Shown piece by piece: positions 1 through 64,000 of a stretch of DNA of 64,000 bases (its first letter is position 1; every line of letters starts with the position of its first letter). The position numbers and the translations under genes were made by a program. The stretch is taken from the NCBI RefSeq assembly GCF_002214185.1, contig NZ_CP022161.1, positions 5,587,486 to 5,651,485 on the forward strand, written 5' to 3'. The notes beneath the pieces are model-generated. The model ran no database searches. It worked only from the letters and a program-made list of their open reading frames with translations, and was not told the origin of the DNA. This DNA is from Streptomyces capitiformicae. Lineage in GTDB: Bacteria; Actinomycetota; Actinomycetes; Streptomycetales; Streptomycetaceae.

Positions 1-2105
1 GCCAGCAGGACACGGTCGGGCCGGATCGGCAGATGGCGGTGGCGTACGCCGGTCGCGTGCCAGACCGCGTTGGCGATCGCCGCCGCTGCCCCCACGATGC
101 CGATCTCGCCGATGCCCCTGATGCCGATCGGGTCGTCCGGGTCGGGGTCGTCGATCCAGTCCGCCTCGACGGCGGGGACGTCGGCGTGCGCGGCGACGTG
201 GTAGCCGGCCAGGTCGGCGCCGTAGTGTCCGCCCGTGGCGCGGTCCCGTACCGCTTCCTCGTGCAGGGCCATGGAGATGCCCCAGGTCATGCCGCCGACG
301 AACTGGCTGCGCGCGGTGAGCGGATTGACGATCCGGCCCGCGGCGAAGATGCCGAGCATGCGGCGCACCCGCACCTCACCCGTGGCCGGGTCAACGGCGA
401 CCTCAGCGAACTGGGCGCCGTAGGAGTGTCGTTCCTTCTGAGCGAGGGCGCCGAGGGCCGCGGTGGTGTCCGAGCGGACGGTGATGCCCCCCGGTGGGAT
501 GTCCGCGCCGAGCGCGAGCCGTTCCCGCAGTTCGGCGGAGGCGAGGGTGACCGCCCATGACCAGGAGCGGGTGCCCATGGAGCCACCGGCGATCCCGGCC
601 ATGCCGAGGTCGCTGTCGCCCAGGCGCACTTGGACGCGGTCCGGGGCCGCTCCCAACGCGTCCGCGGCGATCAGGGTGATAGCGGTCCGTGCCCCGGTGC
701 CGATGTCCGACGCGTTGATCCGCACGGTGAAGCCGCCGTCCGCCTCGGCGGTCACGGACGCCGTGGAGGGCATGGCCCCGGACGGGAAGGAGGCCGCCGC
801 GGTACCGGTGCCGAGCAGCCAGCGGCCGTCGCGACGCACTCCGGGGCGCGGGTCACGGTTGGCCCACCCGAACCGGCGGGCTCCCTCCCGGAAGCAGGCG
901 AGGAGCCTGCGGGTGCTGAACGGCAGCCCCGACACCGGTCCCCGCTCGGGTTCGTTCCGTACGCGCAGCTCGATCGGGTCCAGGCCGCACTTCTCGGCGA
1001 GTTCGTCGAGCGCCGACTCCAGTGCGAACGACCCCGGCGCCTCACCCGGCGCGCGCATCCAGGTGGGGGTCGGCACGTCGAGCGGCACGACGTGGTTGGA
1101 GGTGTGGTGGGCGTCGGCGTCGTACAGCACCCGAGCCGGCGTCGCGCCGAGTTCGACGAAGTCGTGGACGGTCGAGGTGACGTTGAGGGAACGGTGTTGG
1201 AGGGCGCGCAGCCGACCGTCGGCGTCGGCGCCGAGCCTGACGCGCTGTGTGGTGGGGCTGCGGTAACCGGCGAGGGAGAACATCTGCCGGCGGGTCATGA
1301 CGACCCGGACCGGCCGCTCAAGGACGGTCGCTGCCATCACGGCGGCCACTTGGTGGGCCCGGGCTCCCTTGGAGCCGAAGCCGCCGCCGACGTGTTCGGA
1401 GCGCACCCACACCGAGGTCGCGTCGAGCGAGAACAGCCTGGCGAGTTCGCTCGCGACCCAGAGGGTGCTCTGGTTGGAGTCGACGACTTCGAGCCGGCCG
1501 CCGTCCCAGCGGGCGCTGGCGGCGTGCGGCTCCATCGGGTGGTGGTGCTCCTCCGGGGTGGTGTATTCGGCGTCCACGACGACGGCGGACGCGGCGAGTT
1601 CGGCCTCCAGGTCGCCCTTCTCCGCCACCGCGGGCATGTGTGAGTCCACCGGGTACGCGTCCGCATGCGAGCCGCGGAAGTCGACGTCGTGCGGCTGCCG
1701 TTCGTAGTGGACGACCAAAGCCTCGGCGGCTTCCCTGGCCTGCTCGGACGTCTCGGCGACGACCAGTGCCACCGGCCAGCCCAGGTGCGGCACCCGGTCG
1801 TGCTGGAAGAGGGCCACGGTCGGGTCGGGCCGGGAACCCATCAGGCCGACGTAGTCGCTGTCGACGCGCGGGGCGTTGCCGTGGTGCAGAACGGTGAGAA
1901 CACCCGGCATCCCGAGTACGCCGTCGGTCTCGACCGTACGGATCCGGCCGCGGGCCACGGTGGACAGCACCAGCCAGCCGTGGGCGAGTTCGGCGAAGGG
2001 GATCTCCCCCGCGTAGCGGGCCGCTCCGGTGACCTTGTCGCGGCCCTCCACCCGGGTGTGCGGGGCGCCTACGGACTTCTCGCGTGCCGTGGGGGCGGTG
2101 GTCAT
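1..2105 (-). CDS. Aldehyde/xanthine oxidoreductase molybdenum-binding subunit (PaoC-like), 3' end outside window
   Basis: Large catalytic subunit of a molybdenum-cofactor hydroxylase of the xanthine oxidase family, expected to oxidise an aldehyde or N-heterocycle. The ATG at 2105-2103 overlaps the stop of the upstream FAD-subunit gene (ATGA). About 701 residues are visible and the gene runs off the left edge. PaoC-type proteins are about 730 residues, so only some 30 are missing. The N-terminal a/b hammerhead domain is followed by the Mo-binding domains, with a GGGFGSKG stretch typical of Moco-binding loops. Near the C-terminus a GIGEIG motif carries the presumed catalytic Glu (about residue 667, bases 105-107). 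Together with the two genes before it, it forms a three-subunit enzyme. The substrate cannot be predicted. Confidence 0.9.
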   Translation of the reverse strand, partial: MTTAPTAREKSVGAPHTRVEGRDKVTGAARYAGEIPFAELAHGWLVLSTVARGRIRTVETDGVLGMPGVLTVLHHGNAPRVDSDYVGLMGSRPDPTVALFQHDRVPHLGWPVALVVAETSEQAREAAEALVVHYERQPHDVDFRGSHADAYPVDSHMPAVAEKGDLEAELAASAVVVDAEYTTPEEHHHPMEPHAASARWDGGRLEVVDSNQSTLWVASELARLFSLDATSVWVRSEHVGGGFGSKGARAHQVAAVMAATVLERPVRVVMTRRQMFSLAGYRSPTTQRVRLGADADGRLRALQHRSLNVTSTVHDFVELGATPARVLYDADAHHTSNHVVPLDVPTPTWMRAPGEAPGSFALESALDELAEKCGLDPIELRVRNEPERGPVSGLPFSTRRLLACFREGARRFGWANRDPRPGVRRDGRWLLGTGTAAASFPSGAMPSTASVTAEADGGFTVRINASDIGTGARTAITLIAADALGAAPDRVQVRLGDSDLGMAGIAGGSMGTRSWSWAVTLASAELRERLALGADIPPGGITVRSDTTAALGALAQKERHSYGAQFAEVAVDPATGEVRVRRMLGIFAAGRIVNPLTARSQFVGGMTWGISMALHEEAVRDRATGGHYGADLAGYHVAAHADVPAVEADWIDDPDPDDPIGIRGIGEIGIVGAAAAIANAVWHATGVRHRHLPIRPDRVLL

Positions 2106-3094
2106 CGAGTGACCTCCTCGGTGAGTTCGGACAGCACGGCCACCACGAGGTTGCGCATCAAGGTCACCTTGTAGACGTTGTGGGGCAGTGGCCGCGCGGC
2201 CGCCAACTCGGCGTCCGCGGCCGCGGCGAAGGATTCCGTGTCGGCCGGCGCCCCGGTCAGGACACGTTCGGCCGTACGGGCCCGCCAGGGCCGGGACGCG
2301 ACGGCCCCGAAGGCCAGGCGCACATCGTGTACGACGCCGTCCCGGACGTCGAGCGCGGCGGCGATCGAGCCGATGGCGAAGGCGTAGGAGGCGCGCTCGC
2401 GCACCTTGCGATAGCGGGAGCGGGCGGCCGTGGGCGTCGGCGGCAGGGTGACGGCGGTGATCAGCGCACCCGGCGGGAGCGCGGTCTCGCGGTGCGGGGT
2501 GTCACCCACCGGCAGATAGAAGTCCGTCAGCGCCGACTCGCCTGCACCGTCGGCAGTTTCGTACGAGACCACCGCGTCGAAGGCGGTCAGCGCCACCCCC
2601 ATGTCCGAGGGGTGGGTGGCCACGCAGTGCTCGGAGGCGCCCAGGACGGCGTGGTTGTGGTGCTCGCCCTCGATCGCGGGGCAACCGCTGCCGGGGACGC
2701 GTTTGTTGCAGGGCTTGGTCACGTCGGCGAAGTAGCCGCAACGGGTGCGCTGGAGCAGGTTCCCGCCGACGGTGGCCATGTTGCGCAGCTGACCGGAGGC
2801 TCCGGCCAGCACCGCCTGCGTCAACGCCGGGTAGCGGCGCCGGACTTCGGGGTGTGCGGCCAGGTCGCTGTTGGTGACCGTCGCGCCGATGCGCAGACCG
2901 CCGTCCTCGGTGGACTCGATCCGGTCGAGGGGTAACTCCCGTACGTCGACCAGTCTTCCGGGCCATTCGACGCCGGCCTTCATCAGGTCGACAAGGTTGG
3001 TGCCGCCGCCGAGGAACCGTGCCTGCGGGTCGGCGTCGAGCAGCGCGAGGGCGCCGGAGACGTCGTGCGCGCGCTGGTAGCCGAACTCCCTCAC
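2102..3094 (-). CDS. FAD-binding subunit of molybdenum hydroxylase, with extra Cys cluster motif (PaoB-like)
   Basis: Medium subunit that passes electrons from the Mo centre via iron-sulfur clusters to FAD. The GTG at 3094-3092 overlaps the stop of the 2Fe-2S gene (GTGA), giving 330 residues. The frame is open further upstream, but that part is only the shadow of the neighbouring gene. FAD-binding signatures FLGGGTN (N-terminal) and TVGGNLLQRTR (middle) are present. A four-Cys insertion follows directly (RTRCGYF, PCNKR, GSGCPA). In E. coli PaoB an insertion of this kind holds an additional [4Fe-4S] cluster, which ordinary xanthine dehydrogenases lack. One TTA codon (minus strand, 2935-2933) lies in the RELPLD stretch, so translation may depend on bldA tRNA. 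Confidence 0.92.
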   Translation of the reverse strand: MREFGYQRAHDVSGALALLDADPQARFLGGGTNLVDLMKAGVEWPGRLVDVRELPLDRIESTEDGGLRIGATVTNSDLAAHPEVRRRYPALTQAVLAGASGQLRNMATVGGNLLQRTRCGYFADVTKPCNKRVPGSGCPAIEGEHHNHAVLGASEHCVATHPSDMGVALTAFDAVVSYETADGAGESALTDFYLPVGDTPHRETALPPGALITAVTLPPTPTAARSRYRKVRERASYAFAIGSIAAALDVRDGVVHDVRLAFGAVASRPWRARTAERVLTGAPADTESFAAAADAELAAARPLPHNVYKVTLMRNLVVAVLSELTEEVTR

Positions 3095-3657
3095 GCCGCC
3101 ACCTCCTCGGCGCTCACCGCGGTGTCGGCAGCGGCACGGGCGACGGCCTGGACGATCTGCACGTAGGCGCCGCAGCGGCACAGGTTGCCGCTCATCCGCT
3201 CGCGGATCTCCTCCGCGCTCAGCGGTGGCGGTCCCGCCTCGGGCCGTACGTCCTCGGTGGCGGCGCTCGGCCAGCCCGCCGCGTGCTCCTCGATCACGGC
3301 GATCGCCGAACAGATCTGGCCCGGGGTGCAGTAGCCGCACTGGTAGCCGTCGAGGTCGAGGAACGCCTGCTGCACGGGATGCAGTCGGTCGCCGTCGGTG
3401 ACGCCCTCGATGGTGGTGATCTCACGCCCTTCGGCCGCCACCGCCAACTGCAGACAGGAAACGTTGCGGCGGCCGTCGACGAGGACCGTGCAGGCGCCGC
3501 ACTGCCCCTGGTCGCAGCCCTTCTTGGTGCCGGTCAGATCGAGCCGCTCACGCAGCGCGTCGAGCAGGGTGGTGCGGTGGTCGACGGACAGCGTGTGCTT
3601 CTCGCCGTTGACGGTCAAAGTGATGGCGCTGTACGTCGATGAGGGGACCGTGGACAT
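3091..3657 (-). CDS. 2Fe-2S subunit of molybdenum hydroxylase (PaoA-like)
   Basis: Small electron-transfer subunit, 188 residues. The start is ATG at 3657-3655, preceded by GAAAGAAGG about 6 bases upstream. The frame stays open to 4113, but that extension runs through the divergent promoter and looks non-coding. The plant-type ferredoxin domain has GCDQGQCGACTV and a later Cys (NVSC). The C-terminal helical domain has the second cluster signature (CGYCTPGQ and NLCRCGAY). E. coli PaoA carries a Tat signal, but I see no signal peptide here, so the complex is probably cytoplasmic. It is the first gene of a three-gene operon facing away from the TetR gene at 3947. Confidence 0.93.
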   Translation of the reverse strand: MSTVPSSTYSAITLTVNGEKHTLSVDHRTTLLDALRERLDLTGTKKGCDQGQCGACTVLVDGRRNVSCLQLAVAAEGREITTIEGVTDGDRLHPVQQAFLDLDGYQCGYCTPGQICSAIAVIEEHAAGWPSAATEDVRPEAGPPPLSAEEIRERMSGNLCRCGAYVQIVQAVARAAADTAVSAEEVAA

Positions 3658-3843
3658 GATCAGCCTTCTTTCGCGTATCCGGGGCACGTCCGGGGGACGA
3701 CTCCGGCAGGCGGACGAATCAGGAGCCATATCGGAAACGGAAGGGGCAGTGGCCAGTTGACGGCACGTCACACGACGACCGGCTTCGTTTCGCGAACATG
3801 CGGGGTGCGGGGTCGGGGGTACGAAGACCGGTCGTACCGCCGC

Positions 3844-3849
3844 TACTAT
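3844..3849 (+). promoter_or_regulatory. Candidate -10 element (TACTAT) of the tetR gene
   Basis: TACTAT lies 10 bases before the first palindrome, so a transcript starting about 7 bases later would begin at or inside the operator. I see no clear -35 hexamer. This is inference only. Confidence 0.3.
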
Positions 3850-3858
3850 GCACCAGAT

Positions 3859-3872
3859 CGGACAACTGTCCG
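3859..3872. promoter_or_regulatory. Palindromic operator 1 in the tetR / oxidoreductase divergent region
   Basis: CGGACAACTGTCCG has perfect 6-bp arms (CGGACA/TGTCCG). With the second palindrome at 3888-3901 it is the likely binding site of the TetR protein encoded at 3947, allowing autorepression and control of the divergent operon. The palindrome is seen; the protein that binds it is inferred. Confidence 0.65.
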
Positions 3873-3887
3873 CCGAGGAAAACTTAA

Positions 3888-3901
3888 CGGACAGTCGTCC
3901 G
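3888..3901. promoter_or_regulatory. Palindromic operator 2 in the tetR / oxidoreductase divergent region
   Basis: CGGACAGTCGTCCG has 5-bp arms (CGGAC/GTCCG) and shares CGGACA with operator 1. The centres are 29 bp apart, close to three helical turns, so two dimers could bind the same face of the DNA. Confidence 0.6.
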
Positions 3902-3946
3902 GTTGAACAAGGCCGGGTTTCGGCCACGACCCCGCGAGGAGGACCT

Positions 3947-4525
3947 GTGGGGAGGCAGAAGGACGCGCCTCTGCGCTCGGACGCCCAGCGCAATCGCGAG
4001 CGCATCCTGGAAGTCGCACTGGTCGAACTGACGCACTGCGCGGACGCCCCGCTGAGCCGGATCGCCCGGAAGGCGTGCGTCGGGCAGGGCACGATGTACC
4101 GGCACTTCCCCACCCGCGAAGCGCTTGTCCTGGAGGTCTACCGCTACGAGATGCAGCAGGTCGCCGACGCCGCGGCCGAGTTGCTCGGGACCCGGGAGCC
4201 GGATCGCGCCCTGCGCGAGTGGATGGACCGCCTCGTCCGGTTCGCCATGACCAAGGTGGGCCTCGCGGACGCCATCCGCCAGGCCACCAGCGGACCGGGA
4301 AGCCCGGCGAGGCCGGGCCACGCCCATGTGATCGCGGCCGCCGATCTCCTGCTCCGGGCGGGCGAGGAAGCCGGCACCATCCGCCCCGGCGTGAGTGGCG
4401 ACGACTTCTTTCTCGCCATCGCCGGCCTCTGGCAGATCGACCCCGCCGGCGACTGGCAAGCCACCGCCAACCGCCTCCTCGACCTGATCATGGACGGGCT
4501 GCGCGCGGGAGCACGGGGCAAGTGA
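3947..4525 (+). CDS. TetR/AcrR family transcriptional regulator
   Basis: One-component repressor, 192 residues from GTG 3947, chosen for the strong GAGGAGG just upstream. The frame is open from 3848, but that part covers the operators. The N-terminal helix-turn-helix is typical: RERILEVALVEL, then ISRIA-like spacing (LSRIARKACVGQGTMYRHF) and FPTREALVLEVY. The C-terminal ligand domain is short (about 125 residues) and of the type seen with TetR regulators of small oxidoreductases. Its divergent position and two palindromes suggest it represses the 3657-1 operon and itself. The inducer is unknown. Confidence 0.9.
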   Translation: MGRQKDAPLRSDAQRNRERILEVALVELTHCADAPLSRIARKACVGQGTMYRHFPTREALVLEVYRYEMQQVADAAAELLGTREPDRALREWMDRLVRFAMTKVGLADAIRQATSGPGSPARPGHAHVIAAADLLLRAGEEAGTIRPGVSGDDFFLAIAGLWQIDPAGDWQATANRLLDLIMDGLRAGARGK

Positions 4526-4555
4526 GCACCGCCCACCCAGACCGGAACCACTCGT

Positions 4556-4951
4556 GTGCCTTCAGGCAAGCGCGCCCGCACAAAGCGGCCAGGCCCCGTC
4601 AGTGCCTCATTCACGCGCAGCGGTGCGAGCGCCGGCAACCGCAACGGCGCGTGCACCACGGCGGCCGGCAAGTTCGGCTGGGAACTCATCAACGAGGACA
4701 GGAACCTGTACCGCACCTGGGGCAAGGTGCAGCTCACCAACCGCCCGGCCAACTGCACCAGCGATGTCACCGCGGGCGTCCTGCAACGCCCGGAGGCGGT
4801 GAGCGGTGGCAAGTGGAGGTTCTATGCCGCGGTCGCTCGCGGGGAGACCGGCTCATTCTGGCTTGACGACACAGGTGTCAGCAACGTCCGCTTCCGTATC
4901 TGCAACGTACGGAGCGGCGGCATCATCGACGGCTGCGGTCGCGTCCAGTAA
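4556..4951 (+). CDS. Hypothetical Cys-containing small protein, probably lacking its N-terminus
   Basis: Not recognised. The reading frame has coding-type third-position GC from about 4610 to the TAA at 4951. The protein (up to 131 residues) has spaced cysteines (NGACTT, ANCTSD, RICNV, DGCGRV) and is rich in Gly, Asn and Arg, as secreted Streptomyces proteins often are. There is no signal peptide: the first 20 residues are Lys/Arg-rich and there is no good ribosome-binding site before the candidate GTG. I think the original signal sequence was lost and this is a remnant, but a genuine small cytoplasmic protein cannot be excluded. Confidence 0.4.
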   Translation: MPSGKRARTKRPGPVSASFTRSGASAGNRNGACTTAAGKFGWELINEDRNLYRTWGKVQLTNRPANCTSDVTAGVLQRPEAVSGGKWRFYAAVARGETGSFWLDDTGVSNVRFRICNVRSGGIIDGCGRVQ

Positions 4952-5059
4952 CCGCATCCCTTCAGCAGCCGCACCCCCGTCCCTGCCTGATCGGCGACCT
5001 CATGACAGCCGGTCAGGCAGGGCCTGTCGCCGCCGGGCGGGAGCGGGATCCGCGCGGGC

Positions 5060-5429
5060 TCAGAACCGTGCCCCGAGGTCCGCGCCGTTGGCGGGACGCA
5101 GGAAGGCACCGCCGCCGAGCGACGCGTTCACGGTTGTAGCCGCTCATGGTGATCGGCTGGCTCGACGTGCCGCTCTTCAGCAGCTGGATGTTCGTGGTCG
5201 GCGCATAGCTCCCGCCCCGGATCAGGATCGTGTCCCCCGGCTGCGCGAGATCCACCGCCCGCTGGATCGTCCGCAACAGGGCGGACATCGTCCCTGAGTT
5301 GGCGTCGTCACCGTTGGTCGCCACGTACAGGCTGGTCGCGGCGTGCGCGGTGGTGCCGGCCAGGACGACGAGCCCGCCGGCCAGGACGCTCAACAGGGTC
5401 GCGCACACGGTGAATCGCTTTGACCGCAT
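5060..5429 (-). pseudogene. Secreted right-handed beta-helix (pectate-lyase-like) protein, internal deletion and frame change
   Basis: The ATG at 5429 begins a clear Sec signal peptide (MRSKR, a hydrophobic run, then AHAAT) and the N-terminal repeat of parallel beta-helix polysaccharide lyases (LYVATNGDDANSG, AVDLAQPGDTILIRGGSY, ITMSGYN). Around 5130 this similarity stops. In another frame the same DNA encodes a plausible family C-terminus (ASLGGGAFLRPANGADLG, then ARF and TGA at 5062-5060). About 100 N-terminal residues are thus joined to about 22 C-terminal residues, and the catalytic helix, normally several hundred residues, is missing. The original frame itself continues as Arg-rich nonsense to 5013. 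A non-functional remnant. Confidence 0.75.
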
Positions 5430-5533
5430 GGTTCACCTCCCGGGCGACCGGAGTCGGGGAAAGCGGGGTTCTTGTCCATGAACGGCGCCGTCGCCCCCGG
5501 GCGAGTTGCCCGGGGGGCGACGGCGACTCGGTG

Positions 5534-8500
5534 TCAGGACTTCTTGAGCTTGTATGCCTTCTTCACTGTCACTTCGAAGGTCGACGCCCGGTCGGAGCCC
5601 TTGACCCGCAGGCTGACATAACCGTGACCGTTGCGGTCGATGTGCTCGGCGGGCAGCGAGGCCACGGCCGGGTGCGGGATCAGCGCGCGGTTCTTCGCGA
5701 CCGGCACCCGCCGCCAGGTCGTACCGCCGTCGAAGGACGCTTCGACGGTCAGTGTGCGCAGCCTGCCGCGGGCCTGGTCTCCGGTCCGCTGGAGCGTAAA
5801 CGGGACGGCGACCGTGCGGCCGTCCCCGGCGCGCGACCACTCGTCGACCGGCGGCCGGAAGCGCACGCTGGTCAGGGGCAGCACGGCCGTCTCCCCCTCG
5901 CCGGCCGGGCCGGAGCGGAACGTCCAGACTCCTTCCACCTCGGTGCTCACGCTGTTCCACTGGCCGCGGTCGGCATGAGCCCTGAGCGTGTATGTGCCGG
6001 TGTCGGCCGGGACCTTCCAGGCGGCGAGCGCATGGTTCCTCGGGAACTCGTCGGCGCCGTCCCTGACCTTGGTGATCGTCTCGCCGTCCCGGCTGAGGGT
6101 GTAGTCGTACGTGGCGTAGTAGGCGTCGCTCGTGAACAGATGCCGCCTCTCGGAGTCACCACCCATCGGCAGGTCGACGGTGATGGTGTCACCGCCGCGC
6201 GTCAGCTGGCGGCCGTCGGCGGCGAGCACGGGGGCGCCCACCGGACGGTTCCAGTACTCGGTCCGGTGGCCGGGCCGGAAGACCTGGGGCTCGGTGAACA
6301 GCGCACGGTGCTCCAGCGCGTCCGCGGGGTCCGCGTTCTGCCAGCTCCAGCGCAGTTCCTGGGACCAGGCGACGTCCTTGGACGCGGTGAAGTACTCCGT
6401 GCGGGTGCTCGGCGAGGGCACGTTGATACGGCGTCCCGCGACCGGGATGCCCTTCAGGGTCGCGGTGGCCAGTTTCGACTTCAGCGGGAACTCCCGGTCG
6501 AAGCCACCGGTCTGCTCCGAGGCCACGTAACGGGCCTCGGTGCGGGCGAGTTCGGAGTCCCTGACGCGGCCGGTGAAGCCGGCCGGGACACGGCCCTCGC
6601 GGAGGGCGGCGAGGTGGTAGATCGGCCCGGTGACAGTGGGGTACGTGTAACCGTCGCCGGGGGCACCGTCGGGAACCTTGCCGAACTCGTACCCCTCGCC
6701 GAGGTCCTCACGGAAGTACGCCGTGTACCGGTCGCCCTCGGCGCGGGTCGTGGAGGGCACCGCCCAGTAGTCGGGCGCCAGATGCTTGAACTGCACGCTG
6801 GTGTGGACGCTCAGCGGTTTGTCGGCCCCTGCCGGTGCCGTCCGCTGCCGCTGGGCGACGCCGACCTGGCGGTAGACGTTCTCCACCTTGTCGTTGTCCA
6901 CCGTGTGCGCCAGCCTCTGGGCCGCCGTGCCGCCCAGCGTCAGCTCGGTCGCCTTGTCCACCCGGACCCGAGGCTCGCCGGCGAGGATGATGTCGCTGTC
7001 GAACCAGTACGAGTCGTCCTCTTGGCGGCCGATGAACGCGGAGATGCCGTACGTTCCCACGGGCGCCCGGACTGTGATCTTCGAGGCGACGGTGGCGAGG
7101 TTCGGGCTCTCGAACGGCTCCAGGGCGCGGTCCAGCGGCAGGAGGTCGATGATCGAGATGCCGTCGGCGTTCTCGCCCAGGTGGTCCCGGAGGTTGAGCG
7201 TGAGGTCGTAGCTCTCGGGTTCGAGGCTGAGGCCGACCGGGACGCGTACGGCCGCCGTGCCGTCGCCGCCCTCGGCGGTCAGCAGGGCGGACAGGGTGCC
7301 GCCGGAGCGGATGCCGGTGTCGCGGAACTCGACGGCCACCGAGGCCGTGCCGTGCGCGGGAACGGTCACCTCGTCCTGGGACAGACCGAGCAGGCCGGTG
7401 GGCAGGTTCCCCCGGGTGGAGGTGACGTCGAGGGCGAGGTCCAGGGTGATGTCCTCGTCCGAGGCGTTGGTGAACGCCACCTTGCGCCTGCTGTCGTCCG
7501 CGGAGCGGGGCCAGGTCAGACGGCCGAAGTCCAGGGTGGACACCGTGGCCGTGACCGGCTGGTCCACCGCCCGCTGGACGTCGACCATGCCGGAGCCCTG
7601 GTCGTACACCGTCTCATCGGCGCTGGGGTCGGCGCTGGAGACCAGGGCCTGGGCCACCTGGCGGGGTGTCCAGTCCGGGTGGGCCTGCATGACGAGGGCG
7701 GCGGCACCGGCGACCGCGGGTGACGCCATCGACGTACCGGACAGGCGGGTGTAGTGGTCGTCGACCGGGCCGTCGGGGCCTTCGGGGTCGACGTCGCCGA
7801 TGGAGGTGTCCTTGGCACGGGCCGCCGTCACAGCGACGCCGGGGGCCTTGATGTTGGGCTTGACGTGGTAGTCGCCGAAGAGCGGGCCTCGGCTGGAGAA
7901 GCTCGCGATGGCGTCGTCGCCGCCGGCCGCGCCCACGGCCAGCGCGCCCTCGGCCGCCGAGGGCGGCGAGACGGTGAAGGGGTCCGAGCCGCTGTTGCCG
8001 GCCGACACGACCGGGAGCACGCCCCGCTCCAGCAGGGCGTCGGTGGCAAGCGACCACGGGTCGGTACCGTCGCTCAACGCCCTTGATCCGAGGGACACGT
8101 TGACGATGTCGACGCCCTCGTCGGCCGCCCACTCCATGCCGTTGATGATGTGCGAGAGCGAGCCGAGCGGGCCGGACAGCACGCGTGCGCTGAGGATCTC
8201 GGCACCGGGGGCGACGCCCTCGTACTTGCCGTCGGACGCCGCGCCCGTACCGGCGATGATGCCCGCGACGTGGGTGCCGTGGCCGTCCACGTCACCCGTC
8301 TCGTCGTCCCAGGTGATGAAGTTCGCGGACTTCGAGACCCGGTCCTTCAGATCGGGGTGGGTCGCGCGCACACCGGTGTCGATGACGGCGACCCGAACGC
8401 CGGAGCCGTCAAGGCCGCGCCCCCTGACGCCCTTCGCGTTGATCTGCCCGACGAGGTCCGAGACCGCGACATCGCCCTCTGGGGTGGTCTCCGGTTCGTC

Positions 8501-9181
8501 CGCCGCGCTTCCCTCGTCCGTGAGCTCGACCGGGGTGTCCAGCCACACCTTCTCGATGGCGGGCCGCAGTTCGCCGTCGGCGCCCTCGGCGGAGGCGGTG
8601 AGCGTCCGCCACAGGGCTCCGCCGTCGTTCTTCGGCAGGGTCACGGCAGTGGCGTCGATCGACTCCAGCGTCACCGTGCCGTCGGGGACGGCCTCGGCGC
8701 GGGTGGCGGCGGGCAGCCGGGCTCCGCTGTGCCGGATGATCAGCGGGAGCCCCCGGTCCTCGGTGGACGCGTCGTCGAGGCCGAAGCGTTCGAGGGCGCC
8801 GAGATCGAAGAGCTGGTCGTCGACCTGTCCGGTGGCCACCAGCGGGGCCACGTCCATGGGGATCACGCTGATGTCGGAACCGCTGCCCTGCCGCACGAAG
8901 CCCATGCCCTCGCGGCCCTTGCCGGGTTCGACGTCGACGCCGGGCTCGCCGCGCTCCTCGCCGACGGTCACGACGTCACCGGTGACGAGGGTGAACCGCT
9001 TGCCCTGGAGAGCCGAGGAAAGCGAGGAGGTCGAGGAAAGCGAGGAGGTCGAGGAAAGCGAGGAGGTCGAGGAAAGCGAAGAAGTGGGGATGGAAGCGGT
9101 GGATAAGCCGCTCTGGGTGGTGACGAGCAGAACAGCCGCCAACGCGCTGCCCGTCCATGCCGTGACACGAGGTCTTTTCAC
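5534..9181 (-). CDS. Large secreted S8 (subtilisin-like) serine protease
   Basis: Extracellular endopeptidase of 1215 residues. I chose GTG 9181, with GGAG 6 bases upstream, because a signal peptide follows (KRPR, then a hydrophobic run to about residue 24). The frame is open to 9298. Next come a Ser/Thr repeat (residues 32-60), a propeptide region, and the S8 catalytic domain at about 255-540. Its residues are Asp274 (VAVIDTG), His307 (DGHGTHVAG), the oxyanion Asn402 (SAGNSG) and Ser490 (LSGTSMASP). The remaining 650 or so residues look like beta-sandwich modules of the kind found in large Streptomyces subtilases. All active-site residues are present. The 18-bp repeat just after the signal peptide is listed separately. 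Confidence 0.95.
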   Translation of the reverse strand: MKRPRVTAWTGSALAAVLLVTTQSGLSTASIPTSSLSSTSSLSSTSSLSSTSSLSSALQGKRFTLVTGDVVTVGEERGEPGVDVEPGKGREGMGFVRQGSGSDISVIPMDVAPLVATGQVDDQLFDLGALERFGLDDASTEDRGLPLIIRHSGARLPAATRAEAVPDGTVTLESIDATAVTLPKNDGGALWRTLTASAEGADGELRPAIEKVWLDTPVELTDEGSAADEPETTPEGDVAVSDLVGQINAKGVRGRGLDGSGVRVAVIDTGVRATHPDLKDRVSKSANFITWDDETGDVDGHGTHVAGIIAGTGAASDGKYEGVAPGAEILSARVLSGPLGSLSHIINGMEWAADEGVDIVNVSLGSRALSDGTDPWSLATDALLERGVLPVVSAGNSGSDPFTVSPPSAAEGALAVGAAGGDDAIASFSSRGPLFGDYHVKPNIKAPGVAVTAARAKDTSIGDVDPEGPDGPVDDHYTRLSGTSMASPAVAGAAALVMQAHPDWTPRQVAQALVSSADPSADETVYDQGSGMVDVQRAVDQPVTATVSTLDFGRLTWPRSADDSRRKVAFTNASDEDITLDLALDVTSTRGNLPTGLLGLSQDEVTVPAHGTASVAVEFRDTGIRSGGTLSALLTAEGGDGTAAVRVPVGLSLEPESYDLTLNLRDHLGENADGISIIDLLPLDRALEPFESPNLATVASKITVRAPVGTYGISAFIGRQEDDSYWFDSDIILAGEPRVRVDKATELTLGGTAAQRLAHTVDNDKVENVYRQVGVAQRQRTAPAGADKPLSVHTSVQFKHLAPDYWAVPSTTRAEGDRYTAYFREDLGEGYEFGKVPDGAPGDGYTYPTVTGPIYHLAALREGRVPAGFTGRVRDSELARTEARYVASEQTGGFDREFPLKSKLATATLKGIPVAGRRINVPSPSTRTEYFTASKDVAWSQELRWSWQNADPADALEHRALFTEPQVFRPGHRTEYWNRPVGAPVLAADGRQLTRGGDTITVDLPMGGDSERRHLFTSDAYYATYDYTLSRDGETITKVRDGADEFPRNHALAAWKVPADTGTYTLRAHADRGQWNSVSTEVEGVWTFRSGPAGEGETAVLPLTSVRFRPPVDEWSRAGDGRTVAVPFTLQRTGDQARGRLRTLTVEASFDGGTTWRRVPVAKNRALIPHPAVASLPAEHIDRNGHGYVSLRVKGSDRASTFEVTVKKAYKLKKS
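9015..9086. repeat. 18-bp in-frame tandem repeat, 4 copies, in the subtilase gene
   Basis: Four consecutive 18-bp units (9015-9032, 9033-9050, 9051-9068, 9069-9086), the first three identical and the last with a few changes. They encode a repeating SSLSST motif right behind the signal peptide. Being a multiple of three, copy changes keep the frame. Confidence 0.95.
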
Positions 9182-9326
9182 GCGAACTCCGCTCGAAGTG
9201 GGGGGTGTTGCCGGAGGTGCGGGTGTGAATGAAGGAGCGCGTGCAAAGATACCGAAAGGGTGATCCTTTCTTAAGACCTCAACTTCCCTTTGGCGCAAGC
9301 CCGTTGGACCACTCGCCGCACTTGTC

Positions 9327-9356
9327 TTGACGCGTCAATGACAACGGTGGCATGTT
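9327..9356 (+). promoter_or_regulatory. Promoter of the CE3 esterase / mannanase genes
   Basis: A -35-like TTGACG (9327-9332) and a -10-like CATGTT (9351-9356) are 18 bases apart and directly precede the CebR-type box. The -35 is part of a perfect 12-bp palindrome (TTGACGCGTCAA, 9327-9338), which could be a second operator. Confidence 0.5.
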
Positions 9357-9359
9357 CCA

Positions 9360-9373
9360 TGGGAGCGCTCCCA
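9360..9373. promoter_or_regulatory. CebR-type operator (cellulose-utilisation box)
   Basis: TGGGAGCGCTCCCA is a perfect 14-bp palindrome identical to the consensus bound by CebR, the cellobiose/cellotriose-sensing repressor of Streptomyces cellulose utilisation. It lies just downstream of the -10 and 24 bases before the ATG of the CE3 esterase gene, a position where bound repressor would block transcription. No cebR gene is in this window. Confidence 0.9.
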
Positions 9374-9396
9374 TCTCACTCGGGGAAGGGAACATC

Positions 9397-10542
9397 ATGC
9401 GCAGCACCCGCATCTCACGCCTACTTGGCTCACGCTTACCGATCATCCCGTTTCTCGGCCTGCTGGCCGCCCTGCTCGCGCCCTTGACTCTCGCGTCGCC
9501 CGCCGTGGCCGCGCCGAGGGCGGCGCATACGGCGGCGGACCCGGTGCGCATCATGCCGCTGGGCGACTCGATCACCGGCTCGCCCGGCTGCTGGCGGGCC
9601 GTGCTGTGGAACCGGTTGCAGAACGCCGGACACACGAACATCGACTTCGTCGGCGCCCTCGGCCCCCAGGGCTGCGGGGTGGCGCATGACGGCGACAACG
9701 AGGGCCACGGCGGCGAGTTGGTGACCAACGTCGCCGACCAGGACCTGCTGCCCGGACGGCTCGCCGCGACGCTTCCGGACATCGTTGTCATGCACTTCGG
9801 TACGAACGATGTGTGGAGCAGCATCGCCCCCGACCGCATCCTCGCCGCCTACACCAAGCTGGTGGGGCAGATGCGGGCCTCCAACCCCGACATGCGGATC
9901 CTCGTCGCGCAGATCATTCCCATGAAGCCCAGCAGTTGCGCGGCCTGTGCGCAGCGCGTCGTCGACTTCAACGCGCGGATCCCCGACTGGGCGCGGGCGA
10001 CGTCCACGAGCCGCTCGCCGGTGACCGTGGTCGACCAGTGGACGGGGTTCGGTACGGCCACGGACACGTACGACGGGGTGCATCCGAACGCCGCCGGGGA
10101 CAACAAGATCGCCGCGCGCTGGTATCCGGCGCTGAGCGCGGCGCTGGACGCGGGGATTCCACAGGACCCGGAAGAGCCTGGCGACCCCGGCGACCCCGGC
10201 GACCCCGATGAGGGTGAGCCTTCCTGCACGGCGGTCTTCCGGGCCGTGAACGTCTGGCAGGGCGGTTACCAGGGCGAGGTGACCGTGACCAACACGTCCG
10301 CCTCCTCCGTCTCGGGCTGGACCGTGACCGTCGTACCGGCCGACGGCGCGCGACTCACCCAGGTCTGGAACGGCTCGCTCGGTTCGGCCCCCGACGGCAC
10401 CACCACTGTCGCCGACGCCGGCTGGAACGGCACCCTCGCACCCGGTGCGAGCACCGCCTTCGGCTTCGTCGCCACCACTGCGTCGACGGCCGGGACGCCG
10501 TCGGCGGCCGTCGGCTGCACGGCGCGGGCCGCCGCCTCCTGA
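9397..10542 (+). CDS. Secreted SGNH carbohydrate esterase (CE3-like) with C-terminal CBM2
   Basis: Extracellular esterase, probably deacetylating xylan or another plant polysaccharide, 381 residues. Start ATG 9397 has GAAGGG 7 bases upstream. A signal peptide (ending near SPAVAAP, residue 40) is followed by an SGNH hydrolase domain: nucleophile Ser58 in PLGDSIT, FGTNDVW block III and DGVHPN with the catalytic Asp/His. A Pro-Gly-Asp linker (EEPGDPGDPGDPDEGEP) joins a family 2 carbohydrate-binding module (about 290-381: CTAVF to VGCTA, with the terminal cysteines that form the CBM2 disulfide). One TTA codon (9436-9438) lies in the signal peptide. The CebR-type box upstream predicts induction on cellulose. 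The mannanase follows after 79 bp. Confidence 0.92.
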   Translation: MRSTRISRLLGSRLPIIPFLGLLAALLAPLTLASPAVAAPRAAHTAADPVRIMPLGDSITGSPGCWRAVLWNRLQNAGHTNIDFVGALGPQGCGVAHDGDNEGHGGELVTNVADQDLLPGRLAATLPDIVVMHFGTNDVWSSIAPDRILAAYTKLVGQMRASNPDMRILVAQIIPMKPSSCAACAQRVVDFNARIPDWARATSTSRSPVTVVDQWTGFGTATDTYDGVHPNAAGDNKIAARWYPALSAALDAGIPQDPEEPGDPGDPGDPDEGEPSCTAVFRAVNVWQGGYQGEVTVTNTSASSVSGWTVTVVPADGARLTQVWNGSLGSAPDGTTTVADAGWNGTLAPGASTAFGFVATTASTAGTPSAAVGCTARAAAS

Positions 10543-10621
10543 CGGACGGTGCGCCGGACGACCCGCCGGCGCTGCCCACCCGCGTGACCGGCCTCCCCAA
10601 CTCCCCTCTCCTGGAGCCGTC

Positions 10622-12259
10622 ATGAGATCCCGTACACCGACCGTCCCCCGTGTGGCCGCGATCGGCGCAGCCCTTCTGGCGGTGCTCCTCCCCCTGTTCG
10701 CCCTCGGTCCGCCGGCCCAGGCCGCGCCCACCGGTTTCCGCGTCGAGAACGGACGGCTGCTGGAGCGGTCGGGCGACGACTTCGTGATGCGCGGCGTCAA
10801 CCACGCCCACACCTGGTACCCGGACCGGATCAGCTCCCTGTCCCACATCAAGGCCAAGGGAGCCAACACCGTGCGCGTGGTCCTCTCCAGCGGCGACCGC
10901 TGGACCCGCAACGACACCGCCGACGTGGCGAACGTCGTCGCGCAGTGCAAGCGGAACCGGCTGATCTGCGTCCTGGAGGTGCACGACACGACGGGGTACG
11001 GCGAGCAGAGCGGTGCTGTCACGCTCTCGCGCGCCGCCGACTACTGGATCAGCGTGCAGAGCGCGCTGACCGGTCAGGAGGACTACGTCATCGTCAACAT
11101 CGGCAACGAGCCGTACGGCAACACCAACTACGCGGCCTGGACGGCCGACACCAAGGCGGCGATCCAGAAGCTGCGCACGGCGGGTTTCGACCACACCATC
11201 ATGGTCGACGCGCCCAACTGGGGCCAGGACTGGGCGTTCACGATGCGCGACAACGCGGCCTCCGTCTTCGCCGCCGACCCGGACGCCAACACCGTCTTCT
11301 CCATCCACATGTACGGGGTCTTCGACACGGCCGCCGAGATCAGCGACTACCTGGGCCGCTTCGTCACCGCGAAACTCCCCATCGTGGTGGGCGAGTTCGG
11401 GCACGACCACTCCGACGGCAACCCCGACGAGGACGCCATCCTGGCCACCGCCCAGCGGCTCGGCCTCGGCTACCTGGGCTGGTCCTGGAGCGGCAACAGC
11501 GGTGGCGTCGAGTACCTGGACATGGTCACGAACTTCGACCCGAACCAGCTCACCAGCTGGGGGCAGCGGCTCTTCAACGGCGCGAACGGTATCGCCGCCA
11601 CCGCCAGGGAAGCCGCGATCTACTCCTCGTCCGGCGGCGAGGACACCACTCCCCCGACCGCTCCCGGAACCCCGGCCGCCTCGGCGGTGACGTCCTCGTC
11701 CGCCACGCTGACCTGGGCCGCCGCGACCGACGCGACCGGTGTCACGGGCTACGACGTGGTCCGGGTCAACGGCACGAGCGAGACCGCCGCCACGACCACC
11801 ACCGGCACCTCCGCCGCCCTCACCGGACTCGCCCCGTCCACGTCGTACGTCTTCGCCGTCTACGCCCGTGACGGCGCCGGCAACCGCTCCCCTCGCTCCG
11901 GCGCGGTGACCGTCACCACCGCTTCCGGCGGCTCGACGGCGAACTGCGCGATCGGCTATCGGGTGACGAACGAGTGGTCCGGCGGCTTCCAGGGCGAGAT
12001 CGTCGTCCGCAACACCGGCACCTCGGCGATCAACGGCTGGACCCTGCGCTGGACGTTCCCCGACAGCCAGCGCGTCACCAACCTGTGGGGCGGCACCGCC
12101 ACCCAGTCCGGCGCCGACGTGAGCGTCACGGCCGCGTCGTACACGGCGAACGTCCCCGCGGCGGGCTCGGTCGCGCTCGGCTTCACGGCGAGTCGGGGAA
12201 GCACGAACCCGAGCCCCACGGCGTTCGCCCTCAACGGCTCCGCCTGCACGGTGTCCTGA
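10622..12259 (+). CDS. Secreted GH5 beta-mannanase with FnIII and CBM2 domains
   Basis: Endo-beta-1,4-mannanase of the bacterial GH5 type, 545 residues. ATG 10622 has GGAG 6 bases upstream, and a signal peptide ends at PAQAAP (residue 36). The catalytic domain (37-340) has the MRGVNHAHTWY opening typical of bacterial mannanases (subfamily 8). The acid/base is Glu163 (NIGNEPYGN) and the nucleophile Glu258 (VVGEFG). A fibronectin type III domain (about 345-430) and a cellulose-binding CBM2 (about 445-545, CAIGYRV to SACTV) follow. It lies 79 bp behind the CE3 esterase and probably shares its CebR-type promoter. Both enzymes would be anchored on cellulose while acting on hemicellulose. Mannanase rather than endoglucanase is a family inference. 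Confidence 0.92.
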   Translation: MRSRTPTVPRVAAIGAALLAVLLPLFALGPPAQAAPTGFRVENGRLLERSGDDFVMRGVNHAHTWYPDRISSLSHIKAKGANTVRVVLSSGDRWTRNDTADVANVVAQCKRNRLICVLEVHDTTGYGEQSGAVTLSRAADYWISVQSALTGQEDYVIVNIGNEPYGNTNYAAWTADTKAAIQKLRTAGFDHTIMVDAPNWGQDWAFTMRDNAASVFAADPDANTVFSIHMYGVFDTAAEISDYLGRFVTAKLPIVVGEFGHDHSDGNPDEDAILATAQRLGLGYLGWSWSGNSGGVEYLDMVTNFDPNQLTSWGQRLFNGANGIAATAREAAIYSSSGGEDTTPPTAPGTPAASAVTSSSATLTWAAATDATGVTGYDVVRVNGTSETAATTTTGTSAALTGLAPSTSYVFAVYARDGAGNRSPRSGAVTVTTASGGSTANCAIGYRVTNEWSGGFQGEIVVRNTGTSAINGWTLRWTFPDSQRVTNLWGGTATQSGADVSVTAASYTANVPAAGSVALGFTASRGSTNPSPTAFALNGSACTVS

Positions 12260-12301
12260 GAGCTCGTAGCTCATATGGAGAGCACGGACGGCATCCCGGC
12301 G

Positions 12302-13855
12302 TCAGAGCGGGCCGGGACCCGTCCCGCCCTTGAGGCGCTCCAGGTCGGACGCCCGGACCTGGATGGCCAGGAGGGCGATCAGCGCGGCGATCACGGTGAA
12401 GATCGCCGCCATGACGAAGGCGGCCGAGATCCCGGCCGTGAGGACCTCGTCGGACCAGGGCGGCGGGAGCTGCCCGGTGCGTTCGAACCGCAGGCGCTCG
12501 GCCGGGGTCGCCTGGGAGAGGAAGCGGGGGATCTGCTCCTCGGCCTCGTTCCTGCTGGCCGTGCCGAACATGGTGACGAGGATGGACAGGCCGAGTGAAC
12601 CGCCGACCTGCTGGGTTGCGTTGAGGAGCCCGGAGGCCGCGCCGGTCTCCTGGGTGCGGACGTTGGACAGCGCCATCAGGGTCAGCGAGACGAACTCCAT
12701 GCCCATGCCCAGACTGAAGACGAGGATCGGACCGAGGACGCTGCCGGCGTAGGTGGAGTGGACGTCGGTCAGCGTCAGCCAGGCGAGTCCTGCCGCGGAC
12801 AGGATCGCGCCGACCACCATGAACGGCTTGGGCCCGTACACGGGCAGGAACCGGGACGCCAGCCCGGCGCCGACCGCGATGACCGCGCTGACCGGCAGGA
12901 ACGCGAAGCCGGTGGCCAGGGGGCTGAAGTCCAGCACGTTCTGTACGAAGAGCGTCAGGAAGAAGAACATGCCGAAGATCGCTGCGGCCAGGCACAGCAT
13001 GATGCCGTACGTGCCCGCGCGGTTGCGGTCGGCGAACATGTGCAGTGGGGTGATCGGCTGTCGGGAACGCCTCTCCACCAGTAGGAACACCGCGAGCAGG
13101 ACGACGGCCCCGGCGAACGAGGCCAGCGTCAGCGGGTCCCGCCAGCCGTCCTGGGCGGCCCGGATGAACCCGTACACCAGCAGGACCATGCCCGCGGTGG
13201 AGGTGAGCGCGCCGGTGATGTCGAAGTGGCCCGGATGACGTTCGGACTCCCTGATCCAGCGGGGGGTGGCCAGGGCTATGAGCAGCCCGATCGGTACGTT
13301 GACGAAGAACACCCAGCGCCAGTTCAGCCACTCCACGAGCATCCCGCCCGCGAGCAGCCCGATCGCGCCGCCGCCGGCCGAGACCGCGGCGAACACCCCG
13401 AACGCCCGGTTGCGTTCCGGGCCTTCGCGGAAGGTCGTGCTGATCAGCGCGAGGGAGGTCGGGGAGGCGATGGCGCCGCCGACGCCCTGGAGGGCACGGG
13501 CGGCGAGCAGTTGACCCGAGTTCTGGGCGAAACCGCCGAGGAGGGAGGCCAGCACGAAGAGCAGGACTCCGAAGATGAAGACCCGCCGCCGCCCGAGAAT
13601 GTCCCCGGCCCGGCCGCCGAGCAGCAACAGACCGCCGAACGTCAGGGTGTACGCGTTGACCACCCAGGACAGGCTCGTGGTCGAGAAGTCCAGGGACCTC
13701 TGGATGTGCGGCAGCGCGATGTTCACGATGGTGATGTCCAGCACCACCATCAGCTGACACGACGCGATGACCAACAGCGCCATCGCGCTTCCGCCACCAC
13801 CCGATTCCTGGGTGGTGGTCTCGGCCGGAGAACTCGGCTGCGGGCTGCTGCTCAT
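12302..13855 (-). CDS. DHA2-family (EmrB/QacA) MFS drug exporter, 14 TM
   Basis: Proton-driven multidrug or antibiotic efflux pump in the cytoplasmic membrane, 517 residues from ATG 13855. About 14 hydrophobic segments can be counted. The family signatures are clear: LDITIVNIALP in TM1, GGRAGDILGRRRVF (motif A) in loop 2-3, and RALQGVGGAIASP in TM4. A short charged segment (NEAEEQIPRFLSQ) lies between the last helices. The gene converges with the mannanase gene with 42 bp between stops. No regulator gene is adjacent, so the substrate cannot be guessed. Confidence 0.93.
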   Translation of the reverse strand: MSSSPQPSSPAETTTQESGGGGSAMALLVIASCQLMVVLDITIVNIALPHIQRSLDFSTTSLSWVVNAYTLTFGGLLLLGGRAGDILGRRRVFIFGVLLFVLASLLGGFAQNSGQLLAARALQGVGGAIASPTSLALISTTFREGPERNRAFGVFAAVSAGGGAIGLLAGGMLVEWLNWRWVFFVNVPIGLLIALATPRWIRESERHPGHFDITGALTSTAGMVLLVYGFIRAAQDGWRDPLTLASFAGAVVLLAVFLLVERRSRQPITPLHMFADRNRAGTYGIMLCLAAAIFGMFFFLTLFVQNVLDFSPLATGFAFLPVSAVIAVGAGLASRFLPVYGPKPFMVVGAILSAAGLAWLTLTDVHSTYAGSVLGPILVFSLGMGMEFVSLTLMALSNVRTQETGAASGLLNATQQVGGSLGLSILVTMFGTASRNEAEEQIPRFLSQATPAERLRFERTGQLPPPWSDEVLTAGISAAFVMAAIFTVIAALIALLAIQVRASDLERLKGGTGPGPL

Positions 13856-13992
13856 GACGAATCGCTGCGTGTCACTCGACAGAGGTCACAGAAGGTCACG
13901 CAGGTCGGTGAACGGTCCCGTCCACTCCTGCGTCCACTGTTCGACGGTACGCCCGTGCCCTGACCGCCACCACTCGGGCCTCTCGGTGAACG

Positions 13993-15636
13993 TCAGTGTC
14001 CGCGGAACGCCTCCTGCAGCCACCAGGAGCCGTGGTCGGTGGTGACCTTGGCGTCGATGAGGAGGGGCGTGGTGCGGGGGCCGGTGGCCCAGTCCTCGAC
14101 GGGTTCGAGGTCGGTGGGGGTGCGTACGGTGACGGCGTCGAAGCCGTAGCCGCGGGCGAGGGCGGCGATGTCGGTCGGGGGGAAGGTGACGGTGTCGAGG
14201 GGGTGGCCGTCGGGGCCGAAGTGGTGGACCTCGGCGCCGTAGGACTCGTCGTTGTACACGATGACGACCATGGGCAGGCCGAGCCGTCGTACGGTGTCGA
14301 GTTCGGCGGCGCTCATCAGCGCGCCGCCGTCGCCGAGGGCGGCCACCGGCAGGCGGTCGGGGCGGGCGAGTGCCGCGCCGATGGTGGTGGCGAGGCCGAG
14401 GCCGATGGACTGGAAGGCCTGGGTGAAGCAGAAGCCGTCGTGGTCCGGGACGGACAGGTACATGCTGGGGTAGCCCATGAAGTTGCCGGAGTCCACGCCG
14501 AGCACGCGTTCGGTGGGCAGGATGTCGTCGAGTGCGATGCTCAGGGTACGCGGGTCGATCCGGTCGCGGCCGGTCTCGTCCTCGTACGGCACGTCCCGCC
14601 AGCGCAGGCGGGCGGCGAGGGCGGCGCCGGTGTCGGGGGTGCGGTAGCCCTGCTGTGGCCCGTCGGGGGCCGCCGCGAGTGCCTGGCGTGCCGTCAGTTC
14701 CACATCCCCGTTGACGCCCAGGTGCACCGGGCGGTGCGCGCCGAGCGCCGAGGGGTCGTCGTCGACCTGTACGACGGTGGTGTCCGGGCCGATCAGGCTG
14801 CCGTGGCGCATGGTCCACATGTTCAGTGTGCAGCCCCAGCCGACGATCAGGTCAGCTCCCTGGATGAGCTCGGCCGCCAGGGGCGAGGCGAAGCCTCCGG
14901 AGACGTCGAGCGACCAGGGGTGGCCGTGGAAGAGTCCGCGGGCGACGGCGGAGGTGGCCAGCAGCGCGCCATGGCGGTCGGCGAGGGAGACGAGGGCATC
15001 GCGGGAGGCGGGCGTGCGGGCGCCCCGACCGGCCACGAACACCGGCCGCCTGGATGCCTCCAACTCCCTTGACAGCGCCGTCACTTGGGCCGCGTCCGGC
15101 ACGACCGGCTCGCGGGCGGCGGGCGGCTCGACCGGACTCAGGGCGTTGGCGGGGGCGTCCTGGGCCTGCACGTCCAGGGGCAGGTTGAGGAGTACGGTCC
15201 GTCGTTCGTGAAGGGCCAGTCGTACGGCTTCGCAGGCCTCCGCCACGGCGGAGTCGGCCGAGGTGATGCGGGCGGCTGTCGCTCCGACCGCGTGTGCCAA
15301 CGCCTCCTGATCGATGCGGAAGTTGGAGGTCGGTTGGTTCGCCTCGGCCGCCAGTACGAGGAGCGGTGTACGGCTCTTGGCCGCCTCGGCGATGCCGGTC
15401 ATGGCGTTGGTCAGGCCGGGGCCCTGGTGCACGCTGAGCGCGGCCGGGGTGCCGCTCGTGCGTGCGTACGCGTCGGCCATGGTCGCGGCGCCGCCCTCGT
15501 GGCGCGCGGCGACGAACCGTGCGCCGGCCGCCACCAGGGCGTTGGTGAGGTGGAAGTTGCCGGAGCCGACCACACCGAAGACATGGTCGATCCCGGACGC
15601 GTGCAGGGCTCGGCCGACCGCTTCGGCGACCTTCAT
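13993..15636 (-). CDS. Thiamine-diphosphate-dependent enzyme (acetolactate synthase/benzoylformate decarboxylase type)
   Basis: Decarboxylase or carboligase of 547 residues. ATG 15636 overlaps the cyclase stop (ATGA), and upstream readthrough in this frame is non-coding. The N-terminal Pyr domain has the cofactor-activating Glu (ARHEGGAATMADAYAR) and HQGPGLTNA. The central domain is Rossmann-like. The C-terminal PP domain has the ThDP/Mg motif (LGDGGALMSAAE to VYNDESYG, the GDG...N pattern). It matches the thiamine pyrophosphate-requiring enzymes often paired with a cyclase-family hydrolase, which suggests action on a 2-keto acid from ring or lactone opening. The exact reaction is not predictable. 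Confidence 0.9.
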   Translation of the reverse strand: MKVAEAVGRALHASGIDHVFGVVGSGNFHLTNALVAAGARFVAARHEGGAATMADAYARTSGTPAALSVHQGPGLTNAMTGIAEAAKSRTPLLVLAAEANQPTSNFRIDQEALAHAVGATAARITSADSAVAEACEAVRLALHERRTVLLNLPLDVQAQDAPANALSPVEPPAAREPVVPDAAQVTALSRELEASRRPVFVAGRGARTPASRDALVSLADRHGALLATSAVARGLFHGHPWSLDVSGGFASPLAAELIQGADLIVGWGCTLNMWTMRHGSLIGPDTTVVQVDDDPSALGAHRPVHLGVNGDVELTARQALAAAPDGPQQGYRTPDTGAALAARLRWRDVPYEDETGRDRIDPRTLSIALDDILPTERVLGVDSGNFMGYPSMYLSVPDHDGFCFTQAFQSIGLGLATTIGAALARPDRLPVAALGDGGALMSAAELDTVRRLGLPMVVIVYNDESYGAEVHHFGPDGHPLDTVTFPPTDIAALARGYGFDAVTVRTPTDLEPVEDWATGPRTTPLLIDAKVTTDHGSWWLQEAFRGH

Positions 15637-16418
15637 GAGCGCTCCACCAGGGCGAGGACCCGTGCGGGGGACCCGGAACCGGCGACGATGGGCAGCGGGC
15701 CCGCGATGACGACGGCTCCGGTCGGCTGCAGGGCCGCGAGGTTGCGGAGCTGGGTCAGGCCGTACTTGTCGTTGCCCAGGAAGTAGGAGTGGCACGGGAA
15801 GACCGGGTCGAAGGAGTGCGCGCGTCCGGCGTCGGTGCCGACCGTCTCGACGCCGAGGCCGATCACCGGCGTCTCCTGCGCCACCCAGCGGGCACACTCC
15901 GCGGACAGGCCGGGCGTGTGCGGGCCGTTCGCGTCGGCGTTGAGGAACGTCTCCTGGGAGTGGGCGCGGGAGTCCCAGCCCGTGCGCAGCAACAGCCAAC
16001 CGCCTTCGGGCAAGGGCCCGTTGTGGGTCTCCCATGCCTTGATGTGGTCCACCTCGACGAGGAAGTCGGGGTCCGCCGCGGCCTCGGCGGTGAAGTCCAG
16101 TACGGCCGCGGGGGCGATCAGCCGGCGTGCCGGCACGGACGCGACATCGTCCAGATCCTTCCCCGAGACCCAGTGGACCGGGGCGTCGAAGTGGGTGCCG
16201 GTGTGCTCACCGCTGCGGAAGTTGTTCCAGTACCAGGCGGGGCCTCGGTCGTCGTACCGGCTGATCTCCTCCAGTTCGAACACCTGGGTCTGGCCGAACT
16301 CGGGCGGCAGCTGGATCACCGGCGTCGACGACGACAGCGGTGACGTGAGGTCGACGACTTCGATCGCGCCACTACGCATCCCGGACACCAGACCTGCGAG
16401 AACGGACGGCTTGACCAT
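15633..16418 (-). CDS. Cyclase-family (kynurenine formamidase-like) metal hydrolase
   Basis: Hydrolase of the PF04199 cyclase family, 261 residues. ATG 16418 is preceded by AGGAGG. Members use a divalent metal bound by an HxGTHxDxP motif, present here as HTGTHFDAPVH, to open amide, lactone or ester bonds. Other conserved pieces are WLLLRTGWDSR and VIGLGVETVGTDAG. The gene overlaps the ThDP-enzyme gene by 4 bp, so the two products probably act in sequence. The family includes arylformamidases and isatin hydrolases. I cannot choose between these. Confidence 0.88.
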   Translation of the reverse strand: MVKPSVLAGLVSGMRSGAIEVVDLTSPLSSSTPVIQLPPEFGQTQVFELEEISRYDDRGPAWYWNNFRSGEHTGTHFDAPVHWVSGKDLDDVASVPARRLIAPAAVLDFTAEAAADPDFLVEVDHIKAWETHNGPLPEGGWLLLRTGWDSRAHSQETFLNADANGPHTPGLSAECARWVAQETPVIGLGVETVGTDAGRAHSFDPVFPCHSYFLGNDKYGLTQLRNLAALQPTGAVVIAGPLPIVAGSGSPARVLALVERS

Positions 16419-16497
16419 GTCGGCCTCCTGAGCGGATCGCGTACGGGCGTCCAGGGTGGCAGCGGGCGAGCGCCCGCACCAGGCCGGATCGGTGGAG

Positions 16498-17100
16498 TCA
16501 TCGCCTGATGCTCCGGGTCCACCGGATCTCGCCTTCGTGCCATTCGTCGGTGGGGGTGAGACCTGCGGCGGTCGCGACGGCGGCGGATGCCCGATGGTCG
16601 GGGTGGACATGGGCCCGGAGGGTCCGCACGGGCTGTCGGCTGAGCCAGTCGACGAGTCCTTGGGCCGCTTCGACGGCGATGCCCCTTCCCTGCCACGGGG
16701 TTCCCACCACCCAGGCGATCTCGGCGACGGGGCCGTGGTCGCGGACGTGGTTGTAGTCGCGGTCGTAGTTGTAGTCGCGGTCATGGTTGTAGTCGCGGTC
16801 ATGGTTGTAATCGCGGTCGGAGAAGCTGATCGTCGCCTGGACCGTGCCGGTCAGGCAGGAGGCGTCACGCAGCCGGATCACCCAGTTCAGCCAGGACACG
16901 GCCGGATCGGGAGAGCCTGCGGTCAGGCGCTGATAGCGCGACCGCAGGGCTTGCGGGGTGTCCGGAGTGCCGCCGATGAAGGTGTGCAGGGCCGGATCGG
17001 ACAGCACAGCGGCCATCTCCTCGGCGTGCTCGACGCGAAGCGGCAGCAGGTCCAGCCGCCGGGTGCTGATGGACTGGGCCGCGAGGGGGTTCATGGGCAC
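16498..17100 (-). CDS. GNAT family N-acetyltransferase with a repetitive loop
   Basis: Acetyl-CoA-dependent acetyltransferase of the RimJ/RimL type, 200 residues from GTG 17100 (GGAG 5 bases upstream). ATG 17094 is two codons later and cannot be ruled out. The N-terminus has the family pattern (ISTRRLDLLPLRVEHAEEMA). The acetyl-CoA loop is WVVGTPWQGRGIAVEAAQGLVDWL, and the end reads HVHPDHRASAAVATAAGLTP. Between two central strands sits an unusual insertion of four DRDYN(H/Y) repeats encoded by an 18-bp tandem repeat. The substrate is unknown. The gene is divergent from the 17223 gene. Confidence 0.9.
   Translation of the reverse strand: MPMNPLAAQSISTRRLDLLPLRVEHAEEMAAVLSDPALHTFIGGTPDTPQALRSRYQRLTAGSPDPAVSWLNWVIRLRDASCLTGTVQATISFSDRDYNHDRDYNHDRDYNYDRDYNHVRDHGPVAEIAWVVGTPWQGRGIAVEAAQGLVDWLSRQPVRTLRAHVHPDHRASAAVATAAGLTPTDEWHEGEIRWTRSIRR
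16747..16818. repeat. 18-bp in-frame tandem repeat, 4 copies, in the GNAT gene
   Basis: Four 18-bp units (16747-16764, 16765-16782, 16783-16800, 16801-16818), each differing by one to three bases. On the minus strand they encode a repeating DRDYNH. The insert is highly charged and probably an exposed loop between strands of the GNAT fold. Confidence 0.95.
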
Positions 17101-17222
17101 CTGGTCTCCTTGCTCGCCTGGAAAACATGTGTGCGGGTCGAGGCTGTGGGCGCTACCATCGCCGCGATGATGACTCACTCCATTGGCAGAATGGGGGTTC
17201 CGTCCGCGCAAGGTGAGTGCTG

Positions 17223-18641
17223 ATGCTCACTCACATCGCGAACGGGGATTCCCGCCTTTCCTACTGGTCGCGCGTGCGAGAGTTCGCCGTGCCGCCGTCG
17301 ATGATCGAGACCGCCACCGCCCGCCGTGCTCTCGGCGACTGGGCAGGGGCGTGTGCCGCGGCAGGCGTCGACGTCGACCTCAATCCGCGTACCGTGACGC
17401 ATGATTACGGCCAGGACGTCGCGGCCCGACTGCGGGACGACCTACGGCATTTGGCGCCCGACCTGCTGCGCTGGCACATGCCGAGGATCGCTCCCGACGG
17501 GTTGCTGCGGCCGGGCCTGACCATCACGCTGGCCCGGTACGAGGCCGCCGGGCGCGACGGCCCGTACCCCGTGCATCTCGTGGTCCGTACCCCGCCCGCG
17601 TGGGCGGACGCCGGTCAGCGGATCGGCCTCGCGCTGTGGGACGGGTCCCGCGGCGAGGTCGACGGATGTCGGCATCCGCGTCCTCGTCCCAGCCGGCGGT
17701 TCCGCTTCGATCTGCACCGCCATCTGTGGGACGCGCGCAGGGCGGGTGAGCTGCGGATCCGCTCGGGGGCCGAGGCGCCGTCCGCCGCCGAACCGTCCGT
17801 ACGGGACCCGGAGTTGTCGGGGCTCGTGCCGCTGGAGCGGGGCTGTGCCGTCGACCGGTGGGCGGAGGAGGCGGGGATCGTGCTGCGTGCCGAGGGGCGG
17901 TCCGACGGTGCCGTCCTGGTGCGGTTCGGGGCCCGCCGCCGACTGGTCCTGCACGTGGCGCCGGGGGCGGAGGCCGACGGCGTCGGGCACGGACCGCCTG
18001 GTCCGCGCCTCGCGGGGGTGAACGGCGACGACAGGGCCTGCAGTTCACTGCCGGTGCTGCCCGACGCGGCGACCTGGGTGCTGCCCGACCTGGAACTGAT
18101 CCGTGCCGGTGCGATCGAGGCCGACCGGCTGCATCCGCTGGTCGCCTCCGCACTCGTACCGGATCACGTGCCGTCGGCTTCGGCCCGGGCGCCGGAACGG
18201 GCGGGGCAGCCGCGGCTCGTGGACTGCCGGGGAGTTCAGCATCGGATCGGTTTGGTCGATGGCGTACTGGCCCCGCTGGACCACGACCCGGCCGAGCTCC
18301 GGCGGGAGGAACTGCTGGTCGCGCTGACCGGTACGCCGCTCCCCTGTCTGCAGGCCATCGACGAGGCGCACCGCCGCCCGGACTGCCTGTCCGGTGTGCG
18401 GGAACGCCTCGACCACGGCGACATCGCCGGTGCGCTGAGCGTCGTCGAGGGTCTGCTGGGCCCGGACGCACTGCTGCGCGAGGGCGCGCTGCGGGACGAG
18501 TTGGAGGAGGCCGCGCGGCGGCGGATCACCTACGGGTTGTACCGGTCGGGCCTGACCGGCCCCGGCCCACGCCGCATCCGCCTCAGCGACCGCCGCCGCC
18601 CTTCCCGCGAGCTCCGCTCACGCAACGCCACCTTCTTCTGA
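17223..18641 (+). CDS. Hypothetical protein of a MoxR/VWA cassette
   Basis: Not recognised beyond its context, 472 residues. I chose ATG 17223 because AAGGTGAG lies 5 bases upstream. GTG 17217 is an alternative. It is rich in Arg, Asp and Leu, with no signal peptide or membrane segment, so it is probably cytoplasmic. The N-terminal half is basic with WDGSRGEVDG-like stretches. The C-terminal half is helical (HDPAELRREELLVALTG, VRERLDHGDIAGALSVVEGLLG). It precedes the MoxR ATPase and the VWA metallopeptidase genes by 102 bp on the same strand, so it is likely a partner or substrate adaptor of that pair. Confidence 0.7.
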   Translation: MLTHIANGDSRLSYWSRVREFAVPPSMIETATARRALGDWAGACAAAGVDVDLNPRTVTHDYGQDVAARLRDDLRHLAPDLLRWHMPRIAPDGLLRPGLTITLARYEAAGRDGPYPVHLVVRTPPAWADAGQRIGLALWDGSRGEVDGCRHPRPRPSRRFRFDLHRHLWDARRAGELRIRSGAEAPSAAEPSVRDPELSGLVPLERGCAVDRWAEEAGIVLRAEGRSDGAVLVRFGARRRLVLHVAPGAEADGVGHGPPGPRLAGVNGDDRACSSLPVLPDAATWVLPDLELIRAGAIEADRLHPLVASALVPDHVPSASARAPERAGQPRLVDCRGVQHRIGLVDGVLAPLDHDPAELRREELLVALTGTPLPCLQAIDEAHRRPDCLSGVRERLDHGDIAGALSVVEGLLGPDALLREGALRDELEEAARRRITYGLYRSGLTGPGPRRIRLSDRRRPSRELRSRNATFF

Positions 18642-18743
18642 CCCGGGGCTGTCCTCCCCACCCGTTCGCATCGCATCACGGCGGGGGCCCGCCCCCGCGC
18701 CCCTTCACGCACGCGTTCCTCACACACCCAAAGGTGATCAAAC

Positions 18744-20018
18744 ATGCCCACTTGCACTCCGTTCGCCCTGCCCAGCACCCTCTCCGCCCCGCCCACCGAC
18801 CAAGCCCACGCCTCCCAACTCGACGTCGCGGGCAACCTGTTGAGCCTGCTGCGTACGACCACCACCGAACCTCGCCCCGACACACAGTTGGAGGCGTTGA
18901 CCCTGGCCGTCGCCGCCGATCTGCCCGTACTGCTGTGGGGTGAGCCGGGGATCGGCAAGACCGCGGCGTTGACGCAGCTCGCCGCGGCGCTGGACCTTCC
19001 GCTGACCACCGTGATCGCGAGCGTGCACGAGCCGTCCGACTTCTCGGGACTGCCCATCGTGGGAGACGACCCGGCGGAGCAGGGGGTGCCCATGGCGCCG
19101 CCGGACTGGGCAGTGCGGCTGGTGCGGGCCGGGCGGGGGCTGCTGTTCCTGGACGAGTTGTCGACCGCGCCCCCCGCCGTGCAGGCCGCGCTGCTCCGGC
19201 TGGTGCTGGAGCGGAGGATCGGCGCGCTGCAACTGCCGCCCGGCGTCCGGATCGTGGCCGCCGCCAACCCGCGGTCCTCGGCCGCCGACGGCTGGGAGCT
19301 GAGCCCGCCGCTCGCCAACCGGTTCGTGCACCTTCAGTGGACCCACGACCACGAGGTCGTCGTACGCGGCCTCGGCGGGACCTGGCCCAGGGCCACCCTG
19401 CCGCGGCTCGCCCCGGAACGGCTCGCGGAAGCCGTCGACTTCGCCCGTCGCGCGGTGTGCGGGCTGCTCGCCGCCCGCCCCAAACTCGTGCACCAGCTGC
19501 CCAGCAGCGAAAGCCGCCGGGGCGGCCCGTGGCCGTCGCCGCGCAGCTGGGAGATGACTCTGCACCTGACCGCCTTCGCCACCGCCTCCGGGGTCTCCCG
19601 GGACGTACTCTCCCTGCTGGTCAGGGGCACCGTGGGAGACGGGCCCGGGCTGGAGTTGCTGGCGAGCCTGGACCGGTTGGACCTCCCGGATCCCGAGGAA
19701 CTGCTCGCCGACCCGGCGGGTGCCGTACTGCCCGAGCGGGGCGATCTGCGCCAGGCCGTGCTCGACGGGGTCGTGGCAGCGGTACGCAACCGCCCCGAGA
19801 AGTCACGCTGGGACGCCGCGTGGGCGCTCCTCGTCCACGCGGTGGAGACGGGCGCCCCGGACCTGGTGGTCGTCCCCGCGACCACCCTCGCCGCACTGCG
19901 CCGCGAGGACTGGGACGTCCCCGAGTCGATCGAGAAGCTCGCGGGAGTCGTCTCCCTGTCCCGGCGCGCGGACGAGGCGGCGGCCCGCGCCAAGACCGCG
20001 AGGAAGGCGGCGCGATGA
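18744..20018 (+). CDS. MoxR-family AAA+ ATPase
   Basis: Chaperone-like AAA+ ATPase of 424 residues that usually remodels or inserts metal into a VWA-protein partner. ATG 18744 follows AAAGGTGA. The Walker A is WGEPGIGKTAAL (about residues 67-78), Walker B LLFLDELSTAP, and sensor 1 VAAANPRSSAADGWE. The C-terminal lid is about 150 residues and ends in an Ala/Arg-rich tail. The stop overlaps the next ATG (ATGA), so the ATPase and VWA protein are translated together, as is usual for MoxR-VWA pairs. Confidence 0.92.
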   Translation: MPTCTPFALPSTLSAPPTDQAHASQLDVAGNLLSLLRTTTTEPRPDTQLEALTLAVAADLPVLLWGEPGIGKTAALTQLAAALDLPLTTVIASVHEPSDFSGLPIVGDDPAEQGVPMAPPDWAVRLVRAGRGLLFLDELSTAPPAVQAALLRLVLERRIGALQLPPGVRIVAAANPRSSAADGWELSPPLANRFVHLQWTHDHEVVVRGLGGTWPRATLPRLAPERLAEAVDFARRAVCGLLAARPKLVHQLPSSESRRGGPWPSPRSWEMTLHLTAFATASGVSRDVLSLLVRGTVGDGPGLELLASLDRLDLPDPEELLADPAGAVLPERGDLRQAVLDGVVAAVRNRPEKSRWDAAWALLVHAVETGAPDLVVVPATTLAALRREDWDVPESIEKLAGVVSLSRRADEAAARAKTARKAAR

Positions 20019-21565
20019 GCACGGACGGGACGAGCGAGGACGGGACGAGCATGCCCGGGACGGGGGCCACACGGACGGGGGTGCCCGGGAGCGGCGCGTC
20101 GGGGACGGAAGCGGCCGAGACAACGGCGACCGGGCCGAGTACCGCCGAGCCCAGGGCGACCGAGACGAGAACGCGCGGGACGAGGACAGCCGATGGCCCG
20201 ACAACCGGGACGAGGACAGCCGATGGCACGACAACCGGGACCAGGATGCCCGGGGCGACGGCGGCCGCCACAAGCACGACCTCAACGAGGACGGCCGGGA
20301 CAATGCCGACCGCTTCCCGGGCAGCCGGCACGACAACACCGCGCCCCCTGGACCGCGACAAGCTCTTCACCGCCCGGCTGCAGGCCGCCCGGGCCCGGCC
20401 CTACCTGGCGTCGGCGCTGTTCGCCCTGCACCCCGTCGAGTCCCGGCAGGTGCTGACGATGGCCGTGGACCGGTACTGGCGGTGTTATGTCTCACCGGTC
20501 TTCGTGGACCGGACGCCGGTGGAGGAGTTGGCGGGCGTATGGGTGCACGAGGTGTCGCATCTGCTCCGCGACCATCACGGGCGCGGCGACCGGGTCGCCC
20601 GGGAGCGCGGGCTGACCGGCGCCGGGGAACGGCTGCGGATGAACCTCGCCGCGGACTGCGAGATCAACGACGACGTGTACGGCGACGGGTTGGTGAAGCC
20701 GAAGGGCGTGGTCGAACCGGGGACCTTCCGGCTGCCCGAGGGGCAGCTCATGGAGGAGTATCTGGACGACATCCGGCTCGGGCCGCGTATGCAGGCACTG
20801 GCCTGGCTGGACTGCGGCAGCGGCGCCGACGGGCTGGACCGGGAGTGGGACCTCGGCCCGGACGGCGCGCACGGCCTGAGCGAGCAGGAACGGGACGCGG
20901 TCCGGTTCCGGGTGGCGCAAGGCATCAAGGGCCGGCCGGGGAGCGCCCCGGAGGGCTGGCAGCGGTGGGCGGAGGAGGCGTTCCATCCGCCGCAGCCGTG
21001 GCGGGAGTTGCTGGGCGCGGCCGTCCGCTCGGCGGCGTCCGGCTCCGGCGCGGGCGAGGACTACACCTACGGGCGGCCGGCGCGGCGCTCGGCCGGGGTG
21101 CCCGGGGTCGTCCTGCCGAGCCTGCGGCGCAGGCCGCCCCGGGTCTCCGTGGTCATCGACACCTCGGGGTCGGTCAGTGACGCCGAACTGGGCAGCGCGC
21201 TCCTGGAGGTCGCCGCGATCTGCAGCGCCCTGGGCGGCCGGCGCGACCTGGTCACCGTGGTGCCGTGCGACGCGGACGCCCGGATCACCCATTCGCTGTG
21301 CCGGGCCGAAGGCATCCCCCTGGTGGGTGGCGGTGGCACGGATCTGCGTACGGGTTTCCGCGCGGCGCTGCGCGCCCAGTCCCCGCCCGACGTCATCGTC
21401 GTCCTCACCGACGGACAGACCCCCTGGCCCGCCACCCGACCGCCGTGCCGGACCGTGGTCGGCCTGTTCTCACGGCCGTATTCGGACGGCTCATGGGACG
21501 AGAACGATCCCGACTACGTACCGGACCGCCCGCCCGACTGGGCCCGCGTGGTCGAGATCGGATAG
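20015..21565 (+). CDS. VWA-like metallopeptidase (DUF2201 type) with a Thr/Gly-rich N-terminal extension
   Basis: Partner of the MoxR ATPase, 516 residues. Residues 1-105 are low-complexity Thr/Gly/Arg, including a duplicated 30-bp unit, and unlike the rest. The zincin-like domain that follows has HEVSHLLRDHH (an HExxH motif) and NLAADCEIND. The C-terminal VWA-like domain has the MIDAS-type DTSGSVS and later VLTDGQTPWP. The domain set fits a metal-dependent peptidase-like fold fused to a VWA domain, described in MoxR-linked systems. Whether it cleaves peptides is unknown. The start overlaps the MoxR stop. Confidence 0.88.
   Translation: MSTDGTSEDGTSMPGTGATRTGVPGSGASGTEAAETTATGPSTAEPRATETRTRGTRTADGPTTGTRTADGTTTGTRMPGATAAATSTTSTRTAGTMPTASRAAGTTTPRPLDRDKLFTARLQAARARPYLASALFALHPVESRQVLTMAVDRYWRCYVSPVFVDRTPVEELAGVWVHEVSHLLRDHHGRGDRVARERGLTGAGERLRMNLAADCEINDDVYGDGLVKPKGVVEPGTFRLPEGQLMEEYLDDIRLGPRMQALAWLDCGSGADGLDREWDLGPDGAHGLSEQERDAVRFRVAQGIKGRPGSAPEGWQRWAEEAFHPPQPWRELLGAAVRSAASGSGAGEDYTYGRPARRSAGVPGVVLPSLRRRPPRVSVVIDTSGSVSDAELGSALLEVAAICSALGGRRDLVTVVPCDADARITHSLCRAEGIPLVGGGGTDLRTGFRAALRAQSPPDVIVVLTDGQTPWPATRPPCRTVVGLFSRPYSDGSWDENDPDYVPDRPPDWARVVEIG
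20179..20238. repeat. 30-bp direct repeat, 2 copies, in the VWA gene
   Basis: Two adjacent 30-bp units (20179-20208 and 20209-20238) differ at one base and encode TRTADG(P/T)TTG. They form part of the Thr/Gly-rich N-terminal extension. Confidence 0.85.
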
Positions 21566-21566
21566 G

Positions 21567-21597
21567 CCGGGCCCAGCAATCGGGGACGTCGGCCCGG
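21567..21597. terminator. Weak hairpin after the VWA gene
   Basis: CCGGGCC (21567-21573) and GGCCCGG (21591-21597) could pair across a 17-base loop. No U-tract follows. It might separate the MoxR/VWA operon from the metallophore operon. Confidence 0.3.
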
Positions 21598-21635
21598 AAG
21601 AGCGCCGAAGTTCACCCCTCCAACCCACATGACAA

Positions 21636-21650
21636 TGAAAATGATTATCG
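21636..21650. promoter_or_regulatory. Fur-family (probably Zur) operator before the metallophore operon
   Basis: TGAAAATGATTATCG differs at two positions from the 15-bp Streptomyces Zur-box pattern as I remember it (TGAAAATGATTTTCA). The overlapping 19 bases 21631-21649 match the E. coli Fur box at 16 positions. It is an AT-rich island in very GC-rich DNA, 91 bp before the GTG of the first gene. Zinc-bound Zur repression, relieved on zinc limitation, is the simplest reading. Fur-type iron control is the alternative. The box is seen; the regulator is inferred. Confidence 0.7.
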
Positions 21651-21740
21651 ATAAGGTTCCCACGTCAAGCCGGTCGCCTCCTCGTCGAGGCGTCGTCGGG
21701 CTGCCCTGACGCTGAACCGCACCGCACGAAAAGGGGAGCT

Positions 21741-22997
21741 GTGGCTCATCTGTTGGTGGTCGAGAGCTGGGTCGGATCGATGAGCAGGCTGCTGCCACGC
21801 GCGATCCGGGAGGGCGGGCACGAGTTCACCTTCCTCACCCGCGACCTGCACCACTACCTGCGCGCGGCCCCGGAGGGGACGGCACATCCGCTGCTCGGCG
21901 CGCGGAACGTGGTCACCGCGGACACCAACGACACCGAAACCCTCCTTCCGGAAGTCACCCGGCTGCACTCGGTCCTCGGGTTCGACGGAGTGATCTCCTC
22001 CTGCGACTACTACCTGCCGACGGTGGCGCGCATCGCCGGTCACCTCGGGCTGCCCGGCCCGGGTCCGGAGGCGGTCCACGACGCCTGCCGCAAGGACGCC
22101 ACCCGCCGCGTGCTCGCCGACGCGGGGGTGCCCGGACCCCGTTTCGCCCTCCATGAGGAGTGGGCCGACCTCGCCCGGGCCGCGCGGGAGATCGGCTATC
22201 CGCTGGTCGTGAAGCCCGTCGACCTGTGCGCGGGCATGTACGTACGGCGGGTGGAGGACGAAGCCGAACTCACGGCTGCGGTACGGGCGTTGGCAGACTT
22301 TCCGCTCAACGCGCGCGGTCAGCGGCGGGTGCCCGCCGTGCTGCTCGAGGAGTTGCTGACCGGTCCCGAGGTGAGTGTCGAAACCGTGTCGCACGCGGGT
22401 GCGGTCCAGGTCGTGGGCGTGACCGACAAGAGCATCGGCGGGGCACCGGCGTTCATCGAGACCGGGCACATGTTCCCCGCCGCTCTGCCGGCGGCCGACA
22501 CGGAGGCCGCCGAGCAGACCGCACTCGGCGCGCTGAAGGCGCTCGGGCTGACCGACGGGGTCGTGGCGCACACCGAGATCAAACTGACCCCGTCCGGGCC
22601 GAGGGTCGTCGAGGTCAACCCCCGGCCCGCCGGGAACCGCATCACCGAGTTGGTCCGCCACGTCACCGGCATCGACCTGGCCGCGGCCGCCGTGGAGGTG
22701 GCCCTCGGCCGCGAACCCGACCTGCGGCGCCGGGAGACCGGACTGCGCAGCGCCGCCGTCGGCTTCCTCATACCGGAGACGTCGGGCACGCTCGAAGCGC
22801 TGGACGGTGGGCAACTCACCGCCGCACCGGGTGTGTTGGAGGCACAGCTCGCCGAGCCGGGGCGACAGGTCAAGGCGGCGGGCAGCAACAACGAGTACCT
22901 CGGGCATGTCATGGTCGGAGACCCGGAGGGGCTGGGGGCGCGCGAGCGGGTCGAGGCACTGCTGGGCGAGTTGCGCTCCGGGCTGGTGATCCGGTGA
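21741..22997 (+). CDS. ATP-grasp ligase (carboxylate-amine ligase), metallophore cluster
   Basis: ATP-dependent ligase that activates a carboxylate as an acyl-phosphate and couples it to an amine, probably joining two amino acids, 418 residues. GTG 21741 has AAGGGGAG 3 bases upstream. The N-terminal pre-ATP-grasp domain (1-110) is followed by the ATP-grasp core. A lysine in GYPLVVKPVD contacts ATP, VPAVLLEELLTGPEVSVETV forms the adenine region, and VVEVNPRPAGNRI holds the Mg-binding Glu and Asn. It is the first gene behind the Zur-like box and its stop overlaps the next start (GTGA). Relatives include L-amino-acid ligases of small-peptide pathways. The substrate pair is unknown. Confidence 0.9.
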   Translation: MAHLLVVESWVGSMSRLLPRAIREGGHEFTFLTRDLHHYLRAAPEGTAHPLLGARNVVTADTNDTETLLPEVTRLHSVLGFDGVISSCDYYLPTVARIAGHLGLPGPGPEAVHDACRKDATRRVLADAGVPGPRFALHEEWADLARAAREIGYPLVVKPVDLCAGMYVRRVEDEAELTAAVRALADFPLNARGQRRVPAVLLEELLTGPEVSVETVSHAGAVQVVGVTDKSIGGAPAFIETGHMFPAALPAADTEAAEQTALGALKALGLTDGVVAHTEIKLTPSGPRVVEVNPRPAGNRITELVRHVTGIDLAAAAVEVALGREPDLRRRETGLRSAAVGFLIPETSGTLEALDGGQLTAAPGVLEAQLAEPGRQVKAAGSNNEYLGHVMVGDPEGLGARERVEALLGELRSGLVIR

Positions 22998-23845
22998 CCG
23001 CCGCCACGTCGGTGGCGGGCGCGGCCACGTACGAGGAACTGGTGGAGCGGGTCCGGGCCGGTGAGTTGGGGCCGGATCCGCGGACGCTGCGGATCGCGGT
23101 GGCGTTCGCGACGCGGCAGGCGGTACGGCACGACGGGCGGGGCACCGGGTACCGCAACGAGGTGCTGAGCCTCCGGCTCGCCGGGGCCGTCGGCTCGTGC
23201 GCGGTCGAGCCCGGCGCCCTGCCCGACGCGGCGATCGACGACTGTGTGGGCGCCGATGTGGCCCGGCTGCTGGACCATCCGCTGGTGCCGGTGCGGGTGG
23301 CCGCGCTCGACGCCTACCTGGCGCATGTCACCCCGCACACACCGGATCACGGGGCGCGCCCGTTCGCGTTGTCCGCCGGGACCTCGCTGGAGAAGTCCCG
23401 GGCACGGGCGGGGGCCGTCGTCGAGTTGCTCGATCTGCCGCCGGGCGCCACGGTGCTCGTGGTCGGCGTCGTCAACTCCCTTCTGGAGGCCCTGCGTTCG
23501 CGGAATCTCGGCTATGTGCCGTGCGATCTCAAGGGCGGGTTCACCGAGTGGGGCGAGGAGGTCGTCACCGACGCGTTCGACGCGGCCGACCGCTGTGACG
23601 CGTTGCTCGTCTCCGGTATGACGCTGGGCAACGACACATTCGAGCCGTTGCGGCGGCACGCGCTGGCGCACGGCAAGCAGCTGGTGATGTTCGCGCAGAC
23701 GGGCAGCGCCGTACTGCCCCGGTTCCTCGGGCACGGGGTGAGTGCGGTGTGCGCGGAGCCGTATCCCTTCTTCTGGCTGGACGCAGGGCCGAGCATCCTG
23801 CACCGATACCGCCTGGCGTGTGCGGGTCCGGGAGGCGGCCGATGA
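22994..23845 (+). CDS. DUF364 (putative heavy-metal chelation) Rossmann-like protein
   Basis: 283 residues from GTG 22994, overlapping the ligase stop. The N-terminal part (to about 120) resembles DUF4213 and the C-terminal part is a Rossmann-like DUF364 domain. Visible pieces are GATVLVVGVVNSLLEALR, DLKGGFTEWGEEV, the typical VSGMTLGNDTFEPLRRHA, FAQTGSAV and SAVCAEPYPFFW. Pfam names these domains putative heavy-metal chelation, but no activity is established. In this operon it could bind the metal-ligand complex, catalyse a chelator-forming step, or release metal. Domain assignment is from motif memory. Confidence 0.82.
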   Translation: MTAATSVAGAATYEELVERVRAGELGPDPRTLRIAVAFATRQAVRHDGRGTGYRNEVLSLRLAGAVGSCAVEPGALPDAAIDDCVGADVARLLDHPLVPVRVAALDAYLAHVTPHTPDHGARPFALSAGTSLEKSRARAGAVVELLDLPPGATVLVVGVVNSLLEALRSRNLGYVPCDLKGGFTEWGEEVVTDAFDAADRCDALLVSGMTLGNDTFEPLRRHALAHGKQLVMFAQTGSAVLPRFLGHGVSAVCAEPYPFFWLDAGPSILHRYRLACAGPGGGR

Positions 23846-24930
23846 CCTCGTCGACCGCTCTGCGTTCCGTCGCCCGCCCCGAGCTGCTGTCCCTCGTCGG
23901 GCGTACGCCGCTGGCGCGTATCACCGCCGATCTGCCGGGGCCACAGCCCGGCTTCTGGGCCAAGCTCGAAGGGCTGTCGGCGGGCGGGATGAAGGCACGG
24001 GCCGCCGTGTCCATGCTGATGGGCGCCCGTGAGCGCGGTGAACTGCGACCCGGCGCCCCGGTGGTGGAGTCGACCTCCGGCACGCTGGGTATCGGCCTGG
24101 CCTTCGCGGGGCAGGCGCTCGGCCACCCCGTCGTGCTGGTCGGTGACAGTGAACTGGAGCCGTCCATGCGGCAGTTGCTGCGCTCCCACGGCGTACGGCT
24201 GGAGCTGGTGGACCGCCCGGCGGCCCTCGGCGGCTGGCAGGCGGCGCGCCTCGCCCGGCTGCGGGAGCTGCTCGCGGTGCTGCCGGACGCGTACTGGCCC
24301 GACCAGTACAACAACCCGGACAACACCGCCGGTTACGCCTCGCTGGCCGCCGAGCTCGCCGTCCAGCTGGACCACTTGGACGTCCTGGTGTGCAGTGTCG
24401 GCACCGGCGGCCACAGCGCGGGCATCATCGGTCCGCTGCGACGGCACTGGCCGGCGCTGCGCCTGATCGGCGTCGACTCCACCGGCTCCACGATCTTCGG
24501 CCAGCCGGCCCGGCCGAGGCTGATGCGCGGTCTGGGCAGCAGCATTCATCCACGCAACGTCGCCTACGACGCCTTCGACGAGGTGCACTGGGTCGGCCCG
24601 GCGGAGGCCGTGGACAGCTGTCGGCGGCTCGCCCGGGGCAGCTTCGTCAGCGGCGGCTGGAGCACCGGGGCGGTCGCGCTGGTCGCCGCCTGGGCGGCCC
24701 GCGTCCATGCGGGTGCCGTCGTCGCCACCGTCTTCCCGGACGGCCCGCACCGCTACCTCGGCAGCGTCTACGACGACGACTTCGCCGCCGCGCACAGCCT
24801 CGACCCGGCCTCCGCCGCCACCCGCCCCGTCGAGATCCCCCACCCCGGCGCGGCCGAGGCCGCCGGCTGGGCCCGGTGCGGCAGGGTCACCGATCCGCTC
24901 AAGGTCCCCCCTTCGAAAGAGAGACTGTGA
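23842..24930 (+). CDS. PLP-dependent cysteine-synthase-like enzyme
   Basis: Fold-type II PLP enzyme, 362 residues, ATG 23842 overlapping the previous stop. The likely Schiff-base lysine is Lys51 in LSAGGMKARAA. It lies where cysteine synthases have GSVKDR, but the surrounding residues differ. Other family marks are VESTSGTLGIGLA (substrate loop), YNNPDN, the PLP-phosphate loop SVGTGGHSAG, and GGWSTGAVAL. Relatives make beta-substituted alanines: cysteine, or in siderophore and metallophore pathways 2,3-diaminopropionate precursors (SbnA). Here it probably supplies a nucleophile-substituted alanine to the ATP-grasp ligase. Its C-terminal 30 residues reach the next start (GTGA). Confidence 0.9.
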   Translation: MTSSTALRSVARPELLSLVGRTPLARITADLPGPQPGFWAKLEGLSAGGMKARAAVSMLMGARERGELRPGAPVVESTSGTLGIGLAFAGQALGHPVVLVGDSELEPSMRQLLRSHGVRLELVDRPAALGGWQAARLARLRELLAVLPDAYWPDQYNNPDNTAGYASLAAELAVQLDHLDVLVCSVGTGGHSAGIIGPLRRHWPALRLIGVDSTGSTIFGQPARPRLMRGLGSSIHPRNVAYDAFDEVHWVGPAEAVDSCRRLARGSFVSGGWSTGAVALVAAWAARVHAGAVVATVFPDGPHRYLGSVYDDDFAAAHSLDPASAATRPVEIPHPGAAEAAGWARCGRVTDPLKVPPSKERL

Positions 24931-25991
24931 AGGCCACCCGGCGCACCGTACGCCTCGACCTCGCCGAGCCGTTGCGCATCTCCCGCTCCACCATGTCCGC
25001 ACGCGACGCGGTGTGGCTGACCGTCGAACACGACGGGCTGCACGGCCATGGCGAGGCCGTCACCAGCGTGTACTACGGACTCGACGCCGCCACCCTGGAA
25101 CGGCTCTTCGCCGCCGTCGCCGCGGAGCTCGTACGCTTCCCCGATCCCGAGAGCGCGCTGAAAGCCCTGCGGGACGGCAAGCTGGCCGGCCAGGAGACTC
25201 CCGCGGCCGTCACCGCCGCCGTCGACTCCGCGCTCCTCGACCTCGTCGGCAAGCGGGCGGGCAACCCCGTCCACCGGCTCCTGGGCACGGCGGCCTCACC
25301 GGTGGCGGCCACCGCGCGGACCATCGGCATCACCTCGCCGACGCGTGCGGCGGCCGAGGCCCGCCGGCTCGCCGCGCGCGGCTTCGCGGTCGTCAAGATC
25401 AAGGCCGGGGCCGCCGACCCCGAGGAGGACGTGGAGCGCGTACGGGTCGTCCGCGACGCCGCGCCCCGGGCCCGGCTGCTCCTCGACCCCAACGGCGCCT
25501 GGACGGCGGGACAGATGGACACCCTGCTGCCGCGCTTCGCGGAACTCGGCGTCGAGGCCGTCGAACAACCCCTCGCACCCGGCGATCCGGAGGCACTGGC
25601 GGCCCTCGCCGAGCGCTCGCCGTTGCCCGTCATCGCCGACGAGGACGCGGTGGACCTGGAGGACGTACGCCGGCTCGCGGGGCGTGTGCACGGCGTCAAC
25701 GTCAAGCTCGCCAAGTGCGGCGGCGTCCACGCGGCCCTGCGGATCGCCGAGTTGATCGAAGGCAGTGGGACCGAGCTGATGCTCGGGTGCCTCACCGCCA
25801 GCAGCCTCGGGCTGGCACCCGCCGTGCATCTCGCCGACCGCGCCCGCTGGGTCGATCTCGACGGGCATCTGCTGCTGGCCCACGACCCATGGACCGGCAT
25901 CGGGGGCGGCGACGGGTTCGTACAGACAAGTGACCTGCCCGGTCTGGGAGTTCGGCCGAGGAAGGAGGCGCTCCGTGCAGACGTGGCATGA
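24927..25991 (+). CDS. Dipeptide epimerase (enolase superfamily)
   Basis: Epimerises the alpha-carbon of one residue in a dipeptide, 354 residues from GTG 24927. The enolase fold is complete. The acid/base lysines are Lys157/Lys159 (VVKIKAG) on one face and Lys260/Lys263 (VKLAK) on the other. Mg ligands are Asp187 (LLDPNGAW), Glu213 (VEQPL) and Asp238 (IADED). Near the C-terminus WVDLDGHLLL contains the DxD motif that dipeptide epimerases use to bind the substrate amino group, which separates this from muconate cycloisomerase or OSB synthase. Next to an ATP-grasp ligase it argues for a dipeptide intermediate. It overlaps the MFS gene by 17 bp. Confidence 0.88.
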   Translation: MKATRRTVRLDLAEPLRISRSTMSARDAVWLTVEHDGLHGHGEAVTSVYYGLDAATLERLFAAVAAELVRFPDPESALKALRDGKLAGQETPAAVTAAVDSALLDLVGKRAGNPVHRLLGTAASPVAATARTIGITSPTRAAAEARRLAARGFAVVKIKAGAADPEEDVERVRVVRDAAPRARLLLDPNGAWTAGQMDTLLPRFAELGVEAVEQPLAPGDPEALAALAERSPLPVIADEDAVDLEDVRRLAGRVHGVNVKLAKCGGVHAALRIAELIEGSGTELMLGCLTASSLGLAPAVHLADRARWVDLDGHLLLAHDPWTGIGGGDGFVQTSDLPGLGVRPRKEALRADVA

Positions 25992-27237
25992 GATACGCAG
26001 CTTCCCGTTCGCCGTCCGCCTCCTGCTGGTCAACCAACTCGGCGTCAACATCGGCTTCTACCTCCTCATCCCCTACCTCGCCACCCACCTGACCGAGAAC
26101 CTGGGCATGTCGGCGGCGGTCGTCGGCGTCGTCCTCGGCGTCCGGAACCTCAGCCAGCAGGGCCTGTTCATCATCGGCGGGTCCGCCTCCGACCGGCTCG
26201 GGGCGCGCGGCGTCATCATCGCCGGGTGCGCGCTGCGGACCGTGGGGTTCGGATTGTTCGCTCTGGGCGACGGGCTGGCGGTGCTGCTGGCCGCGTCCGT
26301 GCTGAGCGGGCTCGCGGGTGCACTGTTCAACCCGGCCGTGCGGGCGTATCTCGCGCAGGAGGCCGGGGAGCGCAAGGCGGAGGCGTTCGCGCTGTTCAAC
26401 GTGTTCGCCACGACCGGTGCCCTGATCGGTCCGCTGCTGGGCAGTGTGCTGCTGCTCGTGGACTTCCGTACGTCCGCGCTCACAGCCGCCGGGATCTTCG
26501 CGGTCCTCACCGTCGCGCAGGCCCTGGTGCTGCCCGCCCGGAAGGTGGAGCCGAGCGGCAGCGGTGTCCTCGGGGACTGGCGCGAGGTGCTCGGCAACCG
26601 GGCCTTCCTGGCCTTCGCCCTCGCCATGGTCGGCATGTTCACCCTGGAGAACCAGCTGTACCTGCTGCTGCCTGCCGGGGCCCGCGAGGCCACCGGCTGG
26701 GACGGCGCCGCCGGTCTGGTCTTCCTCGTCGGAACCCTCGCCAACCTGGCACTTCAGCTGCGGATCACCAAGTCGCTCAAGTCCCGTGGGAACAGGGCAC
26801 GTTGGGTCGCCGTCGGGCTCGCCGTCACGGGAGTGGCGTTCCTGCCGGCGGCCCTGGTGGGGGGCGCCGGGTCCGCCGGGTGGCTCGACGCCGTACCCGT
26901 CCTGCTCGGCGCGCTGCTGCTCTACCTGGGGCTCATGGTCGCCTCGCCGTTCGTCATGGAGCTGATCCCCCGCTTCGGCCGGCCGGAGCTGACCGGCACG
27001 TACTTCGGGATCTTCTACGTCGTCTCCGGCATCGCCGCGGCCGTCGGGAACACCGTCGTCGGGTGGGCCATGGACGCCGGGGAGCGCGGCGGCCACGCCT
27101 GGCTGCCGTGGGCGTGCTGCGCCCTGTTCGGCCTGGCCTCAGCGGGCGGGGTGGCCCTGCTGCACCGGCTCGGCGCGCTGCCCGCGGATCCGGCTCCGGT
27201 CGCGCCCGCTCCCGCCGGTGAGAGGAGCAGCGCATGA
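25975..27237 (+). CDS. MFS transporter, probable metallophore exporter
   Basis: 420 residues with about 12 hydrophobic helices, from GTG 25975 (GAAGGAGG 6 bases upstream). The loop 2-3 motif is GGSASDRLGARGV, and the N-terminal NQLGVNIGFYLLIPYLATHL and GPLLGSVLLL fit the DHA1/multidrug class. In metallophore systems such as staphylopine an MFS protein (CntE) exports the ligand before metal capture. The position between biosynthetic and import genes supports the same role here. Stop and next start overlap (ATGA). Confidence 0.9.
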   Translation: MQTWHEIRSFPFAVRLLLVNQLGVNIGFYLLIPYLATHLTENLGMSAAVVGVVLGVRNLSQQGLFIIGGSASDRLGARGVIIAGCALRTVGFGLFALGDGLAVLLAASVLSGLAGALFNPAVRAYLAQEAGERKAEAFALFNVFATTGALIGPLLGSVLLLVDFRTSALTAAGIFAVLTVAQALVLPARKVEPSGSGVLGDWREVLGNRAFLAFALAMVGMFTLENQLYLLLPAGAREATGWDGAAGLVFLVGTLANLALQLRITKSLKSRGNRARWVAVGLAVTGVAFLPAALVGGAGSAGWLDAVPVLLGALLLYLGLMVASPFVMELIPRFGRPELTGTYFGIFYVVSGIAAAVGNTVVGWAMDAGERGGHAWLPWACCALFGLASAGGVALLHRLGALPADPAPVAPAPAGERSSA

Positions 27238-28025
27238 CGACCGGCAACCTCCTCACCGACAACCCCGAGCTGTACGAGGCCCGCTTCCCTGACCCCGACC
27301 GGCTCGCCGGACGCTGGGCCGAGGACTGTCTGCGCCGCCACGGGGCCGGGCCGCGGGTGCTGGACATGGGGTGCGGCACCGGCCGCGACGCCGCCCATCT
27401 GCACGGCGCCGGCCGTACGGTGACGGGCGCCGACCTGTCCGAGGCGATGCTGGCCCACGCCCGGGCCCGGCACCCCGGACCGGCGTACGTCCGGGCCGAC
27501 CTGCACGGCTTCGACCTGGGCCGGGCCGCCTTCGACGCGGTCGTCTGCCTGGACAGCTCCCTGCTGTACTGCCACACCGACGACCAGCTCGACGGCTTCC
27601 TCGCCTCCTGCCACCACGCGCTCGCCCCCGGCGGGCTGCTGGTCGCGGAGATGCGCAACGGCGCCTACTTCCTGGGCCGCACCGACCTGCTCGACACCCC
27701 GACCGTCAACGCCTTCACCTGGCAGGGCACCGCCTACCGGTCCACCACCACCCTGACCGTCGACCGCACCGCCCAACTCCTGCGCCGTACCCGCGTCTGG
27801 ACGTCGGACGACGGATTACCGGCGAGCGAACAACGGTCCGCCTGGCGGCTGTTGTTCCCGCTGGAGCTGCGCCACGTCCTCGCCGTGCACGGCTTCGAGG
27901 TCCTGGAGCTGCACGACGGTCCGGGCCCGCGTACCGAACCGCCCTGGCAGGAGGGCGAGTTGCCCGGCCGGGTGACCGATGCCGACCGACTGCACCTCGT
28001 CGCGCGCCTGCGCACCACCCTCTGA
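27234..28025 (+). CDS. Class I SAM-dependent methyltransferase, with a TTA codon
   Basis: 263 residues, ATG 27234 overlapping the MFS stop. The methyltransferase Rossmann fold is shown by motif I VLDMGCGTGRDAAHL (residues about 42-56), an acidic residue at the end of strand 2 (VTGADLSEAML), and FDAVVCLDSSLLYC at strand 4. It would transfer a methyl to N or O of the metallophore. One TTA codon (27816-27818, in GLPASEQ) makes the operon partly dependent on the bldA leucyl-tRNA, so production is likely delayed to late growth. The substrate is unknown. Confidence 0.88.
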   Translation: MTTGNLLTDNPELYEARFPDPDRLAGRWAEDCLRRHGAGPRVLDMGCGTGRDAAHLHGAGRTVTGADLSEAMLAHARARHPGPAYVRADLHGFDLGRAAFDAVVCLDSSLLYCHTDDQLDGFLASCHHALAPGGLLVAEMRNGAYFLGRTDLLDTPTVNAFTWQGTAYRSTTTLTVDRTAQLLRRTRVWTSDDGLPASEQRSAWRLLFPLELRHVLAVHGFEVLELHDGPGPRTEPPWQEGELPGRVTDADRLHLVARLRTTL

Positions 28026-28050
28026 TCCATCACACCCCAAAGGGACTGTC

Positions 28051-29631
28051 ATGTACGACGAACGCTTTTCCGGGCTGCGCCGACGCGGCTTCCTCACCGC
28101 CACCACCGGGGCCGCCGCCCTCGCCCTCGTCGGCTGCGGCGGCACGGAGAACACGGCCGACCAGAGCGGCGGCGACGGCACGCCCCGGCGCGGCGGACGG
28201 CTGCGTGCCGCGTTCGCGGGCGGCGGTGCCAGCGAGACCCTCGACCCGCACCTGGCCAACCTGTTCGCCGATGTCGCCCGCGCCAAGGCGCTGTTCGACA
28301 AGCTGGCCGACTACGGCGCCGATCTGTCCGCGCAGCCGCGCCTCGCCACGAAGTGGGAGCCGAACAAGGCGCTGGACCGCTGGCAGGTCACCCTGCGGGA
28401 GGCCACCTTCCACGACGGCAAGCCGGTCACCGCGAAGGACGTGCTCTACAGCTATCGCCGGATCGCCGATCCCGAGAAGGCGTTCCGCGCCAAGGCGTCC
28501 CTGGAGCCCATCGACCTCGACGCGAGCCGGGCCACCGGTGAGCGGAGCATCGAGTTCGTGCTCAAGCGGCCGACAGCCGAATTCCCCAACGTGCTGGCCG
28601 CGTTCGGGGCGTACATCGTCCCGGAGAACGCCGGGGAGAACGCCTCCGACTTCGACCAGAAGCCGATCGGCTCCGGCCCCTTCCGTTTTGTGTCCTTCTC
28701 CCCCGGCCGCTCGGCGGTCTTCCGCCGCCACGACGCGTACTGGGAGGGCGCCCCGCACCTCGACGAGCTCGAATTCGTCGTCGCCAACGAGGAGTCGGCC
28801 CGCGTCAACGCGCTCCTCGGCGGCCAGGTCGAGTACGCCCACGAGCTGAATCCGACGACCGCGCGCGCTCATGAGGGCAAGGGGCAGATCGAGATCGTCC
28901 GGCTGCGGGGCAGTGCCATGCAGGCGTTCTGCATGAAGACTGATCGGGCGCCCTTCGACGACAAGCGGGTACGGGAGGCGTTCTTCCTCATCGCCGACCG
29001 CCAGGAACTCGTCGACGGCGCGCTCTCCGGGGCGGGCGTGGTCGGCAACGACCTGTTCGGCAAGGGCTACGAGTACTACGCCGCCGATCTCCCGCAGCGC
29101 GAGCAGGACCTCGACCGCGCCAAGGCCCTGCTGAAGCAGGCCGGTGCCGAGAAGCTGAAGGTCACGCTGGACACGTCGGCCGTCGCCGCCGGATTCACCG
29201 AGGCGGCCGGCATCTTCCGCGACCAGGCAGCGAAGGCCGGTGTCACGATCGACGTGAGGATGGGCAGCAAGGACTCGTACTGGGCCGACATCCTCGACGG
29301 CGGCACCCTGGCCTGCTACCGCTCCGGCGCCATGCCCATCGAGGCGCACATCTCGCAGCGCCTCCTCACGGACTCCACCACCAACGCCACCCACTGGAAG
29401 CACAAGGACTTCGACGCGCTGTACCAGCAGGCGCAGTCCACCCGGGACAAGACGGAGCGGGCCGCCGTCTACGAGCGCATGCAGCGCCGGCTGTACGCGG
29501 AGGGCGGCTTCCTGATCTGGGGGTTCGCCGACTGGATTCTCGGAACGGCCCGCAAGGTGAAGGGAGTCGAGACCAAGGCCCCCGCCAACACGCTCGACTG
29601 GGCGCGCTTCGACAAGGTGTGGCTCGCGTGA
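28051..29631 (+). CDS. ABC substrate-binding lipoprotein (SBP_bac_5: peptide/nickel type)
   Basis: Extracytoplasmic receptor of an Opp/Nik-type importer, 526 residues. ATG 28051 has AAGGGA upstream, 25 bp after the methyltransferase stop. The N-terminus has twin arginines (GLRRRGFLTA) and a lipobox ending in Cys29 (LALVGC), so it is a lipoprotein, possibly Tat-exported. The body has the family features LDPHLANLFADVARAK, KPVTAKDVLYSYRRI and GSGPFRF. This class imports peptides, nickel and opine-type metallophores (CntA). In context it should recognise the metal-loaded product of the upstream genes. Confidence 0.93.
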   Translation: MYDERFSGLRRRGFLTATTGAAALALVGCGGTENTADQSGGDGTPRRGGRLRAAFAGGGASETLDPHLANLFADVARAKALFDKLADYGADLSAQPRLATKWEPNKALDRWQVTLREATFHDGKPVTAKDVLYSYRRIADPEKAFRAKASLEPIDLDASRATGERSIEFVLKRPTAEFPNVLAAFGAYIVPENAGENASDFDQKPIGSGPFRFVSFSPGRSAVFRRHDAYWEGAPHLDELEFVVANEESARVNALLGGQVEYAHELNPTTARAHEGKGQIEIVRLRGSAMQAFCMKTDRAPFDDKRVREAFFLIADRQELVDGALSGAGVVGNDLFGKGYEYYAADLPQREQDLDRAKALLKQAGAEKLKVTLDTSAVAAGFTEAAGIFRDQAAKAGVTIDVRMGSKDSYWADILDGGTLACYRSGAMPIEAHISQRLLTDSTTNATHWKHKDFDALYQQAQSTRDKTERAAVYERMQRRLYAEGGFLIWGFADWILGTARKVKGVETKAPANTLDWARFDKVWLA

Positions 29632-30581
29632 GCGGTCTTCGCTCCTTCGTCGCCCGGCGGCTGATCCTCGGTGTCGCGCAGACCGTGGCCGTGGTGCTGC
29701 TCGTCTTCGCGCTCACCGAGGCGCTGCCGGGCGACGCCGCGGTTGCCCTCGCCGGGGACCAGCCCGACCCGGCGCGTATCGCCGCCATCCGCGAGGCGAT
29801 GCATCTGGACCGGCCGGTGCACGAGCGGCTGGCCGACTGGGCGACCGGGCTGCTGCACGGTGACTTCGGTACCTCCCTGGCCTCCGGCCGCCCGGTCGGC
29901 CAGTACATCGCCGACGGCTTCGGGCCGACCCTGCTGCTGGCGGCGCTCACCGTGGCGCTGCTCGTGCCGATCGGCTTCGGGCTCGGCGTGCTGGCCGCCC
30001 GGCACGAGGGCGGGTTCGTCGACCGCCTGGTCAGTTCCGTCACGCTGGCCGTGTACGCGGTTCCCGAGTTCGCCCTCGGAGTGCTGCTGGTGACCGTGTT
30101 CGCACTGAAACTGGGCTGGCTGCCGCCGACCGCCGTCGGCTACGGCACCGATCTGCTCGCCCATCCGGCCGCGCTGGTCCTGCCCGTCCTCGTCCTGCTG
30201 TCCCGGCCGGTCTGCTCCCTGGTCCGCCTCGTGCGCGCCGGCATGGTCGACGCCCTCGCCTCCCCGTACGTCGCCCACGCCCGCCGGTACGGCGTCGCGG
30301 ACGCCCGGGTCCGCTACCTGCACGCGCTCCCGGGCGCCGTCGCCCCCGCCGCCCAGCAACTCGCCCGCACCATCGACTGGTTGCTGTGCGGCGTCATCGT
30401 CGTGGAGGCCCTCTACGTGATCCCCGGACTCGGCACCGTCCTCCTCAACGCCGTCGCCGAACGCGACGTACCCGTCGTCCAGGGCCTCGCCGTGGTGTTC
30501 GGCGTCCTCACGGTCGTCCTCAACCTGGGCGCCGATGTGGTGGCCCGGCGCTTCGCGCCCCGGGCGGGGGTGGCGGCGTGA
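29628..30581 (+). CDS. ABC transporter permease 1 (DppB/NikB type)
   Basis: 317 residues from GTG 29628, overlapping the binding-protein stop (GTGA). About six membrane helices. The DppB/NikB pattern is clear: ARRLILGVAQTVAVVLLVF at the start, EALPGDAA in the first periplasmic loop and ARRYGVADARVRYLHALPG before the last helices. The EAA motif region contacts the fused ATPase. Forms the membrane channel with permease 2. Confidence 0.93.
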   Translation: MSGLRSFVARRLILGVAQTVAVVLLVFALTEALPGDAAVALAGDQPDPARIAAIREAMHLDRPVHERLADWATGLLHGDFGTSLASGRPVGQYIADGFGPTLLLAALTVALLVPIGFGLGVLAARHEGGFVDRLVSSVTLAVYAVPEFALGVLLVTVFALKLGWLPPTAVGYGTDLLAHPAALVLPVLVLLSRPVCSLVRLVRAGMVDALASPYVAHARRYGVADARVRYLHALPGAVAPAAQQLARTIDWLLCGVIVVEALYVIPGLGTVLLNAVAERDVPVVQGLAVVFGVLTVVLNLGADVVARRFAPRAGVAA

Positions 30582-31441
30582 CGACCGGCACGGTCACGGA
30601 GACCGGCACGGCCACCGCTGCCGGGCGACGGCTCACGGGCCGTTTCGCGCTCGGCGTCACGATCATCGCCGTACCCCTCGTCCTCGCCCTGCTGGGGCCG
30701 GTGTTCGCGGGTGAACCCGGCCCACGGACGACCTCCTTCACGCTCGGCGGGGGGCACTGGCTCGGCACGGACTTCGTGGGCCGGGACGTATGGCGGCAGG
30801 TACTGCACGGCGGTCGGCCTGTCGTGCTCACCGCGCTCGGCGCCGGTGCGCTGGCCTACCTCGTCGCACTGCCGGTCGGTCTGGCCGCCGCGCTGACGCA
30901 TCGGCGCCTGCTGGAGGAGTTGCTGATGCGGCCCCTCGACGTGCTGATCGCCGTACCGTCGCTGCTGCTGATCCTGCTGGTCGCCTCGGTGTTCTCCCCC
31001 GGTGCCGTCGGCCTCGCCCTCCTCGTGGCCCTGATCAATGTGCCGGACGCGGCACGCCTGGTGCGGGCCGCCGCCACGGAGGCCGCCGCCCGGCCGGTCG
31101 TGGAGGCGCTGCGGCTCCAGGGCGAGAGCTGGTGGCGTGTGGCCATCGGTTGCGTGGGCCGCGCCATCCTGCGCACCCTGGTCGCCGACGCCGGCACCCG
31201 GCTGACCGGTGTGCTGTACCTGGTCGCCACGGCCGCGTTCCTCGGCGTCGGGGTCGCGCCGGACGCCGCCGACTGGGCGGTGATGGTCGACCGCAACCGT
31301 ACGGGCCTGTTCGTGCAGCCGTGGGCCGTTGTCGTACCCGCGCTGCTGATCGTCGCCCTCACCACCGGCACCAACCTCCTCTTCGACGCCGCACTGGAGA
31401 AGCCCGGCGGGCGCCGGGGACGGAAGGAACGACGGGCGTGA
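30578..31441 (+). CDS. ABC transporter permease 2 (DppC/NikC type)
   Basis: 287 residues from GTG 30578, overlapping the permease 1 stop (GTGA). The N-terminus begins with a helix, followed by the DppC/NikC signature HWLGTDFVGRDVW. The coupling-loop region reads TEAAARPVVEALRLQGESW, and the C-terminal hydrophobic PWAVVVPALLIVALTTGTNL and a basic tail follow. The EAA-type region is a little degenerate, as in many NikC proteins. Stop overlaps the ATPase start (GTGA). Confidence 0.92.
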   Translation: MTTGTVTETGTATAAGRRLTGRFALGVTIIAVPLVLALLGPVFAGEPGPRTTSFTLGGGHWLGTDFVGRDVWRQVLHGGRPVVLTALGAGALAYLVALPVGLAAALTHRRLLEELLMRPLDVLIAVPSLLLILLVASVFSPGAVGLALLVALINVPDAARLVRAAATEAAARPVVEALRLQGESWWRVAIGCVGRAILRTLVADAGTRLTGVLYLVATAAFLGVGVAPDAADWAVMVDRNRTGLFVQPWAVVVPALLIVALTTGTNLLFDAALEKPGGRRGRKERRA

Positions 31442-33033
31442 CGCAGCAGAACGACAGCGCCGGCCGGGATGCCGTGGAAGCGGGACCCGTGGCCGAGATC
31501 GCGGACCTGCGGGTCGAGGTCGGTGGTCGGGCGATCGTCGACGGGGTGAGCCTGAGGGTGCTGCCCGGCAAGGTCACCGCGCTGGTGGGCGCCTCGGGCA
31601 GCGGCAAGACCACGACCGGGCTGGCCCTTCTGGGCGAGTATCCGCCCGGCGCCCACGTGACCGGCGATGTCCGCGTGGCATCCGAGGACCTGGTCGGCTA
31701 TGTGCCGCAGCACCCGGCGGCCGTCCTCAACCCCGCCCGCCGTGTCACCGCGCTCCTCACCGACATCGCCCGCACCCACGTGCGCCATCTGCCCCTCAGA
31801 CAGCGCCGGGCGGCGGCCCGCGCGAGCGTCCTGCAAGCTCTCACAGATGCCCAACTCCCTGACGCCGAGGGCCTGTTGCGCCGTTATCCGCACCAGATCT
31901 CCGGCGGACAACAGCAGCGTGTCGTCCTCGCCCAGGCTCTCCTGCTCGGTGCCCGCGTCATCGTCGCCGACGAGCCCACCACGGGCCAGGACGCCCTGAC
32001 CAAGAGCCGTATCGTCGACGAGTTGGCGGCGGTCGCGGCACGCGGCATCGCGGTCGTCCTGCTCAGCCATGATCTCGACGTGGTGCGGGCGCTCGCAGAC
32101 GAGGTCCACGTGATGCGGGAAGGCCGCGTCGTGGAGTCGGGTCCGGCACAAAGACTGTGGCTCGCCCCCCAGCATGAGTGGACCCTCCAACTCCTCGACG
32201 CCCGGCCGTCGTCCGCCGAAGCGGGCGACCGGCCCGACCCGGCGCCCACCGAGCCCGTACTGCGCGTACGCGACCTCACCGCCCGCCACCGCGACGGCGC
32301 ACGCGGCACCACCGTGGCCGTGCGCGCACCCGAACTCGCCCTGCACGCCGGGGAATGCCTGGCCGTCGTCGGCCGCTCGGGCAGCGGCAAGACCACCCTC
32401 GCCCGATGCCTCGCCGGGCTCCACCGCGACCACGAGGGCGAGGTCCTCCTCGACGGCGCTGCCCTGCCACGCAGCCTGCGCGACCGCAGCCGGGGGCAGT
32501 TGGCGGCCGTGCAGTACGTCTTCCAGGACGCACGCGCCTCCTTCGACGAGCACCGCCCGATCCTGCACCAGGTCGCCCGCACGGCGGTCCGGCTGCGCGG
32601 CGCCGACGACCGTGCGGCCGCGTCCGAGGCGCTGATCACGCTCAGGCGTCTCGGTCTCTCCGAGGAACTGGTACACCGGCACCCCGCGCAGCTCTCCGGC
32701 GGCGAACTCCAGCGCGCCGCCCTGGCCCGCGCCCTCCTCGCGCGGCCCCGGGTGCTCGTCTGTGACGAGATCACCTCCGGGCTCGACACGGTGACCCGCA
32801 GGGGCATCCTCGACGTCCTCCTGTCGTTGCTCCGCGACCGTGACGACCTGTCGCTGGTGCTGATCACCCACGACCTGGACACAGCGGCCGTCGCCCATCG
32901 CATCGCCGTCCTGGACGCCGGGGAACTCGTCGAACAGGGCCCTGCGCAAAGGATCCTGACGGCTCCCGAGCATCCGTTCACGGCATCGCTCATGGCGACG
33001 ACGGCACGACTGGGGGCGAGCGCGCGGTCCTGA
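31438..33033 (+). CDS. Fused double ABC ATPase (DppD-DppF / NikD-NikE type)
   Basis: 531 residues from GTG 31438, overlapping the permease 2 stop. Two complete nucleotide-binding domains. The first has Walker A GASGSGKTT, signature ISGGQQQRVVLAQ and Walker B VIVADEPTTGQD. The second has Walker A GRSGSGKTT, signature LSGGELQRAALARA and Walker B VLVCDEITSGLD. Both have the switch histidine (LLSHDLD, LITHDLD). Opp/Nik importers normally use two separate ATPases. The fusion keeps all motifs and completes the import machinery. No gene lies between it and the kinase gene (33152). Confidence 0.94.
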   Translation: MTQQNDSAGRDAVEAGPVAEIADLRVEVGGRAIVDGVSLRVLPGKVTALVGASGSGKTTTGLALLGEYPPGAHVTGDVRVASEDLVGYVPQHPAAVLNPARRVTALLTDIARTHVRHLPLRQRRAAARASVLQALTDAQLPDAEGLLRRYPHQISGGQQQRVVLAQALLLGARVIVADEPTTGQDALTKSRIVDELAAVAARGIAVVLLSHDLDVVRALADEVHVMREGRVVESGPAQRLWLAPQHEWTLQLLDARPSSAEAGDRPDPAPTEPVLRVRDLTARHRDGARGTTVAVRAPELALHAGECLAVVGRSGSGKTTLARCLAGLHRDHEGEVLLDGAALPRSLRDRSRGQLAAVQYVFQDARASFDEHRPILHQVARTAVRLRGADDRAAASEALITLRRLGLSEELVHRHPAQLSGGELQRAALARALLARPRVLVCDEITSGLDTVTRRGILDVLLSLLRDRDDLSLVLITHDLDTAAVAHRIAVLDAGELVEQGPAQRILTAPEHPFTASLMATTARLGASARS

Positions 33034-33151
33034 TGGGGACGTCTGATGCAGGCTCAGGGCAGAAGCTGCGAACTGATCGCCACACGCAGTAGTTTCGGTC
33101 ACGCACGCGGCCGGGCGGGTGCGCGCGTCATGCACCGGGTAAGGGGGATCT

Positions 33152-35152
33152 GTGCGTTCCGGGGAAGAGTTCGCGAGCCGCTTCGTCCTCAAGGAGATCA
33201 TCGGGGCGGGGCGAAGCGGTGATGTGTGGCTGGCCCACGACACGCTGCTCGGGCAGGACGTCGCGCTGAAACCGGAGCGGATCACGGGCGACCGTGAGAC
33301 CGCCGTACCTCGGCTGCTCGGCGAGCCGCGCGCCATGGCCAAGTTCCGCGACCACCCGCATGTCGTGACCCTGTACGACGTCGTGACCGTGCCGCACAGC
33401 GGCGAAGAGGGCGCGGAAGCGGAGGACGGCGCACCGGAGACGTACTGGTTCATCACGGAGTACGTGCCCGGCGGCGACCTGAACGGGCAGCCGCCGATGT
33501 CTCCCGTGCGCGCGGCCCGTATCGGTGCCGAGCTCGCCGACGCGCTCGTCGCCCTGCACGAGGCGGGGATCGTCCACTGCGACATCAAGCCCGCCAACAT
33601 CGGCCTCACTCGCAGAGGCACGGCCAAGTTACTGGACTTCGGAGCCGCGTACCGGGTCGGTGGCACCGAGACCATCACGGCCAACGGTCCCTTCAGCTTC
33701 ACCCCGGACTTCGCCGCCCCCGAGCTGGCCCGGGGGAACGTGCCCCGGCCCGCCTCGGACGTGTTCTGCCTGGGCACGACTCTCCACGCGCTGGTCACCG
33801 GCTCGCCTCCGCGCGGCGGCGGGCCCGAGGACGACGACGGTCGCCGGGAGCCGGGCGACACGGAGGACTCCGAACGCCTGCGGTACTGGAAGGCCGAGCA
33901 GGGCGTCGTGGAACTGGACGCCGAGGCCGTGGGGCCGCTGTATCCCGTGCTCACCGCCATGCTGCGGCGCGATCCCGGGCAACGCCCCGACGCCGCCGAG
34001 GTCAAGCGGCTTCTGGAGGCCGTCGCCGATCCCGGGTCGACCGCGTCGGTCACGCCGGTCACCCCGGTCGAGTCGCCGCCCGAGTCTCCTGAGCCGGCTG
34101 TCCCGCCGCCGCCCGAGCACACCGGTCGCCGGTGGCGGCGCCGGGCGCTGCTCGCCACCGCCCTCGGCGTCTGCGCCGTACTCGCCCTGGGCGTGATCTT
34201 CATCCCCGACGACAGCGATGGCGACGACGGAACCACTCGCGAGTCCGGCCGGGGCAGCATCCAGCAGAACTCCGAGAACGGCGAACCGCGGGCCCTGATC
34301 GGCGATCCCTACACCGCCGATGTGTGCGCCCTGGCCGACCGCGACGCGCTCAGCCGGTTCGGCAAGGTCGAAGTGGACGTGGACTACGGGAACTTCGACC
34401 AGTGCGACGTGCTCGTCCACTCCGACGACGAGACGCGGATCGATGTGTCGTTCCAACTCCGCCCGGGCTCGTCGTCCGAGACGTCCGAGCCCACCGATTT
34501 CGTCGGCAGGATCGGTATCACGGAGTCGTCGGAGAGCGACGAGTGCACGCTGCTGCTGGCGCCGGAGGGCACCACCGACGGGATCGTCGGAGTGCGCGTC
34601 AACATGGGCGAGGGCGAGGTGAACGGGGGTCAGGCCACGTTGTGCACGGTCGCCCGGGCGGCCGCCCGCAGCGCGGCCGAGATCCTGAACGACGGCCCCG
34701 TCCCCCGCCGTTCCCAGGCCTACCCCGCCTCGTCGCTGGCCTGGGCGAACGCCTGCAAGCTGCTCGACGCCGAGGTGCTGTCCGCCGTCCCCGGTCTCAA
34801 GGTCGACCAACCGGAGGTCGGCGTCGCGAACTGGAACTGCGAATGGTCCAGCACCGTCGACGATCTGGAGGCCGAGGTGGAATTCCACCGCGATCAGCCG
34901 AAGTCCGCGGAAGAGGGAACCCCCGTCGAACTCAGCGGATACAAGGGCCTCGTCGTGCCGGATGACGACGACTGCCGGGTGTTCGTCGAGTACCGCCCGT
35001 ACAGCGGTGAGAACGCGGAGACGTACGCGGAGATGGTGCGTCTGCGGGTCGGTGGGCAACGGCCCACGGACAAGCTCTGCGAGATGGCCACCTCCCTGGC
35101 CCGCTCCGCCGCCGCCGAACTGCGCGCACAACACCCTGCCGCCTCCTCCTGA
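33152..35152 (+). CDS. Membrane Ser/Thr protein kinase with extracytoplasmic sensor repeats, with a TTA codon
   Basis: 666 residues from GTG 33152 (AAGGGGGA 3 bases upstream). The N-terminal kinase domain has the glycine loop IIGAGRSGDVWLAHD, catalytic lysine in VALKPERI, loop HCDIKPANIGL (HRD is replaced by HCD; the catalytic Asp and Lys remain) and DFGAAYR. A proline linker leads to one transmembrane helix (about 330-352). The outer part has two similar halves (DVCALADRDALSR and NACKLLDAEVLSA), each about 130 residues and resembling DUF3558-type lipoprotein domains, probably a signal sensor. One TTA codon (33629-33631) lies in AKLLDFG. It converges with the FHA gene, 3 bp from stop to stop, a likely functional pair. 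Confidence 0.92.
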   Translation: MRSGEEFASRFVLKEIIGAGRSGDVWLAHDTLLGQDVALKPERITGDRETAVPRLLGEPRAMAKFRDHPHVVTLYDVVTVPHSGEEGAEAEDGAPETYWFITEYVPGGDLNGQPPMSPVRAARIGAELADALVALHEAGIVHCDIKPANIGLTRRGTAKLLDFGAAYRVGGTETITANGPFSFTPDFAAPELARGNVPRPASDVFCLGTTLHALVTGSPPRGGGPEDDDGRREPGDTEDSERLRYWKAEQGVVELDAEAVGPLYPVLTAMLRRDPGQRPDAAEVKRLLEAVADPGSTASVTPVTPVESPPESPEPAVPPPPEHTGRRWRRRALLATALGVCAVLALGVIFIPDDSDGDDGTTRESGRGSIQQNSENGEPRALIGDPYTADVCALADRDALSRFGKVEVDVDYGNFDQCDVLVHSDDETRIDVSFQLRPGSSSETSEPTDFVGRIGITESSESDECTLLLAPEGTTDGIVGVRVNMGEGEVNGGQATLCTVARAAARSAAEILNDGPVPRRSQAYPASSLAWANACKLLDAEVLSAVPGLKVDQPEVGVANWNCEWSSTVDDLEAEVEFHRDQPKSAEEGTPVELSGYKGLVVPDDDDCRVFVEYRPYSGENAETYAEMVRLRVGGQRPTDKLCEMATSLARSAAAELRAQHPAASS

Positions 35153-35155
35153 ACC

Positions 35156-35944
35156 TCAGGAGCCGCAGTCCGGCCAGGCGCTGTCGTCCTCCATCAGGTC
35201 CAGATCCGGCGGTACGAGGGTCGTGGACTCGACCAGGCCCTTGAGGAGGTTGTGGAGGAGCCTGTTGTCGGAGGGGCGGCCCTCGGACATGTCGTGCATC
35301 AGCCGGTCCTTGAAGCCGGTCCTGTCCAGGCGTCGGCGTACGGCCTCGATCCGGTGCTCGACCTTGCGCGGGGTCCAGCCCGCGTCCGGGCGCAGGAACT
35401 TGAGCTGCTTGGCGGCCATGGAGTACGTCAGAGGGCGGGGGTCCTCCTCGTAGAGCAGGTAACGCTGACCGAGTACGACCAGCAGCAGCCGTTCGTCGTC
35501 GTCGAGCGGCCAGATGTTCGGCCGTACGGTCTCGGCGTCCCGGCGCGACACCGGGCCCTGGTCGTCGTGGTCGGCGACGTACAGCTCGACCAGGTGCTCG
35601 CGGTAGCCGGAGCCCTTCACGAACAGCGGGGTGTAGCCGGTGGTAAGGGGGATCGGCTCGGTGGTGGTGTGCATCATCCGGCCACGGGGCAGCCGCACGA
35701 GCTGCTGCCCGGTGTTGCGGAGCCACCAGTGACCCTGCCGGTACGTCAACTCGCCGTGCCGTCGGCTCACACTCAGATCGTCCACGCCGACGCCGAGGTC
35801 GGCCTCCGGCTTCTTGCCGCGTCCGAAGCTGACCGTCAGGCCCGTCCGGGGTGGGGCACTGAGGTCTCCGGTGACCGTGCGGGCATGCAGCGTGCCTGGT
35901 GCGGCGGGCGCGACACCACGCGCGAGGCTGGTGGAGAGGGGCAT
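35156..35944 (-). CDS. FHA-domain protein
   Basis: 262 residues from ATG 35944 (GAGGAG about 7 bases upstream). The frame upstream to 36139 is promoter DNA. The N-terminal forkhead-associated domain binds phosphothreonine: FGRGKKPEADLGVGVDDLSVSRRHGELT has the conserved Gly-Arg and SRRH residues. The C-terminal part (about 120-262) is helical and unknown, with KQLKFLRPDAGWTPRKVEHR, a helical, possibly DNA- or protein-binding segment. It faces the kinase gene, so it may read phosphothreonines made by that kinase. The gene is separate from the membrane protein at 36155. Confidence 0.88.
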   Translation of the reverse strand: MPLSTSLARGVAPAAPGTLHARTVTGDLSAPPRTGLTVSFGRGKKPEADLGVGVDDLSVSRRHGELTYRQGHWWLRNTGQQLVRLPRGRMMHTTTEPIPLTTGYTPLFVKGSGYREHLVELYVADHDDQGPVSRRDAETVRPNIWPLDDDERLLLVVLGQRYLLYEEDPRPLTYSMAAKQLKFLRPDAGWTPRKVEHRIEAVRRRLDRTGFKDRLMHDMSEGRPSDNRLLHNLLKGLVESTTLVPPDLDLMEDDSAWPDCGS

Positions 35945-36100
35945 CGCGGTTCTCCTCGGTTCGGGGCTTTCTCGGCACGTGGTAAGGACTCTGCCACCAG
36001 GATCCGCATTCACGCCGGGACCCCTCCCCAAAACAGGACCGTATAAAGGGACGTGCCGGACTCGGGTGCTCAACGGCGCCTGGCGGCGCACGAGTTGAGG

Positions 36101-36138
36101 TGGGCGACGGCTCCGGGGAGGGGCGGAGCCGTCGTCCA
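36101..36138. terminator. Terminator of the 36155 membrane-protein gene
   Basis: TGGGCGACGGCTCC (36101-36114) pairs with GGAGCCGTCGTCCA (36125-36138) over a 10-base loop, with one G-T wobble. It lies 17 bases beyond the stop of the minus-strand gene. Confidence 0.75.
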
Positions 36139-36154
36139 CGTCGCGTGCCTGATG

Positions 36155-37597
36155 TCACCGGACGACCAGCGGCCGGAACGCGTCCCGTACGTCGGACTTG
36201 GACTCCGCGACATAGTCGTCCGGATCCGGGCCGCCCGAGTCGTCGTCGCCGTAGGTGTAGTACGAGATGGTCGGGGGGCAGCTCGAACCGCTGATCTGGA
36301 TCTTGCGGTCGGAGACGAGCTTGCCGGTGCGCAGTTCGTACACCCTCACCGGCATCGCGATCTTGTGGTACGTCACGTTCCGGATGGCGCCGGAGTGGGT
36401 TTCGTACGGGCACGTCCGCACGGCGTCGCCCTGGCGGGTCTCGCCCATACAGACCACCAGCGCGGCGTCGTCGACGTCGTCGGCCCTCCAGGAGCGGGGA
36501 AGTTGGCCGGAATAGTCCTCGCCGTCCTTGTGGGACGGGAGGAACAACGCGGGGTTGTCGCCCTTGCCCGTGCGCTCCGCGCCGCTGTACTCGACCGGGT
36601 CGGAGCAGTACTTGGGCGGCGCGTCGGTCCTGGGTGCGAGCAGGTCGAGGACGTTGTCCCGCTCGATGCTCCGCGTGGCCTTCTCGAACCCCTTGCGTGC
36701 CTTGCCCGCGGTGTCGTCGCCGGGGTACTGGTCGAGGACCCGCTCGTAGTGCGCCCGGGCGTCCTTCCAGCGCTGCTTCCCCATGAGGTCGTCGCCGCAC
36801 CCGACGAGCGAGGCGGGCGCGGCCCGCTGCGCCGTGGCGGCGGACCGTTCCAGCAGGTCGTCGCCGAGTTTCCGGTCGCGGAGCCAGTCGATGACGCTGA
36901 CGGTGGCGCAGGAGTCGGCGGTGGGCAGATCGCCGAGGAACTCGTTCAGCGTCGCTTCTACCGTTCTGTCGTTGCCGGGTGACTCCAGGACCGAGTCGAG
37001 GGTGCGGAATCCTCTCTTCAGGGCGGCGAGGTCGCCGACCAGCGCGACGTCCAGCTCGCCCTCGGCCACCCGCAGCCGTTCACACGTCCGTACGGCCTCG
37101 TCGCCGTCGGCGGTGGACCGGGCGTCGGCGACACGGTCCCCGAACGACACCCGGGCCTGGGCTCTCGCCACCTCCGCGCAGTCACCGCGTTCGCGGGCCT
37201 CGGAGACGCTCCGCTCGATCCCGGCGGCCTCGACGCGCAGATACGCCGCGGCCAGCAGCACCGACAGCGTGACGCCGAGCGCCACCAGGCGCTGCCCGGG
37301 CCTCGTGCCCCGGGGTGCGCGCCTGCGCGCCAGGAACCAGCCGTGGGCGGTGACGGTGACCCACCACAGGAGCATGGCGACCTCGTCCGACGGCGAGGCT
37401 CCCGCGCCGAGCCTGACGACGAGCACGAGCGTGACGGCCAGGGCGGCGACCGCGAACCAACGCCTTCGTCTCACCATCAAGTAGCCGACGCCGAGCAGGG
37501 AGGCGTTGCCGAGGGCGACGGCCAAGGGGTCGGTCGCCCTGTCCTCGGCAGGCGCGGGCTCCGGTACGGCGGACGGGGCGTGCGTCGGGTCGTTCAT
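36155..37597 (-). CDS. Hypothetical membrane protein with TPR-like region
   Basis: 480 residues from ATG 37597 (GGGGGACCAGG upstream). Not assigned to a named family. The N-terminal 130 residues have about four hydrophobic segments (LGNASLLGVGYLMV, WFAVAALAVTLVLVV, EVAMLLWWVTVTAHGWFL, LVALGVTLSVLLAAAYL). The remaining extracytoplasmic part is hydrophilic, with a TPR-like stretch (KQRWKDARAHYERVLDQYPG) and scattered cysteines (CEVARAQA-like, CSDPVE, CPYETH, SCPPTI). Such proteins often lie beside Ser/Thr kinase and FHA genes, so a regulated membrane complex is possible. Confidence 0.75.
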   Translation of the reverse strand: MNDPTHAPSAVPEPAPAEDRATDPLAVALGNASLLGVGYLMVRRRRWFAVAALAVTLVLVVRLGAGASPSDEVAMLLWWVTVTAHGWFLARRRAPRGTRPGQRLVALGVTLSVLLAAAYLRVEAAGIERSVSEARERGDCAEVARAQARVSFGDRVADARSTADGDEAVRTCERLRVAEGELDVALVGDLAALKRGFRTLDSVLESPGNDRTVEATLNEFLGDLPTADSCATVSVIDWLRDRKLGDDLLERSAATAQRAAPASLVGCGDDLMGKQRWKDARAHYERVLDQYPGDDTAGKARKGFEKATRSIERDNVLDLLAPRTDAPPKYCSDPVEYSGAERTGKGDNPALFLPSHKDGEDYSGQLPRSWRADDVDDAALVVCMGETRQGDAVRTCPYETHSGAIRNVTYHKIAMPVRVYELRTGKLVSDRKIQISGSSCPPTISYYTYGDDDSGGPDPDDYVAESKSDVRDAFRPLVVR

Positions 37598-37689
37598 CCT
37601 GGTCCCCCGGTCGCAGAACGGTTCTGGTGCCCGCATGGTGCCGCCGGGCCTCCGGGACCCCTCCCGCGCCGACCTCCGGTCACGCGGAC

Positions 37690-37735
37690 GCGGGGCGGCA
37701 CCGCTTTCAAAGAACCCGGTCGTGGTGCCGCCCGC
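37690..37735. terminator. Terminator after pyruvate carboxylase
   Basis: GGGCGGCACC (37693-37702) pairs with GGTGCCGCCC (37724-37733), a perfect 10-bp stem, with adjacent GC bases adding to it across a one-base bulge. It begins 7 bases past the pyc stop on the minus strand. Confidence 0.65.
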
Positions 37736-37741
37736 GAGGTG

Positions 37742-40700
37742 TCAGACGATCTCGACGAGCAGGTCGCCGCCCTCCACCTGCTGGATCTTGTTGATGGCGA
37801 GCCTGGAGACGCGGCCGGCCTTCGGGGCGGTGATCGCGGCCTCCATCTTCATGGCCTCGATGGTGGCCACGGTGGCCCCGGACTCCACCTCGTCGCCCTC
37901 GGTGACGGCGAGGGTCACCACTCCGGCGAAGGGGGCGGCGACATGGCCGGGGTTGGCGCGGTCGGCCTTCTCCGTCACCGGGATGTCGGAGGAGGCGGCG
38001 GCATCGCGTACCTGGATCGGCCGCAGCTGGCCGTTCAGGGTGGACATCACCGTGCGCATGCCCCGCTCGTCGGCCTCGCCCACGGCCTCGAGGCCGATGA
38101 GGAGCCGTACGCCGGGTTCGAGGTCGACGGTGTACTCCTTGCCGGGGCCGAGACCGTAGAAGAAGTCCTTGCTGTCGAGGACGCTCGTGTCGCCGTAGGT
38201 CTGACGGTGGGTCTCGAACTCGCGCGTCGGGCCGGGGAACAGCAGCCGGTTGAGAGTGGCGCGCCGGTCCTTCTCCAGGCCTGTACGGTCCTCGGCGGTC
38301 AGGTCCTGGACGGGTTTGGCCTCGCCGCGGCCCTGGAGGGCCTTGGTGCGGAACGGCTCGGGCCAGCCTCCGGGCGGGGTGCCGAGCTCGCCGCGCAGGA
38401 ATCCGATGACGGAGTCGGGGATGTCGAACCGGTCGGGGGTGGCCTCGAAGTCGGCGGGGGCGACTCCGGCGCCGACCAGGTGGAGGGCGAGGTCGCCGAC
38501 GACCTTGGACGACGGGGTGACCTTGACCAGGTGGCCGAGGATGCGGTCGGCGGCGGTGTACATCGCCTCGATGTCCTCGAAGCGGTCGCCGAGGCCCAGG
38601 GCGACGGCCTGGGTGCGGAGGTTGGAGAGCTGGCCGCCGGGGATCTCGTGGTCGTAGACGCGGCCGGTCGGGGAAGCGAGGCCCGCCTCGAAGGGGGCGT
38701 AGATCCTGCGGACGCTCTCCCAGTACGGCTCCAGGTCGCCCACGGCGCGCAGGTCGAGCCCGGTGGGCCGGTCGGAGTGGTCCGTGGCGGCGACGATCGC
38801 CGACAGCGAGGGCTGCGAGGTGGTGCCGGCCATCGACGCCACCGCCCCGTCCACGGCGTCGGCGCCGGCCTGGATCGCGGCGAGGTAGGTGGCGAGCTGG
38901 CCGCCCGCCGTGTCATGGGTGTGGATGTGGACCGGCAGGTCGAACTCGCGGCGCAGGGCCGACACGAGCTTGGTGGCGGCGGGGGCGCGAAGCAGTCCCG
39001 CCATGTCCTTCACGGCCAGGACATGGGCGCCGGCCTCGACGATCTGCTCGGCGAGGCGGAGGTAGTAGTCGAGAGTGTAGAGCCGCTCGGCCGGGTTCGA
39101 CAGGTCGGAGGTGTAGCAGAGGGCCACCTCGGCGACGGCCGTTCCGGTCGCGCGTACGGCGTCGATGGCGGGCCGCATCTGGCCGACGTCGTTGAGCGCG
39201 TCGAAGATGCGGAAGATGTCGATGCCGGTGTCCGTGGCCTCCTGGACGAAGGCGTCGGTCACCTCCGTCGGGTAGGGCGTGTACCCCACCGTGTTGCGGC
39301 CGCGCAGCAGCATCTGCAGACAGATGTTCGGCGCGGCCTTACGGAACGCGGCCAGCCGCTCCCAGGGATCCTCGGCGAGGAAGCGCAGGGCGACGTCGTA
39401 GGTGGCGCCGCCCCAGCACTCCAGGGAGAGCAGCTGCGGCAGGGTGCGGGCCACCACGGGGGCGACGGCGAGCATGTCCTTCGTACGGACCCGGGTGGCG
39501 AGCAGCGACTGGTGGGCGTCGCGGAACGTGGTGTCGGTGACGCCGATGGTCGGGGACTCGCGCAGCCAGCGGGCGAAGCCCTCGGGGCCGAGTTCGACGA
39601 GCTTCTGCTTGGAGCCGGCCGGGGGTTCGGCGACGTCGACGGCCGGGATCTTGGTGGCCGGGTCGATCAGCGCGGGGCGCTCGCCGTGGGGCTTGTTCAC
39701 CGTGACGTCGGCGAGATAGGTGAGCAGCTTCGTGCCACGGTCGGCGGAGTGGCGGGCGGTGAGCAGGTGCGAGCGCTGCTCGATGAACGACGTGGTGACC
39801 TGGCCCGCCTGGAAGTCCGGGTCGTCGAGGACGGCCTGCAGGAACGGGATGTTCGTGGCCACGCCGCGGATGCGGAACTCGGCGACGGCGCGTCGGGCGC
39901 GGTTGACGGCGGTGGTGAAGTCCCGGCCCCGGCAGGTGAGTTTGACCAGCATGGAGTCGAAGTGTGCGCTGATCTCCGTACCGGCGTGGGTGGTGCCGCC
40001 GTCGAGGCGGATGCCCGAGCCTCCGGGTGAGCGGTAGGCGCTGATGCGGCCGGTGTCCGGGCGGAAGCCGTTCGCCGGGTCCTCGGTGGTGATACGGCAC
40101 TGGAGGGCCGCGCCGCGCAGGGTGACGGTCTCCTGGGAGAGCCCGAGGTCGGCGAGGGTCGCCCCGGCGGCGATGCGCAGCTGCGACTGCACGAGGTCGA
40201 CGTCGGTGACCTCCTCGGTCACCGTGTGCTCGACCTGGATGCGGGGGTTCATCTCGATGAAGACGTGGTTGCCTTCGCGGTCGAGGAGGAACTCGACGGT
40301 GCCCGCGTTACGGTAGCCGATCTCGCGGGCGAACCGTACGGCGTCGGCGCAGATCCGCTCGCGCAGTTCGGGGTCGAGGTTGGGCGCGGGCGCCAGCTCG
40401 ATGACCTTCTGGTGGCGGCGCTGCACCGAACAGTCGCGCTCGAAGAGGTGGATGACGTCGCCGTGGCCGTCGGCGAGGATCTGCACCTCGATGTGTCGGG
40501 GCTCGACGACGGCCTTCTCCAGGAAGACCGTGGGGTCGCCGAACGCGGACGCGGCCTCGCGGGACGCCGCCTCGATCGCCTCGCGCAGGACGGCGGGGTC
40601 CTCGACGCGGCGCATACCGCGTCCGCCGCCGCCGGCGACCGCCTTGACGAAGACGGGGAAGCCGATCTCCTCGGCGGCGCGCACCAGTTCGTCGACGTCG

Positions 40701-41116
40701 GTGGACGGCTCGGAGGAGCCCAGTACCGGTACGCCGGCCGCGCGGGCGGCGGCGACCGCGCGCGCCTTGTTGCCCGTCAGCTCCAGGATCTGGGCGCTCG
40801 GGCCGACGAACGTGATGCCCGCCTCCTCGCAGGCCCGCGCCAGCTCCGGGTTCTCGGACAGGAACCCGTAGCCCGGGTAGACGGCGTCGGCGCCGGCCTG
40901 GCGGGCGGCGCGCATGATCTCGTCGACGGAGAGGTAGGCCCGCACGGGATGCCCCGGCTCACCGATCTCGTAGGCCTCGTCGGCCTTCAGCCGGTGCAGC
41001 GAGTTGCGATCCTCGTGCGGGAAGACGGCGACGGTTCGCGCGCCCACCTCATACCCGGCACGGAACGCGCGGATCGCGATCTCGCCACGGTTGGCGACCA
41101 GTACCTTGCGGAGCAT
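37742..41116 (-). CDS. pyc: Pyruvate carboxylase
   Basis: Anaplerotic enzyme converting pyruvate and bicarbonate to oxaloacetate with ATP and biotin, cytoplasmic, 1124 residues (family about 1130-1150). ATG 41116 has AAGGGATCAGGA just upstream. The biotin carboxylase domain (1-450) has KVLVANRGEIAIRAFRA, the ATP loop GGGGRGMR and EMNPRIQVEHTVTEE. The carboxyltransferase domain (about 510-810) has DTTFRDAHQS, ECWGGATYD, YTSDLSNPAE and HTHDTAGG. The biotinyl domain ends with the biotinylation site VATIEAMKMEAAI. All domains are on one chain. No TTA codon. Probably monocistronic. Confidence 0.97.
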   Translation of the reverse strand: MLRKVLVANRGEIAIRAFRAGYEVGARTVAVFPHEDRNSLHRLKADEAYEIGEPGHPVRAYLSVDEIMRAARQAGADAVYPGYGFLSENPELARACEEAGITFVGPSAQILELTGNKARAVAAARAAGVPVLGSSEPSTDVDELVRAAEEIGFPVFVKAVAGGGGRGMRRVEDPAVLREAIEAASREAASAFGDPTVFLEKAVVEPRHIEVQILADGHGDVIHLFERDCSVQRRHQKVIELAPAPNLDPELRERICADAVRFAREIGYRNAGTVEFLLDREGNHVFIEMNPRIQVEHTVTEEVTDVDLVQSQLRIAAGATLADLGLSQETVTLRGAALQCRITTEDPANGFRPDTGRISAYRSPGGSGIRLDGGTTHAGTEISAHFDSMLVKLTCRGRDFTTAVNRARRAVAEFRIRGVATNIPFLQAVLDDPDFQAGQVTTSFIEQRSHLLTARHSADRGTKLLTYLADVTVNKPHGERPALIDPATKIPAVDVAEPPAGSKQKLVELGPEGFARWLRESPTIGVTDTTFRDAHQSLLATRVRTKDMLAVAPVVARTLPQLLSLECWGGATYDVALRFLAEDPWERLAAFRKAAPNICLQMLLRGRNTVGYTPYPTEVTDAFVQEATDTGIDIFRIFDALNDVGQMRPAIDAVRATGTAVAEVALCYTSDLSNPAERLYTLDYYLRLAEQIVEAGAHVLAVKDMAGLLRAPAATKLVSALRREFDLPVHIHTHDTAGGQLATYLAAIQAGADAVDGAVASMAGTTSQPSLSAIVAATDHSDRPTGLDLRAVGDLEPYWESVRRIYAPFEAGLASPTGRVYDHEIPGGQLSNLRTQAVALGLGDRFEDIEAMYTAADRILGHLVKVTPSSKVVGDLALHLVGAGVAPADFEATPDRFDIPDSVIGFLRGELGTPPGGWPEPFRTKALQGRGEAKPVQDLTAEDRTGLEKDRRATLNRLLFPGPTREFETHRQTYGDTSVLDSKDFFYGLGPGKEYTVDLEPGVRLLIGLEAVGEADERGMRTVMSTLNGQLRPIQVRDAAASSDIPVTEKADRANPGHVAAPFAGVVTLAVTEGDEVESGATVATIEAMKMEAAITAPKAGRVSRLAINKIQQVEGGDLLVEIV

Positions 41117-41212
41117 TCCTGATCCCTTCGCCCTGCGATGAGGAACACCATGGTCCCGGCAATGAGGGTGCCATGCCATGAGAGTCGTGTCACTGAGTGC
41201 CGGAGAAATATG

Positions 41213-42253
41213 TCACTGAGTGCCACGAGTCGGATCGCCGCCGACATGGCCCGCACGGCCGGCCACCGGGCCGGTGGAGCCCCGGACGACGAGTTGGGTG
41301 GGCAGGCGCAGGGTGCGGGGCTCACGGCGTTCACCGGCGAGGGATTGCGTCAGCAGCTCCAGGCCGAGTGAACCGGCCCGGTCCATCGGTACGGCGACGC
41401 TGGTCAGGGACGGGTGGGCGGTCTCGGCGAGCGGCGTGTCGTCGATGCCGACGACGCCGAGGTCGTCCGGGACGCGGACGCCGAGCCGCCGCGCTCCGGC
41501 GATCACCCCGAGGGCGACGAGGTCGTTGTGCGCGATGACCGCGGACGCGCCGGAGGCAACCACGCCCGCCGCGGCGGCGACACCCCCGGCCACCGACTCG
41601 GACTGGCGGCCCAGCACCTCCAGGACGAGATCAGCCCCCTCGGCCGCGGCCCTGGCCACGCCGAGGCGGTGCTCTCCGGCCCAGGAGTGCTGTGGGCCCG
41701 GGACGTACGCGATGTGGGTGTGGCCCAGCGCGGCCAGGTACTCGATGGTCTGGCGGAGGCCGTCGGTCGCGTCGGCGACGACACAGTCGGCGCTCGTGGT
41801 CTCGCGGTCGACGAGGACGACCGGGGTGTCACCGCACAGGGCGAGCACGTCCTCGGCGGCGAGCCTGGGCGCGCACACGATGAGCCCGGCGGAACCGTCG
41901 GCGAGCCGCGTGATCACCTCCCGCTCGCGGTCCGGGTCGAAGTCGGTGTCGGCCGGCGCGATCGTCTGCCGACGGTGCCAGCCCTGCGCTTGCACAGCCT
42001 TGACGAAGGTGCCGTAGACCGGGTTCGCGATGTCGGGGACGACCACGGCCACGGTCGCCGTCTCGGTGACGGTGCCCGGCTCCGGTCGCCAGGCCACTTG
42101 ACGGGGCGGCGGCTCGTAACCCAGCTCTTGCGCGGCTTCCCGAACCTTGCGCAATGTTTCCGTACCCAGCCGATCGGGTTCGCTGAACGCCCGGGAGGCC
42201 GTGGAGAGGGCGACATTCGCTTGCTTGGCGACATCGGTCAGAGTAGGGGACAT
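41213..42253 (-). CDS. LacI-family transcriptional regulator
   Basis: 346 residues from ATG 42253. The HTH is typical (TLTDVAKQANVALSTASRAFSEPDRLGTETLRKVREAAQELGY). The sugar-binding core follows (VAVVVPDIANPVYGTFVKAVQAQGW, GSAGLIVCAPRL, VVLVDRETTSADCVVADATDG, AVIAHNDLVALGVIAGARRLGVRVPDDLGVVGIDDT). A palindrome CTTGCGCAAG (42272-42281) lies 18 bp before the start, probably its own operator. The GH78 fragment at 44454 suggests a former rhamnoside-utilisation locus, but the ligand is not shown. Confidence 0.9.
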   Translation of the reverse strand: MSPTLTDVAKQANVALSTASRAFSEPDRLGTETLRKVREAAQELGYEPPPRQVAWRPEPGTVTETATVAVVVPDIANPVYGTFVKAVQAQGWHRRQTIAPADTDFDPDREREVITRLADGSAGLIVCAPRLAAEDVLALCGDTPVVLVDRETTSADCVVADATDGLRQTIEYLAALGHTHIAYVPGPQHSWAGEHRLGVARAAAEGADLVLEVLGRQSESVAGGVAAAAGVVASGASAVIAHNDLVALGVIAGARRLGVRVPDDLGVVGIDDTPLAETAHPSLTSVAVPMDRAGSLGLELLTQSLAGERREPRTLRLPTQLVVRGSTGPVAGRAGHVGGDPTRGTQ

Positions 42254-42271
42254 GAGGTCATCTTCGGCAAG

Positions 42272-42281
42272 CTTGCGCAAG
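42272..42281. promoter_or_regulatory. Palindromic operator of the LacI regulator
   Basis: CTTGCGCAAG is a perfect 10-bp palindrome just upstream of the LacI gene. LacI-family regulators commonly bind such sites with a central CG and autorepress. Confidence 0.55.
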
Positions 42282-42391
42282 ATTGTCAATGTGTGCGGCA
42301 AGGTTCCACGCTGCGGCTTGGGGTCCCGCCGCCGCGCCGGACGCCGGCGTCTGCGTGGCCTGCGTCGAGGTGCGCGGCACGCCGGCATCGT

Positions 42392-42901
42392 TCAGCCGCG
42401 CGCCGTGAACTGGCTCCCCGTCCTCTCACCGTCGTCCGTGACCGCCGCGGCCACACAGCGGAAGACGCGCAGCCCCTTGTCCCACTCCACCGCTGAAGGC
42501 GGAATGATGTCGACGTTCCATTCGTCCGCGCTGTCATCGCCGCCCGGAACCATCGCCTCGGCCATGACCTTCTGCGAGCACAGCGCCTTGACGTCAGGAT
42601 GCTTGACCAGGTCCCGCGCGTTGTTGGTCATGCCGTCCTCCGGCAGCGGGGCGATCGCGAAGGTCTCCCACACAGGCTTGGTCCGGCAGTCCGCACAGCT
42701 GACGGTGACGGTGGCGGAGACGGAGATGTCGACGATGCCGCTCCAGCACTCCGGGGTCGCGACACACCGGCCGCCCACGCCGTCGACGTCCGTCGCGGGG
42801 CAGTTCTCCGTCGTGGTCGCCACCCCGCCGAAACCGGAGGCGGCCTTGTTCTCGGCGTTCCATTCTTTCGAGCCCCACGGTGCCGTACCCCCAGCGCACA
42901 C
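42392..42901 (-). pseudogene. Cys-rich extracytoplasmic domain fragment, probable N-terminal truncation
   Basis: Up to 169 residues (GTG 42901). Spaced cysteines (ENCPATDVDGVGGRCVATPECW, CADC, ALCSQK, RVFRCVAAA) and the WNVDIIPPSA stretch resemble C-terminal sensor regions of secreted or membrane Streptomyces proteins. I see a faint resemblance to septum-formation-domain proteins, but not enough to name it. There is no signal peptide or transmembrane helix, and the frame stays open without hydrophobic residues to a TAG near 42996. I therefore read it as the C-terminal remainder of a larger protein. Confidence 0.4.
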
Positions 42902-42994
42902 CCTGGGCAGAACGTCCGCCCGAGGTGAGGCGAGACTCTGACCAAGGGCTCGGACACCGGTACGCCCGGTTGGACCCGTTGTGTACTCCGGCGG

Positions 42995-44386
42995 CTACAC
43001 CGCGGGGCCGAGGTCGCCTTCGAGTCGGGTCCGGGTGATCGGCGGGCGGTCCCAGAGGGCGAGGATCTCGTTGGCGAGGTCCACGGTCGGGCGCGGGGAG
43101 CGGTCGCCGCGCACCTCGATGCCCGCGGCCAGCAGGCTGCGCGGGACAGCCCCCGCGTCGAGGAGGACCCGCCAGTCCTCCGGCGGGAGTTCAAGGTACT
43201 CGAGTCCGCTCAACCGGGCGATCTCCAGCGGGTCGGCGAGCGTACCGGGGTAGGCGCTCAGGGTCCGCAGGCGGGGCAACCCGATGACGGGGGCGAGGCT
43301 GAACGGGTCCTCGTCCCACACGCCGATGTTCAGGACCTCAAGGCCGGGGTGGGCGGCGGCCTCGATGCTCCGCAGGCTGCGGTGGTGGACCCAGGCCACC
43401 GCCGGCGGCTCCTCGTCCCCACGACGACGACGGCGGCGGGGCTGCTCATCGGGCCCGCGCAGGACGAGATCCGTGAGGGAGTCGGCGACCAGGTCGGCAC
43501 CGATGTTCTCCTCGTGGCTGAGGATGATGATCTGCCCCAGGTGGCCGCCCGGGGCCGGGGTCAGGTCTACCGCGAGCCGGTCGCCGCCGCCGTTGTCGCC
43601 GAAGGCGATCCAGCCGGGTGAACCGACCAGGCCCTGCACGGCGGCGTCGGGCGGGGTGACGACCGCCTCCTTCGCCGCGAACCGCCACAGGGAAGGACGG
43701 GACGACACATCGGCGATGTAGAGGTCGTCCAGGGCGAAGAGCTCGCAGCCGACCGCCATGACCTCACGCTCGGCCGCCTCGTGGTCGCCGGCCCAGTCCT
43801 GCCACCGCGCCCGTGTCACCCGGTACAGCACCTTGAGCTCGTCGGGCAGCGCGACACCGAGGCGTGCCTCCGCGGCGGCGATCTCGTCCTCCGTGGCGCC
43901 GACGGCGCCGGGTATCCGCTCGCGGAGCGTCCGCTCCAGCAGGGCGAGGTCCCTGGTCGGGGCCGGCACCGCGTCGGGCACCGGATCAGGCAGGCGGCGC
44001 CAGGGCTCGGGGAGGGCGCCCTCGACCAGGACCAGCGAACCGGGGTGCGGACTGCCGACGCTGGACTCCACGGCGGGGCTCGGGCCCAGCAGCCGGAGTA
44101 CGGCCCTCCCGGCCTGTTCGATCCTCACCGTGAACGAGACGCCCTCGATGCCGAGGTCCACGAGCGCGCTCCGCACGCGCTGCACCGCGTCGAACTCGGC
44201 CTTCAGCTTGCCCTCGATCACAGATGCCTGCCCCGGCGGCGGCACCGGCCGCTTCAGGGGCACGCTCCACGCGCCTTGGCTGATCTGTCCCGCCACTTGG
44301 CCGCCGGTGGCGAAAGCCTCCGCCTTGTCGGCCCGCAGAAGCCTCAACAGCGGCTCCCACGTGGCGAAGTCGTGCAGCGGGGACAA
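42995..44386 (-). CDS. SMI1/KNR4 (SUKH) family protein
   Basis: 463 residues from TTG 44386, chosen for GGAGG 5 bases upstream. The SUKH fold region is about 160-310: EDEIAAAEARLGVALPDELKVLYRVTRA, then LFALDDLYIADVS and WIAFGDNGGGDRLAVDLTP with QIIILSHEE. SUKH proteins often act as immunity proteins against toxins or as regulators. An N-terminal module of unknown fold and a C-terminal leucine-rich segment (SLAPVIGLPRLRTLSAYPG) are added. I see no toxin gene next to it. Confidence 0.85.
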   Translation of the reverse strand: MSPLHDFATWEPLLRLLRADKAEAFATGGQVAGQISQGAWSVPLKRPVPPPGQASVIEGKLKAEFDAVQRVRSALVDLGIEGVSFTVRIEQAGRAVLRLLGPSPAVESSVGSPHPGSLVLVEGALPEPWRRLPDPVPDAVPAPTRDLALLERTLRERIPGAVGATEDEIAAAEARLGVALPDELKVLYRVTRARWQDWAGDHEAAEREVMAVGCELFALDDLYIADVSSRPSLWRFAAKEAVVTPPDAAVQGLVGSPGWIAFGDNGGGDRLAVDLTPAPGGHLGQIIILSHEENIGADLVADSLTDLVLRGPDEQPRRRRRRGDEEPPAVAWVHHRSLRSIEAAAHPGLEVLNIGVWDEDPFSLAPVIGLPRLRTLSAYPGTLADPLEIARLSGLEYLELPPEDWRVLLDAGAVPRSLLAAGIEVRGDRSPRPTVDLANEILALWDRPPITRTRLEGDLGPAV

Positions 44387-44453
44387 CGGGACCTCCGGTG
44401 GTTCCGGCGAACGTGGCGCAGTGATGCGCAGTGATTATGCGCGAGCTTCGTGA

Positions 44454-45281
44454 CCGGCCCTCGGCAAGGACGCCGACGCGACCACGCTGCACGGCCGGGC
44501 CGACACCCTCGCCAAGGCCATGCGGGCCACCCTCCTGGACTCCTCGGCCGGGCGCTTCCGCGACGGCGTCGGCACGACCGACGGCGTCGGCACGACCCAC
44601 AGCGCCCAGCACGCCACCGCCTTCCCCGTGGCGCTCGGCGTCGCGGACGGCCTGGACGGGGACGTGCTCGCCAAGCTGGGCGACACCCTGGCGGCGGGTG
44701 GCATGAAGGTGAGCGTGTACGGGTCGCAGTTCCTGCTCGACGCGCTGTTCCGGCTCGGTCGCTCCGACGCGGCGCTCGCGCTGCTCACCTCGACGGCCAC
44801 CAACTCGTGGCTGCACATGGTCGACGCGCTGAAGGCCACGATCGTCACGGAGGCGTGGGACCCCGCGCTGAAGTCCAACATGACGCTCTCCCACGCCTGG
44901 GCATCCGCGCCCGCCAATGCCGTGGCCCGGCACATCCTCGGCGTCCAGGTCAGCGAGCCGGGCGCGGCCGAGTTCCTGGTCCGTCCCCGCACCGGCTCGC
45001 TGACCGAGGCCGAGGGAACGGTTCCCTCGGTGCGCGGGCCGGTAGCGGTCCGGGTGCGCCGCTCCGGGGACACGCACACGACGACGGTGACCGTGCCGCC
45101 GAACTCCCGTGCCGTGCTTGAGGTGGAGATCGGCGAGGCCGATCCGGCGGCGTACCGGGTGACGGGGCCGGCGCCCGGCGGCCGGGGGAAGGCGGAGGTC
45201 GAGTCGTTCACCGACCTCACGGGCACCGTGCTGCGGATCGGACCGGTCGGCTCGGGCACGACGGAGGTGGTGCGGAAGTGA
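44454..45281 (+). pseudogene. GH78 alpha-L-rhamnosidase, C-terminal fragment
   Basis: The frame is open from just after a TGA (44451-44453) and has no start with a ribosome-binding site. ATG 44520 is internal. The protein reads as the end of the (a/a)6 barrel (AFPVALGVADGL, VYGSQFLLDALFRLGR, TEAWDPALKSNMTLSHAWASAPA) plus the C-terminal beta domain (FLVRPRTGSL to TVPPNSRAVLEVEIG). Full bacterial GH78 enzymes are about 900-1000 residues. Roughly 260 remain, without the main catalytic region. The truncation point coincides with the junction to the SUKH gene. Confidence 0.85.
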
Positions 45282-45369
45282 CGGAAACCCGGAACCTTGG
45301 CCTGAGCTGAGCTAACCTCGACATCTGGGGAGCGAACAGACGTACGTAGAAAGCCATTTCGGGGGTGTT

Positions 45370-47136
45370 GTGTCAGACCAGCGGCCGGTGCCATCGCGCT
45401 CGACGGCGGACAGGGCTCCGGCGCCGCGGCATACGGGTGCCCTGCCGCTGCGCCCCGGCGACCCGGACCGTATAGGTCCGTATGTGTCGCTGGGGCTGCT
45501 CGGCAGCGGCGGCATGGGGCGCGTCTATCTGGCGCGCCCCGCCGACGGCGACCCGGATCTCGTCGCGGTGAAGGTGATCAGGCCGGAGTACGCCGAGGAC
45601 ATCAGGTTCCGGCGCCGGTTCGAGCGCGAGGCGTCGGTTCACGGCCGCGTCCTGACCCCGCACTTGCCAAGGCTGCGCGGCACGGGTTTCCAGGACGAAC
45701 TGCTGTGGATGGCCACCGAGTACGTGCCGGGGCTCGACCTGGCGGACGCCGTGCAGGAGGACGGTGCCCTCGCGCTGGCGGCCGTCTGGCGGCTTGTGGC
45801 GGAGCTCGGGCGGGCGCTCGCCGACCTGTCCGCCGCGGGGATCGTGCACCGGGATCTCAAGCCGTCCAACGTCCTGCTGTCCGCCCGGGGCGCGCATGTG
45901 ATCGACTTCGGCATCTCGAAGGCCGCCGACGCGAGCGCGATCACCGGCACGGGCAACCGGGTGGGCACTCCCGCGTACATGTCGCCGGAGTACCTGAGGA
46001 CCGGTGAGTGCGACACCGCGTCGGACGTTTTCTCGCTGGCCTGCACGCTGGTCTACGCGGCGACCGGGAGCGCCCCGTTCGGCGACGGTACCGGCGTCGA
46101 CGTGATGCACCGGGTGGCGTTCGAGGAGCCCAACGCGAAGGTGATCGGCGAGGTCTCGGCGGCCGACGAGGCGCTCGCTTCGCTGCTGTCCGCCTGCCTG
46201 GGCAAGGAGCCCGGGGCTCGGCCGACTCCGAAGGAGCTGATCGAGGCGGCCGGGGCGCACGCCGGCACGCCAGGCACGTCCGGCTCACCGGGCACGTCCG
46301 GCTGGCCGGAGCCGCTCGGTGGCAGGGTGCTGGCCCGGCAGCAGGCGTACGAGGCGCTGCGCCGGCTGCCCCTGGCACAGCCCTCGCCCGAGGCCGCCGC
46401 GCACCCTTCCGCGCCCCCTTCCTCACCGCCGAACGCGACTCCGAAGCCCTCCGCCGACGCGGCCGGACAGTCGCCTCCGGCGCAGGGCCGCAACTCGACG
46501 CGGCGCAAGCGGGTGCTGGCGGGAGTCACGGGCGTGGCGCTCTGCGCGACAGTGGCCGCCGGTGTCTTCGTACTCACGCGCCCCGACTCTTCCGCCAGTG
46601 CCTCGCCGGAGGCGGGTACGTCGACCGCGGCGGGCGGTGTGCCCGGTGCCACCGTCTCCTCGACGGCACCCGGGGCCTCGGGCGGCGCGCCCGTACCGGA
46701 TGGCGGGTCCTCCGTCTCGGAGGTGTCCGGCAAGGATGACAGCGTTGCCGACGACACCCCGCGCCCTGACGCCTCCGCCGACCACGACCGGCGCACCACC
46801 GCTCCTTCCGGTTCCGCCACCGAGTCCGGTGCCCCGCCCGAGACCGCCCCGTCCCAGAGCAGCGCGCCTCCCGATTCGGGGACCCCGGCCTGGATCTCGG
46901 ACTGCACGCATTACTCGGGCAACGGCCGTACCCGGCTGGGGAACAGCGGCAAACGTGTGCTCCAGGTGCAGTGCATCCTGACGAAGCGCGGGTACGGCGT
47001 GGGCGACTCCGGCGTGGACGGCGAGTTCGGCACCGGCACGGAGGCGGCGGTTCAGGCCTTCCAGAGCGACAAGGGGCTGGACGTCGACGGAGTCGTCGGC
47101 CACGACACCTGGGCGGCGTTACGCGCCTCTGAGTGA
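45370..47136 (+). CDS. Transmembrane Ser/Thr protein kinase with C-terminal peptidoglycan-binding domain, with a TTA codon
   Basis: 588 residues from GTG 45370, with a G-rich run just upstream. The kinase domain (about 35-290) is complete: LLGSGGMGRVYLARP, VAVKVIRPEYAE, HRDLKPSNVLLS, DFGISKAAD and GTPAYMSPEYL. A Pro/Ser linker, one transmembrane helix (about 383-402, VLAGVTGVALCATVAAGVF), a Ser/Thr/Pro stalk and a C-terminal PG_binding_1-like domain (about 515-588: VLQVQCILTKRGYGVGDSG, FGTGTEAAVQAFQSDKGLDVDGVVGHDTW) follow. The outer domain probably senses cell-wall fragments, much as PASTA domains do in PknB. One TTA codon (47119-47121) lies near the end. Confidence 0.93.
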   Translation: MSDQRPVPSRSTADRAPAPRHTGALPLRPGDPDRIGPYVSLGLLGSGGMGRVYLARPADGDPDLVAVKVIRPEYAEDIRFRRRFEREASVHGRVLTPHLPRLRGTGFQDELLWMATEYVPGLDLADAVQEDGALALAAVWRLVAELGRALADLSAAGIVHRDLKPSNVLLSARGAHVIDFGISKAADASAITGTGNRVGTPAYMSPEYLRTGECDTASDVFSLACTLVYAATGSAPFGDGTGVDVMHRVAFEEPNAKVIGEVSAADEALASLLSACLGKEPGARPTPKELIEAAGAHAGTPGTSGSPGTSGWPEPLGGRVLARQQAYEALRRLPLAQPSPEAAAHPSAPPSSPPNATPKPSADAAGQSPPAQGRNSTRRKRVLAGVTGVALCATVAAGVFVLTRPDSSASASPEAGTSTAAGGVPGATVSSTAPGASGGAPVPDGGSSVSEVSGKDDSVADDTPRPDASADHDRRTTAPSGSATESGAPPETAPSQSSAPPDSGTPAWISDCTHYSGNGRTRLGNSGKRVLQVQCILTKRGYGVGDSGVDGEFGTGTEAAVQAFQSDKGLDVDGVVGHDTWAALRASE

Positions 47137-47174
47137 CCGCCGGGAACAGCGACGTCGCGGTCGGACACAGGCCC

Positions 47175-47490
47175 TCAGTCGACGAACAGCCCCCGTGCCG
47201 CGGCCCGGGCGTCGAACTCCTCCAGGTGGGCCTGGGCGTTCGGCAGGGCGTCGCACATCGCCTCCAGGAGGACCTGGCCGCCGGGTAGTTGTCGAAGCCG
47301 AGGGCGACGGCGAAACGGGTCACCGACGGCTGGCTCATCCCCGTCGAGCCGGGCCAGTTCCACGCTCGACAGGAACGGCGCGTCCGCGGCCTGCCGGACC
47401 AGGCAGTGCGCGATGCGGCGCTGCGTGGGGGTGAGCCGACGGTCTTCGAAGAGCCACTGCAGCTGTGCGGACGCGCCGTTCGTGTGATCC
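47175..47490 (-). pseudogene. RpiR/MurR-type HTH regulator remnant with frameshift and deletion
   Basis: The upper part (about 47490-47350) encodes an RpiR helix-turn-helix start (LTPTQRRIAHCLVRQ, SSVELARLDG). A single extra base then shifts the frame. In the next frame the recognition helix continues (GMSQPSVTRFAVALGFDNYP). The final 36 residues (LLEAMCDALPNAQAHLEEFD, ARGLFVD) return to the original frame and end at 47175. The sugar-isomerase domain is missing. It lies after the glycine-betaine binding-protein stop. Non-functional. Confidence 0.7.
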
Positions 47491-47499
47491 CCCTGCCGG

Positions 47500-48432
47500 T
47501 CAGCTCACCAGGCCGGCCTTCGTCAGCCATTCCTCGGCGACGGTGTCGGCGTCCTCCTTGTCGTTGACGAGCTTCTTCATCATGTCGAGCAGGTCCTGGG
47601 TGGTGAGCTTGGCCGAGACGGCGTTGAGCGCTTCCTTGGCCGTGTCGTTCACCGCGTCCTTGTAGACCAGCGGCGTGACGTTCTGCGAGGAGAAGAGGTT
47701 CTCCGGGTCCTCCAGGACCACCAACTTGTCGGCGACGATGGCGGGATCGGTGGTGTAGAGGTTGGCGGCCTGCACCTCGTTGTCCTTCAACAGCTTGACC
47801 AGGGTGGTCTGGGCGCCTCCGTCGAGCGGCTGGAACTTGCCGAACTCGACGCCGTAGACCTTCTTCAGACCGACCCCGCCCTGGGTGCGGGTCTTGAACT
47901 CGGAGCCCGCCCCGAGCGTCATGTCACCCGCGACCGGCTTGAGGTCGGCGAGAGTCTTGAGGTTGTACTTGGCTGCGGTCTCGGCGGTGACCGTGACGGA
48001 GTCCTTGTCCTCGGCCTGGGCCGAGTCGAGTATCTCCACCGACGACGGGAGTTTCTCCTTCAGTTCGGCGTTGATCTCCTCCGTACTGGTCGCGGTGCTG
48101 TTCTTGTCGACCGCCACCGACAGCAGGGCGCCGTTGTACTCGGGGAAGACGCCGATGCCGCCCTTGACCACCTGGTCGTAGTAGACCTCGCGGGCCCCGA
48201 TGTCGAACTTGCGGGTCACCTTCAGGCCCTTGTCCTCCAGGGCCTGCGAGTAGATCTCGGCGAGGAGTTGGTTCTCGGGGAAGTTCGCCGAGCCGACGAC
48301 GATGGACTTGCCGTCACCGCCGCCGCTGCTGCCCGTCAGCGGGTTGTCGTCGCTGTCGCCGCCGCCTCCGCAGGCGGTCAGGGTGAGTGCGGTGATCAGG
48401 CCGAACGCGGCGCCTCGGTACATGCCTCGCAT
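47500..48432 (-). CDS. Glycine betaine/choline-type ABC binding lipoprotein (OpuC-like)
   Basis: 310 residues from ATG 48432. The lipobox ends at LTAC. The domain matches the OpuAC/ProX osmolyte receptors (VGSANFPENQLLAEIYSQAL, IGAREVYYDQVVKGGIGVFPEYNGAL, LYTTDPAIVADKLVVLEDP, LTTQDLLDMMKKLVNDKEDADTVAEEWL). With two permeases and a CBS-domain ATPase it forms a binding-protein-dependent importer for a quaternary-ammonium compatible solute. It is the last gene of the operon (ATPase first), on the minus strand. Confidence 0.93.
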   Translation of the reverse strand: MRGMYRGAAFGLITALTLTACGGGGDSDDNPLTGSSGGGDGKSIVVGSANFPENQLLAEIYSQALEDKGLKVTRKFDIGAREVYYDQVVKGGIGVFPEYNGALLSVAVDKNSTATSTEEINAELKEKLPSSVEILDSAQAEDKDSVTVTAETAAKYNLKTLADLKPVAGDMTLGAGSEFKTRTQGGVGLKKVYGVEFGKFQPLDGGAQTTLVKLLKDNEVQAANLYTTDPAIVADKLVVLEDPENLFSSQNVTPLVYKDAVNDTAKEALNAVSAKLTTQDLLDMMKKLVNDKEDADTVAEEWLTKAGLVS

Positions 48433-48456
48433 GGGTGTTTCCTCTCTGCTCAGAAC

Positions 48457-49146
48457 TCAGGATTTCGTCGCCGCGGCCCTGAGGCCCGGCGAGACGACGA
48501 CGCGTCGCAGTGCGGTGAACACGGCCTGGACGACCAGCGCGAGAACGACGACGACCGTGGAGCCGCCGATGACCAACTCGTAGTCGTTGCGGGAGAGTCC
48601 GTCGACGATGAAGCGGCCGAGGCCCCCGAGGCCGGGGTAGGCGGCGACGGTCGCGGTGGCCACGACCTGGATCGCGGCGACCCGCAGCCCGAGGAGGATC
48701 AGGGGCAGCGCCATCGGCACCTCCACCCGGATCAGAATCTCCCACTCGGTCATGCCGACCCCGCGTGCCGCGTCCCGGGTCGCCGGGTCCACGCCCCGTA
48801 CGCCTTCGAAGGTGTTGATGAGGATCGGCGGGACGGCGAGCGCGACCAGGGCGATCAGTACGGGTGTGGTGCTGAGTCCGGCGAGCGTGACGACGAGGAC
48901 GACCAGGCCGAAGGTGGGGATCGCCCGCGCGAGGTTCGCCACGCTGGCCACGGCGAACGCGCCACGGCCGGTGTGTCCGACGAGAAGCCCGAACGTCAGC
49001 CCGATCAGGGCGGCGAACAGCAGCGACAGCCCGCTGTAGGTGAGGTGTTCCAGGAGGCGCTGCGGGATTCCCTCGTCGCCCTGCCACTGGGCCGAGGACG
49101 TCAGCCAGTCCCCCACGAGCTGGATCTGGTTCAGGAAGTCGTTCAT
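48457..49146 (-). CDS. OpuC-type ABC permease (second)
   Basis: 229 residues from ATG 49146, overlapping the upstream permease stop (ATGA). Membrane segments are typical of the OpuCB/OpuCD group. Visible pieces are LLFAALIGLTFGLLVGH, RAIPTFGLVVLVVTL, FEGVRGVDPATRDAARGVGMTEWEILIRVEVPMALPLILLGLR (the EAA loop) and YPGLGGLGRFIVDGL. The N-terminus (FLNQIQLVGDWL) is extracytoplasmic. Forms the channel with the other permease. Confidence 0.92.
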   Translation of the reverse strand: MNDFLNQIQLVGDWLTSSAQWQGDEGIPQRLLEHLTYSGLSLLFAALIGLTFGLLVGHTGRGAFAVASVANLARAIPTFGLVVLVVTLAGLSTTPVLIALVALAVPPILINTFEGVRGVDPATRDAARGVGMTEWEILIRVEVPMALPLILLGLRVAAIQVVATATVAAYPGLGGLGRFIVDGLSRNDYELVIGGSTVVVVLALVVQAVFTALRRVVVSPGLRAAATKS

Positions 49147-49808
49147 GCCGCCGTCACCTTGCTCCGGGACCAGGGGGTGAGCAGCCGTTGCGCCAGGACC
49201 AGCAGGGCGTCGGTGGTGAGCGCCAGCAGCATGATCAGCACCATCGCGGTGACGATGGGGGTGGGGAAGTCGAGTTGGAGGCCGCGGGTGATGTAGTAGC
49301 CGAGGCCGCCCTGGCCGATCAGCTGTCCTACGGCGACGAGGCTGATGGAGGAGACGGCGGCGACGCGTACGCCGGCGATGACGACGGGTACGGCGATCGG
49401 CAGTTCGACCTGGACGACCCGGCGTACCGTGCCGAATCCCATCGCGGTGGCCGCGAGCCGCACCGGTTCGGGGACCGAGGCGAGGCCGTCCACGACGTTG
49501 GGCACCAGGACCGACAGGGTGTAGAGCGTCAGCGGGATCATCACCGTCTGTTCGGTCAGCCCCGTGTAACGGACGAAGATCATGAACAGGGCGAGGGACG
49601 GGATCGAGTACAGGATGTTGGCCACGGTCAGCACCGGCGGGTACAGCCAGCGCAGCCGGTGGCACAGGATCCCGAGCGGCACGGAGATGACCAGGCCGAA
49701 CACGACCGGGAGCAGGCCGAGTCTCAGATGGACGCCGGTGTAGTCGGCCAGTTCGGCGGCGTGGTCGGCTATCCACTGCCACCGGACCAGCGGCTCGTCG
49801 TCGTTCAC
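49143..49808 (-). CDS. OpuC-type ABC permease (first)
   Basis: 221 residues from ATG 49808, overlapping the ATPase stop (ATGA). The N-terminus is short (MNDDEPLVRWQWIADHAAEL), then five or six helices. The conserved coupling loop is LAATAMGFGTVRRVVQVELPIAVPVVIAG. IGQGGLGYYITRGLQLDF precedes the last helices. Pairs with the second permease. Confidence 0.92.
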   Translation of the reverse strand: MNDDEPLVRWQWIADHAAELADYTGVHLRLGLLPVVFGLVISVPLGILCHRLRWLYPPVLTVANILYSIPSLALFMIFVRYTGLTEQTVMIPLTLYTLSVLVPNVVDGLASVPEPVRLAATAMGFGTVRRVVQVELPIAVPVVIAGVRVAAVSSISLVAVGQLIGQGGLGYYITRGLQLDFPTPIVTAMVLIMLLALTTDALLVLAQRLLTPWSRSKVTAA

Positions 49809-50899
49809 TTGTCGTCACCGCCCGGGCTGTCGGTGATCTCGTGGACGTCCGCGACGCCGACGACCGCGCCGTCCGCGTCGACGCCCACCGCGAGCCGGGC
49901 GGGCGACAGCAGTGCCGAGTCGAGGGCGGCCCGTGCCGAGTCGCCGACGAGGCTGAAGGTGTGGCCGAGCGGGGCCGGCGATACGTCCGCGAGCGTGCCG
50001 CTGTCCGGGAGTTCGGCGACCGGGGCCCAGCCGAGCGGTCGTCGGGCGTCGTCGACGATGAGCACCCAGGGCTCCTTCACCGCCCTGGCCTCCGCGACCG
50101 GGGTGGTCGCCGACAGCACGGGTCCGTCGCGCAGGGGGACCTCGGCCGCCTTGACGAAGGACAGCCGGCGGATGCCGCGGTCGTGTCCCACGAAGTCGGC
50201 CACGAACTCGTCGGCGGGGCGGGTGAGCAGCCGCTCGGGGGTGTCGAACTGGGCGAGCCTGCCGCCCGTGCGGAACACCGCGATGTTGTCGCCGAGTTTG
50301 ATCGCCTCGTCGATGTCATGGGTGACGAACACGATCGTCTTGTGCAGCTCCTTCTGCAGCCGGATGAACTCCGCCTGCAGCTCCGCCCGCACGATCGGGT
50401 CGACCGCGCTGAACGGCTCGTCCATCAGCAGCACCGGCGGATCGGCGCCCAGCGCCCTGGCCACGCCGACGCGCTGCTGCTGCCCGCCGGAGAGCTGGTT
50501 CGGGTAGCGCTTGGCCATCTCGGCCGGCAGGCCCACCAGTTCCAGCAGCTCGGCCGCCCGCGCCCGCGCCTTCTTCCGGCTCCAGCCGAGCAGCAGCGGG
50601 ACGGTCGCTATGTTGTCGAGGACGGTACGGTGCGGGAACAGCCCCGCGTGCTGGATCACATAGCCGATGCCCCGCCTCAACTCGGGGGCGTTGACCTCCC
50701 GGATGTCCCGGCCGCGCAGGCTCACCGTCCCGGTCGTCGGCTCCACCATGCGGTTGATCATGCGCAGCGTCGTGGTCTTGCCGCAGCCGGAGGGACCGAC
50801 CAGGACCGTGATGCCACCCTCGGCCAACTCCAGGGACAGATCGTCCACCGCTGTCGTGCCGTTCGGATATTTTTTACTCACCGCGTCGAATCTGATCAA
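49805..50899 (-). CDS. OpuC-type ABC ATPase with CBS domains
   Basis: 364 residues from TTG 50899. The only in-frame start before the conserved MIRFDAVSKKYPNG is this TTG (GGGGCAGC upstream). Walker A GPSGCGKTT, signature QLSGGQQQRVGVARA, Walker B VLLMDEPFSAVDP and switch FVTHDIDEA are complete. The last 110 residues form two CBS-like segments (GHTFSLVGDSARAAL, AVGVDADGAVVGVADVHE) that in OpuCA sense ionic strength. This is the first gene of the four-gene osmolyte operon. Confidence 0.93.
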   Translation of the reverse strand: MIRFDAVSKKYPNGTTAVDDLSLELAEGGITVLVGPSGCGKTTTLRMINRMVEPTTGTVSLRGRDIREVNAPELRRGIGYVIQHAGLFPHRTVLDNIATVPLLLGWSRKKARARAAELLELVGLPAEMAKRYPNQLSGGQQQRVGVARALGADPPVLLMDEPFSAVDPIVRAELQAEFIRLQKELHKTIVFVTHDIDEAIKLGDNIAVFRTGGRLAQFDTPERLLTRPADEFVADFVGHDRGIRRLSFVKAAEVPLRDGPVLSATTPVAEARAVKEPWVLIVDDARRPLGWAPVAELPDSGTLADVSPAPLGHTFSLVGDSARAALDSALLSPARLAVGVDADGAVVGVADVHEITDSPGGDDK

Positions 50900-50925
50900 A
50901 GCTGCCCCTCAACCGACTGCATATG

Positions 50926-50955
50926 GCCATTCAGCGTTGTCCGTGACTGAATGGC
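50926..50955. promoter_or_regulatory. Inverted repeat upstream of the osmolyte ABC operon
   Basis: GCCATTCAG (50926-50934) and CTGAATGGC (50947-50955) form perfect 9-bp arms separated by 12 bases, 27 bp upstream of the TTG start. Probably an operator in the promoter. No regulator gene is adjacent. The arms lie between the divergent operon and amidohydrolase genes and could affect both. Confidence 0.55.
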
Positions 50956-51076
50956 AGTCAATGGTCCGGCGTGAACGGCACGTTACGTTCACACGAAACC
51001 GAGCCCCGGATGCCTGGAATGATCAGGTTCCACGGTTGATGTGCGTCGCATAATGGGCCGTGGTGGGAGGAGCGTC

Positions 51077-51985
51077 ATGATCAGCGTCGACGTGCACCAG
51101 CATCTGTGGACCCCCTCGCTGGTGGCGGCCCTGCGGTCCCGCCGTGAGCCGCCGTTCCTGGACGGCTGGACCCTGTTCCTGGACGGTGAGCCGCCGTACG
51201 AGGTCCCACCCGCCGACCACGATGTCGCCCGGCGCACGGAACTCGCCGCCGCGGACGGGCTCGGCCGGGTGCTCGTGTCGATGTCCGCGCCGATCGGCGT
51301 CGAGTGGCTGCCGTCGGCCGAGGCCCGGCCCCTGCTCGACGCCTATCACGAGGGCGCCGCCGCGCTGCCCGAGCCGTTCGGCGCCTGGGCGGCCGCCTGT
51401 GTCCGGGACATCGACGCGAGCGCGACGGCCAAGGACCTCGACCAGGGTTTCGTCGGCCTCCAGCTCCCAGCCAACGCCCTGGCCGACGCGACCGGTTACG
51501 CGCGCTGCGCCCCGCTGCTGGAACTCCTCGAAGGGCGGGACCTCCCGCTGTTCGTCCACCCGGGGCCCGCGGCCGCCGCGCCCGAAGGTCCCGGCTGGTG
51601 GCCCGCGATGGTCCCCTATGTACAGCAGATGCACGCCGCCTGGTTCGCCTTCCGGGCCTTCGGCCGGCCCCGCCATCCACGCCTGCGGGTGTGCTTCGCG
51701 CTGCTGGCCGGGCTCGCCCCACTGCACGGGGAGCGGTTCGCCGCCCGGGGCGACAAAGACACGGCCGGGGCCGATCCGAACGTGTTCGTCGAGACCTCCT
51801 CGTACGGCCCGACCGCCGTCGACGCGGTCGTCCGCGCCCTGGGTGTGGGCGCCGTCGTCCAGGGCTCGGACCGGCCCTACGGAGAGCCGCCGCACCACCC
51901 CGGTTTCGGCCTGGGCGGCGCCGCCGCGTACGCCTTTCGCATCGCCAATCCCCGGCGGCTGCTCACCGGGAGGGAGTCAACTTGA
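51077..51985 (+). CDS. Amidohydrolase-family (PF04909) metal hydrolase
   Basis: 302 residues from ATG 51077 (GGGAGGAG 5 bases upstream). A TIM-barrel metal hydrolase of the 2-amino-3-carboxymuconate semialdehyde decarboxylase/uronate-isomerase-like type. VDVHQHLW gives the first two metal-binding histidines, LPLFVHPGP a third and VVQGSDRPYGEP the Asp. The C-terminus ends NPRRLLTGREST with the stop TGA at the junction with the IS element, so its last codons may have been set by the insertion. Divergent from the osmolyte operon. The substrate is unknown. Confidence 0.83.
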   Translation: MISVDVHQHLWTPSLVAALRSRREPPFLDGWTLFLDGEPPYEVPPADHDVARRTELAAADGLGRVLVSMSAPIGVEWLPSAEARPLLDAYHEGAAALPEPFGAWAAACVRDIDASATAKDLDQGFVGLQLPANALADATGYARCAPLLELLEGRDLPLFVHPGPAAAAPEGPGWWPAMVPYVQQMHAAWFAFRAFGRPRHPRLRVCFALLAGLAPLHGERFAARGDKDTAGADPNVFVETSSYGPTAVDAVVRALGVGAVVQGSDRPYGEPPHHPGFGLGGAAAYAFRIANPRRLLTGREST

Positions 51986-52130
51986 CCCGGCTCTGAAGGG
52001 CCGGGCTTGGAGGTAGTGCCCAACTGTCTGCTGGGTTGACTCCTCCGTCCAGACACCCCGTTATGGGGTGGCAGGGACGCGTGACTCACGCCCCGCGTTC
52101 CACACGCTCTCGCCACGGGTGGCGATGTTG
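51984..52130 (-). ncRNA. Predicted TnpB guide RNA (omega RNA / reRNA)
   Basis: TnpB proteins of this family use an RNA made from the tnpB 3' end and the element end. Here that stretch holds two hairpins, CCCC-GTTAT-GGGG (52056-52068) and the terminal GC stem (51986-52005), ending at the junction. The guide would be the first bases outside the element, beginning near GTTGACTCCC on the minus strand. Predicted by family analogy; boundaries are approximate. Confidence 0.4.
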
Positions 52131-53227
52131 TGGGAAGCGTTCCGGTCGGCGTGGGCAACGACCCCGCACCCCCGGCAGATGAATAGTCCCTGGTCGACAC
52201 GGCTGCGTTTGTCGACGTGGCCGCACTCGGCGCATGTCTGGGACGTGTACGCGGGATCGACGAAGACCAGGGGCACGCCTGCCCGCTTGGCCTTGTAGAC
52301 GATGAAGTCTGCGAGCTGGGCGAAGGACCAGGAGTGGAGCGCGACCCGTTGGGGCTTGCGGAGCCGTACCCTCTGCCGGATTCCCTTGAGTTCTTCCAGG
52401 GAGATCCCGGCCGAGGTGCGTTCAGCCTCGGTCACGATCGTCTTGGCGATGATGTGGTTGGTGTTCTTGACGTGCCGCGCCTCGCGGCGGGAGCGCTCCT
52501 TGAGCCGGCGCTTGGCGGACTTGGTGCGCTTCTTCTGGAGCTTGGCCCGCAGGGCAAGCTGCCTCTTGCGATACCGGTTCAGGGCGCGTCCGGCGGCCTG
52601 GTAGCCGGTGGATGCGGTGGCGATGTCGACGATGCCGAGGTCCACGCCGATGAAGCCGTCCGGCTCGTACGTCTCGGCCTCGACAACCTCGCACGTGGCG
52701 ATCAGATAGAAGACGCCGTCACGCTCGATCAGGTCGGACTCGCCCTTGCGGTACTGCTGGAGCACCTTGAGCGCGTTTGCCGAGCACACGAACCGTACGC
52801 CCTTCAACCGGCCTTCGGTGGTCCAGATCGAGACCGTCCGCTGGTCGTACTGCCAGCTCAAACACCGGTCGTCATACGGCTGCGCGGCATCGGGACGGAA
52901 CGTGATCGGCTTCGACTCCGCCTTGCGGCGGCGCTTCGACTTCGGCTTGCCGAGGTTCCCGGCCCGGATGTTCGCCCTCAAGGTGGTGTAGGCGTCGCGC
53001 ACCTTCTTGATGGTGTGCTGGGCGGCCTGCGCCCCGAGACCTTCGGCCTTCAGACGCGGGTAGGTGTGCTTGCGCAGGTCGTACTCACGTGGCACCCCGT
53101 GGGCGAACGCCACTTCGGAGACCCAGCACGCCAGATCGTTGACCGTGCGCAGGGTCGCGGACAGCGCGGCGGCCTGCTCGGCCTCCGGCATCAGCTTCAC
53201 CTGCGTCACGATCTTCACGACGATCAC
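52061..53227 (-). CDS. tnpB: TnpB RNA-guided nuclease (IS605 OrfB)
   Basis: 388 residues from GTG 53227. The RuvC catalytic residues are in place: Asp in GVDLGIVDIATA, Glu in ISLEELKGI and Asp in HADRNASHNIA. The zinc ribbon is CAECGHVDKRSRVDQG and ICRGCG. The basic N-terminal half (KPKSKRRRKAESK) would bind RNA. No frameshift or stop is seen, so it could be an active RNA-guided DNA nuclease, the ancestor type of Cas12. It protects the element by cutting empty donor sites. Divergent from tnpA. Confidence 0.93.
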   Translation of the reverse strand: MIVVKIVTQVKLMPEAEQAAALSATLRTVNDLACWVSEVAFAHGVPREYDLRKHTYPRLKAEGLGAQAAQHTIKKVRDAYTTLRANIRAGNLGKPKSKRRRKAESKPITFRPDAAQPYDDRCLSWQYDQRTVSIWTTEGRLKGVRFVCSANALKVLQQYRKGESDLIERDGVFYLIATCEVVEAETYEPDGFIGVDLGIVDIATASTGYQAAGRALNRYRKRQLALRAKLQKKRTKSAKRRLKERSRREARHVKNTNHIIAKTIVTEAERTSAGISLEELKGIRQRVRLRKPQRVALHSWSFAQLADFIVYKAKRAGVPLVFVDPAYTSQTCAECGHVDKRSRVDQGLFICRGCGVVAHADRNASHNIATRGESVWNAGRESRVPATP

Positions 53228-53244
53228 CGTACTACAGTTGATCT

Positions 53245-53673
53245 ATGTCACCACGCTGGGAGCAAAACCCCAACATTCGCAGGGGTCGTACGGTCGTCCA
53301 CACCCTCCACGCCCACTTGGTCTTCACACCCAAGTACCGGCGCGGACCGTTCACCGACGAGATCCTTACGCGCTGCGAAGAGATCATGCGGGCCGTGTGC
53401 GCCGACTTCGAAACCGAGCTGGTGGAGTTCAACGGCGAGCGTGATCACGTCCACCTGCTCGTGCACTACCCGCCCAAGGTCGCCATCTCGCGGTTGGTCG
53501 GCTCCCTCAAGGGGGTGTCCGCCCGCAGGCTCCGCCAGGAGTTCCCCGGCCACATCCGCAAGTACCTGTGGGGCGACCACTTCTGGTCCCCGTCCTACTT
53601 CGCCGCATCCTGCGGCGGCGCACCGCTAGAGATCCTCAAGGAGTACATCGAGAACCAGAAGCGAACCGACTGA
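53245..53673 (+). CDS. tnpA: IS200-type Y1 transposase TnpA
   Basis: 142 residues from ATG 53245. An HUH single-strand transposase with the metal-binding HxH as DHVHLLVHYPP (residues about 67-77) and catalytic Tyr in EYIENQ near the C-terminus. LVFTPKYRRGPF and YLWGDHFWSPSYFAAS are family hallmarks. It excises and inserts the element as single-stranded DNA at hairpin ends. Probably functional. Confidence 0.95.
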   Translation: MSPRWEQNPNIRRGRTVVHTLHAHLVFTPKYRRGPFTDEILTRCEEIMRAVCADFETELVEFNGERDHVHLLVHYPPKVAISRLVGSLKGVSARRLRQEFPGHIRKYLWGDHFWSPSYFAASCGGAPLEILKEYIENQKRTD

Positions 53674-53799
53674 GGGCAACAGTGCAGACCCGTGCGCCCG
53701 TGCAGGTCACCCCTGTCTTGAGAAGCGCTTCCTCCCGGGCGTGAACGCCCGGGGTTCCGCGCTAGATCATGCTGAAAGCCCACCAACGAGGTGCGGCGG

Positions 53800-55242
53800 T
53801 CAGCGGCCGGGGCGGATCAGCCCCGTCAGGTAGCGCCACAGCGACGAGCGCCGGCGGGCTGACGGGTCCGGCAGCACGCTCTCGGGAGACTCCGCGTCCG
53901 GCTCCGCCGCGGACTCCGGCGTCGGCTCCGCTGCCAGGCTGTCGACCGGCGGTCGCTCGGGGGTGGCGGCCAGTTCGTACCGTACGGGCAGCGAGCGCAG
54001 CCCCCGCATGAACGGGGAGGAGCGCCACGGGAGTTGGTCGACGGGGAGGGCGAGGTCCAGATGCGCGAACCGTTCGAAGAGGCGGCCGACGCCGACCGCG
54101 GCGACCGTCGAGGCGAGTTCGCGCGCCGGGCACTGGCGGCGGCCGGCGCCCCAGGAGAGGTGGGCCCGGGTGCTGACGGTGGTGCTCGGCGCCACGTGGT
54201 CGGCGAACAGGGGGTCGGCGTGCGCGGCGGCGGAGGAGACCCACACCGGGTCGCCCGCGCGGATCGTGTAGTTGCCGAGCGGGGTGTCCTCGGTCGCGAA
54301 GCGCGGGACGAAGTTCACCAGGGGTGGCTTGCGCATGACAACACGGTTCATGGTCTCCCGGACCATCCCGGCGGACAGGCTGGCGCGCACGCTGCTCTCG
54401 CCTGAGAGGACCTCGACGACCGTGTTGGATATGAGGATGCCGACGTGGTCGGAGGTCATGCCCAGCAGCATGAACAGCTCACGGGCCAGTTCGTCGAGCG
54501 AGAGGTCGGGGTGAGCGGCCAGCAGGTAGGAGGGGAAGTCCTCCCCCGGCGTCTTCAGCTTCGTCGCCGCGAGTTCGGCCAATGCCCCCAGCAGCCGTTG
54601 CAGGGCGGGTTCGGCGTCCGGGCCCGCGTCCAGCACGCGCCACATGTCCATGAGCGCGTCGTCGCCCTGGGAACCGGGAAAGCCGAGCAGATGGCTGGCC
54701 ACCATCAGCGGCAGCGGCCTGGAGAACTGGGCGGACAGGTCCGCGTGCCCCGTGGTGCCGGCCTGTCCGACCAGGGTGATCAGATCGTCGGCGTAGGCGG
54801 TGACGGCCGTCTTCAGCCGCTTCGCCTGCGGGTGGCGTGGGTCCTGGAACGGCTTCAGAGCCGCGTCCCACGCCGTGCGCAGCGTCCCGTATCCGGGGCC
54901 GCCCTGGATCAGTACGTGGTTGACCTCCAGGGACGGCCCGAGCGGCCAGTCGGCGGGCACCCGGCCCTCGGTGCGGGCCCGCCAGTTCTCCAGGCCCTTC
55001 GGCCACGCGCCGTCGTCCTGGAGCACCTGGAGCGCCTCGCGGTAGCCGAGGACAAGCCAGGCGGGTACGCCCAGCAGGTCGACCGGCGCCACCGCGCCGT
55101 GCCGCTGCCTCAGCCGCTCATAGACGAGGGAGGGACGCATCTCGTAGTCCCGTGTCAGCAGCGGCTGGGGATCCAGCTCCTCCAACCGAGTGTCGTCCGT
55201 GTTCACGGACCCGCTCTCGCCCCACCCGGATTCCACCGCCAT
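53800..55242 (-). CDS. Cytochrome P450, lacking a clear ExxR motif
   Basis: 480 residues from ATG 55242 (GGAGGGG upstream). GTG 55206 is an alternative. P450 fold: the I-helix LFMLLGMTSDHVGIL lacks the usual AGxET. The heme loop is LSWGAGRRQCPARELAST (Cys ligand present; the Gly two residues after Cys is Ala). In the K-helix region (MVRETMNRVVMRKPP) the conserved ExxR is not present in register: the expected Arg is Met or the first four are ETMN. Such changes occur in the conservon-linked P450s of Streptomyces (CYP157 group). An extra C-terminal tail (about 60 residues, rich in Pro/Glu) ends in SLWRYLTGLI. No ferredoxin or conservon genes are adjacent. Confidence 0.88.
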   Translation of the reverse strand: MAVESGWGESGSVNTDDTRLEELDPQPLLTRDYEMRPSLVYERLRQRHGAVAPVDLLGVPAWLVLGYREALQVLQDDGAWPKGLENWRARTEGRVPADWPLGPSLEVNHVLIQGGPGYGTLRTAWDAALKPFQDPRHPQAKRLKTAVTAYADDLITLVGQAGTTGHADLSAQFSRPLPLMVASHLLGFPGSQGDDALMDMWRVLDAGPDAEPALQRLLGALAELAATKLKTPGEDFPSYLLAAHPDLSLDELARELFMLLGMTSDHVGILISNTVVEVLSGESSVRASLSAGMVRETMNRVVMRKPPLVNFVPRFATEDTPLGNYTIRAGDPVWVSSAAAHADPLFADHVAPSTTVSTRAHLSWGAGRRQCPARELASTVAAVGVGRLFERFAHLDLALPVDQLPWRSSPFMRGLRSLPVRYELAATPERPPVDSLAAEPTPESAAEPDAESPESVLPDPSARRRSSLWRYLTGLIRPGR

Positions 55243-55395
55243 GCCGCCGCCCCTCCGACACTCCCCGTACCGGCACACCTTCAGCCGGTAGCCGGAAACC
55301 GTGGGGACCCTACCCCAGGCCCCACCGTGCGGTGAACGATGGGGTCACTACTGGTAGGGGGAACTCCTCCCACCTGTCCCGATGTGCCGGGAAGG

Positions 55396-56016
55396 TCAGT
55401 TCCCGCCGCGGGCGGCCTTGACGAACGCGGCGATCAGGGCGGGGTCCTTGACGCCTCGGCTCTGCTCCACGCCGCTGGAGACGTCGACGCCCCAGGGCCG
55501 CGTGGCGTCGACGGCGTCCCGTACGTTGTCCGGGGTGAGGCCGCCGGCGAGGATCCACCTCTCCCCGGCGCCGGCCAGCGTCTTCCTGGACCAGTCCCAG
55601 GCGATGCCGGAGCCGGGCACGGGGGCGTCGAGGAGGAGCATGTCCTCGCCCATCTCCCCGCAGCGCGGCACGGAGTCGCCGAACGCCGCGGCGCGGATCA
55701 GCGTCCAGCCGCCCGTCGCCAGGTCGTCGTAGTAGCCGCGGTCCTCCGGGCCGTGCAGCTGAACGGCCCGGATGCCCGAGTCGGTGGCCAGGGAGCGTAC
55801 GTCGTCGAGGGGTTCGTCGCGGAAGACGCCGACCGTCAGGACATGCTCCGGTACGCGATCGCACAGCCGTGCGGCGGTGCTCGCGTCGATACGGCGCGGG
55901 CTGGCCGAGAAGACGAACCCGATGGCGTCGGCGCCCGCCTCGACGGCCGTGTCGACGTCACGCTCGGTCTTCAGTCCGCAGATCTTGATGAACAGGGGGT
56001 CATGGGAGTCGCTCAC
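55396..56016 (-). CDS. trpF: Phosphoribosylanthranilate isomerase
   Basis: Third step of tryptophan biosynthesis from chorismate, 206 residues. GTG 56016 chosen over ATG 56034. TIM barrel with FIKICGLKTERDVDTAVEAGADAIGFVF (catalytic Cys in KICGLK), VGVFRDEP, AVQLHGPED, LLLDAPVPGSG (catalytic Asp) and ILAGGLTPDNV with a phosphate loop GVDVSSGVEQSRGVKDP. In Streptomyces the tryptophan genes are scattered, and some species supply the step with PriA. This copy is a normal stand-alone TrpF. Confidence 0.95.
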   Translation of the reverse strand: MSDSHDPLFIKICGLKTERDVDTAVEAGADAIGFVFSASPRRIDASTAARLCDRVPEHVLTVGVFRDEPLDDVRSLATDSGIRAVQLHGPEDRGYYDDLATGGWTLIRAAAFGDSVPRCGEMGEDMLLLDAPVPGSGIAWDWSRKTLAGAGERWILAGGLTPDNVRDAVDATRPWGVDVSSGVEQSRGVKDPALIAAFVKAARGGN

Positions 56017-56079
56017 GGCCCTAGCCTGCCGCATCGGCCGACGGGAGGCACGGGCGTCTCGCGATGTCGGCTCCCTGCC

Positions 56080-57318
56080 TCAGTTCCACGCTCCGGACAG
56101 GCGCCGGGTGACGATCGCGCTGAGGGCCCGTACGCCGTGTGTCGAGCCGGGGTCGATGCCGGTGAGTTCCCGGACCCGGCGCAGGCGGTAGTCCAGGGTG
56201 CGGGCGTGGACGTTGAGAGCCGCAGCCGTGGCCCCGCGGTGCATGTCGTGGAGGTAGTAGGCGTCGAGCGTGACGAGGAGGTCCGGACCCTGTTCGAGGT
56301 GTCGCGCCACCGTGCGGAGCCAGTCGTCGGCGAACGGCAGGTCCGCGACGGCGAGTTCGACGAACACATCGGCCACCGTGTGCGGTCGCAATCCGGCGGA
56401 GGCCCGGCGCAACGGGGCCGCCCTGCTGATCCGCCGGGCGCGGTCGAGGGCGTCGGCGAGCTCGGACCGCTGTGCGGTGGCGGTGCCGACGGCACAGGGC
56501 CGGCCCAGGGTCCCGGCGAAGTCCCGTACGAGGTCGAGTACGGCTTCGGGAATCGCGTCGGGGACGTCGTACGGCACCTCGGTTTCCGTCGCGCCGGTCT
56601 TCAGGGGAACCAGGGCGATCAGTTCACCGCCCCGCTCTCCACCCTCGGGGCACCACATGACCGGGGCCCGATGAATTTTCACCAGGGCCTCTATATCGCT
56701 TTCCAGGGCGCGATCACCGGTGGGACGGTCCGGCACTCGGATCACCGTCACCGCGTAGCATTCGGGTAATTCCATGCCCACGGCCGTCGCGAGTTCCGCT
56801 GCCATGGAATCCTCGGTCACGAGTGCTCGGGTCAGCAGGGCGATCTGCTCGACATACGGCAGGCGACGCCGTAGTACGGTCACGAATCCCTGGCTGTAGG
56901 CGCTGATTCCGCGTTCGCCCTGCGGGGCGAACCAGCCCATCATCCGCATGAGTTCGTCGACGCCGCCGCCCCGCTGGGCGTCGGTCGCCTCGTTGATGTC
57001 GCGCAGCATGAGCGCGGTGTGCAGCCGCAGGACCCGCTGCCGCGCGTCGAGCGACATCCCGGCCCCGGCCCGCAACTCGCCGATCGCGGCGATGTAGTCG
57101 AGATCGTCCGCGCTCAACTCGGTGTTGTCCGGTGAGAGTTCGATGGTACGGCGGCGCAACCACACCGCGTACTCCAGCGTCTCGTCCCGCGCCCGGCGGT
57201 TCGTCTCCAGGAAGGCGAACTCCGGGATCTCACGTCTGTATGCCTCGACCTCCCGGCGGGCGTTGGTCGACGCCCGCCGGGCCAGTTCGGCGAAGAGGGT
57301 CCCCATGGGCGCGAGCAT
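56080..57318 (-). CDS. PucR-family transcriptional regulator with a TTA codon
   Basis: 412 residues from ATG 57318. The C-terminal PucR HTH (HTH_30) is clear (ATAAALNVHARTLDYRLRRVRELTGIDPGSTHGVRAL). A central GGDEF-like region (about 190-320) and an N-terminal helical part (RRREIPEFAFLETN, LDARQRVLRLHTALMLRDINEATDAQR) precede it. One TTA codon (56769-56767 on the minus strand, in GMELPEC) should make its translation depend on bldA. Relatives control purine, gamma-aminobutyrate or morphogenesis genes. The target is unknown. The DUF4394 gene is divergent after 312 bp. Confidence 0.9.
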   Translation of the reverse strand: MLAPMGTLFAELARRASTNARREVEAYRREIPEFAFLETNRRARDETLEYAVWLRRRTIELSPDNTELSADDLDYIAAIGELRAGAGMSLDARQRVLRLHTALMLRDINEATDAQRGGGVDELMRMMGWFAPQGERGISAYSQGFVTVLRRRLPYVEQIALLTRALVTEDSMAAELATAVGMELPECYAVTVIRVPDRPTGDRALESDIEALVKIHRAPVMWCPEGGERGGELIALVPLKTGATETEVPYDVPDAIPEAVLDLVRDFAGTLGRPCAVGTATAQRSELADALDRARRISRAAPLRRASAGLRPHTVADVFVELAVADLPFADDWLRTVARHLEQGPDLLVTLDAYYLHDMHRGATAAALNVHARTLDYRLRRVRELTGIDPGSTHGVRALSAIVTRRLSGAWN

Positions 57319-57630
57319 GTCATCCCCGCCGAACAGGTCGACAGGCGAAAACCGGACGACCCTTTTATCACTTCGCGTAAATCGACGACGAACGCGTTGC
57401 CCGCACTTTTGTCACAGTGCGCAAAATTCCCGGATCGAGGCTTTCCCATCGTTAGCTCCGCTTGTGGAGGGAGTGTGAAGTGGGCTTAATGGGAGCCGCG
57501 TCCACGCCCGAGGGGGAACACCGCAGTCGGCATTCCGGCAGGACCGGCGGTCGACGGTATGGGCGGAGGTGCGCAAATTTCTCATCTGCGCGCCACCAGA
57601 TGGCGTTTCTTCAAACGGGAGGGAAAGAAG
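57319..57630. promoter_or_regulatory. 312-bp divergent intergenic region (pucR / DUF4394 gene)
   Basis: Must contain both promoters. It is less GC-rich than the genes. AT-rich patches (near 57361-57371 and 57407-57427) could hold -10 elements. TTGTGG (57461-57466) is a possible -35. I see no clear operator. GGGAGGG just before 57631 is the ribosome-binding site of the DUF4394 gene. Confidence 0.4.
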
Positions 57631-58521
57631 ATGAAATCAGGTATGCGAAAGAGAATCGCGGCGACGTTCGCGGTCATGGCCACGTCGACGGCGCTCCTGC
57701 TGAGCGCCCCGGGCTCCGCCTCGGCCGCGCCCGCCGCCACCCCCAGCCTGCGCGCCTTCGGGATCACCGGTGACGGCACCCTGATGGCCGCGTTCTGGAC
57801 CGACCGGCCCGACGTGCTCAACTGGGTCAGGACCGTCACCGGCCTCAGCGGTGACACGGGCCTGGTCGGCATCGACTTCCGGGTCCAGGACGGCCTGATG
57901 TACGGCGTCGGCAACAAGGGCGGCATCTACACGATCAAGACGCCGACAGGCACCCAGGACGTCGTCGTCACCAAGGTGTCCCAGCTCCAGTACGCACTGC
58001 ACGGCACGAACTTCGGCGTCGACTTCAACCCGGCCGCCGACCGGCTGCGCGTGATCAGCGACAACGGCCAGAACCTGCGGCACAACCTCAACGACCACAC
58101 GACCATCCAGGACCTGAACCTCACCACCCCGGGCATCGAGGGCACGACCAAGGGTGTCTCCGCGGCCGCTTACACGAACAACGACCTCAACGCGACCACC
58201 GCGACCACCCTGTTCGACGTCAACACGACCAGCGACCAGGTCGTCATCCAGTCCCCGGCCAACAACGGCACCCTGGCCCCGACCGGCAGCCTCGGCATCG
58301 ACGCCCAGATCAACGCCGGCATGGACATCTACAGCACGCTGAGCGGCGGCAAGACGGTCGACAACATGGCCTTCGCCTCCCTCACCGCGGCCGGCGCCGG
58401 CTCGCCGTCGCTGTATACGATCAACCTCTTCACCGGCCAGGCCACCCTCGTGAACGACGCCGCCAAGTCCAAGTTCCCCCTGAACATCACGGACGTGGCG
58501 GTCTCCCTCACCGGCAGCTGA
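57631..58521 (+). CDS. Secreted DUF4394-domain protein
   Basis: 296 residues from ATG 57631 (GGGAGGGAAAGAAG upstream). An alternative ATG 57643 is in frame. A signal peptide (MRKRIAATFAVMATSTALLLSAPGSASAA) precedes a DUF4394 beta-propeller-like domain (VDFNPAADRLRVISDNGQNLRHNLN, AAYTNNDLNATTATTLFDVNTTSDQVVIQSPANNGTLAPTG). Function unknown. The family is secreted and sometimes carries terminal anchor repeats, which are absent here. A strong terminator follows. Confidence 0.9.
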   Translation: MKSGMRKRIAATFAVMATSTALLLSAPGSASAAPAATPSLRAFGITGDGTLMAAFWTDRPDVLNWVRTVTGLSGDTGLVGIDFRVQDGLMYGVGNKGGIYTIKTPTGTQDVVVTKVSQLQYALHGTNFGVDFNPAADRLRVISDNGQNLRHNLNDHTTIQDLNLTTPGIEGTTKGVSAAAYTNNDLNATTATTLFDVNTTSDQVVIQSPANNGTLAPTGSLGIDAQINAGMDIYSTLSGGKTVDNMAFASLTAAGAGSPSLYTINLFTGQATLVNDAAKSKFPLNITDVAVSLTGS

Positions 58522-58544
58522 GCCCCGTCGGCAGGATCACCCCT

Positions 58545-58575
58545 CGCCGCGGCCCGGCCATTCCGGGCCGCGGCG
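58545..58575 (+). terminator. Strong terminator after the DUF4394 gene
   Basis: A perfect 13-bp GC stem (58545-58557 with 58563-58575) with a 5-base loop CCATT, followed by TTGTCG, 23 bp after the stop. Confidence 0.85.
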
Positions 58576-58596
58576 TTGTCGTGGCCGACGGGTACG

Positions 58597-58860
58597 TCAT
58601 ACCGGTCGGCGTCCCTCCGCCGTAGCCACGGCGAACCCGGCGATCCATGCCGGGACGGCCTCGTAGAACCGGGACGTCATCGCGTACGGCCCGGTGGCGG
58701 CGAGGGAGGCGAACGCGGCGATCCACATTCGGACCTCGTGGGCGGAACCGCCGGCCTCCTTCGCCATGCCCTCCACGGTCCAGGAGTCGAACTCGGCGAG
58801 TTCGCCGCGCTCCAGGTGGTCGAGGAGCCGGTTGTCCCAGGCGGGGTTGATGGGGATCAT
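58597..58860 (-). pseudogene. LigB-type extradiol dioxygenase, C-terminal fragment
   Basis: 87 residues from ATG 58860, without a good ribosome-binding site. The sequence (INPAWDNRLLDHLERGELAE, SAHEVRMWIAAFASLAAT, FYEAVPAWIAGFAVATAEG) reads as the C-terminus of a LigB/protocatechuate 4,5-dioxygenase-like subunit. The catalytic N-terminal domain (about 180-200 residues) is missing. Only debris lies upstream. A single-domain small protein is less likely. Confidence 0.6.
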
Positions 58861-59402
58861 CGCGGTGGACCCGGCGGCGTAGTCGCGGCCCGCCTGGACG
58901 ACCCGCTGCTCGCCCTCCGCGCCCCTTTGAGGCCTGCGGCCTCAGAGGCGTGCGGTCTCAACCGGGTCGGAAATGCCGGCGGCCGACGGGCAGGCATCGT
59001 GCCTGTGCCGTCGGCCGTCTTGGTGGGGCGGGAGGTGGGGTCAGCGGGGCATGTCGTCAGGGCTGTGGGGACGTCGGCCAGCCAGGAGGGTTCCGCGGTG
59101 AACAGGACCACGGTGCCGGTCGGGAGGTCCGCCTCGGTGACCCGGCGGAAGCCGCCGGCCTCGAAGGCGCCCTGTGCGGCGGTGTCGTCCTCAGCCGGTG
59201 CTGCGACAACGCGGCGGCAGAGCGGGGCGGCGGCGAAGAGCGCGGTGACGAGGCCGTTCAGGGAGCGGCCGACCAGGGGCTGGGCGGTCTCCCCAGCCGT
59301 CGGCTCCACGGCGATGTCGTGGCCGCCGTACGGGTAGCAGACGCGCAATGGGGGGTCTCGCACGCGGTGGAACCTCACGTCGATGGCGAGAGGTGTGATC
59401 AC
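58857..59402 (-). CDS. GNAT-like hypothetical protein, possibly frameshifted at the 3' end
   Basis: Up to 181 residues from GTG 59402, 7 bp after the acyl-CoA synthetase stop, so part of that operon. GRSLNGLVTALFAAAPLCRRVVAAPAEDDTAAQGAFEAGGFRRV resembles the acetyl-CoA-binding half of a short GNAT. The N-terminal half is shorter than usual. From about 59060 the frame becomes Arg/Pro-rich and passes through a large hairpin (58981-59016), while the +1 frame reads DDMPR and stops soon after. A one-base frameshift near 59060 would restore an end before the terminator. Confidence 0.5.
   Translation of the reverse strand: MITPLAIDVRFHRVRDPPLRVCYPYGGHDIAVEPTAGETAQPLVGRSLNGLVTALFAAAPLCRRVVAAPAEDDTAAQGAFEAGGFRRVTEADLPTGTVVLFTAEPSWLADVPTALTTCPADPTSRPTKTADGTGTMPARRPPAFPTRLRPHASEAAGLKGARRASSGSSRRAATTPPGPPR
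58981..59016. terminator. Nested hairpin, probable terminator of the acyl-CoA synthetase operon
   Basis: The outer stem GGCCGACGG/CCGTCGGCC (58981-58989 and 59008-59016) encloses a second stem CAGGCA/TGCCTG (58991-58996 and 59000-59005). It sits inside the open 3' extension of the GNAT-like gene, an argument for the frameshift. Confidence 0.7.
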
Positions 59403-59409
59403 GGCGGTG

Positions 59410-60969
59410 TCAGGGGTTCTCGGCCATGCGGCGGAGTTCGGCCTTGGCCAGCTTGCCGCTGGCGTTGCGGGGGAGTTCGCCGACCAGCATCAGCCGGGTG
59501 GGGAGTTTGTAGCGGGCGAGGTGACGGCCGGCGAAGTCGCGTACCTCTTCCAGGGTGAGGGCCTTGCCGGGGGCGCAGGTGAGCACGGCCAGGACGGTCT
59601 CGCCCCACTTCGGGTCGGGGATGCCGATGACGGCCGCTTCCAGGACGCCGGGGCAGGCGGCGAGGACGCGTTCCACCTCGGCCGGGTAGATGTTCTCGCC
59701 ACCGCTGATGATCATGTCCTTGAGGCGGTCGACGATGTAGTAGAAGCCGTCCTTGTCACGGTGGGCGATGTCGCCGGAGTGGAACCAGCCCGCTTCGTCG
59801 AAGGCGGCGCCGGTGGCTTCCGGGTTGTTCCAGTAGCCGGCGGTGACGTTGGGGCCGCGTACGCAGATCTCTCCCCGGGTGTCGGCCTCGTCGATCCGGG
59901 CGCCGGTGACCGGATCGGTGAGACACACCTCGGTGTACGGCATCGGGGCGCCGGCGGAACCGGCTTTCTCCAGGGTCAGGGGGGCCGGGAGGTACGTGGC
60001 GAAGGGGGCCGTCTCGGTGAGCCCCCAGGCCTGCTGGAGCAGGATGCCGTGTTCCGCGTAGTCCTTGATGAGCTGCGGTGGGACGGGCGCGCCCGCGACG
60101 ACCGCCGACCTGAGCGCGCCGAGGTCGGCCTCGGCGAAGCCGGGCACGCGGGCGACGGCGGCGCACATGGCGGGGACGGCGAAGAAGGAGGTCACCCGGT
60201 ACTCGACGAGGTCGGACAGGAACCGGGCCGGGTCGAAGGCGCGGCGCAGGACGACGGTGCCGCCGCGCAGCAGGGTGCGCAGGGTGAGGGCGTTGAGGCC
60301 GCCGATGTGGAAGAGGGGGGCGACGGCCAGGTTCACGTCGTCGGAGCGGGTGTCGACCATGCTGTCGACATTGACCGCGTTCCACCACAGGTTGCCGTGG
60401 GTGAGCATGACGCCCTTGGGGCGGCCGGTGGTGCCGGAGGTGTACATCAGGGCGGCGAGGTCGTCGTCGTGCAGCGGCACCGCCTCCCGGGTGGGCCGGT
60501 CGGCGCCGAACAGCCGCGAGAGGGGGATCCATACGGCCGCGGTCGCCTCGGCGGCGGGGCAGGCGGGGTCGGTGTCGACCAGGAGGTGGCGGCGGGCGGG
60601 GATGTCGTCGAGGACGGACTCGACGAGTTCGCGGTGTCCCTCCTCGACGACCACGGTGTGGACTCCGCTGTCGGTGAGGATGTGGCGTACCTCGTCGGCG
60701 GCGAGCCGGAAGTTGACGGGGACGAAGACGGCGCCGAGGTGGGCGGCGGCGAACAGTGTCTGGAGGAAGGTGACGCTGTTGAAGCCGAGGTAGCCGATCC
60801 GGTCGCCGCGGCGCAGCCCCTGTTCGGCGAGTCCGGCGGCCAGCTCGACCGCGGTGCGGCTGAGGTGGGCGGCGGAGAACTCCTGGCCCTCGTAGACGAC
60901 GGCGGTGGGCGTGGGGTAGGTGGCTCTGCGGTGCAGGGCGGCTGCGGGGCTGATGTCGACGGCGGCCAT
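59410..60969 (-). CDS. Acyl-CoA synthetase (AMP-forming ligase)
   Basis: 519 residues from ATG 60969 (GGAG 8 bases upstream). ANL-superfamily adenylating enzyme. The P-loop is LMYTSGTTGRPKGVMLTHGN; other motifs are GGENIYPAEVE, GYWNNPEAT and WFHSGDIAHRDKDGFYYIVDRLKD. The AMP-forming catalytic lysine lies in NASGKLAKAEL near the C-terminus. Makes CoA thioesters of a fatty or aromatic acid. The GNAT-like gene follows after 7 bp. No other pathway genes are near, only the LigB-like fragment, which hints at an aromatic-acid pathway. Confidence 0.93.
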   Translation of the reverse strand: MAAVDISPAAALHRRATYPTPTAVVYEGQEFSAAHLSRTAVELAAGLAEQGLRRGDRIGYLGFNSVTFLQTLFAAAHLGAVFVPVNFRLAADEVRHILTDSGVHTVVVEEGHRELVESVLDDIPARRHLLVDTDPACPAAEATAAVWIPLSRLFGADRPTREAVPLHDDDLAALMYTSGTTGRPKGVMLTHGNLWWNAVNVDSMVDTRSDDVNLAVAPLFHIGGLNALTLRTLLRGGTVVLRRAFDPARFLSDLVEYRVTSFFAVPAMCAAVARVPGFAEADLGALRSAVVAGAPVPPQLIKDYAEHGILLQQAWGLTETAPFATYLPAPLTLEKAGSAGAPMPYTEVCLTDPVTGARIDEADTRGEICVRGPNVTAGYWNNPEATGAAFDEAGWFHSGDIAHRDKDGFYYIVDRLKDMIISGGENIYPAEVERVLAACPGVLEAAVIGIPDPKWGETVLAVLTCAPGKALTLEEVRDFAGRHLARYKLPTRLMLVGELPRNASGKLAKAELRRMAENP

Positions 60970-61079
60970 GGCGTCGGCTCCTTCGATCGCTGTCGTACGC
61001 AAACGGAAGCGGAAGCGGAAGGTTCTATTACAGACCGATGGCGCCGTCGGCGGTGCGGAAACCGCGTACGGCGATACCG

Positions 61080-61146
61080 CCGCCTGGTCAGCCTCGGGTG
61101 TGTGCTGGCCCTGCCGGAGACCCGGGACGGGGACTTCGAGAGCTGA
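61080..61146 (+). pseudogene. Last residues of an MFS transporter gene
   Basis: The plus-strand frame ending at TGA 61144-61146 reads LVSLGCVLALPETRDGDFES, which resembles the C-terminal end of an MFS transporter (LPETRG-type). No coherent transporter sequence precedes it. Probably a remnant next to the terminator. Confidence 0.4.
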
Positions 61147-61152
61147 CCGGCG

Positions 61153-61202
61153 CCGACGAGCCGGACACCGTCAGCATCGGCCGACGGTGTCCGGCTCGTC
61201 GG
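61153..61202. terminator. Perfect 20-bp inverted repeat, bidirectional terminator overlapping a stop codon
   Basis: 61153-61172 and 61183-61202 are perfectly complementary over 20 bp with a 10-base loop. The minus-strand SpoIIE-type gene ends inside it (stop 61173-61171), so the second arm encodes the protein's last residues. Confidence 0.9.
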
Positions 61203-63582
61203 GAAGTGCCTGTTCGGCCCAGATGGTCTTGCCGGTACGGGTGTGGCGGCTGCCCCAGCGCTGGGTGAGCTGCGCGACGAGCAGGAGGCCGCGGCCGCCC
61301 TCGTCGAAGGCGCGGGCCCGCCGCATATGGGGGGCTGTGCTGCTGGAGTCGGAGACTTCACAGATGAGGGTGGTGTCGCGGATCAGGCGCAGCTGGATGG
61401 GGGGCTCGCCGTAGCGGATGGCGTTGGTGACCAGTTCGCTGACCACGAGTTCGGTGACGAAGGCGACGTCCTCCAGCTGCCAGGCGGCGAGTTGGGCGCA
61501 GGTCAGCTTGCGGGCCTGGGCGACGAAGGTGGGGTCGGCGGGAACGTCCCAGGTGGCGACCTGCTCGGCGTCCAGGGCGTGGGTCCGGGCCAGGAGCAGG
61601 GCGACGTCGTCGGCGGGGCGGTCGGTCAGCAGGTCGCGCAGGACCCCGTCGCAGGTCTCCTCCAGGGGGCGTTCCGTGCCGCCGAGGGTCCGCCCCAGCA
61701 GGGCGAGTCCGTCGTCCAGGTCGCGGTCGGGGGCCTGGACGAGGCCGTCGGTGTAGAGGGCGAGCACGCTGCCCTCGGGGACGTCGAACTCGGCGGTCTC
61801 GAAGGGCAGACCACCCAGGCCCAGCGGTGGCCCGGTCGGCAGGTCGAGGAACGCGACGGCGCCGTCCGGGGCGACCAGGGCCGGCGGCGGATGGCCTGCC
61901 CGGGCCATGGAGCAGCGGCGCGAGACCGGGTCGTAGACGGCGTACAGGCAGGTGGCCCCGATCTCACCCGGGCGGTCCGGGTCCAGGTCCAGGTCTTCGG
62001 AGGCGCCCGTCCTCGACTCGGCGTCCAGGCGCAGCACGATGTCGTCGAGCCGGGTGAGCAGCTCGTCCGGCGCCAGGTCCACATCGGCCAGGGTGCGCAC
62101 GGCGGTGCGGAGCCGGCCCATGGTGGCGGACGCCTGCACACCGTGGCCCACGACGTCGCCGACCACGAGCGCGACCCGGGCTCCGGACAGCGGGATGACG
62201 TCGAACCAGTCGCCGCCGATACCGGCCTGGGAGCTCGCCGGCAGGTAGCGGGAGGCGACCTCGACGGCCGCCTGCCGGGGCGCCTGGTGGCGCAGGACGC
62301 TGCGCTGCAGTCGGAGCGCGAGGGCGTGCTCGCGGGTGTAACGGCGGGCGTTGTCGACGCACACGGCGGCGCGGGACGCGAGTTCCTCGGCGAGCAGCAG
62401 GTCGTCCTCGCCGAAGGGCTCCGGTGTGCGGTGGCGGGCGAGGATCGACAGGCCGAGGGTGACCCCGCGGGCGCGCAGTGGGACCGCCATCGCCGAGTGG
62501 ATGCCATGGGCCTCGATACTGCGGGCCCGTTCCGTCGAGCCCGCCGCCCACCGCTGCCGGGTGGCGTCGTCGGCCGCGTACAGCACACCCCGGCCGGTGG
62601 TCAGGGCGCGGCCCGGTGTGGAGTCCTCTTCGTAGGTGTGTCTGCTGCCGACCGGGATCACGGCCTCGGGGCAGCCCTCCAGCACGGACCGGTGGGCGGC
62701 ACGACGGAAGAGCAGGGGTCCGGCAGTGGGCAAGGGGGGCGCTTCCTCACCGGCGAGCACCGGGTCCAGCAGGTCCACGATGACGAAGTCGGCGAAGTAG
62801 TCCGTGCAGACCTCCGCCAGCTCCTCGGCGGTGCGCGTCACGTCCAGCGTGGAGCCGATCCGGGTGGTGGACTCGTTGAGCATGGTCAGCCGCCGCCGGG
62901 CCAGGAACTGCTCGGTGCTGTCCATCGCCGCCAGGCACATCCCCCGCACTTCGCCGACGTCGTCCCGCAGCGGGCTGAGGGAGACCAGCCAGGCGTGCTC
63001 CCGGGACTCACCGGGCGCGCGCAGCCATGCCTCGTACGGCAGGGACTCGCCCGTGCGCAGTACGTGCCTCACGGCGTCGCCGATCCCCGCGAAGCCCGGC
63101 AGCTTGCGCCTGCCATCGGCCGACTCCCCCACCCGGCGGCCCAGCAGCTCCCGCTCCGGTCTGCCCATCACCTCTTCCATGGCGGAGTTCGCGGACACCG
63201 CGAGCCCGTCCTGGTCGAAGATCGCCATCGGTACGGGGAACTGCTCCAGGGCCCACCATCGCAGCCGTGCCGTCGGTTCCGGCACCGTGGCCGTGAGGAA
63301 CCACTGGGTCTCCCCCGCCGAGTCCAGCAGTGGATGTGCGGCCAGCTCCAACTCCACGGGGTGGCCGTCCCGGTGCCGTACGTGAATCGTGCCGCGCCAT
63401 TCGCCCGGCTCGGCGAGGCTGCGCAGGGCCGAGGCCGGAAGGGTGTCGCTGAGCAGTTCGGCCGCCGGGCGGCCGGTGACCTCCCCGGGCTCGTGTCCGA
63501 GCAGTCGACGGGCCTCGGCGCTCCAGGCGACGACCAACCCCCTGGCGTCGATCGCGGCAGAAGCGACACCGAGTTCGCCCAT
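61171..63582 (-). CDS. PAS-GAF SpoIIE-type phosphatase with HATPase domain
   Basis: 803 residues from ATG 63582 (AAGGA 4 bases upstream). Two PAS domains (about 1-220), a GAF (about 245-420: VPLRARGVTLGLSILAR, CVDNARRYTREHALALRLQ), a PP2C/SpoIIE phosphatase (about 430-640: AGIGGDWFDVIPL, ALVVGDVVGHGV, RAGHPPPALV, LYTDGLVQ, ADDVALLLAR) and a C-terminal HATPase (about 690-800: VTELVVSELVTNAIRYG, FDEGGRGLLLVAQL). A cytoplasmic, signal-sensing anti-anti-sigma phosphatase/kinase of the type Streptomyces uses with SigB-like factors. No anti-sigma genes are near. The last codons overlap the terminator. Confidence 0.92.
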   Translation of the reverse strand: MGELGVASAAIDARGLVVAWSAEARRLLGHEPGEVTGRPAAELLSDTLPASALRSLAEPGEWRGTIHVRHRDGHPVELELAAHPLLDSAGETQWFLTATVPEPTARLRWWALEQFPVPMAIFDQDGLAVSANSAMEEVMGRPERELLGRRVGESADGRRKLPGFAGIGDAVRHVLRTGESLPYEAWLRAPGESREHAWLVSLSPLRDDVGEVRGMCLAAMDSTEQFLARRRLTMLNESTTRIGSTLDVTRTAEELAEVCTDYFADFVIVDLLDPVLAGEEAPPLPTAGPLLFRRAAHRSVLEGCPEAVIPVGSRHTYEEDSTPGRALTTGRGVLYAADDATRQRWAAGSTERARSIEAHGIHSAMAVPLRARGVTLGLSILARHRTPEPFGEDDLLLAEELASRAAVCVDNARRYTREHALALRLQRSVLRHQAPRQAAVEVASRYLPASSQAGIGGDWFDVIPLSGARVALVVGDVVGHGVQASATMGRLRTAVRTLADVDLAPDELLTRLDDIVLRLDAESRTGASEDLDLDPDRPGEIGATCLYAVYDPVSRRCSMARAGHPPPALVAPDGAVAFLDLPTGPPLGLGGLPFETAEFDVPEGSVLALYTDGLVQAPDRDLDDGLALLGRTLGGTERPLEETCDGVLRDLLTDRPADDVALLLARTHALDAEQVATWDVPADPTFVAQARKLTCAQLAAWQLEDVAFVTELVVSELVTNAIRYGEPPIQLRLIRDTTLICEVSDSSSTAPHMRRARAFDEGGRGLLLVAQLTQRWGSRHTRTGKTIWAEQALPDEPDTVGRC

Positions 63583-63785
63583 CGTTCCTTCTCTCCACCC
63601 GCCCGGAGCCACCGTCGGTGAACTCACGGATCACCTGCGCAGCAGTACGTTCAGGGTTCATTGTGCGCCGGGCGCACCACGCAGCGTGCGCGACTGCTCG
63701 CAATGCTCCGGCCAGGGGTACGGCGTATCGGACCACCTTCGTCCGAAACGGACGCAGGATTCCCCTAGAGTCCTTCCGACGGACC

Positions 63786-64000
63786 CTAACGACGACGCCA
63801 CGGCAGCACCTGGCGGTCGTCCCCGGCGGCGTCCGCGCACTGGAGCGCGTCGGTGATCGCCTCGCCGATCTCCGCGAGTTGGGTGACCTGCTCCGGGGTC
63901 AGCGCATCGAAGACGGCCCGGCGTACGGCCTCCACATGGCCCGGGGCCGCGCGCTCCAGCAGGCCCTGCCCTTGTGCGGTGAGGACAGCGAGCTGGTTGC
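63786..64000 (-). CDS. MarR-family regulator, C-terminal part (gene continues beyond the window)
   Basis: The frame ends with TAG at 63788-63786 and reads off the right edge. The last 71 residues (LAVLTAQGQGLLERAAPGHV, AVRRAVFDALTPEQVTQLAE) have the C-terminal dimerisation-helix pattern of MarR proteins. The HTH and start lie outside. Between it and the SpoIIE gene, about 200 bp hold no gene and probably the SpoIIE promoter. Confidence 0.75.
   Translation of the reverse strand, partial: NQLAVLTAQGQGLLERAAPGHVEAVRRAVFDALTPEQVTQLAEIGEAITDALQCADAAGDDRQVLPWRRR

Follow-up and report, generated by a model that had tools for sequence, protein, structure and literature searches.

A probable ten-gene zincophore operon behind a Zur-type box in Streptomyces

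We think it probable that a conserved ten-gene operon, lying behind a Zur-type box in the 64-kb stretch of Streptomyces DNA analyzed here (the window), serves to produce, secrete, and take back a small molecule that binds zinc, that is, a zincophore. Judged by the enzymes encoded, its assembly route likely differs from those of the known zinc scavengers with which we compared it. No description of the operon was found in the literature searched, whose coverage did not extend to the EDDS and EDHA gene papers.

Operon layout, control region, and spread

Ten co-directional plus-strand genes, g1 to g10, fill positions 21741-33033 of the window (Table 1), as an earlier note on this DNA had described for an operon behind a Fur/Zur-like box. 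The same note gave most junctions as 4-bp overlaps, which holds for 6 of 9 (g1/g2, g2/g3, g3/g4, g5/g6, g8/g9, and g9/g10), while g4/g5 and g7/g8 overlap by 17 and 13 bp and g6/g7 are separated by a 25-bp gap, all of these lengths depending on the start codons chosen in the analysis. The end of the operon was judged by eye only.

Table 1. Position, strand, and basis of assignment of the operon genes and their upstream box (window coordinates)
Feature	Position	Strand	Basis
Zur-type box	conserved stretch about 21631-21657; core 21636-21650, TGAAAATGATTATCG	+	sequence, motif, upstream conservation
g1, ATP-grasp ligase, L-amino-acid ligase type	21741..22997	+	ATP-grasp_4, LAL_C2 (Pfam)
g2, DUF364 protein	22994..23845	+	Pfam DUF364 and structure match
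g3, SbnA-like PLP enzyme	23842..24930	+	PALP (Pfam)
g4, enolase-superfamily epimerase, dipeptide-epimerase type	24927..25991	+	MR_MLE domains (Pfam)
g5, MFS transporter, inferred exporter	25975..27237	+	MFS_1 (Pfam)
g6, SAM-dependent methyltransferase family protein	27234..28025	+	Methyltransf_25 (Pfam)
g7, solute-binding protein, Opp/Nik type	28051..29631	+	SBP_bac_5; NikA-type models best, below cut-off
g8, Opp/Nik permease	29619..30581	+	BPD_transp_1
g9, Opp/Nik permease	30578..31441	+	BPD_transp_1
g10, double ABC ATPase, Opp/Nik type	31438..33033	+	two ABC_tran stretches

The box core, 91-105 bp upstream of the GTG start of g1, fits 10 of the 11 specified positions of the Zur motif given for S. 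coelicolor, tGaNNatSatNNtCa (PMC5472717). It is the sole site of at least 12/14 in the window, and ten dinucleotide shuffles of the window yielded none at that level and a single 11/14 site in one shuffle. Searched with one mismatch allowed, the 10.99-Mb genome holds four matches to a box pattern designed with the window's box in view, including one at znuA, and none to a reversed control pattern; another of the sites adjoins a glycosidase, with no clear link to zinc. Because znuA carries the same pattern, the Fur/Zur-like box can be sharpened to a Zur-type box. Conservation extends beyond the core, over about 21631-21657.

The box is also kept upstream in relatives, where the earlier note had proposed to look for it, with the best site fitting 8-10 of 11 positions in all 79 testable loci and 11-13 of 14 in all 29 further genomes; at locus L002, its letters are identical to the window's core. 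In an alignment of 98 sequences it is better conserved than any other 15-bp stretch upstream of the operon, with a mean conservation of 0.96 versus 0.62 in the remaining upstream region. The Rhodococcus locus L162 has no site of at least 11 upstream of g1. A sigma-70-like promoter over the box had no match on the plus strand and one on the opposite strand. This promoter-region box, retained among relatives, places the operon in the predicted Zur regulon. Control by iron was considered and rejected: when scored against a DmdR1 consensus, DmdR1-like sites of at least 14/19 are absent from the window, versus two such positions at the likely EDHA locus discussed below.

The ten-gene order is kept across Streptomyces, Embleya, and Rhodococcus, and the box precedes the Streptomyces loci. 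All ten genes are present in 75 of the 80 closest loci, and the same order recurs on two Rhodococcus plasmids at 43-59% identity, and synteny in other actinomycetes, like the upstream box, passed the test set for it in the earlier note; S. angustmyceticus also carries the operon. One locus, L075, retains g1-g4 and lacks g5-g10, and in S. globosus the ligase is fused to the PLP enzyme. In a sample of 197 genomes from the order, 44 carry the operon-type DUF364 gene and 33 a second kind, described below. Among 396 genomes of the phylum there were DUF364 matches in 7, six belonging to the same genus and one being a weak 26% match. The Embleya and Rhodococcus loci, as well as a second-kind locus from Tsukamurella, come only from the plasmid collection (9 records).

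Enzymes, transporters, and competing readings

With an ATP-grasp core and a LAL_C2 domain, g1 resembles L-amino-acid (dipeptide) ligases, and peptide-bond formation is its predicted reaction. Its nearest solved relative is BL00235, it is distantly related to BacD-type ligases, and its top NCBIfam model among the matches listed, the ATP-grasp half of a ligase-lyase fusion, falls below cut-off. The next protein, g2, scores 26.5 bits against Pfam DUF364 (PF04016; cut-off 23), and its model, which fits the DUF364 structures 3L5O and 3NPG, has the DUF364 fold. One structural study of DUF364 makes the case for its involvement in chelator synthesis (PMC2954201). The PLP enzyme g3, whose presence was known but whose type had been left unnamed, can be refined to SbnA-like, since SbnA is its best PDB and NCBIfam match, at 240 bits versus a cut-off of 349.95 for the SbnA equivalog TIGR03945. 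Among its 120 listed homologs, three bear the name S-sulfocysteine synthase and some the name CysK2.

The best structural matches of g4 include solved dipeptide epimerases, and it scores below the L-Ala-D/L-Glu epimerase cut-offs (151.6 versus 343 and 129.8 versus 500 bits; NCBIfam); among the matches listed, both g1 and g4 lie below every NCBIfam cut-off. The DLDG (DxD) and KxK motifs of g4, whose functional meaning we assume, and its metal ligands are largely conserved in 76 sequences and, together with the enolase-superfamily fold, mark it as a predicted epimerase of that superfamily. Murein recycling uses L-Ala-D/L-Glu-epimerase-type enzymes and Opp importers, and the similarity of g4 to such enzymes could fit an operon for the uptake and recycling of peptides, such as murein peptides, in which epimerase and ligase act in salvage beside the Opp importer. 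We consider this quite improbable, since four of the proteins (the ATP-using ligase, MFS protein, SbnA-like synthase, and methyltransferase) have a synthetic look, Pfam gives no peptidase family match for any of the ten, and the box is of Zur type. A slightly less probable reading still is that the operon makes a bacilysin-like dipeptide antimetabolite that enters competitors via peptide importers, its own importer serving for recapture. The distant kinship of g1 with BacD-type ligases and the MFS protein would agree with this, but metal uptake is the better fit for an operon that has its own dedicated importer and a Zur-type box.

For g7-g10, the closest importer models are those of nickel/cobalt and staphylopine systems; among the matches listed, the best NCBIfam models for g10 are NikD and CntF/CntD, below cut-off, and the N terminus of g7 reads, by eye, as a twin-arginine lipoprotein signal. 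Staphylopine-type compounds bind several metals, and with these importer likenesses the product might instead be a metallophore that serves mainly to acquire nickel, cobalt, or several divalent metals, Zur control then mirroring just one of its uses. We regard this as unlikely, though the least so of the alternatives, given that the box fits the Zur motif and recurs at znuA.

A second kind of DUF364 locus and a possible pathway

DUF364 genes are also paired with SbnA-like genes, near Zur-like sites, in other clusters, which the earlier note did not mention. The two genes adjoin in all 15 second-kind loci fetched, and a Zur-like site is found in 13 of these (not in L112 or L113); the loci hold 21 strand-wise sites of at least 12, versus 0 or 1 in ten shuffles. 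Accompanying the pair there are either a GHMP kinase and import of the Fec type, or PhyH and import of the Opp type. With somewhat less than even confidence, we suggest that DUF364 and an SbnA-like synthase may be the common core of an unnamed class of actinomycete zincophores with at least 2 kinds of cluster (ligase/epimerase/Opp, and GHMP kinase/Fec or PhyH/Opp), in which DUF364 would be a chelator-building enzyme in the place that nicotianamine synthase takes for staphylopine.

If the operon does make a zincophore, zinc-loaded Zur would repress it and zinc shortage would open it. Being SbnA-like, g3 speaks for a unit of the aminopolycarboxylate type over a plain dipeptide. The enzyme would couple the amine of an amino acid to a serine donor at its beta-carbon, the donor probably being O-phosphoserine. 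The joined aminopolycarboxylate would be kept, not released, because the operon is without OCD and Lyase_1 release enzymes. At a guess, g2 may then act on it by further condensation or trimming, after which g1 could add an amino acid via a peptide bond, g4 invert a center, and g6 methylate. Export of the product would fall to g5, and the Opp/Nik importer g7-g10 would take the zinc complex back. If this is right, an uncharacterized zinc-acquisition pathway would be common in Streptomyces, and DUF364, whose structure was solved in 2010, would be placed in a pathway that allows its reaction to be assayed. Genome mining would then gain a rule (DUF364 and SbnA-like genes side by side, preceded by a Zur box) for finding metallophores made without NRPS, NIS, or opine genes, and chemists would likely have a source of zinc chelators that are natural and degradable.

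Comparison with known systems

Coelibactin of S. coelicolor is described as Zur controlled (PMC6103462); it is NRPS-made, whereas the operon proteins have no NRPS domain. SbnA, of staphyloferrin B synthesis, is the nearest solved relative of g3, yet Pfam finds among the ten proteins no OCD (SbnB-like) or Orn/Arg-decarboxylase-type partner and no IucA/IucC-type (NIS) synthetase. Dhaf4260 (3L5O), a DUF364 protein, is 12% identical to g2. CysK2-type synthase and MFS pairs, as in the CysK2 gene pair of M. tuberculosis, occur in genome G000 and S. scabiei as paralogs of g3 (57%) and g5 (44-48%), but without the other eight genes and with no Zur-like site of at least 11/14 in L157 and L158.

EDDS of Amycolatopsis japonicum is reportedly under the control of zinc and Zur (PMC9252823; PMC6103462), and g3 provides the SbnA-like PLP enzyme characteristic of EDDS and EDHA systems; antiSMASH includes an aminopolycarboxylic-acid type (PMC10320115). 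In S. scabiei, the locus that is likely to be the one for EDHA (L159), assigned by gene content and the expected position of tags scab_5231-5311 (PMC8914351), shares with the operon an SbnA-like PLP enzyme (34% identity with g3) and an Opp importer (35-43% identity with g7-g10), but has nothing matching the DUF364 protein, ligase, or epimerase, and it has DmdR1-like, that is, iron-type, sites where the operon has a Zur-type box. The four proteins scanned there are of TauD, OCD, Orn/Arg-decarboxylase, and PALP type with no Lyase_1; the argininosuccinate-lyase-like step that the earlier note gave for EDDS synthesis was not confirmed. That the operon is itself the EDHA locus was rejected, since in S. 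scabiei the two lie at about 0.6 Mb and about 9.09 Mb, some 8.5 Mb apart, and their enzymes differ.

The staphylopine and pseudopaline (cnt) systems likewise combine synthesis genes and an exporter, and with staphylopine the Opp/Nik-type importer is shared as well. CntF, CntD, CntA, and CntC models match g10, g7, and g9 below cut-off (for g10, among the matches listed), and the occurrence of an Opp/Nik-type importer and an MFS transporter in one cluster supports the staphylopine-like metallophore logic that had been proposed. The proposed difference from staphylopine is also supported: unlike cnt, the operon has no CntL-, CntM-, or CntK-type enzyme, and neither Pfam nor NCBIfam (for g1 and g10, among the NCBIfam matches listed) showed a nicotianamine-synthase-like, opine-dehydrogenase, NRPS, or NIS domain in any of the ten proteins. 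In their place are the ligase, DUF364 protein, SbnA-like enzyme, enolase-superfamily epimerase, and methyltransferase. The best reading of these predicted functions is an operon that follows the logic of staphylopine and EDDS/EDHA with an enzyme set of its own.

Gene content and spread of the operon

The ten-gene operon described in the earlier note is borne out in the 10.99-Mb, single-contig genome of the window, where ten genes on one strand (g1 to g10) encode, in order, an ATP-grasp ligase, a DUF364 protein, a PLP enzyme, an enolase-superfamily epimerase, an MFS protein, a methyltransferase, a solute-binding protein, two permeases, and a double ABC ATPase, with 4-bp overlaps at 6 of the 9 gene junctions.

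Positions in the window of the operon, its box, and the gene set upstream
Feature	Position	Strand	Location	Basis
Unknown protein, MoxR-like AAA ATPase, DUF2201 protein	17217-21565		upstream of operon	
Zur-type box core TGAAAATGATTATCG	21636-21650		upstream of operon	sequence
Ten-gene operon	21741-33033	+		domain and family matches

Conservation of the gene set in other actinomycetes, on which the earlier note had made its proposal depend, was found: all ten genes are present in 75 of the 80 best-matching loci kept from 286 related stretches, 79 of the 80 being named Streptomyces and the other Actinobacteria bacterium. The incomplete loci L002, L005, L041, and L046 are short contigs, and in L075 (Streptomyces sp. 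NRRL WC-3605, L075:8676-20804) g1 to g4 and the box are kept and g5 to g10 were not found, although the fetched stretch continues. DUF364 occurs in 75 of 197 genomes of the order, in 44 at 68% identity or more, a count that rests on the DUF364 gene with the full operon verified in only part of them, and in 33 at 39-45%, two genomes having both. The complete set, in unchanged order, is also plasmid-borne in S. angustmyceticus, one Embleya, and two Rhodococcus. The Rhodococcus operons are 43-59% identical to the window operon, and since Rhodococcus belongs to another order, the ten-gene unit is old or mobile.

Several neighboring arrangements were seen as well. The DUF2201 protein upstream of the operon is a putative metallopeptidase with a VWA-like domain, and the three-gene set to which it belongs adjoins the operon in 11 of the 80 loci and also a second kind of DUF364 cluster, treated below, in L121. 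Of the 69 loci whose upstream sequence extends 2.5 kb or more, 35 have a divergent alpha/beta-hydrolase-like gene ahead of the operon (e.g., L023:7054-8640); this gene may share the Zur-type box. Streptomyces plasmid pFRL2 holds an enzyme 57.8% identical to g4 (L166:9001-10032) in a different gene set, accompanied by sulfotransferase and oxidoreductase genes.

The Zur-type box

The S. coelicolor Zur motif is given as tGaNNatSatNNtCa in PMC5472717. A pattern drawn jointly from this motif and the window box, with one mismatch allowed, matches four places in the whole genome, and a reversed control pattern matches none. One site lies 140 bp before a ZnuA-domain match, at the 5' end of the ORF of the strongest ZnuA gene, behind which stand an ABC ATPase gene and a permease gene; another adjoins a glycosidase gene, and another is flanked by an Opp-type importer and a gene lacking a Pfam match. 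Apart from the operon box, no site in the window reaches 12 of 14 positions, nor does any in ten shuffles.

The importer site (L135:5894-9036, near 1034438 of G000:C1 in the same genome) is strongly Zur-like, and the gene opposite the importer is divergent. Given such a site beside a second importer of the Opp type (SBP_bac_5), this genome may encode an additional system for taking up zinc chelates.

Within 350 bp before g1 in 79 loci (L047 was left out, its g1 start being off the contig), the best site scores 10 of 11 specified positions in 47 loci, 9 in 31, and 8 in 1, and all best sites lie at -61 to -174 bar that of L056 at -255. In a further 29 genomes of the order, in which species overlap with the first set is possible and from which L153 with only 86 bp upstream was left out, best sites reach 11-13 of 14 positions. 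Across 98 aligned upstream regions, the box core ranks first among 15-bp windows, with a mean majority-base frequency of 0.96 versus 0.62 for the remaining upstream region. The box is weaker in Rhodococcus, with a best site of 11/14 in L163 and none of at least 11/14 upstream of g1 in L162. Conservation of the box in relatives, the other expectation of the earlier note, was found in the 79 loci and the 29 genomes.

A second kind of DUF364 cluster

Outside the ten-gene operon, we sampled 15 loci from 14 genomes, out of 34 matches in the 39-45% identity class, and an SbnA-like gene is near DUF364 in all 15. Among these second-kind loci, matches to g7-g9 occur in L119 only. There an Opp importer is accompanied by an MFS protein, a PhyH oxygenase, a Fur-family regulator gene, and a methyltransferase-like protein that hits no Pfam family. 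GHMP kinases are encoded in L118 and L111, in L118 together with a FecB-type binding protein; importer types are given for the scanned loci only. By annotation, plasmids of Streptomyces SGAir0924 and Tsukamurella bring together genes for iron-type ABC proteins, MFS, DUF364, GHMP kinase, and PLP enzyme.

Zur-like sites of at least 11/14 are present in 13 of the 15 loci (none in L112 and L113), and called gene starts lie within 500 bp of the site in 11 of these 13; L120 and L122 have the site, but no called gene start within that distance. A strand-wise count over 275,477 bp gives 21 sites of at least 12/14, versus at most one per shuffle in ten shuffles. Our contrast locus, the likely EDHA locus of S. 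scabiei (L159), has no Zur-like site of at least 12/14 and two DmdR1-like positions. In L125, a Zur-like site (L125:19283) lies 274 bp before a ribosomal S14-like gene, about 9 kb from the second-kind DUF364 gene; S14 paralogs such as rpsN2 are Zur targets, according to PMC6103462.

Possible chemistry and known systems

In S. globosus, a PLP enzyme and an ATP-grasp amino-acid ligase are fused in one protein (L167:4876-7149), adjoined by GHMP kinase and Lyase_1 genes within an NRPS region. In Kitasatospora the ligase match falls within the coding region of an annotated PLP enzyme, next to kinase and lyase genes, and Azospirillum has, by annotation, adjacent kinase, cysteine-synthase-like, ATP-grasp, and argininosuccinate-lyase genes. 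We infer a route in which serine would be phosphorylated and the PLP enzyme would then couple it to an amine, after which, in these clusters, the lyase would release a diaminopropionate unit. O-phosphoserine is the putative donor in the window operon. A domain scan found neither such a lyase nor an OCD enzyme among the ten operon proteins; the product of the coupling is therefore likely retained as a chelator unit and then lengthened by the ligase. Since 3 of the 120 g3 homologs listed bear the name S-sulfocysteine synthase, a sulfur ligand in the product is possible.

A paralogous pair (L157:7222-11032, L158:8283-11041) combines an SbnA/CysK2-like enzyme, with 57% identity to g3, and an MFS gene, with 44-48% identity to g5. 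It is accompanied by a DUF1015 gene in the genome of the window, and both loci lack Zur-like sites scoring at least 11.

The earlier note had likened the operon to staphylopine systems in logic while predicting a different chemistry, and this comparison stands: the working logic is alike, but the operon is not a member, with no CntL- or CntM-type enzyme among its ten proteins. With EDHA it has a single enzyme type in common, along with the type of importer, whereas the remaining genes differ. On sequence grounds, the operon is a predicted NRPS-free zincophore system, a further form of that kind.
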